A stretch of DNA of 32,252 nt from Acidobacteriota bacterium (lineage in GTDB: Bacteria > Acidobacteriota > UBA6911): the NCBI GenBank assembly GCA_016933615.1, contig JAFGAO010000249.1, positions 1 through 32,252 on the forward strand, in the 5' to 3' direction. Below the pieces are notes generated by a model that saw only the letters and a program-made list of their open reading frames with translations, searched no databases and was not told where the DNA came from. Position 1 is the first letter of the stretch. Each line of letters begins with the position of its first letter. Position numbers and translations under genes: made by a program. Shown in pieces: positions 1 to 32,252 of this stretch.

Positions 1-437
1 CCCACCAGGGACCCGAAAGCAAGCGGCATGAGCAGCAGGGACGGCGATCGTCCGCTGCGGCGCGACATCCAGATGGCCACGGGCATCAGCAGCGCCAGCG
101 CTCCGACGTTGTTCATGAAGCCGGAACTCACAATAACGATGGCTGTCAGGGCCGCCACCTGCGCCATGGGCCGGGTGCCCACCTTTGCAAGCTGGCGGGA
201 CAGCGTGTCGATGACGCCGGCATTGAGCAGGCCTCGGCTGATAACCAGCACGGCGGCCACGGTGACGACCGCCGGATGCCCGAATCCTGTAAACAACTGA
301 TCCACCCGTGCCAGTCCGGAGAGAAAGACCAGCAGCAGGGCCGCCATGGCCACCAGATCGTAGCGCCAGCGCCCCCATACAAACAGCGCCAGGGTTGCCG
401 CAAGAATGACAAAAACCGCCAGTTGATCGCCGGTCAT
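1..437 (-). CDS. SLC13/DASS-family membrane permease, N-terminal part (partial)
   Basis: The first 145 residues of an integral membrane protein are visible; the gene continues beyond base 1. The N-terminus is a series of hydrophobic segments (about residues 5-22, 28-42, 55-70, 90-110 and 120 onward). Between the second and third is the stretch GFGHPAVVTVAAVLVISRGL, which resembles the start of SLC13-type (divalent anion:Na+ symporter) permeases, often annotated as SLC13 family permease or ArsB/NhaD-like. These carry small anions such as dicarboxylates or sulfate across the inner membrane. The substrate cannot be told here, because the C-terminal half and any RCK/TrkA_C domains are missing. 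The ATG at 437-435 is supported by GGAGG about nine bases upstream. The gene lies downstream of modC in the same direction but 297 bases away, so a separate transcript is likely. An ion-transporter superfamily relative is the main alternative. Confidence 0.75.
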   Translation of the reverse strand, partial: MTGDQLAVFVILAATLALFVWGRWRYDLVAMAALLLVFLSGLARVDQLFTGFGHPAVVTVAAVLVISRGLLNAGVIDTLSRQLAKVGTRPMAQVAALTAIVIVSSGFMNNVGALALLMPVAIWMSRRSGRSPSLLLMPLAFGSLV

Positions 438-733
438 TTTTTCCGCACCTCCGCGCAGATGTCGGGCCGATTCCGGTGCCGGCCGCGGTATCGTCCCGGT
501 TTTTCAGACACATGTTGGCGCCGTTTGGCCCGTTTGAACACTTCCGGTAGCGCCAAAATTAAAAATGCCTGCAGCAGCCCTTGGGGGAACCTTGCCGGCG
601 GCCTTATCATTCTGATCCTTCATTGAGAAAAAATGCCGTGCGGGTTACCGGGAATTTTTTCTAAATTTGTACACCATTCAACCGCAGAACGTCAAGGCAG
701 GTTTTGGCCTGCGATCTGCGGCCTGCGAAGGCT
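438..733. other. Intergenic region between modC and the SLC13 permease
   Basis: These 296 bases hold no convincing gene. A 7-bp inverted repeat TTGGCGC/GCGCCAA (515-521 and 550-556) and a short GCAGG/CCTGC hairpin near 692-707, just past the modC stop, are the only structures I see. There is no U-tract terminator and no promoter I would defend. Confidence 0.5.
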
Positions 734-1819
734 TTATACCAATTGATGGATCGCCCGCGCCTTGATCAGCATATAGATTTCGGTTCCGACCTCGAGATCA
801 AGGATCCGGATGGTCGCCGGCGTGATGCTGACCTTGAAATCGACGCCGCTCGAAACGACAAGCTCCGCTTTGTCGGCGTCGAGGATGATCCGTCGGATAA
901 CTCCCTTCAGCACATTGCGGGCGCTTGTCTGCGTCAGGTATTCCCTGGATACGAGGATATCCTCCGATCGGATGCCGACCGAAACGCGGCTGCCGAGGGG
1001 CTGTTCGCTGTAGGGTATCTGCACCCGGCAGGAATTGATATCGACAAGGGAGGTTCCGTCGCCGATTCTGTGTTCCACGATCTCGCCGATAAAAATATTT
1101 TCGGTTCCGACGACTCTGGCAACGGGCGCCGAACGGGGGGAGTTGAATATCTCAAGCGGCGTCCCGGTCTGCACCACCCTTCCCTGATCCAGGACCAACA
1201 TGGCATCCCCCAGGCGCACCGCTTCGCTGTGGTTGTGGGTTACGTACAGGAAAGGGATTCCGGATCTTTTCTGTGCTGCGCAAATCTCGTCCAGCAGCCG
1301 CGACCGGGTCGCCGCATCCACGGAGGAAAGCGGTTCGTCGAGAAGCATGATCGAGGGATCCTGTGCCAGCGCACGGGCGAGAGCGACCCGCTGCTGCTCG
1401 CCTCCCGAGAGTTCACGGGGATACTGCCGCGCTGTTTTGCCGATTCCCAGCATGGAAAGCAGTTCACGGGCCCGTTGGCGGGCCCGGGCGCGCGAAAGGT
1501 CCCGGATGGCGTACAGAACGTTCTGCTCCGCCGTAAAATGGGGGAACAGAAGATGGTTTTGAAACACATACCCGATCCTGCGCTGCTGTATGGGAAGGCG
1601 TTCGCCGGTGGAGGAATCGAAATAGACCCTGTTCCCCAGGGAAATCCTGCCCTCATCGGGCGTATAAATTCCCGAGACGGCTCGAAGGATGCTTGTTTTA
1701 CCGGCCCCCGAAGTTCCGAAAAGAACCGTTATCCCGTTCCCGCCTTCGATGTCGACATCAAGGGTAAAAGGATGGCCCCGATCGGGCCCCAGCTTCATTT
1801 TAATCCGCGCTTTAAGCAT
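734..1819 (-). CDS. modC: Molybdate ABC transporter ATP-binding protein ModC
   Basis: This is the cytoplasmic ATPase that drives molybdate (possibly also tungstate) uptake through ModB. From the chosen start, Walker A is GTSGAGKT at residues 35-42, the Q-loop Gln is at about 87, the ABC signature LSGGEQQ is at 137-143, Walker B IMLLDEP ends at about 163 and the switch His is near 195. The C-terminal 80 or so residues have the look of a MOP/TOBE molybdate-binding domain, ending in LIKARAIHQLV. The 361-residue length fits ModC (about 350). I chose the ATG at 1819 because homology begins there (MLKARIKMKL); an in-frame ATG at 1888 would add 23 residues unlike ModC. The Shine-Dalgarno GAGG is unusually close to the ATG. 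The gene is separated from modB by 170 bases containing a perfect palindrome, unlike the tightly coupled modA-modB pair. Confidence 0.93.
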   Translation of the reverse strand: MLKARIKMKLGPDRGHPFTLDVDIEGGNGITVLFGTSGAGKTSILRAVSGIYTPDEGRISLGNRVYFDSSTGERLPIQQRRIGYVFQNHLLFPHFTAEQNVLYAIRDLSRARARQRARELLSMLGIGKTARQYPRELSGGEQQRVALARALAQDPSIMLLDEPLSSVDAATRSRLLDEICAAQKRSGIPFLYVTHNHSEAVRLGDAMLVLDQGRVVQTGTPLEIFNSPRSAPVARVVGTENIFIGEIVEHRIGDGTSLVDINSCRVQIPYSEQPLGSRVSVGIRSEDILVSREYLTQTSARNVLKGVIRRIILDADKAELVVSSGVDFKVSITPATIRILDLEVGTEIYMLIKARAIHQLV

Positions 1820-1823
1820 AACC

Positions 1824-1839
1824 TCAATTCCGAAGTTGA
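1824..1839. promoter_or_regulatory. Imperfect dyad sharing a half-site with the 1890-1914 palindrome
   Basis: TCAATTCCGAAGTTGA is an imperfect inverted repeat immediately upstream of the chosen modC ATG. It contains CCGAAGTTG (1830-1838), which is repeated exactly at 1902-1910 in the perfect palindrome. Two related dyads about 70 bases apart would suit a dimeric regulator. No binding protein can be named. Confidence 0.35.
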
Positions 1840-1889
1840 ATATCGAAAAGATGCCGTTCTCTTCTTGGTTCAACAGTTTGTCTGTCATA

Positions 1890-1914
1890 AATCCAACTTC
1901 GCCGAAGTTGGATT
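1890..1914. promoter_or_regulatory. Perfect 11-bp palindrome in the modB-modC gap
   Basis: AATCCAACTTC (1890-1900) and GAAGTTGGATT (1904-1914) are perfect inverted repeats around the spacer GCC. No U-rich tract follows on either strand, so it is not a classic terminator. It may be an operator, or an RNA hairpin in the modC leader that controls modC separately from modAB. It does not match the E. coli ModE site as I know it. Confidence 0.45.
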
Positions 1915-1989
1915 CGCTCGTGTTAAGGTTCTAAGAACAAATGGAATAGGCTTTTCCCCAGCAAAGGCAATATCGGAATTGAGGCATAA

Positions 1990-2652
1990 TCAGGCACTTT
2001 TCCCGGGACGGGACAGGCGGCTGGTCAGATACACAACCGTAATCGAGATGAACGTCAGTATCAGGGCCAGCCACATCGCGCGTTCATCCTCCCCGGATGC
2101 CACGGCTTCATAAATGGCAAGAGGCATGGTCTGCGTTCTGCCGGGGATGTTGCCCGCGAGCATCAGGGTGGCGCCGAACTCTCCGAACGCCCGGGCGAAG
2201 CTCAAAACCATTCCCGCGAGCAATCCCCTTGCAGCAAGCGGCAGGGTGACGCGGATAAAAGTTTCCCGCTCGCTTCGGCCCATAATCCTGGAGGCGATTT
2301 CGTATTCCGCATTGACGCTTTCAATAGCCGCGCGCGCCGATTTGACCATCAGGGGCAGCGCGACGACGGTTGCCGCGACAACCGCTCCGACCCAGGTGAA
2401 CGTCACGGTCCATCCCGTCAGCGCATACAGGGGTTCGCCCAACAGGCCTCGGCGCCCGAGAAGAAGGATCAGGTAATAGCCCGTTACCGTCGGAGGAAGA
2501 ATCATCGGCAGCGTGAGAAAGGCGTCGAGAACATCCTTTCCGCGAAAACTGCGCCTGGCCAGAAGGTATCCGAAGGCGGTCCCGACAAGGCCGATCAGGA
2601 TCGTTGCGATGAAGCCTACCAGGAGCGAAAGTCTCAGTGCGTGCCAGATCAT
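1990..2652 (-). CDS. modB: Molybdate ABC transporter permease ModB
   Basis: This is the inner-membrane permease of the molybdate transporter, working with ModA (periplasmic binding protein) and ModC (ATPase). The 220 residues contain about five or six hydrophobic segments. The cytoplasmic EAA loop is readable as EYEIASRIMGRSERETFIRV at roughly residues 118-137, the site where permeases of this fold contact their ATPase. Length agrees with ModB (about 225). The start ATG overlaps the modA stop in an ATGA (2649-2652), which indicates translational coupling and the same operon. CysU/CysW-type sulfate permeases are related, but the adjacent ModA and the MOP-type ModC favour molybdate. Confidence 0.93.
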   Translation of the reverse strand: MIWHALRLSLLVGFIATILIGLVGTAFGYLLARRSFRGKDVLDAFLTLPMILPPTVTGYYLILLLGRRGLLGEPLYALTGWTVTFTWVGAVVAATVVALPLMVKSARAAIESVNAEYEIASRIMGRSERETFIRVTLPLAARGLLAGMVLSFARAFGEFGATLMLAGNIPGRTQTMPLAIYEAVASGEDERAMWLALILTFISITVVYLTSRLSRPGKSA

Positions 2653-3434
2653 GGTTCCCGAACGGAAAGAAAGCCGTATTTTTTCATGATCGCCTGCCCG
2701 GAACCATCGAGCACGAGGTCGATAAATGCCCCTGCCTCAAGCGGCGCGTCCGTTCCTTTGATCACGGCGATGGGATAAAGGATGGGGTCGTGGGCCCCCC
2801 GGGGCGCCTCTGCGGCGATGAAAGCTTTCCCGCGAGCCACGGGAACGTCGGAAGCGTAGACGATGCCGGCATCGACTTCCTCCCGGGCGACATAGTCCAG
2901 AGCCTGCCTTACAGTCTCGGCCGGAACCAGCCGGGATTCCAGGAAATCCCAAAGCGCCATGTTTTTTAGCGCCTGCTCTGCATACTGCCCGGCAGGAACC
3001 GTCTTGGGATTTCCGATCGCCAGCCTCGAAATGCCGGAGCCCGCCAGTTCCTCGAACGAATGCGGCGCGAGCTTCGCTCCGGTCGGGCACACAAGAACGA
3101 GCCGGTTGCCCGCGAACACGGCCCTTGTTCCGGACAACAGGAAGTTTCCGGTTTCGAGGGCATCCATCTGTTTCATGCCAGCGCTGGCAAAAACGTCCAC
3201 GGGGGCGCCCGCCTCAATCTGCCTTTGGAGCAGCCCGGAAGAGCTCAGGTTCAGACGCACGCGGATCCCGCTCCGCTTCAGGTATAGCCGGCTTATTTCC
3301 CCGAAAGCGTCTTTCAGGCTGATAGCCGCCGAAACCAGGATTTCCCCGTCTTTCTTTGCCGGAAAAGCGGAGGAGGCCCATAAAAAGATTGTCAGAAAAC
3401 ATAGCGAAAGCCGCCTGAAGCGTTTTAGGGACAT
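2649..3434 (-). CDS. modA: Molybdate-binding periplasmic protein ModA
   Basis: This is the substrate-binding component of the molybdate/tungstate transporter. An N-terminal export signal (residues 1-25, hydrophobic core LSLCFLTIFLWASSAFPA) precedes the mature domain, which begins EILVSAAISLKDAF. That is the usual ModA opening, in which the Ser and Ala residues line the oxyanion pocket. Further ModA signatures are GAPVDVFASAGMKQMDAL and the late EEVDAGIVYASDV segment carrying the Asp/Tyr pocket residues. Length (261) is typical. The ATG at 3434 is preceded by GGAGAAGG about nine bases upstream. It is the first gene of modABC; the upstream 147 bases carry a dyad (3482-3496) that may be the operon's operator. 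The hybrid kinase gene at 3582-6332 lies upstream in the same orientation. Confidence 0.94.
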   Translation of the reverse strand: MSLKRFRRLSLCFLTIFLWASSAFPAKKDGEILVSAAISLKDAFGEISRLYLKRSGIRVRLNLSSSGLLQRQIEAGAPVDVFASAGMKQMDALETGNFLLSGTRAVFAGNRLVLVCPTGAKLAPHSFEELAGSGISRLAIGNPKTVPAGQYAEQALKNMALWDFLESRLVPAETVRQALDYVAREEVDAGIVYASDVPVARGKAFIAAEAPRGAHDPILYPIAVIKGTDAPLEAGAFIDLVLDGSGQAIMKKYGFLSVREP

Positions 3435-3477
3435 GCTCGATGCCTTCTCCGTAATCGATCCCGGAAACCGGAGTGTT

Positions 3478-3506
3478 ATTTTACAATACCATTGTAGCTT
3501 ATAAAA
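3478..3506 (-). promoter_or_regulatory. Candidate modA promoter/operator with a TACAAT-N3-ATTGTA dyad
   Basis: TACAAT (3482-3487) and ATTGTA (3491-3496) form an inverted repeat with a three-base spacer. On the minus strand a TAAAAT -10-like hexamer (3483-3478) overlaps it, in the leader of modA. A repressor bound here would cover the promoter, as ModE does in enterobacteria, but the sequence is not the E. coli ModE box and no good -35 is visible. Confidence 0.35.
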
Positions 3507-3581
3507 GCCCGGGGGTTCACCGGCCGGAGCGGAATGGGGATGGGGGGGATACGCGGCGGCAAAAATTACACGCCGCGCCCG

Positions 3582-6332
3582 TCAGGCGCCGGGGCTGCGC
3601 CCGAATCCGGCGCAGGCCCGGATCGCGGCTATAACGGCTTCCGAAGGACCGCTTTTTACAATGTAGCCGACCGCGCCCGCCTTTCGCATCGCTTCGGCCC
3701 GTTCGCTCTCCTGAAACATGGAAAGGCCCAGGATTCGGATATCGGGATATTCTTCATGGATGGTGCGCGCCGCCTCTATGCCGCCCATTCCCGGCATATT
3801 GATGTCCATGAGAACGACATCCGGCATCAGTTCGCGGACCAGGCTCAAGGCCGATTCCCCGTCCGATGCCTCCCCGACGACTTCGATATCCGGTTCCGTG
3901 CGCAGCAGGCGGGACAATCCCTGGCGCATCACAATGTGGTCGTCGGCAAGAAGCGTGCGTATCTTTTTCCTCTCGGCGACGGGATGGAGACAGGCCGCAG
4001 CAGCGGGAACGCCGTCGGCGTCCCGCAGCGGTTTCTTGCCCGGATAGCCCGATTGGGACAGGAGGACGGATCGCGGCAAAGTCATCCTGAAACGGCTTCC
4101 CTTGCCGGGAGCGCTTTGGATCTCCATGAATCCCCCGAAATAGGAAAGGCGCTCGCGTATGCTGAAAAGGCCGATGCCTTCCGATCCGCCGCCCTCGGCT
4201 CGAAGGCCGGCCGGATCGAATCCCCGCCCTCTGTCCTCAACGACGGCCTCGATCATTCCGTTGTCTTCGCCTATGGTCACGGTGGCCTCTTTCACCCCGG
4301 CATGCTTCACGACATTGAACAGAAGCTCCCGCAGGGCCTGAAAAAGCAACAGGGTGATTTCATCGGCCGGGGGCTTGATCTTATTCCTTACTATCAACCG
4401 CGTATCCAGCCCGTATTTGCTGTGCTTCCATCGAACCAGCCATTGCAGCGCCAGGACAAGGTCTCCATGGAGCAGAATCGGCGGGCTGAGTTCGGCCGTA
4501 AGAGATCTGGACGTCTCTATGGCGTCGTCGATCAGCTCGGTCACCTGCTCAACGGCCTGGCGTATATCCCGGCTCTTTTGCACGAATCCCAGCTGGATCT
4601 TGGCTCCAACCAGAATCTGCTGGAGTCCGTCGTGCAGAACCATGGCCAGCCGCTGCCTTTCACGCTGCTCCGCAAGCGTCAGCTCCAGAGTCAGTTTCTG
4701 GAGCTGCTCCGCCCGGTATTCCGCGATTACGGAGCGCTCGGCCACGCGCCGCTCCAGGGATTCATTGAGGACTCTCAGCTCTTCCTCGGCCTGCTTGCGG
4801 CTCGTGATGTCCTGCGTGATTCCGAAACCTCCCAGCAGATTGCCTGCATCATCGAACTCCAGGTACGCTTTTTCCCTGACCCATTTGATATCGTTCCCCG
4901 CGCGGATACGATGTTCGATGTCGTAGGTTTCCCCCCGCAGGGCCGCCTTCCACATTCTGTCGACGTAATCGTGATCCTCTTCGTGCACCGTGGACAGAAA
5001 CGTCTCATACGTCATCGGCGTTCCTTTTGGGATGCCGAAAATGCGGTGGTTCTCGTCGGACCAGGTCAGCACGTTCTGCGCCACATCGAGGCGCCAGCTT
5101 CCGATCTGCCCGACGGCCTGGGCCCGGTTCAGGTCCTGCTGGTTCTGGCGCAGCGCATCCTCGGCCTGCTTGCGTTGAAGGCGCATTCCGATCTGGTCTC
5201 CGAGCCCCTCGAAGAAACGCACCAGTTCCCGATTCAGCCTGTCTTTGCGGCGGTCATTCAGCTGCAAAAGGCCGATGATTTCCCGGCCGGAGTGCACCGG
5301 TATCAAAGCAACGGATTTGTACCCGTCGTGTATGCACCGGTTGCGGGGATGGGTCCTGGGATCAGTCCCCTCGGGCAGGGAAACCAGTTTCGAGGAGTCG
5401 TTGGTCCAAAAGCTGCCGCCTTCGGTGAAGTACGATTGTGAAGGGTCGGTTCTACCGGAGAGCACCAGGCCGCAGGCGCATTCCAGGGCCGGCTTTCCGT
5501 TCGAATCCCGGACGACGGCGCCGTCGGCGCCCCGGCTGCAGATATAATTCTCCGCACATAGGAATTCTTTCGAAAATCCGTTCTGCTCGTAGTAGGGGTA
5601 ATCATCACCCCGGCGCAGGCGCAGTCCGACGGCGTCAAAGCCTATGGATTCCCGGATCAGGTGAAGCACCTCCCGGATCAGCCGGGTCATATCCCCGCCG
5701 CTCCGGTTTAAGATTTGGAGGACGGCCGAAGCCAGGTCCTGCTTCAACTCGGTCTCCCTCTGTGCGGCGATGCCCGTGATCGCAACCAGCAGAACCGGAC
5801 CTGAATCGGGGATATCGGAGACGACGCAGTTCAGCCTCACGGGAACAGTCGCGTTGTTCCCGTCCAGAAGCCGGATCTCGCAGCTCTGTGGAGTCTCTTT
5901 ATTCCAAAGTTCCTTTACATGGGTTTTGTAAGCGGTGCCGTCATCCGGGTGCAGGAATTTTTCGAACAGAATGCCGGAAAGATCGGACGGCTCCATCCCC
6001 AGAAGTTTCGCCGCCGACAGGTTCGACTCCAGGACCGTTCCTTGCGGATCCAGGGCCAGCAGGCTTACGGAGGAAGCATCCAGCAGGCGCTTATAGCCGT
6101 CGAAAACAGCTCGAAAATCCGCCGGGCTTTCGCGCAACCCCGCGTTTTCATGTTCTATTTCTTCCTGCCTGTCGAACGGATCCCGCGCTCTGAACTCCCC
6201 GGGCAGGCGAGCGCAAGCGTCCTCCGGGATGCCGAACGAGGGTGCTCCGGGCTTTTTCGAACCCGGCTTTGCACGCTTTTTCCGCATTCGCGTCGTACCG
6301 GCGGAAGGTCTTTTACCGGATCCTTCGGGCAT
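3582..6332 (-). CDS. Hybrid sensor histidine kinase (PAS-GAF-PAS-HisKA_3-HATPase) with C-terminal receiver
   Basis: A 916-residue soluble kinase with no membrane segment. Domains in order: basic leader (1-45), PAS (about 75-190), GAF (about 205-380, Cys-rich around 264-290), PAS with PAC (about 405-515), coiled linker (515-560), NarL-type HisKA_3 dimerisation domain with the phospho-acceptor His near 567 (VLHDGLQQ), HATPase_c with N-box ELLFN near 670 and G-box EGIGLFSIRERL, then a receiver domain (about 790-905) with acidic pair ADDH, phospho-acceptor Asp near 843 (LMDINMPG), Ser near 871 and Lys near 893. No DNA-binding domain follows. I chose the ATG at 6332 because TGAGGA lies nine bases upstream; a TTG at 6353 would add seven residues without a ribosome site. 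It sits upstream of modABC in the same orientation, but a role in molybdate control is only a guess. Confidence 0.9.
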   Translation of the reverse strand: MPEGSGKRPSAGTTRMRKKRAKPGSKKPGAPSFGIPEDACARLPGEFRARDPFDRQEEIEHENAGLRESPADFRAVFDGYKRLLDASSVSLLALDPQGTVLESNLSAAKLLGMEPSDLSGILFEKFLHPDDGTAYKTHVKELWNKETPQSCEIRLLDGNNATVPVRLNCVVSDIPDSGPVLLVAITGIAAQRETELKQDLASAVLQILNRSGGDMTRLIREVLHLIRESIGFDAVGLRLRRGDDYPYYEQNGFSKEFLCAENYICSRGADGAVVRDSNGKPALECACGLVLSGRTDPSQSYFTEGGSFWTNDSSKLVSLPEGTDPRTHPRNRCIHDGYKSVALIPVHSGREIIGLLQLNDRRKDRLNRELVRFFEGLGDQIGMRLQRKQAEDALRQNQQDLNRAQAVGQIGSWRLDVAQNVLTWSDENHRIFGIPKGTPMTYETFLSTVHEEDHDYVDRMWKAALRGETYDIEHRIRAGNDIKWVREKAYLEFDDAGNLLGGFGITQDITSRKQAEEELRVLNESLERRVAERSVIAEYRAEQLQKLTLELTLAEQRERQRLAMVLHDGLQQILVGAKIQLGFVQKSRDIRQAVEQVTELIDDAIETSRSLTAELSPPILLHGDLVLALQWLVRWKHSKYGLDTRLIVRNKIKPPADEITLLLFQALRELLFNVVKHAGVKEATVTIGEDNGMIEAVVEDRGRGFDPAGLRAEGGGSEGIGLFSIRERLSYFGGFMEIQSAPGKGSRFRMTLPRSVLLSQSGYPGKKPLRDADGVPAAAACLHPVAERKKIRTLLADDHIVMRQGLSRLLRTEPDIEVVGEASDGESALSLVRELMPDVVLMDINMPGMGGIEAARTIHEEYPDIRILGLSMFQESERAEAMRKAGAVGYIVKSGPSEAVIAAIRACAGFGRSPGA

Positions 6333-6451
6333 GAGAAACATCCTCAGTATCAAGGGATGCCGTTTTTAAAGCCTGCAACGGCCGATACCGCTACTTTACA
6401 TTCCCGCCCGGCTTAAGTCCATATCAACCCACCTGTGGCCTGCCAAGGCAT

Positions 6452-6470
6452 GACGCCCGTTGGGGGCGTC
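6452..6470 (+). other. Short hairpin just upstream of the helicase-like fragment
   Basis: GACGCCC (6452-6458) and GGGCGTC (6464-6470) can form a 7-bp stem with a 5-base loop, ending one base before the ATG at 6472. It could be a boundary scar of the rearrangement that left the fragment, or an ordinary leader hairpin. Confidence 0.35.
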
Positions 6471-6471
6471 A

Positions 6472-6771
6472 ATGGCCGCCGACACGCTTCCCGGCGACAT
6501 CGTCTCCGGCTTGGAGCCTTCCGAACTGGTAGAGATGCGGCGCGTTGCGCCATTCGGCAGCAAGGTGCCGGTCGAGGGTATCGGTGTCATCACGCGCCGC
6601 CAGGTCAAGCGCCCGCTCTCGCCGGAAGCCCTTGCTTCCTTCACGAAAGTTCGAGGCAAGACGTTTATGTTGAAAGGCGACGCCACGCAGGGGCGCAAGA
6701 CGCGGACGCTCTGGGGCGAGCTCGCCCTGCAACTCGAGCTGTCCCTTGAAACCGATGGAGGGGAAGGCTGA
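6472..6771 (+). pseudogene. Probable truncated remnant of a defence-island SNF2/DEAD helicase (possible chimera)
   Basis: A 99-residue reading frame. The first 70 residues (LPGDIVSGLEPSELVEMRRV, then a PFGSK..VEGIGV stretch, KRPLSPEAL and RGKTFMLKGDA) resemble from memory the N-terminal region of large SNF2/DEAD-box helicases found in defence islands with DUF1156 and DUF499 proteins. After residue 70 the similarity would be lost, and the tail RTLWGELALQLELS recalls an internal motif of the DUF499 ATPases (TLWGELAxQLGG). The frame ends 28 residues after the switch, where roughly 900 more would be expected. That pattern fits a deletion joining two pieces of one locus. It is convergent with the orphan gene at 6800-7105. 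No transposase or repeat is next to it. The family assignment rests on motif memory and could be wrong; a small unrelated ORF is the alternative. Confidence 0.35.
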
Positions 6772-6799
6772 TGATCGGTTCGAAAGCTGAGAAAGGAAT

Positions 6800-7105
6800 T
6801 CAGGAAACCATAGCCGGATCGATCCACATCAAACCGTATCCGCAAGCCCGTTCGCGCAACTGTCTGCAGGGCGGAATCTGTTCGTTGTAAGGGTAGACAA
6901 CAATCCAGCCTTCATTTTCAAGTTCCTGAAGCGCGTTTTTTTCATCCGTCCACTTGCGCATCGATTTTTCCGGATCCGCGAACAGGTTGGTCAAAAAACA
7001 CCAGGCCCCCCCCTCGTATTCCAGCCATGCATATCTGTGGATCGGCACAGCCTGCTCCACGGCACCGCGCTGATGTTCCGTCTCAAGTACGCTAAAGGTC
7101 ATCAT
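6800..7105 (-). CDS. Small uncharacterised protein with a sigma-54 promoter
   Basis: A 101-residue protein I do not recognise. It has no signal peptide or membrane segment. It is rich in Trp, Tyr and charged residues, with a central segment (AWLEYEGGAWCFLTNLFADP, then a run of Lys/Glu helices to about residue 68) and two Cys in the last quarter (PPCRQLRERACGYG). The ATG at 7105 has GGAG about eight bases upstream, and the gene is preceded by a close match to a -24/-12 promoter (7160-7176). Both support a real gene rather than chance. A second ATG follows directly, so the start may be 7102. It faces the helicase-like fragment. Function unknown; the promoter suggests conditional expression, as for nitrogen, stress or envelope genes controlled by sigma-54. 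Confidence 0.65.
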   Translation of the reverse strand: MMTFSVLETEHQRGAVEQAVPIHRYAWLEYEGGAWCFLTNLFADPEKSMRKWTDEKNALQELENEGWIVVYPYNEQIPPCRQLRERACGYGLMWIDPAMVS

Positions 7106-7159
7106 GTCTTCGGCTCCATTGACATTTTCTGCTTAAACAGGCATTGCACACTCCTCTAA

Positions 7160-7176
7160 AGCAACAGGCATGCCAG
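7160..7176 (-). promoter_or_regulatory. Sigma-54 (-24/-12) promoter for the orphan gene at 6800-7105
   Basis: On the minus strand the bases read CTGGCATGCCTGTTGCT. This matches the RpoN consensus YTGGCAYG-N4-TTGCW, with GG and GC separated by exactly ten bases. The transcript would start near 7149, giving a leader of about 44 bases to the ATG at 7105. The same core, TGGCATGC-N3-TTGCT, occurs at 26378-26394. Confidence 0.7.
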
Positions 7177-7201
7177 ACACATCGGTGCGATAAAAAGCCC
7201 G

Positions 7202-7222
7202 CACTTTAGTTTCAGTAAAGTG
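7202..7222. promoter_or_regulatory. CACTTTA-N7-TAAAGTG dyad upstream of the sigma-54 promoter
   Basis: CACTTTA (7202-7208) and TAAAGTG (7216-7222) are perfect 7-bp inverted repeats. They lie about 53-73 bases upstream of the predicted start of transcription at 7149. The position is somewhat closer than usual for an enhancer-binding-protein site but possible. It could also serve the divergent gene. Confidence 0.4.
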
Positions 7223-7269
7223 TTTACTTCTTATGAATTAAAGAAGGATATCAGAAAATTACCATGGTT

Positions 7270-7363
7270 GGGGAAAAGTCCCCGCTTTGGAACATCCGGA
7301 CACCGGAGTGCTGATTTTCCACACCGGGAATGTTCAAAATCAGCGTCCGGCTTCAGTCCCCGC
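7270..7363 (+). other. Nested inverted repeats in the radical SAM gene leader (structured RNA candidate)
   Basis: GGGG/CCCC (7270-7273, 7280-7283), CCGGAC/GTCCGG (7296-7301, 7345-7350) and, inside the latter, CTGATTTT/AAAATCAG (7311-7318, 7336-7343) form nested stems. AGTCCCCGC occurs twice, at 7278-7286 and 7355-7363. The block starts 233 bases before the ATG at 7503. I do not recognise the cobalamin or SAM riboswitch cores in it. Confidence 0.4.
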
Positions 7364-7502
7364 GTTCACGACTACCGGCCCAAGGAGGCTCCCGATATCC
7401 GTCAGTTTTTACTTGCAATTAACCCGAAAGAATGTTTTTTTGCCTGAAGACATAAAACAGCCGTGAGTGCTGGAATCCGGCCGTTGAAGTTTGGAGCTAA
7501 AG

Positions 7503-8819
7503 ATGAGACTATACATAATCCAGCCGACGCATTACCGCTCCCCCTCGGATCGATCGCTGCACAAGACGAAGAAACGCAGCGTCGTCAACCTGACGCTGCC
7601 CTATCTCGCCGCCCTCGTTCCTTCAGGCTGGGAAATCACCCTGATCGACGAACAGCTGGAGGACATCGATTTCAACGCCCCTATGGACATCGCGGCGATC
7701 ACGACCTGGACGATGAACTCCATACGCGCCTACGAAATTGCAGATCGTTTCCGGCGGCGTGGAGTGCCGGTCCTTATGGGCGGGCCCCACCTCTCGTTCC
7801 ATACCGATGAAGCCGCCGCGCACTGCGATGCCCTGTGCGTGGGCGAAGGAGACAACCTTTGGCCCGGGATGCTGGAGGATGCCGCCGCCGGCAGGCTCCG
7901 GAAAATCTACCGGTCGGGCGAGCTCTGCGACCTGCGGCGGCTCCGGATGCCCCGATACGACCTGATGGACCTGAAACCCTACGGTCTCTTTAAGACTTTT
8001 TCGGTCCAGACTTCCAGGGGATGCCCCTTCAGGTGTGAATTCTGCTCCGAAAGGCTCTACCTGGGCGAATCGTATCGATACCGCCCGGCCGGGGACGTTG
8101 TTGAAGAAATCAGGCATATCGGCGCCAGAAACATCCTTTTTGCAGACAGCAATTTCGCGGGCGACGTGCCCCATACCATGGAACTGATGGAAGCTCTCAT
8201 CCCTCTGCGCATACGCTGGTCGGCGCTCTGGTCCGCCCATCTGTGCAAAAACGATGCGCTCATGGATCTTGCCAAGAGAAGCGGTCTCCTGCACCTGAAT
8301 ATCGGCATGGAAAGCATCGATGCCGCGACTCTGTTTTCCATGAACAAGAAGGCCAACAAGGCGGGCGAATACCGGCAGATCCTGGAAGGATTGAGAAGGC
8401 GGGGCATAAGCTACTCCCTGAACTTCATATTCGGATGGGATACCGAAAAGGAAGGCGTGTTTGCGGCGACTCTGCAGTTCCTGAAAAAACACAAGGTTCC
8501 GGCGGCCTACTTCAACATACTCACTCCGGACAAGGGAACGCCCCTTTACGACCGCATGCTGGAGGAGGACAGGATCACCAATGTCGAGGACCTGGGCAGA
8601 TGGCCCGGGGACAGGTGTTACATCAAACCCAGGAATTACTCCGCAGAGGCGCTGGAAAAAAACGTCCGCTCCCTTCACAATTCGTTTTACGGCTATCGGT
8701 CGATGCTGGCGCGCCTGCCCCTGCCTTTCACAATGAGCAACATCGCGTCCTGGGTCATAAATTTTTCCCAGCACGACGTCATGCGCAAAGATTCCAAGGA
8801 AAATTTCGATTCCTATTAG
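7503..8819 (+). CDS. B12-binding domain radical SAM protein
   Basis: A class-B-type radical SAM enzyme: an N-terminal Rossmann-like cobalamin-binding region (residues 1-150, with LMGGPHLSFH near 91-100 and CVGEGDNLW near 112-120), then a radical SAM barrel with the [4Fe-4S] motif C-x3-C-x2-C at Cys174, Cys178 and Cys181 (RGCPFRCEFCSE). Proteins of this build catalyse methyl transfers to unreactive carbons or ring rearrangements (BchE, HpnP and P-methylase relatives); the substrate here is unknown. The length of 438 residues is slightly short for the family. The ATG at 7503 is fixed by TTGGAG about seven bases upstream; a TTG at 7491 overlaps that site and is not the start. It appears monocistronic and ends nine bases before the convergent cystathionine synthase gene. 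Its leader holds a cluster of inverted repeats. Confidence 0.88.
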   Translation: MRLYIIQPTHYRSPSDRSLHKTKKRSVVNLTLPYLAALVPSGWEITLIDEQLEDIDFNAPMDIAAITTWTMNSIRAYEIADRFRRRGVPVLMGGPHLSFHTDEAAAHCDALCVGEGDNLWPGMLEDAAAGRLRKIYRSGELCDLRRLRMPRYDLMDLKPYGLFKTFSVQTSRGCPFRCEFCSERLYLGESYRYRPAGDVVEEIRHIGARNILFADSNFAGDVPHTMELMEALIPLRIRWSALWSAHLCKNDALMDLAKRSGLLHLNIGMESIDAATLFSMNKKANKAGEYRQILEGLRRRGISYSLNFIFGWDTEKEGVFAATLQFLKKHKVPAAYFNILTPDKGTPLYDRMLEEDRITNVEDLGRWPGDRCYIKPRNYSAEALEKNVRSLHNSFYGYRSMLARLPLPFTMSNIASWVINFSQHDVMRKDSKENFDSY

Positions 8820-8827
8820 TTCCGGGT

Positions 8828-10024
8828 CTAGATTTTGGAAAGTCCGCGTTCCAGGTCGTCGATGATGTCCCCGGCATCCTCAATGCCCAGCGCCAGCCGG
8901 AACAGGGTATCCTTGATTCCCAGGGCGTACCGTTCCTTTCGGGTGTAGTCGTAGTAACTGACCATGGCGGGGTGTGTAATCAGGGTCTCCACTCCTCCCA
9001 GGCTGGGTCCGACAAAACAGAGCTGCAGGGAATCAATCAGCTTCCTGGCGGAATTCAGGTCCCCCTTGGTCTCGAAGGAAACAACGCCGCCCCCCCCCTG
9101 CATTTGCGCCGTTGCCACCGCGTAATGAGGATGGCTTTCCAGGAAAGGGTAGTACACCCTCGTGATCTTGGGATGCGACTGCAGGTACCGGGCCACGGCC
9201 AGAGCCGTTTCATTCTGGCGGGCGACCCTGAGCGGGAAAGTTTTAAGCCCCCGGAGCAGCAGGTAACAGCAGTGCGGGTCGATGGTTCCGCCCATCGACT
9301 TGTGCAGGTTGCGGATGCGGTCGACCAGGCTCCTGTTTCCCATTACCGCACCCGCCAGGATGTCGTTGTGTCCGGCCAGGTACTTCGTGCAGCTCTGCAG
9401 AACAAGGTCGATTCCGTATTCCAGCGGGCGCTGGTTGTAGGGAGTGGCAAACGTGCTGTCGATCAGGGTCAGCACCTTATGCCTTTCGGCGACCGCTTTC
9501 AATTTTTTGAGATCGAAGATGTTGAGGTAGGGATTGGTCGGAGACTCCGAAAAAACGAACCGGGTATTTCTGCGGATCGCCCTGTCCAGCCCTTCATAAT
9601 CCCCGAAGGACACGATGGTACAGTCAATCGCGAACTGCTTCAGGTAGGACCGGCAGAACTCCAGGGTCTTCTTGTAGGAATCATCGGTTATTACAATGTG
9701 GTCTCCGGATTGCACAAGGGACAGGATCGTAGTCGTAATCGCACTCATCCCCGAGGAAAAGACGACGCAATCTTCGGATCCTTCGAGATCGGCCAGCCGT
9801 TTTTCGGCTACCGTCACGGTCGGATTTCCGTAACGGCCGTACTCGTAATGGTCTTTGCCTTTGCGCGTAAAATCCTCGATTTCCCTGCTGTCCTTGAAGG
9901 TGAACGTCGAGGTCTGGATAATCGGGGTGGTCAGAGAATCCGCAAACCGTCTCCGGCTTTCGCCCGCATGCACGGACCGCGTCGCCAGTGAAAGTTGCTT
10001 CCTGCCGCATTTGGTTTTAGCCAT
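8828..10024 (-). CDS. metB: Trans-sulfuration PLP enzyme, cystathionine gamma-synthase/lyase family
   Basis: A fold-type I pyridoxal-phosphate enzyme of the Cys/Met metabolism family, 398 residues as usual. The cofactor Lys is at about 214 in LQSCTKYLAGHND, the PLP-ring Asp near 189 in LIDSTFATP, the neighbouring-subunit Tyr/Arg pair in YEYGRYGNPT (60-68), and the SSGMSAI phosphate loop near 90-96. Members make cystathionine from an activated homoserine and cysteine (MetB), cleave it (MetC, gamma-lyase), or use sulfide (MetY/MetZ); sequence alone does not settle which. The HND-x2-AGA stretch after the Lys is common in gamma-synthases. The ATG at 10024 follows an ideal AAGGAG with seven bases of spacing. 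The symbol metB is the most probable choice, not certain. It lies downstream of the beta-CASP gene on the same strand, 117 bases away. Confidence 0.85.
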   Translation of the reverse strand: MAKTKCGRKQLSLATRSVHAGESRRRFADSLTTPIIQTSTFTFKDSREIEDFTRKGKDHYEYGRYGNPTVTVAEKRLADLEGSEDCVVFSSGMSAITTTILSLVQSGDHIVITDDSYKKTLEFCRSYLKQFAIDCTIVSFGDYEGLDRAIRRNTRFVFSESPTNPYLNIFDLKKLKAVAERHKVLTLIDSTFATPYNQRPLEYGIDLVLQSCTKYLAGHNDILAGAVMGNRSLVDRIRNLHKSMGGTIDPHCCYLLLRGLKTFPLRVARQNETALAVARYLQSHPKITRVYYPFLESHPHYAVATAQMQGGGGVVSFETKGDLNSARKLIDSLQLCFVGPSLGGVETLITHPAMVSYYDYTRKERYALGIKDTLFRLALGIEDAGDIIDDLERGLSKI

Positions 10025-10141
10025 GGATATCTCCTTCTGTCCGCGCCGGTTTCTTCTTTAGCGGAAAGCCCCCGCAAAAGCAAGGGCAAGTTGGCCGCAC
10101 ACAAGCCGGGATGCCGTTTCCGGTTCGAACCCGCAGGGCGT

Positions 10142-11722
10142 TCATTCGAAGCGGCAGGACTGGCCCTTCCGGGGCACAATGACGCTGAAATCCTCTTTGC
10201 TCAACACTTCGGCGAAAGCGACGCTCTGCGCCTCTTCTCCGTGCACCAGGGCGATCTTCCTGACATTCAGATTCGAGGTTTTCAGCCAGCGCAGCATCTC
10301 GTTTTTATCCGCGTGGGCGCTGAAACCGCCGATTTTCACCACCCTTGCCTTGAGCGGATAGGTTTTGTTCAGGAAACGCAGGAGCGGAGCTTCGCCTATT
10401 CTTCCGGCATTCTCATACGCGAGGCCCTGCTCTTCGATCCTGCGTCCTAGAGTATGCTCCGCCATATACCCGACAATCAGGATCGTGTTCCTCGGTTCGT
10501 GGATTTTATGGCGCAGGTGGTGCAGGACGCGTCCCGCTTCGCACATACCGGAGGCGGCAATGACGATGTGGGGGTTTTTGTCCCTGTTGACGGCCATGGA
10601 CTCCTCAACCGACTGGATGAAATGGATGTGTTCGAAAAGGAAAGGATTTTCCCCCTTCTCGAGAAAGGTGCTGTGCGTCTCCTCATCGTAGACTTCCGGG
10701 TGTTCGCCGAAAACCCGCGTCATGTTGACCGCGAGCGGACTGTCGACATAAATCGGTACGTTTAAGGCCGCATCTTCGTCGTACAGCTCGTGCAGGAAAT
10801 AGAGCAGGGTCTGGGTGCGCCCGAAGGCGAATGCGGGAATGATCACGCTTCCGCCCCGCTTGAATGTTTGAAGGAGCACTTCTTTCAGCCTGCCCTTCAT
10901 GTCGCCGATAGGCTCGTGGTTGCGGTCTCCGTAGGTGCTTTCCATTACCAGGAGGTCTACATCGCGGTCCGAATCGTCGAAAAAAGTCGTGGGATCGTTC
11001 AGAATGGGCTTGCGGAACCGGCCTATATCCCCCGTGAATACAATCGTGCGGCTGCGGCCGTTTTCCTGAATTTTTATGACGCTGAAAGCCGAACCCAATA
11101 TGTGCCCCGCGTCGTAAAATTTGCAGGTGGCGCCGTTGCCGACGGAAACGGCGTGGCGGTAGGGGTAGGAATCGAAGTACTGCAGCGCCTTTTCGGCGTC
11201 GGCAATCGTATAGAGCGGCTCCACGCTTTCCAGCCGCTGCCTGTGCAGCAATTCGTTGATCGCGGAAACATTCAGTTCGTGCCGGCCCTTCTTCAGCAAC
11301 GCCTTGATTTCCCTGAGACCGCGCTGGCTTATTTTCTTCGCTTTGGGCGATTTCTTCTCGGCCGACAGCGATCCCCGGACGGTTTTATAATTGAGGTAGT
11401 TGGCATCCGACTCCTGAATGTAGGCGGAATCCCGCAGAAGGTAGCCGCAGGCATCCGCAGTCGGCCTCGTGCAAAAAATACGTCCGTTAAAACCGCTTTT
11501 TGTCAGGAGAGGGATGCGTCCCGAATGGTCGATATGCGCGTGGGACAGGATCAGGTTGGTGACGATTCCGGGATCGACCGGCATGGTCCTGTTCTTCCGG
11601 AGCGATTCCTCCCTGCGGCCCTGGAACATGCCGCAATCGAGAAGGATATTGTCCGAATTCGCGGAAATCAGGTGCATGGAACCGGTCACTTCCCGGACGG
11701 CGCCATAAAAGGTGATATGCAT
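10142..11722 (-). CDS. Beta-CASP metallo-beta-lactamase-fold RNase/nuclease (YSH1/CPSF73-like)
   Basis: A 526-residue metallo-beta-lactamase/beta-CASP protein, the family of archaeal and bacterial CPSF73 homologues that process RNA. The zinc motif H-x-H-x-D-H is at residues 61-66 (SHAHIDHSG), preceded by LDCGMFQGRRE. The later motifs LVMESTYGDR, the beta-CASP insert with VIIPAFAFGRTQ, the HIVIAASGMCEAGR segment, and GGFSAHADKNE with its terminal His are all present. A Lys-rich insertion (about residues 105-175) is longer than in compact members. The usual ATG at 11722 has GGAG about seven bases upstream; an upstream start at 11794 would add 24 residues that do not fit the family. Exo- versus endonuclease activity cannot be told. 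No close operon partner is evident. Confidence 0.9.
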   Translation of the reverse strand: MHITFYGAVREVTGSMHLISANSDNILLDCGMFQGRREESLRKNRTMPVDPGIVTNLILSHAHIDHSGRIPLLTKSGFNGRIFCTRPTADACGYLLRDSAYIQESDANYLNYKTVRGSLSAEKKSPKAKKISQRGLREIKALLKKGRHELNVSAINELLHRQRLESVEPLYTIADAEKALQYFDSYPYRHAVSVGNGATCKFYDAGHILGSAFSVIKIQENGRSRTIVFTGDIGRFRKPILNDPTTFFDDSDRDVDLLVMESTYGDRNHEPIGDMKGRLKEVLLQTFKRGGSVIIPAFAFGRTQTLLYFLHELYDEDAALNVPIYVDSPLAVNMTRVFGEHPEVYDEETHSTFLEKGENPFLFEHIHFIQSVEESMAVNRDKNPHIVIAASGMCEAGRVLHHLRHKIHEPRNTILIVGYMAEHTLGRRIEEQGLAYENAGRIGEAPLLRFLNKTYPLKARVVKIGGFSAHADKNEMLRWLKTSNLNVRKIALVHGEEAQSVAFAEVLSKEDFSVIVPRKGQSCRFE

Positions 11723-11874
11723 GTCTATTCTCCGATAAATTAACCAGCGTGCAGCAGATCCCGGAATGGTCCTTCCTGCCTGCAGAAGAAGCATTTTAAG
11801 CTACTCTTGCTTCCTTGGGGGAGATAATTTTCCGTAAGAGTCCAATAACGGCACGGGATCGGGGCGAGGTTTTT

Positions 11875-12012
11875 ATGAAAGGGCCTGAAATCAGGCTGCC
11901 GGAAGCGGGCCGCGTGTCCGTCACGGTTCCGATCGACAATCACTACGATGCGCTGCGGCCGGACGCCGGCTTTGCGAAGCGATATCGAACCCCGCCGGTC
12001 AAATCCGTTTAG
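11875..12012 (+). pseudogene. Truncated N-terminal fragment of an MBL-fold metallo-hydrolase
   Basis: Forty-five codons with a good start: GAGG five bases before the ATG at 11875. The protein (LPEAGRVSVTVPIDNHYDAL, then RPDAGFAKRYRTPP) resembles the first strand and loop of large MBL-fold hydrolases of the dihydropterin-phosphate synthase-like type, which open with V-x-V-T-x-L-V-D-N-x-x-D. It stops before any zinc-ligand motif. No continuation is visible in other frames before the DUF169 gene, so most of the gene seems to have been deleted. It could also be a genuine 45-residue peptide. Confidence 0.4.
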
Positions 12013-12094
12013 TTCCGCTTTATCCGATAGTAGAGAAGTTTTCCTTGAACCGGGAAACCGGGTGAACAAGAATAGCCGTTAAGGGGGTAATTGT

Positions 12095-13021
12095 ATGCGC
12101 TCTATGAAATCCGAAACTGAAGGAGTGACTCGAAGAAATTTCGTAGCCGGAGCGGCGGCCGCTTTGGCCGGATCGGCCGGCCTCGCCGGTATGGCTCACG
12201 GCGCCGTTCAAAACGAGGATAAAGAATTGACACCGATAGAAACGATGAACACCTACGGCCGGGACCTTCTGAACATGATGGTTCTCAGGACCTATCCGAT
12301 CGCCATAAAAATGCTCAAGGACGAAAGCGGGATCCCGCAGGGCGCCGTCCGGCCCAAAAAGGATCTCGGCGAACACTACGCCGCCTGCCAGGCTTTCGCG
12401 CTTGCGCGCCAGCGCGGCAGGACGCTGGCCATGTTTATCGAGGACCACTGGTGCTTCGAACCGATCATCGGCTACGGGCTGGTGGAGCCTCCCCAGGACT
12501 TTCTGGACGGATCCGGAAGCGCTTTCTTCGTACAGGACAAGGAAGCGGCGCGGAAGCGCACCAGCGAGATACCGCTTCTGCCCTACGGCAGGTATGCCGG
12601 CATGGTTCTGGGACCGCTTCATAAAGCGAACTACGAGCCGGACCTGACGGTGATTTACTGCAATGCCACGCAGTTGCGCCACATGTTGTTTGCGCTCATG
12701 CTGAAAAACGGATACCGCGTCACATCCACTCTCGATCCCATCTGGTCCTGCGTGCATTCCGTCGTCCCGTCCCTGTTGACGGGGGAATGCGAAGTCACCG
12801 TGCCCGATCCCGGAGAATACGAAAGAGGCGCCACAAGGGACGATGAAATGATGCTGACCATCCCGAACGGAAAAATGACGCAGTTGATGGACGGGGTGTA
12901 TCATTACGAAAAGATGGGCATGGGATACCGCAGCTTCGGCCGCGAGCTCAAAGGCGACTTCCAGCAGCCTCCATTCTACCGCCAGTATTTCCAGCAGTGG
13001 GGTCTGGACGAGCCGAAATAA
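12095..13021 (+). CDS. Tat-exported DUF169-family protein
   Basis: A 308-residue protein with a twin-arginine signal: TRRNFVAGAAAALAGSAGLA at about residues 12-31, the RR-x-F-x motif then a mild hydrophobic stretch, with likely cleavage after MAHGA. The mature part matches the DUF169 (COG2043) pattern: YPIAIKML near 67-74, a conserved CQAFALARQRG segment near 98-108, an EDHWCFEP segment near 115-122 and later GECEVTVPDPGEYERGA. DUF169 proteins are widespread in anaerobes and have no known reaction; conserved Cys residues suggest a metal or cofactor. Tat export is notable, since most DUF169 proteins are cytoplasmic, and it implies a cofactor loaded before export. The ATG at 12095 has AAGGGGG seven bases upstream; a second ATG three codons in is possible. 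A strong hairpin follows the stop. Confidence 0.82.
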   Translation: MRSMKSETEGVTRRNFVAGAAAALAGSAGLAGMAHGAVQNEDKELTPIETMNTYGRDLLNMMVLRTYPIAIKMLKDESGIPQGAVRPKKDLGEHYAACQAFALARQRGRTLAMFIEDHWCFEPIIGYGLVEPPQDFLDGSGSAFFVQDKEAARKRTSEIPLLPYGRYAGMVLGPLHKANYEPDLTVIYCNATQLRHMLFALMLKNGYRVTSTLDPIWSCVHSVVPSLLTGECEVTVPDPGEYERGATRDDEMMLTIPNGKMTQLMDGVYHYEKMGMGYRSFGRELKGDFQQPPFYRQYFQQWGLDEPK

Positions 13022-13026
13022 GAAAG

Positions 13027-13050
13027 TCCGCACCGGACCGCCGGTGCGGA
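13027..13050. terminator. GC-rich hairpin between convergent genes
   Basis: TCCGCACCGG (13027-13036) and CCGGTGCGGA (13041-13050) form a perfect 10-bp stem with an ACCG loop. It begins six bases after the DUF169 stop and 32 bases from the end of the convergent VWA gene. No U-tract follows on either strand, so it is a non-canonical terminator or a transcript-stabilising stem. Confidence 0.5.
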
Positions 13051-13081
13051 GTATCATGACCCCCGGGATGGAATCCGGAGC

Positions 13082-14008
13082 TCACCGGTTGCCGGCGGGG
13101 GCGTAATAGCCCCTGCGGGCCCGGATCCGGACCCCCCGCTTATGGCACCGTATTTCTATCTTCCGAAAGGTGCCGTCCTTCCTTTTGTCCGTAGGGACGT
13201 AGGCCAGGCTGTACTGCCCCCGGAGATCCCGGCCGATGCTGCGGAAGGTCTCCTGGATTTCCTTGAACTCGGCCTGCGGCGAAAAAAAGGCTCCGCCGGT
13301 CTGCTCCGCGAATCTTTCCAGGTCGCCGAATCCGCCCGGGGAGCGCCGGCCGCGAACCCCTATTCCGTAAATGAGAGCGTCGCTTTTCTGGGCGGATTCA
13401 ATCGCCTCCTCCCTGGAAACCAGGCTGGAAGTGTCTTCCCCGTCGCTTATCACCACCATCACTTTCCGTCCGGCCTCGGTGCGCAGTTTTTCCTCCGCGG
13501 CAAGATAGACGGCATCGTAGAGGCAGGTATCCCCGCCCGCCCTGAGGCTCTTCAGGGCATCGACAAGGTCTGCCTGGTTCTGCGTGAAATCCTGAACCAG
13601 GTTGACTTCGGAATCGAACTGCATGATCAGGGCAAGATCCTTTTCCGGCCGCAGAATCTCCCTGAGAAATTCCGCCGCGGTTTCGATTTCATGCCGGAGC
13701 TTGTCCTTGACGCTTCCGCTGGTATCGATCAACAGGGCGATCGTTAAAATAACCTCTTCGCTTTTTGCCGTTTCGCTGAAAAACTCGATCTCCTGCGGCT
13801 CGCCGTTTTCAAAAACCTGAAAATCCCCGGCGCGAAGGCCGCCCACGGGCAGGCCGTCCTTATCCAGGGCGCTGAAAGGGATATTGACGATCGATACTTC
13901 CCTTCGGAAAGTTTTTTGGTGCGGGAATCCGATTGCACCGGCGGCTGCGATGGCCAGCACGATGAAACCTGAAATCCCTGACGACAAAATACGGTTCTTC
14001 ATCATCAC
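13082..14008 (-). CDS. Secreted VWA-domain protein of the acidobacterial VWFA-related type
   Basis: About 308 residues with a signal or anchor segment (about 9-28) followed by a short beta-rich domain (VSIVNIPFSALDKDGLPVGG, then a loop ending FQVFENG) and a von Willebrand A domain. The MIDAS metal site is intact: DTSGS at 95-99, a downstream GGDTCLYDA Thr and VISDGED near 185. The preceding domain with DGxPVxGLxxxDFxVxENGxPQ is the hallmark of the VWFA-related family expanded in Acidobacteria (TIGR03436), which makes this gene the best lineage marker in the window. It probably binds a protein partner in the periplasm or at the surface. The start is ambiguous: GTG at 14008, then ATG at 14005 and 14002, none with a strong ribosome site. 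Downstream of the SnoaL-like gene, 105 bases away. Confidence 0.88.
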   Translation of the reverse strand: MMMKNRILSSGISGFIVLAIAAAGAIGFPHQKTFRREVSIVNIPFSALDKDGLPVGGLRAGDFQVFENGEPQEIEFFSETAKSEEVILTIALLIDTSGSVKDKLRHEIETAAEFLREILRPEKDLALIMQFDSEVNLVQDFTQNQADLVDALKSLRAGGDTCLYDAVYLAAEEKLRTEAGRKVMVVISDGEDTSSLVSREEAIESAQKSDALIYGIGVRGRRSPGGFGDLERFAEQTGGAFFSPQAEFKEIQETFRSIGRDLRGQYSLAYVPTDKRKDGTFRKIEIRCHKRGVRIRARRGYYAPAGNR

Positions 14009-14058
14009 GGCATCCCAATAGCGTCCGGTTAGGGAAGGATACCCGTACCGGATTCAGT

Positions 14059-14083
14059 GGATGCGGCCTTCAGAGCCGCATCC
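14059..14083. terminator. Hairpin downstream of the duplicated SnoaL-like gene
   Basis: GGATGCGGC (14059-14067) and GCCGCATCC (14075-14083) form a perfect 9-bp stem with a 7-base loop. It lies 31-55 bases past the stop at 14114 on the minus strand and upstream of the VWA gene. As at 13027-13050, there is no U-tract after it in the direction of transcription. Confidence 0.45.
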
Positions 14084-14113
14084 CGGCGAAAAATTTTAAG
14101 AAAAGCCGCGGCT

Positions 14114-15982
14114 TTATTCCCAGCCGCTCGTCAAACCCATTCCCTCCGAAAAATACCCGATCGCCTCGATCTCGTGTATCTTCCCGCCGCGGATCTTAAG
14201 GACGTGGGCGGCCGGAAACTCGAACGGCCCCCACTCGTTGAGGCGCTCGGTGACGCCGGGCACTCCGGTAATTCTCATAACCTTGGGCTCCCCGCTGTGG
14301 CGGAATATGGAAAAGGCGAACACCAGGCCTTTTTCCTCGTCCACGGCAAAAACGCGCCGGTCGGTGATGTCGGTGATGTAGCCGAAGGTTCCGGTGCTTA
14401 TCTGCTCTCCGCACTTCATCTTGCGGAACACCGAGAAGTCGTCCTCGGCCGCCTCCTCGGGCGTCTGGGTCTTATCGTTGGCCGAGATGCCGCCGTTTTC
14501 CCTGCGCTGGCATTCGTCGGCAAAGGGAGCGATATCCCCGTTACCCCGCACGATCGCATCATAATAGGAATTGGCTATTGCGCGCATCCTCTCGTTGGGG
14601 ACCCGCTCGAGCTTGGGCAGCCTTTCGAGCAGCGCCGGGCGCACTTTCGACATGTTGGGATTGAGAGGTTCTCCCTGCGCGACGTGAATCACCAGATGGT
14701 CCATCTTCTCGACCTGATGATCCGCAACCTTCAGCCGGATCGCGGCGATGGTCGGCTTTTCATTTTCTTCAATCACGCCCATAAACGCGACCTCTCCCTG
14801 TTCGGGGTCGGCCACGATTATCTTGAAATCGGTCGGTCCGGCGGTGGCCGTTTTCCACAATCCCTTGCCGATCGGGATTTTTTCGGTATTCTCCACGAGC
14901 ATCGCATCGTCAGCGAGCGGGGCTTCCGAGGGATCGTTCTTCGCCAGGGCGGCCAGATAGCGGTCCATGATATCGGCCAGGCATTTACTCGTACAGCTCC
15001 AGCCGTCGGATGCCTGGTACGGTATGCCGACGCATGCCATCGCTTCGATCTCGTGGATTTTCCCGCTTCTGATCTTGTAAATATGGGCCGCCCCTACGCT
15101 GAACTGCCCCCACTCGTTGGCACGCTCGGTATACCCGGGCACATTGCGAACAGGCAGCGGATCCGGTTCGCCGTCGTGGTTGAACATGGAGAAGATCATA
15201 ACCAGGCCCATTTCCTCGTCCACGGCCGCCACACGCCGCTGATTGATGTCCGTGATATAGGCCATAACCCCGGTGCTGAGCTGTTCTCCGCACTTCATCC
15301 GCCCGAACCGGGCCAGGGATCCGATAGCCTCGGCATCCTTGGGAAGAGGGGCCTGGCTATTGGCGGACGGTATGCCGCCTTCATGCCGCCGGCACTCCTC
15401 GGCAAAAGGCGCGACGGTTCCGTCGCTCTGCTCGATCGCGTCATAATAAGCGAGGGAGGCTTGCACCATCGCTTCGCGGGAGGTTTTTTCGGATTCCGGG
15501 AGGGGTTCTATCAGGCCCGGACGGGGCTTCATAAGACCGGCCGGCATAGGGTCGCCGATCTGCCGCCATATCATGTGATCGATCTCTGTAATCTCGCCGT
15601 TTTCCAGTTTAAGCCGTACTCCCAGCTGGATCGGTTTGCCGTTTTCCTCGAGGAGGCCCATATAGCCGACCCGTCCTTGGCCGGGATCGGCAACATGGAT
15701 CTTATAATCCGTCGTCCCGGGGCCGGTCGCGTTTTCCCACAGTCCCTTGCCTATGGGCGTGACTTCGGTGTTTTCCACCAGCTTCACTCTCTTTGCCAGC
15801 GGAAGGCCGGCGGGATCGTGCCGCACCAGGGCCGCCAGGTATTGATCCATTAAATCAACGAGGTAGGCCCGATCGTAGCGGATCGGGGAAGGCAAACCGG
15901 CGGCTTTCTTTTTTGAAGCGCAGGCGCAGGTAAAGACAATGATGGTGAGCAAAACACCGGTGAAAATAGTCGCTTTTTTCAT
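14114..15982 (-). CDS. Exported protein with two tandem copies of a SnoaL/DUF8021-like module
   Basis: A 622-residue exported protein. The N-terminal KKATIFTGVLLTIIVFTCAC is a signal sequence ending in Cys residues, probably a lipoprotein signal with an imperfect lipobox. The rest is two homologous halves (about 35-330 and 340-622). Each starts LxDxMDxYLAALxxxDPxxxPLA, continues with LVENTExxPIGKGLW, DYKIHVADP or DFKIIVADP and a GE(Q/K)-ISTG segment, and ends GKIHEIEA. Each half itself contains two SnoaL-like (NTF2-fold) parts. Related DUF8021 proteins are uncharacterised; the fold often forms small-molecule pockets. The ATG at 15982 is backed by a GGGGGGCGG ribosome site; a 6-bp hairpin (16003-16019) sits just upstream. 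It stands alone, divergent from the MFS gene. Confidence 0.8.
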   Translation of the reverse strand: MKKATIFTGVLLTIIVFTCACASKKKAAGLPSPIRYDRAYLVDLMDQYLAALVRHDPAGLPLAKRVKLVENTEVTPIGKGLWENATGPGTTDYKIHVADPGQGRVGYMGLLEENGKPIQLGVRLKLENGEITEIDHMIWRQIGDPMPAGLMKPRPGLIEPLPESEKTSREAMVQASLAYYDAIEQSDGTVAPFAEECRRHEGGIPSANSQAPLPKDAEAIGSLARFGRMKCGEQLSTGVMAYITDINQRRVAAVDEEMGLVMIFSMFNHDGEPDPLPVRNVPGYTERANEWGQFSVGAAHIYKIRSGKIHEIEAMACVGIPYQASDGWSCTSKCLADIMDRYLAALAKNDPSEAPLADDAMLVENTEKIPIGKGLWKTATAGPTDFKIIVADPEQGEVAFMGVIEENEKPTIAAIRLKVADHQVEKMDHLVIHVAQGEPLNPNMSKVRPALLERLPKLERVPNERMRAIANSYYDAIVRGNGDIAPFADECQRRENGGISANDKTQTPEEAAEDDFSVFRKMKCGEQISTGTFGYITDITDRRVFAVDEEKGLVFAFSIFRHSGEPKVMRITGVPGVTERLNEWGPFEFPAAHVLKIRGGKIHEIEAIGYFSEGMGLTSGWE

Positions 15983-16427
15983 AAACCGCCCCCCTGTCTG
16001 CACCCTGCAAAGGGCAGGGCTGCCGATGAATATTCTAGTGCCGGCCCCGGGATTTCTTTTTTAACTCTGATTCGATTGTACTACAGGAGGGGAAAAGAAA
16101 CCCGAATTTCCGACCCGCGGGTCCTTCATCGTTTGCTTCGATGCGCCTTTTTCGTGCAGTATCCGCGAAGCGGAAGCGGATTTCTTTGCATCAGGCGGAT
16201 GCGCCGCGACATTTTTCTACAAAACGGCCCCGACTTTGGATTATGATCAGCTCCGTATTCATTTTCTTATTGAAGGATTTTCCCCGAGAGATTTTACGCA
16301 TCCATGAAGGGTGCAGCCGTTGGCGTATAAATGATTGAATCAGGAGACTGAACGGACCGTAAATGAAGGACCCGCTCGGGACCGTCCGTATACGCCTATT
16401 GTCCGCAATTCGCGCAAGGAGAATCGA
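15983..16427. other. Divergent intergenic region before the MFS transporter
   Basis: These 445 bases separate divergently transcribed genes and hold no gene I can support. CCCTGC/GCAGGG (16003-16008, 16014-16019) makes a hairpin in the SnoaL-like gene's leader. ATCCGC/GCGGAT (16161-16166, 16176-16181) makes another. A 65-codon frame at 16141-16338 lacks a ribosome site and family-like sequence. No clear promoter stands out on either strand. Confidence 0.5.
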
Positions 16428-17648
16428 ATGAGCCAGCAAACATCAGTACTAGAGAAAGAAACTCCGAAAATACCCGCCTATGCCTGGTTTATACTGTTTG
16501 TGGTCTATATGGCGACCGTGATAGCGCCCCTGAACCTGTCCAAGGTCCCGCCGATATTGCCCCTGCTCAGAGAGACATTCGGCCTGAACTACGGCAGCGC
16601 CGGACAGCTGATATCCATATTTTCCATCATGGGATTTGTTCTGGCGCTCCCGGCCGGATTCATCCTGCAGAAAATCGGAATTAAGATTACCATTCTTATC
16701 TCCGTGGGATCCCTCATGATCGGATCCGCGCTGGGCGCCCTGGCCGACGGAGCTTTGCTTCTGTTTTTCGGCCGCTTCGTTGAAGGAACCGGCATGGGGC
16801 TGGTCATGGTGGCGGCCCCGGCGGCGATTTCCGCATGGTTTCCGGCTCAAAAACGCGGCCTTCCGATGGGATTATGGGCCAGCTCCGTGGGGGTTGGAAC
16901 CATTGTGGCCCTGAACCTCGCCCCGATGCTGGTCGAGGCATACAGCTGGCAGGCCGTATGGTGGACCGGTGCGGCGATTGCGGCCTTCGCCTTCGTACTG
17001 TTCGGAATATTTTTCCGGATGCCCAAGGGAGATGAAATCCAGGAGCCGCCCGCGCAAACCTCCCCGGGTGCCAAACCCGCGAGCCTGACAAAGGCCATGG
17101 CCAACTACAGCCTCTGGATGGTCGCCATAGCCTTCGGCATGTACAACCTTACGGTTATGGCCTGGAATAATTTCTATCCGGATTTCCTGGCAACGGTGCG
17201 CGGATATTCCATGGCCGGAGCGTCCTTCATTACAAGCCTGCTGATGATGTTCAGCATCTTTGCCGCTCCGCTGGGAGGCTTCATATCGGACCGCATCGGA
17301 TCGCGCAAAAAGGTCATCCTCATCCCGTACGTGATCCTGACGTTTCTGTTCCTGCTCCCCTTCAATGTGACGGGATGGATGATTCCGGGCGTCATGATTT
17401 TAGCCGGTATCATGGTGGGCGCCATCGCTCCGGTCATCCTCGCCGCCGTTCCGGAGATTATGAAGAAACCCGAAACGATCGGGATCGGCATGGGCGTCGC
17501 CGCCTTGTGCCAGAACCTGGGAATGTATATCGGCCCGGCTCTTTTCGGGCAGCTCCTGGAGATCACGGCCTGGCCGACGGCTGGGTACCTGATGATCCCG
17601 CTTTGCCTGATTGGAATCATCGCCGCCTGGACGGCAAAAATAAGGTAG
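16428..17648 (+). CDS. Major facilitator superfamily transporter (CynX/NarK-like)
   Basis: A 406-residue inner-membrane transporter with about 12 hydrophobic segments in two six-helix halves. The intracellular loop between helices 2 and 3 reads GFILQKIGIK, and the matching second-half loop is GGFISDRIGSRKK, the MFS G-x3-D-R-x-G-x-R/K signature. The helix 4-6 region (GTGMGLVMVAAPAAISAWFP and the following QKRGLPMGLWASS) recalls cyanate/nitrate-type MFS carriers (CynX, NarK), so a small anion or organic acid is plausible but unproven. The ATG at 16428 is fixed by AAGGAGA about six bases upstream; longer in-frame starts (16335) lack ribosome sites. It is apparently monocistronic. A weak AGGGCG/CGCCCT hairpin (17647-17674) overlaps its end. 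Confidence 0.88.
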   Translation: MSQQTSVLEKETPKIPAYAWFILFVVYMATVIAPLNLSKVPPILPLLRETFGLNYGSAGQLISIFSIMGFVLALPAGFILQKIGIKITILISVGSLMIGSALGALADGALLLFFGRFVEGTGMGLVMVAAPAAISAWFPAQKRGLPMGLWASSVGVGTIVALNLAPMLVEAYSWQAVWWTGAAIAAFAFVLFGIFFRMPKGDEIQEPPAQTSPGAKPASLTKAMANYSLWMVAIAFGMYNLTVMAWNNFYPDFLATVRGYSMAGASFITSLLMMFSIFAAPLGGFISDRIGSRKKVILIPYVILTFLFLLPFNVTGWMIPGVMILAGIMVGAIAPVILAAVPEIMKKPETIGIGMGVAALCQNLGMYIGPALFGQLLEITAWPTAGYLMIPLCLIGIIAAWTAKIR

Positions 17649-17745
17649 GGCGCGGCACGCACTCTTCACGCCCTGAAAAGAAGCGGCAGGGAGGGGTGAA
17701 GGTACGTTCCGTCGGAGGCAGTTTCCCGGAATAGCGGGCTGAGCA

Positions 17746-17828
17746 GACTTTGACAACCGGACCGACAACTGAGGGTCCCTTCAAATGTTTTCAATGACCT
17801 ACAGGATCCCTCTCCAGTTGTCAAAGTC
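17746..17828. repeat. 83-bp palindromic element with alternative pairings
   Basis: GACTTTGACAAC (17746-17757) and GTTGTCAAAGTC (17817-17828) are perfect 12-bp inverted repeats. Inside, GACAACTG (17764-17771) pairs with CAGTTGTC (17815-17822), and GAGGG (17771-17775) with CCCTC (17808-17812), so the two stems compete for the right arm. GGGCT flanks the element at 17736-17740 and 17829-17833. It lies between the convergent MFS and metV genes. It may be a miniature mobile element or repetitive palindrome, or an unusual bidirectional terminator. No U-tract is present. Confidence 0.5.
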
Positions 17829-17831
17829 GGG

Positions 17832-18500
17832 CTAGACCTGGTGCTCCTTGCGGACGACTTTGCGCGCACCACCGTACCACGCGGTGCTCCAGTCCTTGGG
17901 CATGACGATTTCTTCAAGCCGGTCCAGCTGGCCGATAGCCTTGAGACGCTTGTAAATCAGCTGCCACGCGCAGGGCCGGTCGGGATTCACTTCGCAGTGG
18001 TCCTCGGTCGATCCGCCGCACGGCCCGTTCAGCAACCGTTTCGCGCAGCGCGTCACCGGGCAGATGCCGCCGAAATGCGCCAGCACGCAATCGCCGCAGC
18101 CCAGGCATTTTTCGTTCCAGACAGCCTGCTCCTCGAGAACTCCGAGAAACTGGGTGTTGAGCCCGGCATAAACCGGCTTCTCGGGAAACCGTTCCGCGAT
18201 CGCCTGCACCCCGGCCCCGCAGGCGAACGACACCACGGCCTCGACTTTGGAAACCGGCTCCGCCAGCTCCTTCAGAAACTCGTTGTCGCACTGCCTTTCA
18301 ATCGTGATCTGGCTTATCTCGATAGGATTCCGGTCCAGCTTGCGCGCCATTCGGACCGCGTAGGACGTGATACCGACTTCGCGCTCGCCGCCGGCGAGGC
18401 ACACCGACACACAGGTTCCGCAACCGACGAACAGAACCTTCCTATGCGCCGATATGATATCCTTCAGTTCGGTTATGGATTTAGGTGAAGCAACTATCAT
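17832..18500 (-). CDS. metV: MetV, Fe-S partner of methylene-THF reductase (MTHFR C-terminal domain protein)
   Basis: A 222-residue cytoplasmic iron-sulfur protein of the MTHFR_C type, which pairs with MetF in acetogens and other anaerobes and passes electrons to its flavin. Cysteines occur in the family pattern: Cys27, Cys30 and Cys34 (VGCGTCVSVC), Cys71, Cys94 (FACGAGVQ), then a dense C-terminal set at 132, 135, 138, 147, 152, 161, 169 and 177 (KCLGCGDCVLAHFGGICPVT followed by RCAKRLLNGPCGG). The latter suits at least one [4Fe-4S] cluster. The ATG at 18500 has AGGAA eight bases upstream; a longer frame from 18590 has no homology. It is the last gene of the cluster, 96 bases after the glutaminase subunit and about 5.9 kb from metF. 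In known operons metV adjoins metF; here the glutamate synthase genes lie between them. Confidence 0.88.
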   Translation of the reverse strand: MIVASPKSITELKDIISAHRKVLFVGCGTCVSVCLAGGEREVGITSYAVRMARKLDRNPIEISQITIERQCDNEFLKELAEPVSKVEAVVSFACGAGVQAIAERFPEKPVYAGLNTQFLGVLEEQAVWNEKCLGCGDCVLAHFGGICPVTRCAKRLLNGPCGGSTEDHCEVNPDRPCAWQLIYKRLKAIGQLDRLEEIVMPKDWSTAWYGGARKVVRKEHQV

Positions 18501-18596
18501 GATATTTCCTACACTTTCTTTCTGTGGGGACCGGATGCGCACCCGCCGAAGTAAACCAAATGACACATCCCTCCCTGCAAGCTTCCTCAATGCAAG

Positions 18597-21221
18597 TCAA
18601 TAATCGTCCTCTTCAACCGGCGCTCCGCCCGCCAGCACCGAAAGTTTCACCGCGCTGACTTTCCGGTACACCTCCTGGGGCGGCCTGCTTTGGCCGCCAA
18701 CGGTCAGCAGATCCTGCACTCGTATTCCGAATAGCCTTTCATTTTCTTCAAGGTAAGGACGGATCAGATTCCAGTCCGCCTCGGTCAAAGAGGAAAGTAC
18801 GCCCCCGTTCAGCTGGCCTTTGACCACCTGTTGATGGGGATCCCGCATATATATGGCGCCGCCGCTGGCCAGCGAGAAAAGATTGCTCCCCGGATAGGGG
18901 ACCGGCTGGGGAATGAGCCGGCCCCGCCCGTCGAATTCCATCCCGTTGAGGATGACGAACCCGCCGTCGGCAAGGGGGTCGCCCGCCATGAAGGACTCCG
19001 CGAGGAAGTCCAGAGAGGTTCCGTTGATCACGACGCGGGGCCGCCCCACGGCATTGATCAAAGGCCGCCCGGCGGCGTTTCCCAGAACAAAAACCTCGCC
19101 GCCCTTGGCTCCGTACATGAATGTCTGTCCGACATCCCCGTAAATGACGAGCTTTCCGCGGTTCGCGATCTGGGCCACCTGGTCCTGGGCATTCCCGTGA
19201 ATATGAATCTCCAGACCGTCCATACCGCTGGCGGCATAGTCCCCGTCCGATCCGTAGAGATCGATGCGCACGCCGTCCGTCCTTTCCCCCAGACCGGCGC
19301 CGTGGAATCTCTGGCCGCGGAGCCGGTAACAGACAAACTTCCTCCAGCCCAGTTCGTACCCTTTGCGAATCAACAGCGCATCGCAGTCGTCGCCTTCCGG
19401 GGGAAAGCCCCGCGCATCGATGATTAATGCTTCTTCGCCTTTTCCTGGGGCGGCGATCCGTTCCCGGCTGGACCACGTCAACCGGCGCCAGTAGCCGCTC
19501 TGGGGTTCTTCGAAAAGAGGGGCGCTGTCGAAAAGCTTCTCGAGCGCATCCTCGACAACCCGGATCACGGAGGCGCGCCGCTTCTCGCCGGTGTAGTAGC
19601 GCCGGTCGTGCAGCATCGTCAGCGCCGCAATCGCGGTACGCCGCGAACCGGCGTCGCGGGCGCCCTCGACCACAAGCCGGCAGAACCGCCCGAGGTCCGC
19701 CGCATCCCAGCAGTGGAGGCCGCACGCATGGTCGAAAAGCTCCCCGGCTTCCCCTTGATCGAGATGCCCGGACACCAGTTCCTTCATGGCGTTCGGGACC
19801 TTTTCATTGCCACCGTCTTCGGGGGCCGGGTCGCACCGGACGGTGCCGGCATCCAGGGTTACGGGGCGGCCGAACTTATCCGTGCAGGTCAGCTTCTTAC
19901 CGCCGTTGCCGTTGGATTCGATGGTGAATATAAAAGCGCCGCCGTCGGTATGGGATCCTCCCCGGGCGTTCCAGTACCTGTCGGCGACGGGGCAGAAACG
20001 AAGATCTTCCGCGGCGAGGCTTCTCAGCGTCGCATCGATCGCCTGTTTCTCGGAACAGATCAACCCGATCTGGACCTCCCCGTTGTCGGACAGAGCGAAC
20101 ACCTGGGGGCGCAGCATGGAAGTGTCGGTAATGCCGAGAAGCTGAACCTTCCTCTCGTCGGGTTTGCTGCGCGCAATGATGAAAAACCAAGGCCCGTCGG
20201 GCGAGGCATGAATGTGGGTCGCCTGAATCTGGCGGTATGTCTCCTTCTTTTCCGGCGGCAGCAGGTCGAAGTCCATCTCCGTTGTCGGGGCCAGGGCTTC
20301 GATGATATATTCCAGCGGATACTTGTACACGCGGTCCCAGAGGTCGAAAAGCTGCACCGAAACCTCGGTGTCCGTCAGAAACTGCTGCCGGATGTTCCTC
20401 TGGCGCAGGTATTCGCCGACGGAGTGGTAGTTGGCGAAATCCCCGTTGTGCACCAGGGCTTCGTTGAGGCCGACAAAAGGATGGGCCCCCCCGGGGTGCC
20501 ACACCCTGCCTTTGGTCGGATAGCGCTGGTGAGCGATCCATCCGTGCGCCTTGAAATCCTGAAGCTGGTAATACTGCACGTTCTGCTCGGCGTACCCCAC
20601 GATCTTGAAGACCAGCAGGTCGCGGCCGTGCGACAGCACAAATGCCCGCTTCTCGCCCAGGGAGGCATAGTAGGCCTCGTTTAGCCTGAAGGAATTCCTC
20701 CAGACGAATTCATCCTCGAGATCCCTGGAATCCATTTTTTCAAGACCGTTCTCTTGGGCGAAGGATTCGAGCACGTCCCGCTTCACGCGCGCCACATAGC
20801 GGTGTACGTCCGGGGGGCGGACCTCCAGCCCCGGGATATCCCGGTATTCGTCGATATGGGGCTGTCTTGTGGACAGGGCCACTTCAAAGTAAGGAAGAAT
20901 GTATTGGCGCTCGAGTTCCGCGTGGCAGTCCGGATCCAGAAGAGCGATCTGGTAGAGATAGTGGCTGTCCAGAACGTCGCGGGAAACCCCGATTTGTTCG
21001 CAGGTCAATCCCACGGCCGCGATGCCGCCGCCCTTGCCGTTGCCCCGATTCTGCATCTGAATGGAAGGCTCGTAGATGAATCTCCCCGCCAGGGGGATGT
21101 TGCAGGCAAAGCCCGTGACGCCGCACCCGCCTTCCTCGGCCGATTTTGAAAATGAGGAGAGGCCGCCGGCGCCGTACGCGCGCAACCGAGTCTCCAGAAG
21201 TTGTTTGGAAAAATCTTTCAC
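18597..21221 (-). CDS. Glutamate synthase glutaminase domain fused to GXGXG domain (GltB1-GltB3 fusion)
   Basis: An 874-residue protein joining two parts of glutamate synthase large subunit without the FMN synthase domain between them. Residues 1-32 look like a cleaved propeptide before the nucleophile Cys33 (EEGGCGVTG). The class-II amidotransferase continues with HQRYPTKG (Arg near 233), VHNGD (259-261) and a TDTE segment. A linker of about 200 residues leads to a GXGXG beta-helix (about 640-800: repeated G-x-x-G turns such as IHIHGNAQDQ, VIYGDVGQT, YGAKGGEVFVLGNAAGRP, VVINGTS). The amidotransferase half would release ammonia from glutamine for the synthase subunit. In methanogens these parts are separate genes; here they are fused. 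The start ATG overlaps the stop of the FMN-subunit gene (ATGA, 21218-21221), so the two are translationally coupled. The acceptor may be 2-oxoglutarate, but the neighbours leave room for another. Confidence 0.88.
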   Translation of the reverse strand: MKDFSKQLLETRLRAYGAGGLSSFSKSAEEGGCGVTGFACNIPLAGRFIYEPSIQMQNRGNGKGGGIAAVGLTCEQIGVSRDVLDSHYLYQIALLDPDCHAELERQYILPYFEVALSTRQPHIDEYRDIPGLEVRPPDVHRYVARVKRDVLESFAQENGLEKMDSRDLEDEFVWRNSFRLNEAYYASLGEKRAFVLSHGRDLLVFKIVGYAEQNVQYYQLQDFKAHGWIAHQRYPTKGRVWHPGGAHPFVGLNEALVHNGDFANYHSVGEYLRQRNIRQQFLTDTEVSVQLFDLWDRVYKYPLEYIIEALAPTTEMDFDLLPPEKKETYRQIQATHIHASPDGPWFFIIARSKPDERKVQLLGITDTSMLRPQVFALSDNGEVQIGLICSEKQAIDATLRSLAAEDLRFCPVADRYWNARGGSHTDGGAFIFTIESNGNGGKKLTCTDKFGRPVTLDAGTVRCDPAPEDGGNEKVPNAMKELVSGHLDQGEAGELFDHACGLHCWDAADLGRFCRLVVEGARDAGSRRTAIAALTMLHDRRYYTGEKRRASVIRVVEDALEKLFDSAPLFEEPQSGYWRRLTWSSRERIAAPGKGEEALIIDARGFPPEGDDCDALLIRKGYELGWRKFVCYRLRGQRFHGAGLGERTDGVRIDLYGSDGDYAASGMDGLEIHIHGNAQDQVAQIANRGKLVIYGDVGQTFMYGAKGGEVFVLGNAAGRPLINAVGRPRVVINGTSLDFLAESFMAGDPLADGGFVILNGMEFDGRGRLIPQPVPYPGSNLFSLASGGAIYMRDPHQQVVKGQLNGGVLSSLTEADWNLIRPYLEENERLFGIRVQDLLTVGGQSRPPQEVYRKVSAVKLSVLAGGAPVEEDDY

Positions 21222-22834
21222 TTGGCTACATCCTTGGTATTGATCGAATCGTCCATGTAACAGAGGAAATCCGTCCGCCCGCGAAGGCTTTGGATCGACG
21301 GCAGGCCCAGCTTCTTCAGTACGTAGATCATCTGTTCGCGCCAGGCGTTCTGTAGGTTGATCAGCCTTTGCGTGGCCCAGTCCAGGGGCATTAAGGCCAC
21401 CATTTCGGGATCGGTGGACGCTATCCCCCGCGGACAGCCCCGTCCGCTTTCACATGTGGAGCAACGCACGCAGCCGAGAGCGATCATTTCCGTCGTGCCG
21501 ATCACGACCCCGTCCGCCCCCAGCGCGATTGCCTTCAGGGCGTCGTAGGCGGTGCGGATGCCGCCCGAAGCGATCAGGGTGACTTTCTCCCGGATACTTT
21601 CCGCGGAGAGGAATTTATGAACCTTGGGGACGGCATATTCGATGGGCATCGCGATATTTTTCTTGGCGATGTCCGGCGCCGCGCCCGTTCCGCCGTAGCT
21701 GCCGTCGAGGTGAATGATATGCGCGCCGGCATAGAAGCTTCCGACCGCCACCATGTCCACATCGGTCGGGGTGGAGACCTTGACGCTGACCAGGCAGCGG
21801 GGATTCACCTCTTTTATCCAGTCCAGGTGTTTTTTATGGTCCTCGACGCTATAGACGCTGTGAAAAGGGAACGGGCTGAACAGTGCGTTGCCCGCGACGG
21901 CTCCGCGCATCTGGGCCACATCCGGCGTGTTCTTATCCCCGAGCAGGTGCCCCCCCAGTCCCGGTTTGGCGCCCTGCGCATACTTGAATTCAACGATGCG
22001 CACGCGCCGGATCGTTTCCTCCCGCACTCCGAACAGCCCGGTCGCCACTTGGGTGATCACATGATCATCGTAGGGCTTGAGCCTGTCCGGATACCCGCCC
22101 TCGCCCGTGCATGTGAAGCTGTTCCAGGCGGTCATCGCCCTTGCCTTGGCCAGAATCGTATGGATACTGACGGATCCGAAGCTCATTCCCCCGCCATATA
22201 CGGGAATATCGATACGGATCCTGGGCCGGTTGTCGCCGCGGCGGTTCAATTCCAGACCGGTATCCGCTTCCGGGCCGGAATTGGATGCCGGATCCTCAGG
22301 CTTATCCGCCAGAGCCCTATCGGGTTCGGAACCGTCCACTTCAAACTTGAACCGGATCCTGTCAAAGCCGCCGCCGGATTCTCCAAGGCGGTATTCCAGA
22401 TGGGCGGGCGGTCTATGTCCGGTTTCCGCCATATGCCATGTAGCCAGGACAAGATCGCTGGACCACCGGGGATCCCCTAGGCATTCGGCATTGGGGTTCA
22501 ACCGGACGCGGAGGGCATGGACCGGACACTGGCTTACGCAGTCCTGTCCTGTTTCCAGGCAGGCGGGGCCGATGCATCGATAATCCTGCGGCCGTATCGT
22601 GTATTTGTAACCTTCCGGCTTCGCGTGGACGCCGTAGGAGCAAACCTCGGCGCAGCGGCCGCAGGCGATGCAGTTCGCCAGCCGGTCCACTTTGAACTTT
22701 CCGATGGCGTTGCGGTACCGGTCGGGAGCCGGGCGGACTATGCGCTCCACGGTCTCCTGCGGATAATCGCTGTTCCCCGGACGCTGGTACCGTTCGTTGT
22801 TTTGCCTTTTCAGATCGGCGATGGTTGTCGTCAT
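21218..22834 (-). CDS. Ferredoxin-domain glutamate synthase FMN subunit (archaeal GltB2 type)
   Basis: The synthase core of 538 residues. An N-terminal two-cluster ferredoxin has Cys55, 58, 61, 65 (CIACGRCAEVC) and Cys87, 92, 99, 103. The FMN-binding TIM barrel follows, with YGGGMSFGSVS near 215, the CTGEGG and FKYAQGAKPGLGGHL catalytic loops, YGGTGAAP near 370, and the flavin phosphate loop IASGGIRTAYDALKAIALGA. The glutamate synthase cluster motif is at Cys455, 458, 461 and 467 (CVRCSTCESGRGCPRG). It should accept electrons through its ferredoxin domain rather than from a GltD NADPH subunit, which is absent here, and aminate 2-oxoglutarate with ammonia from the adjacent glutaminase subunit. 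The ATG at 22834 has AGGGG seven bases upstream. It is coupled to the next gene by a four-base overlap. Confidence 0.92.
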   Translation of the reverse strand: MTTTIADLKRQNNERYQRPGNSDYPQETVERIVRPAPDRYRNAIGKFKVDRLANCIACGRCAEVCSYGVHAKPEGYKYTIRPQDYRCIGPACLETGQDCVSQCPVHALRVRLNPNAECLGDPRWSSDLVLATWHMAETGHRPPAHLEYRLGESGGGFDRIRFKFEVDGSEPDRALADKPEDPASNSGPEADTGLELNRRGDNRPRIRIDIPVYGGGMSFGSVSIHTILAKARAMTAWNSFTCTGEGGYPDRLKPYDDHVITQVATGLFGVREETIRRVRIVEFKYAQGAKPGLGGHLLGDKNTPDVAQMRGAVAGNALFSPFPFHSVYSVEDHKKHLDWIKEVNPRCLVSVKVSTPTDVDMVAVGSFYAGAHIIHLDGSYGGTGAAPDIAKKNIAMPIEYAVPKVHKFLSAESIREKVTLIASGGIRTAYDALKAIALGADGVVIGTTEMIALGCVRCSTCESGRGCPRGIASTDPEMVALMPLDWATQRLINLQNAWREQMIYVLKKLGLPSIQSLRGRTDFLCYMDDSINTKDVAK

Positions 22835-22874
22835 GCGTTCCCCTATGTAATCAATTATCAGGCAAGTACGGGTA

Positions 22875-24335
22875 TCATGCCGTCACCGGCTCCATCGGCA
22901 TCCGGTCCAGATCGCCGAATGCCTCCTTCTCAATTTCTTCCCTGAAGATCGCCCGGCCGACCTCGCCGCGCAACCTGCGCACCTCGCGGATCCCCATGGC
23001 GCCCAGAACCTCAATCAACTGGCTGTGCCATGCCCCCATGAGATTGACCATTCGCCTGGCCGCGTAATGGAGATCGCCGGCCGCGCTCTTTATGGGGCAT
23101 TCCGGATCCCTGAATTCGGGGGAGCCGAGGTCGGCCCCGTCTATAAGCAGTGAATGGGCGTTGAGGCAGACACGGCACCCGAGCGCCACTAAAAGTGCGG
23201 TATCCGCCGCGACAAGGTCGGATCCGCAGATGATCGCTTTGGCCATATGCTCCGCAAGGGCGATCCCGCCCGAAGTGATCAAAGTGATTTCATCCCGGAA
23301 GCCTTCCCCGACCAGGCGGCCGTGAATTTCCCGCAGCGCGTCTTTGATGTGCCGGCCGGGCGTGCCGTCACCCCCTCTCTCGCGCCCGTGCGGGTCGGCG
23401 CACAAATGAAAAACCTTGAGCCCCTTACCCGCGAGCGCGACCAGGCGGTCGGCCGTATCCGGACGAAGCGTCATCCGGACCGAAACAATGCTCCGGGGCT
23501 TCAATTTCCGGACTTCGGCCGCCGCGGCGTCAATTTCTGGACCGTCCGGCAGCTGGATCATGCTGCTGGAATTTCTTATCAGATCCCGGCGCTTTTCAAT
23601 GTCTTCTGCGCTTACGATCGGGACAACGGAACCAAGGTCGCTTTCGGGCACTGCTGCCGCATCGCGGGCAAACAGCACGGCCACCGTTCCGAGACGGCGC
23701 GCCGCCGCGGCGCGGGCCAAGGCCAGCCCGGTTTCCCGGACGGGCCAGGCGGGTATGTCCAGAATCACCGGCAGGGGAATCTCCAGAAGGTGAGCCGGCG
23801 GGGTAATCATTCTCCCGTCGGGCGAAAACTCGAGGCGCATCGGCTTCGGCCCTATATCCACGGAGGTCGAGATGTACTCCCTTCCATGGATGCCGTCCCT
23901 TGTGGGACGGACGATCTCCGACATGTCCGTCCAGATCGAATCAAAACCGGTGCCGTGAAAAGGCCCCCGGTAACCGGCGCCGGACACGGGAATTTTCCCC
24001 GCATCGGCCTGGACCCATGTGGTGTGAATGATGTCCGGGGTCCAGTATTCGTCCCCCATTTCCAGGTACTCCGGATTGATCGAAAGGCTGAGCAGTCCCT
24101 TGGTGCACCCCTGCACGCAGGAAAAACATGCCTTGCACTCGTACAGCGGCCGCAGCGCCGCCCGGGGATCCCGGTTGTGAAGCGCCTCGTGTTCGTGGAC
24201 TTCGTAATTGCAGCGGGGTTTGACGCATTCGGAGCAGCGCGCACAGTCCTCGCGCCAGTCGATGCCGCCGAACTTGCCCACGCGGTAGAAGCGCCCGGGG
24301 GTAATGGTGGTGTGAATATGATAGCGATCCGGCAT
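22875..24335 (-). CDS. Divergent glutamate-synthase-like ferredoxin/FMN-domain protein
   Basis: A 486-residue paralogue of the gene beside it. Two four-Cys ferredoxin sites are intact at the N-terminus: Cys31, 34, 37, 42 (CARCSECVKPRC) and Cys67, 70, 73, 77 (CKACFSCVQGC). The C-terminal half aligns with the end of the synthase barrel: ITLITSGGIALAEHMAKAII parallels the other protein's SGGI flavin loop, and the last 80 residues match closely (RRMVNLMGAWHSQLIEVLGA). The middle differs: the GEGG, KPGLGG and YGGTGAAP loops are missing and the barrel is shortened. The CxxCxxC...C cluster motif is reduced to CRVC followed by a distant CP. So it may be a non-catalytic electron-transfer or structural subunit. 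The ATG at 24335 has AGGGTGAG upstream. It lies between metF and the canonical FMN subunit, 42 and 40 bases from each. Confidence 0.82.
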   Translation of the reverse strand: MPDRYHIHTTITPGRFYRVGKFGGIDWREDCARCSECVKPRCNYEVHEHEALHNRDPRAALRPLYECKACFSCVQGCTKGLLSLSINPEYLEMGDEYWTPDIIHTTWVQADAGKIPVSGAGYRGPFHGTGFDSIWTDMSEIVRPTRDGIHGREYISTSVDIGPKPMRLEFSPDGRMITPPAHLLEIPLPVILDIPAWPVRETGLALARAAAARRLGTVAVLFARDAAAVPESDLGSVVPIVSAEDIEKRRDLIRNSSSMIQLPDGPEIDAAAAEVRKLKPRSIVSVRMTLRPDTADRLVALAGKGLKVFHLCADPHGRERGGDGTPGRHIKDALREIHGRLVGEGFRDEITLITSGGIALAEHMAKAIICGSDLVAADTALLVALGCRVCLNAHSLLIDGADLGSPEFRDPECPIKSAAGDLHYAARRMVNLMGAWHSQLIEVLGAMGIREVRRLRGEVGRAIFREEIEKEAFGDLDRMPMEPVTA

Positions 24336-24377
24336 TTGAATCTCACCCTAAAGTTTTGTTGATATCCGAAAATCAAT

Positions 24378-25307
24378 TCAAGGGACACGGACCGGATTCC
24401 CGGCTCCGATCCCGGCCTGTTCGATGACCGCCGCGACTATTTCCGGCACATCCCCGCTGAGAATATGGATCCCGCGCACTTCCGGCATGGATTTAAGCTT
24501 CGCAGCCATTTCCGACGCGATCGCGACGCCTTCCGCGGCGGCATCCGCAGCCCCGTCAATCCTGGCCAGGACGGCATCGGGGATGGGGCCGTATATCCCG
24601 GTCCGTTTCAGTTCCCGGGCCTTTTCGAGATCCGCTATCGGCATCACGCACGGGATAACGGCGGCGCGTTTATCCAGCCCGGATTCCCGCAGAGCCTCCA
24701 TCCACAATTCAAAGCCCTCAAAATCAAAAACCGCCTGAGTCAACAAAAAATCCGCCCCCGCGGAAATTTTCTTTCTGATGTAGAGGAGATTGAGTTCCAT
24801 GGGGCGCAGGTACGGCTGCGCAACGGCCCCGACCAAAAATCCCGGTTTCTTCGTCAATTTGTCGCCGCCCAGCCCCGCACCGTGAAGGATCATGTCTTTC
24901 AGGGCATGAATCAGCTGGACCGGGTCCAGATCGTTTGCCGCCGCGGCCTGCGGGCAGATGCTTATGGACTGGTGGTTGCCCGCGACGCAAAGGATGGCCG
25001 GAATATCCAGTGCCGCGGCTCCCAGAGCATCGCTCATCAGGGCGATTCTATTGCGGTCCCGCGTCGTCATGGCCATGATGACGTTGCGGCGCCCCTGCCG
25101 CTTCAGTAAAGACGCCGTGGAGAAAGACGAACTTCGGACCGCATCGGGGTTATCCGCCACAACGACCGCATCGAGGTTTGCGGGAAGCTTCTTTGAAAAG
25201 TCCTTGACGAAAACCGCATCCGCTCCCCGGGGGGGAAGGCACTCCGCAGTCACTACCAGCCGGCCCGAATTCAAAACCCGGGCAAAATTATTGGTCTCCG
25301 ATGTCAT
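24378..25307 (-). CDS. metF: 5,10-methylenetetrahydrofolate reductase MetF
   Basis: A flavin TIM-barrel enzyme interconverting methylene-THF and methyl-THF, 309 residues as usual. The catalytic Glu lies in VTAECLPPRGAD near residue 22; the early strand NLDAVVVADNP, the conserved SSFSTASLL/VIMAMTTRDRNR pair and the GFLVGAVAQPYLRP region follow, then LLTQAVFDFEGFELWM with the folate-binding Gln/Phe. The nearby MetV and MvhD genes place it in the anaerobic MetFV type, which takes electrons through Fe-S partners, rather than the stand-alone NADH-using type. It can supply methyl groups for methionine or run as the methyl branch of the Wood-Ljungdahl pathway; no other pathway genes are in the window. 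Its ATG lies 20 bases inside the mvhD reading frame, showing operon coupling. Confidence 0.92.
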   Translation of the reverse strand: MTSETNNFARVLNSGRLVVTAECLPPRGADAVFVKDFSKKLPANLDAVVVADNPDAVRSSSFSTASLLKRQGRRNVIMAMTTRDRNRIALMSDALGAAALDIPAILCVAGNHQSISICPQAAAANDLDPVQLIHALKDMILHGAGLGGDKLTKKPGFLVGAVAQPYLRPMELNLLYIRKKISAGADFLLTQAVFDFEGFELWMEALRESGLDKRAAVIPCVMPIADLEKARELKRTGIYGPIPDAVLARIDGAADAAAEGVAIASEMAAKLKSMPEVRGIHILSGDVPEIVAAVIEQAGIGAGNPVRVP

Positions 25308-25896
25308 TCGCGGTATCCGTTCCCGCCCGGGAATTCTTTCCGGGCGCTTCAGCGGCGTCCATGAGCCGTAATGGATTTGGGGGGAGAATCTCGAGAGCCT
25401 TGGCGGTCTGCTCCAGAATCGAAGCGATTTTGTGCTTCAGGGATTCGGGGTCTTTCGTTTCTTCCTTTTTTCCCGCCGTTGCAAGCATGTCCTCAGCCGC
25501 AGAGCCCGGGAGGAAAAACATTCGCAAGCGCTCCTGGCCGAGTCCTATTTCTTCAAGGATGGACTGGACGAATTCCACACGGCGGGAACACCGTTTACTG
25601 CCCTCGATATAATGGCAGTTTTCTCCCTCACAGGCAATGACCGCAACCAGGTCGGCGCCGGATTCGAAGGCTTTCAACAGATGTTCGGGCTGAATGCGTC
25701 CGGCGCAGGGCACCGTAATCTGTCGAACCGGGACCGGCCATTCGAACTCCGGCAGCATGGGCCTGGACCGCCGGGCCGAGGTGGCCGCTTTCCCGGGACG
25801 CGCGCAATTTGCGCAAATGAAAACGCTTACGGTAGCATTCCGGCCATCCTCGTCCTGCGGAATCGCTTCGGTTTCAATCTCCTTTTGTTTATTCAT
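25288..25896 (-). CDS. mvhD: MvhD-type hydrogenase/heterodisulfide reductase iron-sulfur subunit, C-terminally extended
   Basis: A small [2Fe-2S] electron-transfer protein, the adaptor that links hydrogenase, formate dehydrogenase or MetF to heterodisulfide reductase in methanogens and acetogens. Conserved Cys28 and Cys31 (FICANCARPG), Cys64 (VPCAGRIQPEHLLKAFESGA), Cys89, Cys94 and Cys103 (ACEGENCHYIEGSKRC) match the family. Residues 135-202 are an extra tail with a predicted helix (KHKIASILEQTAKALEILPP) and a disordered end; typical MvhD is about 140 residues. The ATG at 25896 fits the family and has GTGGA upstream; an earlier ATG at 25938 adds 14 unlike residues. It overlaps metF by 20 bases. 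The HdrA it would normally dock on is absent from the window, so its partner here is likely one of the neighbouring FMN/Fe-S proteins. Confidence 0.88.
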   Translation of the reverse strand: MNKQKEIETEAIPQDEDGRNATVSVFICANCARPGKAATSARRSRPMLPEFEWPVPVRQITVPCAGRIQPEHLLKAFESGADLVAVIACEGENCHYIEGSKRCSRRVEFVQSILEEIGLGQERLRMFFLPGSAAEDMLATAGKKEETKDPESLKHKIASILEQTAKALEILPPNPLRLMDAAEAPGKNSRAGTDTANDIGDQ

Positions 25897-25958
25897 TTTT
25901 CCACTAAACCTTGTCAATAGTGTTGTTTCAATAAACATGGCGGCATGGAAGCCGTAGT

Positions 25959-25987
25959 ATTTTATCTCAACACATATGGATTCACAA
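25959..25987 (-). promoter_or_regulatory. Candidate sigma-70-type promoter upstream of mvhD
   Basis: On the minus strand TTGTGA (25987-25982) and TAAAAT (25964-25959) are separated by exactly 17 bases, a 4/6 and 5/6 match to the consensus hexamers. Transcription would start near 25952, about 55 bases before the mvhD ATG. If real, the mvhD-metF-glt-metV part has a housekeeping promoter in addition to the sigma-54 promoter before the Cys-rich gene. Confidence 0.45.
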
Positions 25988-26006
25988 CCGGTCGTCCGGC
26001 CTTTCT

Positions 26007-26333
26007 TTATGCCGCGGACCTGGAATATCCGGTTTGAGCCGGGGGTGGCAGTCCGGCTTCGTCAAGCACATATTCCTCGCAATGCACCACGCCGCGGCGC
26101 GCATCGGGAAAGCCGCATGTGCGGACATTCAGGCAGTTTGAGCAAATTCCCAATCGAGCCGCATCGTTGGCGTCGAGGAATCCCGCGGCGTCCGGTTCCG
26201 CGGGACCCTCTTTTACGGACGGCCGGGCACAAAATTCTTCGCATTGAACAATTTCCAGTTGCGGACTGCGCCTGAGAGTGCAGGAATCCTCGCGCGCACA
26301 GGCTTCGCAAAGGCCATGGTATTTTATCGCCAC
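26007..26333 (-). CDS. Small protein with two repeated four-Cys modules
   Basis: A 108-residue protein I cannot name. It contains two copies of C-x2-C-x5-C-x11/12-C-E-E-[FY]: Cys9, 12, 18, 31 (LCEACAREDSC then VQCEEF) and Cys64, 67, 73, 85 (ICSNCLNVRTC then VHCEEY), joined by a polar linker. Eight conserved-looking Cys in a duplicated pattern suggest two zinc-ribbon or Fe-S sites. The start is GTG at 26333, with AGGA about nine bases upstream and the -24/-12 promoter 45 bases away. It is the first gene of the metF/glutamate synthase set, 110 bases before mvhD. A metallochaperone, an Fe-S carrier or a small regulator are all possible. Two modules sharing a CEE[FY] ending make chance translation unlikely. 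Confidence 0.75.
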   Translation of the reverse strand: MAIKYHGLCEACAREDSCTLRRSPQLEIVQCEEFCARPSVKEGPAEPDAAGFLDANDAARLGICSNCLNVRTCGFPDARRGVVHCEEYVLDEAGLPPPAQTGYSRSAA

Positions 26334-26377
26334 GGTATGGATCCTTTCCCACTTTAATCTACCGAATGATTATCGTC

Positions 26378-26394
26378 AGCAAGGAGCATGCCAA
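26378..26394 (-). promoter_or_regulatory. Sigma-54 (-24/-12) promoter of the Cys-rich/mvhD/metF/glt/metV gene set
   Basis: The minus strand reads TTGGCATGCTCCTTGCT, a full match to the RpoN consensus YTGGCAYR-N4-TTGCW, with GG and GC exactly ten bases apart. Transcription would start near 26367, giving a leader of about 34 bases to the GTG at 26333. The element shares TGGCATGC-N3-TTGCT with the one at 7160-7176. Confidence 0.75.
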
Positions 26395-26504
26395 AGCGAA
26401 TATAAATTCCTGAATATTTCAATATTTTTTATATTCTTTTTATGCAATAAATTATAGCTTTTATGGAATTATTATTCAGGATTAAAAACAGAGTATGCGT
26501 ATCA

Positions 26505-26545
26505 CTGGTATATATCTTTGCCTTTTTGTAAAAGAAATATACCAG
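26505..26545. promoter_or_regulatory. Long dyad upstream of the sigma-54 promoter
   Basis: CTGGTATAT (26505-26513) pairs with ATATACCAG (26537-26545). After one A-A mismatch, TCTTT (26515-26519) pairs with AAAGA (26531-26535), leaving an 11-base loop. Centred about 158 bases upstream of the predicted start at 26367, it is placed like an enhancer-binding-protein site. It also lies 86 bases beyond the stop of the TonB-receptor gene, so it could instead be that gene's terminator, though the U-rich run follows only some 15 bases later. Confidence 0.45.
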
Positions 26546-26630
26546 CTCTGTTGGGCGCAAAGGCGGGAATTGCAATGCTCGTGGCCGGAGAAGCAATTGA
26601 AAGCCGTCCGGCGCGGGTTGATTTCCACCT

Positions 26631-29417
26631 TTAGAAGGTGTATTTCAGGGCAATTTCGATCTCCCTGGCGTTATCGGCGCTGCGGATCACCCCGAAAGTG
26701 GGATCGGCATAGAAATACTCGGGCGTCCACAACCCTATGTAACTCCCCGGCCGTCCCAGATTCACATGGTTGAAAGCGTTGAAGAACTGAATCCTGAAAT
26801 CGAGCAGGTGTCCGCTATGGGTTACCCTTGTGCTTTTCAGCAGGCTGATGTCCCACTGGGTCGATCCCGGGGACATCAAAATATTCCGGCCGGCATCGCC
26901 GAACCATTGAGGATCGGAACCTCCGTAATCGGGCACCGAGAAATCGGAAGTTTCGAACCATTTGCCGATGGTTCTTTCTTCACTGGAAAGAGTTCCGGGA
27001 CCGATGCGGTTGGGGCGATCGCCCCAGAGCCCGTCGTTGTTCGGATCTCCGAAGATCTGCACGCTGAACGGCTCGCCGCCCTGTATGGACGTGATGCCTG
27101 AAATCCTCCAGCCTTCAATCACCTGCGCCAATTTACCAGCCCACCGGCTCGAAAGCATTTTGTCCTTGCCCACCGGCAGGTCCAGGATGTAATTCACCCT
27201 GAAAGTTTTCATCGGCCTGTTTCCCCAAATCGCGCGTTCGGCCTTCAGGTTGCGGGGATTGTTGGGATTGGCCATCATCCACCCCCAGGAGTCGCTAATG
27301 GCTTTGCTCCACTGGAAATCGGCGCTCAAGGAAAATAAATTAGTCAGCCTGCGCGTCACGCCGACCTGCATCCCGTTGCTGGAGAGGGACGCATCGCTTT
27401 TCAGTATTTCCATGAGGCCGTATCCCGGGTTGGGACGCTTGCTCTGGATGTCGCCCGGACCCGGCAGTGGGACATTCGCCGGAATGACCCGGTGATACCG
27501 GTCCGATTTTGATCCCTCGTAGGTCAGTTCGAGGCTCCAGTTGGGCAGAAACTCGTAATGAATCGACAAACGCCGCTCCTGGGTAAAGGAGTTGCGCAGA
27601 TTCGGGTCCGCGGCCTTGAAATTCAAGGCGGGGATGGCGGCGGATTCAAAAGGATTGCCCAAATCCAAATTGGGTTCGAGCGGCGACTCGGCCCTCTCGG
27701 TATAAAAAAACGGGTAGTTTCGCCCCATGTAGGTCAGCGCCATAAAGGGATTCATATCCTGGTTCCGGATCGAATAGGACGCGCGAATCATCAGGCGGTT
27801 GTTGCCAAGAGGACTGTAGGCGACCGCAGCGTTCGGCTGCCAGTCGTTGGTGTCGTTGTAGGCGGCATGACCCGGCTCCAGGCGGAGGCCGAGCGACCGG
27901 GCGCGGTCGCTGCCCGTGACGATGACTTCTCCGTCCAGGGGCGGCTCGAAAACCAGGGGATAGAAGAAGGAAACATTGTCGCGTTCGGAATGGAAAAACG
28001 GGGAATAGGAATAGGCCAACCCCATGGTAAGGGTGAAGTGTCGGCTGATTCTCCAGCTGTCCCGGATGGAAAACTCCCAGGACCGCTGTCTCAGATCCAG
28101 CCGGTCGGAGCCGATTCCGCGCGTGGCCGTGTAGGGAATGCCAAGGAGAAAATCCGCGAAGGAGTCGCCGGTAAAAAATCCCGAGAAACCGAACTGGCCC
28201 CGGCGCATCCCGGGGGTTCGCATGTCGTTCAGGTGGGTGAGCATCACCCGGCCGCCGAACGAGATTGTATGGTCGCCGCGCACGTAGGTGTAGTTCGAAT
28301 CGATTCTGAAGCGGTTCTCATGCATGCTTTGAGGGGCTCCGCTTGAAAAGCCGAATCCGCTGAATCCTCCGGATCCGATCCCGGCGTACTGCTGCAGATC
28401 GATATTGGGATACCCTTCATCCATGGAATCCAGTATCTGCAGGCCCTGTATGCCGAATGAAGCGAGCAGACCGTCCTGGAAGGAAAATTCCGAAAGCGTC
28501 AGGCTGACTTCCCGGCTGAAACTCAAATCGATATTCAATACCTTGTTGGCGCCGAAAGAATGGGTCAGATCGATCGACAGATCCTGACGCCTCATATCGT
28601 CCGTGGTTCCGAAGCTGGGGAGGGAGGCCGTGCTTTTCCGGCTGCCGTCGCTGAGGTTGTAGGTACCGAAGATCTTGGTCCGGGGGCTCAACTCGTAATC
28701 GATGCGTGCGGATATGGTGTTGTCGTTCTGGACCATCGGCTCGCTGTTGACGTAATTGTACCCGATGCCGCTGATGTTCGGCTCCGGGAAAGCCGAGAGA
28801 AGATTCGCGGCTACCGGATGAATGCGGGACTGGGGAATGCGGTTATCCTCAAACGGCAAACCCGTATCCGGATCGTATAGTATAAAGGCGTCGCTTTTCC
28901 AGGGTATGCTGCCGAAATCCCCCTGTTTCATGGCGGCCGTGGGCACCAGCGAGGTGCGGGTGGATCCCCGGATGATGCGCAGGCCGTCGTAGCCGCCGAA
29001 AACCTTCAGTTTGTCGGTGACGAAAGCCCCGAGGCTGAGTCCGAACTGGTTGCGCTTGTATTCGGGCTGTTCGCTGGGGTCGAAGGCGTTGCGCGCATCG
29101 AAATTGTCGTTCCGGTGGTATTCATAAACGGATCCGTAATACCGGCCGCGTTTGCGCACGGTGAAGGGATTGACGATCAGGGCGGTCTCCTCATCCGCGC
29201 CGGCACTCTCGGTCTGCCAGGATTCGTCCATCTTCACTTCGAATGATTCGATCTGCTCGAGATCGGGCAGGACATGCATCTCCAAATCATCGCCCGGACG
29301 ATTTTCTCGACTTTCAGCCTGCTCCTGCCCGGGTTCTTTTGCCCCGGTTTCCTGGCCGTAAGCCGCTGCCGCCGTCAGGCAGAAAATCAGTAATGTGAAT
29401 ACTGTGCGTATATTCAT
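26631..29417 (-). CDS. Oar-like TonB-dependent receptor/outer-membrane beta-barrel with shortened N-terminus
   Basis: A 928-residue outer-membrane protein. A signal peptide (1-22, FTLLIFCLTAAAAYGQ) is followed by about 75 polar, acidic residues and then the sequence typical of Acidobacterial Oar-like receptors: YGSVYEYHRNDNFDARNAFD, a KRNQFGLSLG stretch with KVFGGYDGLR, then VPTAAMKQGDF, LYDPDTGLPF, NRIPQSRIHPVAANLLSAFPEPN, and a long barrel ending in ALKYTF with terminal Phe. Normal members start with a carboxypeptidase-regulatory-like domain, a TonB box and a full plug; here that region (about 200 residues) is largely missing. It may be an independently evolved channel or a shortened receptor. 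The ATG at 29417 has AAGGA about nine bases upstream. It follows the small secreted protein gene by 58 bases on the same strand. Confidence 0.87.
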   Translation of the reverse strand: MNIRTVFTLLIFCLTAAAAYGQETGAKEPGQEQAESRENRPGDDLEMHVLPDLEQIESFEVKMDESWQTESAGADEETALIVNPFTVRKRGRYYGSVYEYHRNDNFDARNAFDPSEQPEYKRNQFGLSLGAFVTDKLKVFGGYDGLRIIRGSTRTSLVPTAAMKQGDFGSIPWKSDAFILYDPDTGLPFEDNRIPQSRIHPVAANLLSAFPEPNISGIGYNYVNSEPMVQNDNTISARIDYELSPRTKIFGTYNLSDGSRKSTASLPSFGTTDDMRRQDLSIDLTHSFGANKVLNIDLSFSREVSLTLSEFSFQDGLLASFGIQGLQILDSMDEGYPNIDLQQYAGIGSGGFSGFGFSSGAPQSMHENRFRIDSNYTYVRGDHTISFGGRVMLTHLNDMRTPGMRRGQFGFSGFFTGDSFADFLLGIPYTATRGIGSDRLDLRQRSWEFSIRDSWRISRHFTLTMGLAYSYSPFFHSERDNVSFFYPLVFEPPLDGEVIVTGSDRARSLGLRLEPGHAAYNDTNDWQPNAAVAYSPLGNNRLMIRASYSIRNQDMNPFMALTYMGRNYPFFYTERAESPLEPNLDLGNPFESAAIPALNFKAADPNLRNSFTQERRLSIHYEFLPNWSLELTYEGSKSDRYHRVIPANVPLPGPGDIQSKRPNPGYGLMEILKSDASLSSNGMQVGVTRRLTNLFSLSADFQWSKAISDSWGWMMANPNNPRNLKAERAIWGNRPMKTFRVNYILDLPVGKDKMLSSRWAGKLAQVIEGWRISGITSIQGGEPFSVQIFGDPNNDGLWGDRPNRIGPGTLSSEERTIGKWFETSDFSVPDYGGSDPQWFGDAGRNILMSPGSTQWDISLLKSTRVTHSGHLLDFRIQFFNAFNHVNLGRPGSYIGLWTPEYFYADPTFGVIRSADNAREIEIALKYTF

Positions 29418-29475
29418 ATTTGGTTCCTTGCGGCGCCTGCAGCTGCGGCAATGAAAATTAACGGGATGACGGTTA

Positions 29476-30174
29476 TTAGATAATGATCCGGCCATCGACA
29501 ATCATCGATTCCACGTCGAAGGTGGCACGAAGTCGGGAATCGGTTCCCGGGACATCGAGCAGTTCGAGACTGACGTTCGAGCACTCTTTCGTAATTACGG
29601 GCAGCCCGTCAAACTCCCTCGGAAATACGAATTTGGCGCCGACGCTTTCTTCTTTGGGCGGGAAGTAGGCGACGATTTCCACCTGGGGGCAGCTAGCCGT
29701 GGAGAGAAAGGCTTTTGTTTTCATGGTTTCGACGGTCTGACTCTGGAAAAAGCGCCGAACGCTGCTTTCTTCATTCGGATCGTTCGAACGGAAGCTGACG
29801 GACAGGACAATCAGGTTTGTCACATCAAGGTCCAGCCTCGCCGACTGCGCCTTTTCAAACTGGCGCCTTTTTTCGGGAAACATCGTGCTGTACCCATGCC
29901 GGATCTGCTGGACCCGGGCGTAAGCCTCCCTTATGGGGCGGGCGGACAGAAACCTCACATAAAATGTGCTGTAAATTTCTTTTTCACCGGAAACCCCGCT
30001 GCCGACTCCGCGGATGACCCGCGTAAAAGTCTCCTGCCTGGCCCAGGGGGAATCATTCAGCACTTTGACGGCTTTATCCAGGGACCATTGATGAAACGGC
30101 TCCACATTGGTCCAAGAAGTTGCGGCAACCGCCATCAGGGGGGAAAATAACGCTATAATTAAGAATCTGAACAT
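29476..30174 (-). CDS. Small secreted acidobacterial-type protein
   Basis: A 232-residue protein with a cleavable signal (1-17, FRFLIIALFSPLMAVAATSW) and no further membrane segment. The mature start contains WSLDKAVKVLNDSPWARQET, a pattern I associate with small uncharacterised acidobacterial proteins often found near GWxTD-domain proteins. The C-terminal half (about 140-232) is beta-rich, with two Cys (SCPQVE, TKECSN). Function unknown. I chose the ATG at 30174 because the signal sequence begins there; an ATG four codons earlier (30186) is preceded immediately by AAGGA. It is between the KaiC/sigma-54 regulator and the TonB-like gene, all on the minus strand, and is likely co-transcribed with the latter. 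Confidence 0.72.
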   Translation of the reverse strand: MFRFLIIALFSPLMAVAATSWTNVEPFHQWSLDKAVKVLNDSPWARQETFTRVIRGVGSGVSGEKEIYSTFYVRFLSARPIREAYARVQQIRHGYSTMFPEKRRQFEKAQSARLDLDVTNLIVLSVSFRSNDPNEESSVRRFFQSQTVETMKTKAFLSTASCPQVEIVAYFPPKEESVGAKFVFPREFDGLPVITKECSNVSLELLDVPGTDSRLRATFDVESMIVDGRIII

Positions 30175-30392
30175 AACAGGATCCATTCCTTATTTACTCA
30201 TAGCTTCCATCGACCTCGAAGTTACTAATAGTACAGTATAATCGGGCATCCGCAAAAGGCTTTCTCCCGGCGCGCCGTACAATGGGCAGAATACGTTTAG
30301 GGCTTGGTACTGTTACGTATATCGAAAGAGCCGGGCCTGGTTTTGTCCGTTCCCGACTGTGAGGAAGCACGGGTTTTCGCAGGTGGCCGGCA
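30175..30392. other. Intergenic region between the sigma-54 activator and the small secreted protein
   Basis: This 218-base gap contains the perfect 11-base palindrome TACTA-A-TAGTA (30223-30233). On the minus strand there is also a TATACT -10-like hexamer nearby but no matching -35. I see no -24/-12 element and no terminator with a U-tract. Confidence 0.45.
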
Positions 30393-32204
30393 TCAGGAAA
30401 TACCGTAGCGGGCCAGCTTTTTCCGCAGAGTCACGCGGCTGAGCGACAGGAGATTCGCCAGTTCGCGCTGGCTGTAGCGGCCCGAATCCACGAAATAGCG
30501 CAGCACGGTTTCCTCCACAGCATCCACAACGGTATCGCGGATCCCTGTCGGGTCGTTGCTGGACGCCAGCAGTCTGATGACCGCCTGGCGAAGCTGCGCC
30601 CGGGTATCTTCGTATGCTGTCGATGCGGCCGGGAAAAATTCATCCGGGCGATTTTCCCGGATCTCCTCAGGAAGAAGATCGAGGGATAGGCCGTTGCCCG
30701 GGCTCATGACCACCGCACGCTCGATGCAGTTTTCCAGTTCCCGGACGTTTCCCGGCCAGGAATATGCCAGAAGCGCATCCAGAACTTCTCTCGGAACCTG
30801 CGCCACATGCCGTTTGGCCTCACGGTTGTATTTTTCCAGAAAGTGATCCACCAGCAAAGGTATGTCCTGCCTGCGATCTCTCAAAGGGGGCAAACGGATC
30901 GGAATGACGTTCAGGCGATAGTAAAGGTCGTGACGGAATCGCCCGGAGCGGATCTCGGATTTCAGATCCTTTCCCGTAGCCGCGACGATACGAACATCGA
31001 CCGCAATGGTCCGGCTGGATCCCACGGGTTCCAGCTGTCTTTCCTGAAGCACGCGCAGAAGTTTGATCTGAAGACGCGGGCTCATTTCGCTGACTTCATC
31101 CAGGAAAAGGGTTCCCCCGTCGGCGGCGCGGAACCTGCCTTCGTAATCCCGGACAGCCCCGGTAAAGGCCCCTTTCACGTGGCCGAACAGTTCGCTTTCA
31201 AGAAGCGTTTCAGGAAGAGCCCCACAATTCATTTTCACCAGCGGGCCTTCCGCCCGGTCGCTGTTGTAATGCATGACGTTGGCGATCAGTTCCTTGCCGG
31301 TTCCCGTTTCTCCCGTTATCAGTACGGAGGAGCGTGACCTGGCGGCTGTCGCGGCGATCCCCAGCAGGCGCCGGATGGCGGCGCTTCCGCCCACGATACT
31401 GTCGACGCGGTATTTTCTGCGGAGCTCCTCGCCCCGGCGCGTCATCCGGTCTATTCTTTGTTCGTACCCGTATTCGCTTTCGGCCGGCGGGGGTTCCACG
31501 TCCAGGTCCAGGGGCTGCGGGACGCCGATTGCGGCTTTTCTTCCTGCGGCCTTATGGATGGTCAGCGCCCGCTGCCCGTTTGCAAGAGACACCTCTATCA
31601 CGACCTGTGTTATGTGCCGGACTTTGGCCAGGAACGCATCGCTGTGAGCGTCCTTCTCAATCAGCCAGTAAGCCAGGGTCGAAAGATCGTACAGCCTCGG
31701 ACACAAATGCCCGAACAGACGCACCACGCGGTTTTCATCCCCCCATAAATCCAGCATTCCGGTAAGGGAATCGAAAACGTAGTTCGCCGACCGGCCGTCG
31801 CGGGTGCCCACTTCGATAAGGGCCTGCTCCAGGCGCGCCGGGTCCGAAGGATCGGCGATATGGACCGGGGCATGAACCGCGTTGCGGGCCGGATCGTCGA
31901 AAAATTTCAGGAACATATCGTCGCTGTTGCCCTTGCCCGAGGAAAAGCAGTCTATCAAAGAGAAGCGCCCGGGCGACATCAGGCGGGCATACTTGGACGC
32001 GATTGTTTGCGGAGACCGGTTGAAGCTGACGTAAACGACGGGGATTCCGTCCTGCTCGCAGGAAGAGAGGAAGCTGGAGATGAAATGATCCCCCGCCACG
32101 CCGGAATCTATTTCCCAAACGAGGTTGTCTCCGGGAATGACTCCCCCGACGGCAAGGTCCACTTCGGCAATTCCGGTTGTCGCTCTGCCCGTTGGCGCCA
32201 TCAT
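30393..32204 (-). CDS. KaiC-like domain fused to a sigma-54 enhancer-binding AAA+ regulator
   Basis: A 603-residue activator of RNA polymerase sigma-54. Residues 1-225 resemble a KaiC/RadA-type RecA-fold domain (TTGIAEVDLAVGGVIPGDNL opening, VVYVSFNRSP, a Walker-B-like NYVFDSLTG near 141-149), but the P-loop that should read GxxGxGKT is EIDSGVAGDH, without the Lys, so ATP binding is doubtful. A charged linker leads to the AAA+ domain (268-495): Walker A GETGTGKE 298-305, the sigma-54 contact loop GAFTGA 345-350, Walker B GGTLFLDE 363-370, the FRHDLYYRLN region, and WPGNVREL. A Fis-type helix-turn-helix ends it (577-600, YSQRELANLLSLSRVTLRKK). There is no receiver domain, so the KaiC-like part is the likely sensor. 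A promoter abutting the ATG suggests a leaderless message; the second ATG (32201) is an equally good start. Confidence 0.9.
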   Translation of the reverse strand: MMAPTGRATTGIAEVDLAVGGVIPGDNLVWEIDSGVAGDHFISSFLSSCEQDGIPVVYVSFNRSPQTIASKYARLMSPGRFSLIDCFSSGKGNSDDMFLKFFDDPARNAVHAPVHIADPSDPARLEQALIEVGTRDGRSANYVFDSLTGMLDLWGDENRVVRLFGHLCPRLYDLSTLAYWLIEKDAHSDAFLAKVRHITQVVIEVSLANGQRALTIHKAAGRKAAIGVPQPLDLDVEPPPAESEYGYEQRIDRMTRRGEELRRKYRVDSIVGGSAAIRRLLGIAATAARSRSSVLITGETGTGKELIANVMHYNSDRAEGPLVKMNCGALPETLLESELFGHVKGAFTGAVRDYEGRFRAADGGTLFLDEVSEMSPRLQIKLLRVLQERQLEPVGSSRTIAVDVRIVAATGKDLKSEIRSGRFRHDLYYRLNVIPIRLPPLRDRRQDIPLLVDHFLEKYNREAKRHVAQVPREVLDALLAYSWPGNVRELENCIERAVVMSPGNGLSLDLLPEEIRENRPDEFFPAASTAYEDTRAQLRQAVIRLLASSNDPTGIRDTVVDAVEETVLRYFVDSGRYSQRELANLLSLSRVTLRKKLARYGIS

Positions 32205-32207
32205 TCA

Positions 32208-32236
32208 ATGTTAGAGCGCCGCCGGATCAGGGTCAA
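32208..32236 (-). promoter_or_regulatory. Sigma-70-type promoter at the KaiC/sigma-54 activator gene
   Basis: On the minus strand TTGACC (32236-32231) and TAACAT (32213-32208) are spaced by 17 bases. Only three bases separate the -10 from the first ATG, so transcription would begin near 32201, the A of the second in-frame ATG. The absence of a Shine-Dalgarno sequence agrees with a leaderless transcript. Confidence 0.45.
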
Positions 32237-32252
32237 GCGCCCCGGCTTCAGG

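What the first reader, a model, noticed from the sequence alone, without database searches (positions are those of the whole stretch)
17832..26333. MetF, MetV and MvhD grouped with glutamate synthase modules instead of HdrABC: possible new redox complex
Seen: seven minus-strand genes reading Cys-rich protein, mvhD, metF, a divergent ferredoxin/FMN protein, a canonical ferredoxin/FMN glutamate synthase subunit, glutaminase+GXGXG, and metV, with overlaps at mvhD/metF and FMN subunit/glutaminase. Known: in acetogens MetF-MetV acts with HdrABC and MvhD in proposed electron bifurcation or confurcation. Inference: here the Hdr flavoprotein is replaced by glutamate-synthase-type FMN/Fe-S subunits, so the methyl-THF/methylene-THF couple may exchange electrons with glutamate synthesis or with a derived reaction. 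Placing metV at the far end of the glutamate synthase genes argues that the set is functionally one unit.
Basis: partly seen in the sequence, partly recalled or inferred. Interest (0 to 1): 0.85.

Follow-up and report, generated by a model that had tools for sequence, protein, structure and literature searches.

The report
Glutamate synthase wired to MetF-like flavoprotein
In this bacterium, and in many unrelated ones, the genes of a nitrogen-assimilating enzyme (glutamate synthase) are built into one gene cluster with redox proteins best known from the carbon metabolism of acetogens, which suggests an unusual way of powering glutamate synthesis.

Summary
The seven genes are real and form one tight minus-strand run. 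The arrangement is not local: among 80 named relatives (by MAG title, more than a dozen phyla) the order MvhD-MetF-divergent FMN protein-FMN synthase-glutaminase/GXGXG recurs. "Instead of HdrABC" is wrong as a general statement. Of 37 loci of this type with room downstream, 35 carry Hdr genes after the glutaminase gene; the two without belong to the window's genus. The window's own genome holds hdrC-hdrB-hdrA-mvhD-metV-metF elsewhere. The set is best read as a nitrogen-assimilation glutamate synthase: catalytic motifs are kept, ammonium transporter, PII, glutamine synthetase or GlnD genes lie in 17 of 80 loci (AmtB about 50-fold over expectation), and the window operon has a sigma-54-type promoter and a sigma-54 activator gene close by. 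The link to methyl-/methylene-THF is doubtful here: the operon MetF has Asn where MTHFR needs its invariant Asp (lost in 49 of 52 relatives with MetV not adjacent, kept in 16 of 16 with MetV adjacent). Likely mechanism: MvhD/MetV/MetF-like, plus Hdr and NAD(P)H modules in relatives, form the electron-input arm of a modular glutamate synthase. Electron bifurcation is possible but unproven.

The parts
17832..18500 (-). metV-like (ORF opens at 18590; homologues start at 18500)
   Evidence: PF12225 129 bits; homologues align from ORF residue 31
18597..21221 (-). class II glutaminase + GXGXG beta-helix subunit (874 aa)
   Evidence: PF13522, PF01493; GGCGV, HQR.PT.G, HNGD and TDTE residues invariant in 27 of 27 aligned rows; predicted fold matches only glutamate synthases at E<=0.001
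21218..22834 (-). ferredoxin + FMN synthase subunit of glutamate synthase
   Evidence: PF01645 294 bits; synthase motifs kept
22875..24335 (-). divergent ferredoxin/FMN-barrel subunit (dFMN)
   Evidence: hhalign to the GltB synthase domain E 1.7e-8; best Foldseek matches are FMN-barrel enzymes, TM-scores low; eight invariant ferredoxin-type Cys in 44 rows
24378..25307 (-). MetF-like flavoprotein lacking the folate-anchoring Asp (Asn111)
   Evidence: PF02219 79 bits; residue table
25288..25938 (-). MvhD-like iron-sulfur subunit
   Evidence: PF02662 97 bits
26007..26333 (-). Cys-rich 108-aa protein, first gene of the operon
   Evidence: no family; homologues in 7 of 8 genus operons
26378..26393 (-). 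sigma-54 (-24/-12) promoter-like site TGGCATGCTCCTTGCT, 60 nt upstream of the first gene
   Evidence: 10 of 11 consensus bases; sites of 10 or 11 bases in 6 of 8 genus operons against 0.05 expected per region at 9 or more
30393..32204 (-). sigma-54-dependent activator, probable regulator of the operon
   Evidence: PF00158 232 bits; intact near the operon in exactly the six genus genomes that have the 10-11-base site

Best explanation
The locus encodes a split, probably nitrogen-regulated glutamate synthase (GOGAT) with an unusual electron-input arm. Shown: the glutaminase/GXGXG and FMN subunits keep motifs of the glutaminase and synthase sites; the genes form one conserved unit with MvhD, MetF-like and MetV; the operon has a sigma-54-type promoter sequence and an activator gene, and some relatives sit beside ammonium-assimilation genes. 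Inferred: glutamine is hydrolysed by the glutaminase, ammonia reaches 2-oxoglutarate at the FMN site, and glutamate is formed there. Electrons reach that FMN through the ferredoxin domains of the FMN and dFMN subunits from MvhD and the MetF-like/MetV flavoprotein pair, a module derived from the acetogen HdrABC-MvhD-MetVF complex. In relatives this arm also holds Hdr subunits and an NAD(P)H module (GltD-like insert in HdrA, or NuoE/F-like genes in its place). In the window these parts are absent in cis, so reduced ferredoxin or the HdrABC encoded elsewhere probably supplies electrons. The MetF-like subunit has most likely lost ordinary folate chemistry and serves as flavin relay or scaffold.
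For: Family assignments. Synthase motifs: 68 of 231 columns invariant in five canonical GltB are at least 95% kept in 20 operon FMN proteins, including GEGG, QVAxGxFGV, KPGxGG, R310, K352, GGTGA and three Fe-S-type Cys. Fold of the glutaminase/GXGXG protein: the 5 PDB matches at E<=0.001 are all glutamate synthases. Nitrogen genes in 17 of 80 named loci over 479 kb of flank: AmtB in 13, PII 11, GlnA 6, GlnD 3 loci; all 14 such proteins given to Pfam were confirmed, 12 from named loci and 2 from genus loci. AmtB density in 28 such genomes is 58 per 116 Mb (summed by hand), so about 0.24 expected. AmtB also in genus loci L029 (= L048), L031, L032. Sigma-54 site and intact activator co-occur in 6 of 8 genus operons; in L026 both are decayed. 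Hdr and NADH modules in relatives. MetF Asp lost.
Against: No biochemistry; complex formation is inferred from gene order only. Four of the genus genomes (G122, G180, G196, G250) also carry a canonical full-length GltB, with GltD-like genes beside it by eye, and all 9 examined have a PF00208 (GDH-type) dehydrogenase, so the set is not the only route to glutamate. No nitrogen gene was found in the window with these queries, and 63 of 80 named loci show none in the flanks held, many of them short; the 17 positive loci include close relatives of each other. Sigma-54 regulation is not specific to nitrogen. 163 of 231 canonical invariant columns are not kept at the 95% level. Both models have pLDDT 73.9, and the Foldseek matches have low TM-scores (0.28-0.43 for the glutaminase protein against glutamate synthases).
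Confidence: 0.6

Rival explanations
1. Methyl-THF-coupled glutamate synthase: MetF/MetV oxidise methyl-THF to methylene-THF and pass the electrons to the glutamate synthase modules, or the reverse.
For: MetF, MetV and MvhD are in one conserved unit with the synthase. In the second layout MetV and MetF are adjacent and MetF keeps E, D and Q (16 of 16), with GlnA, PII, AmtB or GlnD nearby in seven such loci (L067, L069, L081, L093, L095, L111, L124). Potentials (recalled: about -200 mV for methyl-THF, well above that for Gln + 2-OG) would allow it.
Against: In the window and 49 of 52 relatives with MetV not adjacent, the Asp is gone; D120N leaves 0.3% of kcat and raises Km more than 40-fold in the E. 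coli enzyme (PMC11094777, passage). 17 of 17 checked genomes of that layout have another PF02219 match outside the operon.
Confidence: 0.17
2. Electron-bifurcating glutamate synthase: HdrA-type flavin splits NAD(P)H electrons, one branch to the exergonic GOGAT reaction, the other to ferredoxin. The window copy is a reduced form that uses Hdr in trans or has lost the coupling. (Overlaps with the best explanation, as its stronger form.)
For: HdrA with inserted Fer4_20 + Pyr_redox_2 (GltD-like) domain in L046, L049 and L119, and HdrB and HdrC, behind the synthase genes; in L066, L100 and L110 NuoF-like NADH modules in that place; 35 of 37 comparable loci carry Hdr genes.
Against: No Hdr in cis in the window, L045 or L048; second-layout loci mostly lack Hdr in the stretch held (11 of 14). 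No GltD-like insert was seen in the HdrA of L063 at E<=1e-8. Gene order cannot show bifurcation, and the downstream Hdr genes could serve another acceptor.
Confidence: 0.2
3. Separate functions merely co-located: a plain ferredoxin-dependent glutamate synthase next to a redundant MetF/MetV/MvhD set.
For: The core also occurs without MetF, with a GlcD-type FAD oxidase (L034-L038, L040) or with no recognised partner (L033, L039).
Against: The order holds across phyla; 45 of 80 loci read MvhD-MetF-dFMN and 15 MvhD-MetV-MetF-dFMN, and the MetF residue change tracks the layout.
Confidence: 0.12

Closest known systems
Glutamate synthase (NADPH-GltBD, ferredoxin-GltS)
   Same: class II glutaminase, FMN synthase domain with Fe-S Cys, GXGXG helix
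   Different: split into subunits with glutaminase and GXGXG fused and FMN separate; extra dFMN subunit; no GltD gene in the window operon; MvhD/MetF/MetV input genes
HdrABC-MvhD-MetVF (Moorella-type Met complex; PMC5736913, PMC6085437, PMC7325909, passages)
   Same: MvhD, MetF and MetV in one operon; relatives add Hdr subunits
   Different: glutamate synthase core inserted; MetF lacks the invariant Asp; Hdr absent in cis here
HdrL / type III HdrA (HdrA with GltD insert; PMC2702500, PMC12054007, passages)
   Same: HdrA of relatives L046, L049, L119 and of the own-genome C162 operon have the same kind of insert
   Different: the passages read do not place it beside glutamate synthase modules
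Putative F420-dependent glutamate synthases of ANME archaea (PMC9012536, passage)
   Same: glutamate synthase subunits clustered with a redox module from anaerobic C1 metabolism
   Different: FrhB paralogue as input, not MvhD/MetF

Membership tests
glutamate synthase | class II glutaminase site (Cys after propeptide, Arg, Asn-Gly, Asp motifs) | tested here: met
   C33, R233, N259-G260, D284 invariant in 27 of 27 rows; which motif residues matter is recalled
glutamate synthase | FMN synthase domain PF01645 with core motifs and Fe-S Cys | tested here: met
   294 bits; motifs
glutamate synthase | GXGXG beta-helix | tested here: met
   PF01493 47 bits
glutamate synthase | central domain between glutaminase and synthase | tested here: inconclusive
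   dFMN matches the synthase domain (E 1.7e-8) better than the central domain (E 0.0044)
glutamate synthase | glutamate formed from glutamine + 2-oxoglutarate | not testable with these tools
   needs enzyme assay
NADPH-glutamate synthase (GltBD) | GltD subunit in the operon | tested here: not met
   no GltD-type gene among the seven; a GltD-like domain sits in HdrA of several relatives
MTHFR (MetF) | catalytic Glu (E. coli E28) | tested here: met
   E22
MTHFR (MetF) | invariant folate-anchoring Asp (E. coli D120) | tested here: not met
   N111; GD motif position tied to solved MTHFRs through own paralogue L041
MTHFR (MetF) | pterin-binding Gln (E. coli Q183) | tested here: met
   Q191
HdrABC-MvhD-MetVF complex | HdrABC with MvhD, MetV and MetF | tested here: not met
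   no Hdr gene in the window operon; present in relatives and in C162 of the own genome

The most novel reading that the evidence does not exclude
A widespread flavin-based electron-bifurcating glutamate synthase: the exergonic GOGAT reaction serves as high-potential acceptor of an HdrABC-MvhD-type bifurcating complex fed by NAD(P)H, so that anaerobes recover ferredoxin-level electrons during ammonium assimilation. A former MetVF module is the adaptor, its MetF having lost folate binding. The window genus carries reduced versions that show which parts are the minimal unit.
Probability: 0.22. Interest if true: 0.88.

Novelty: new variant of a known kind. Interest (0 to 1): 0.7.

Why it matters
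Glutamate synthesis is a core step of nitrogen assimilation, and known glutamate synthases take electrons from NAD(P)H via GltD, from ferredoxin, or (proposed) from F420. This operon family points to a further input arm built from acetogen-type C1/Hdr redox parts, spread over many mostly uncultured lineages. If it works as proposed, it changes how the electron budgets of these organisms are drawn, and it warns that metF/metV/mvhD genes in such genomes should not automatically be read as Wood-Ljungdahl pathway enzymes.

Tried and rejected
Rejected: (a) 'Hdr replaced by glutamate synthase modules' as a general rule. (b) dFMN as the stand-alone central domain of GltB: suggested by weak profile hits, not supported by hhalign (four GltB) and not decided by the fold search (FMN-barrel enzymes in general). 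(c) HdrA split by selenocysteine codons in ten loci such as L066: many stops of all three kinds lie between the pieces, and in the six loci looked at with a long ORF in the gap that ORF looks alike and is NuoF-like in the three given to Pfam. (d) The set as sole glutamate route: canonical GltB in four genus genomes and a GDH-type gene in 9 of 9. (e) Distance correlations between subunits were too confounded by shared ancestry to use; MetF against the core gave 0.33-0.40, HdrB/C against the core 0.70-0.80, core pairs 0.39-0.66. N-methylglutamate synthase was considered from memory only and not tested. Alignment A2 seemed to place the dFMN rows on the FMN half of the fused query and was not used for a structure job; only its FMN rows were reused, ungapped. 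The script failed and was corrected. One search picked a wrong-strand ORF as GltB in L155; corrected. The pairing of genome places with operons and the sums were done by hand.
Full report
Observation. The seven ORFs exist at the stated coordinates on the minus strand and belong to the stated families. Gaps between genes are -20, -4, 40, 42, 68 and 96 nt. The 96-nt gap takes MetV to start near 18500, because its homologues begin at ORF residue 31. The Cys-rich first gene matches no Pfam or NCBIfam model.

How widespread. A search with the divergent FMN protein (dFMN) found it in 15 of 297 genomes of the phylum, including 8 of the 9 genomes of the window's genus in that sample. Their record titles and lineage labels name Acidobacteriota, Myxococcota, Actinomycetota, Planctomycetota, Thermodesulfobacteriota, Chloroflexota, Bacteroidota, Ignavibacteriota, Fibrobacterota, Armatimonadota, Verrucomicrobiota and several candidate phyla. 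L045-L049 are the named versions of genus loci L026-L030. All 80 records are titled MAG, and many contigs are cut short.

Layouts. In the 80 loci the recognised genes before dFMN read MvhD-MetF in 45, MvhD-MetV-MetF in 15, Cys-rich-MvhD-MetF in 4, MvhD only in 8, MetF only in 5, MetF-MvhD in 2 and MvhD-MetV in 1. After dFMN come the FMN subunit and, where the contig reaches, the glutaminase/GXGXG protein. Layout 1 means that the operon MetF lacks the Asp described below. Of 37 such loci with at least 2.5 kb of room behind the glutaminase gene, 35 carry Hdr genes there, 28 of them HdrB and/or HdrC. The other seven of these 35 rest on HdrA alone, and each matches the HdrA query over stretches of 300 to 1321 aa. 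L063 shows the complete series MvhD-MetF-dFMN-FMN-glutaminase-HdrC-HdrB-HdrA-MvhD-MetV. The HdrA of L046, L049, L119 and the own-genome L041 contain Fer4_20 and Pyr_redox_2 domains, a GltD-like insert; in L063 no Fer4_20 was seen at E<=1e-8. This fusion is known as HdrL or type III HdrA (PMC2702500 and PMC12054007, passages). In L066, L100 and L110 a NuoF-like gene stands between two HdrA pieces, and 2Fe-2S thioredoxin-like or Fer2_4 domains are attached to the pieces tested. In loci whose MetF keeps the Asp, 3 of 14 have Hdr genes in the stretch held.

The window as a reduced form. In the genus no HdrB or HdrC was found in the stretches held of the 8 operons; HdrA is present in L027, L028, L030, L031 and L032 and absent between glutaminase and MetV in the window, L026 and L029. 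MetV is in all 8. In the dFMN tree the window groups with L045/L026, and L029/L048 lies on another branch with HdrA-bearing loci (support 86), so HdrA was probably lost twice. The own genome (82% complete) has five PF02219 matches; contig C162 carries HdrC-HdrB-HdrA-MvhD-MetV-MetF. So 'instead of HdrABC' describes members of this genus, not the family.

The MetF. At the position of the invariant Asp (GD motif; E. coli D120, T. thermophilus D109) the window has Asn111; own paralogues L041-L044 have Asp, and the GD motif of L041 aligns with that of solved MTHFRs. Among 68 operon MetFs of at least 270 aa in the named loci, Asp is kept in 16 of 16 where MetV is adjacent and lost in 49 of 52 where it is not (exceptions L054, L101, L105). 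The replacements vary widely. The Glu28 and Gln183 equivalents are mostly kept, though neither is in the Myxococcales loci L056, L057, L059 and L060. D120N in E. coli leaves 0.3% of kcat with Km up more than 40-fold (PMC11094777, passage), and the Asp is called invariant and catalytically essential (PMC9900621, passage). All 17 layout-1 genomes checked have another PF02219 match outside the operon. An ordinary folate role for the window MetF is therefore unlikely, though not excluded. The tree puts 53 layout-1 rows, 4 unread ones and 3 Asp-keeping ones in one branch of 60 (SH-aLRT 98, quick tree); the other 16 Asp-keeping rows lie outside.

The synthase core. The glutaminase/GXGXG protein keeps GGCGV, HQR.PT.G, HNGD and TDTE residues in 27 of 27 aligned rows. 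Its model (pLDDT 73.9) matches only glutamate synthases in the PDB at E<=0.001 (5 of 5), with low TM-scores of 0.28-0.43. The FMN protein keeps 68 of 231 columns that are invariant in five canonical GltB, including those of the motifs named above and three Fe-S Cys; which residues bind 2-oxoglutarate is recalled, not tested. dFMN has eight invariant ferredoxin-type Cys in 44 rows. Its profile match to the synthase domain covers only residues 263-436, and its model (pLDDT 73.9) resembles FMN-barrel enzymes with TM-scores of 0.33-0.42 on the query. I take it as an electron-wiring or structural subunit. More distant members of the phylum pair the core with a FAD_binding_4/FAD-oxidase_C-type dehydrogenase (L034-L038, L040) or with no recognised partner (L033, L039) (Pfam for L037), which suggests exchangeable electron inputs.

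Nitrogen context. AmtB lies in 13, PII in 11, GlnA in 6 and GlnD in 3 of the 80 named loci (17 loci with any; 479 kb of flank). All 14 such proteins given to Pfam were confirmed, 12 from named and 2 from genus loci. AmtB occurs 58 times in 28 such genomes of 116 Mb (my sum; fragments counted), so about 0.24 would be expected in the flanks. Genus loci L029 (the same contig as L048), L031 and L032 have AmtB nearby. The other 63 named loci show none in the flanks held, nor does the window.

Regulation. A -24/-12 site of 10 or 11 of 11 bases stands upstream of the Cys-rich gene in the window, L027, L028, L029, L031 and L032, against 0.05 expected per region for 9 or more; L026 has only a 9-base match at the start codon and L030 none. 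A sigma-54 activator (window 30393-32204, PF00158 232 bits) lies near the operon, intact, in exactly those six. In L026 only two fragments of 81 and 106 aa remain; L030 shows none, but its contig starts 2.4 kb upstream of the operon. Outside the genus 5 of 67 tested loci had sites of 9 or 10 bases, so this promoter is mainly a genus feature; homologues of the activator also lie in L091, L107, L123 and, weaker, L100.

Redundancy. Canonical GltB is present in G122, G180, G196 and G250 but was not found in G000 (82% complete), G037 or G266; G113 has a second set of the FAD-oxidase type. One genus genome, G085, has neither. PF00208 dehydrogenases are in 9 of 9 genus genomes. The operon can therefore not be called essential for glutamate supply.

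Literature. Five searches of the open-access library (one search listed 15 of 73 papers) and passages of PMC7325909, PMC5736913, PMC9012536, PMC8097209, PMC6085437, PMC2702500 and PMC12054007 gave no description of this combination. The other listed papers were seen as listings only; preprints and most subscription papers are not held, so it may be described elsewhere.

Verdict. A real, widespread operon family; most likely a modular glutamate synthase, probably under nitrogen control, with an MvhD/MetF-like/MetV input arm that is joined by Hdr and NAD(P)H modules in relatives. Bifurcation and methyl-THF coupling are open, in that order of likelihood for the window's layout.

Noticed in passing
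L067:6072-7787, L098:7628-9223, own genome C83 (L161:7290-8915): A further PF01645-type FMN protein (L067 copy 62 bits) lies upstream of MvhD in L067 and L098 (and at the contig start of L124); by eye a similar one sits in a redox-type gene cluster of the window's own genome. It is distinct from GltFMN and dFMN.
   Followed up: no
L161:3595-4728: By eye, a protein in that cluster contains a stretch resembling the window's Cys-rich 108-aa protein (LGICSNC...CEEY), suggesting a small redox-associated Cys-rich family.
   Followed up: no
L042:3226-13683: In the own genome another MetF sits near an aldehyde-ferredoxin-oxidoreductase-like gene (by eye) and a GltD-type 638-aa flavoprotein (Pfam), with metV on the other strand.
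   Followed up: no
window 26631-30186: An outer-membrane barrel gene (PF25183) and a 236-aa gene without family separate the sigma-54 activator from the operon here; in L027 the activator lies directly upstream.
   Followed up: partly
L026:3351-3907: The sigma-54 activator survives only as two fragments in the genus genome where the promoter site is also degraded.
   Followed up: partly
window 734-3434: Genes that look by eye like a molybdate-type ABC transporter (ATPase, permease, binding protein) lie at the left of the window.
   Followed up: no
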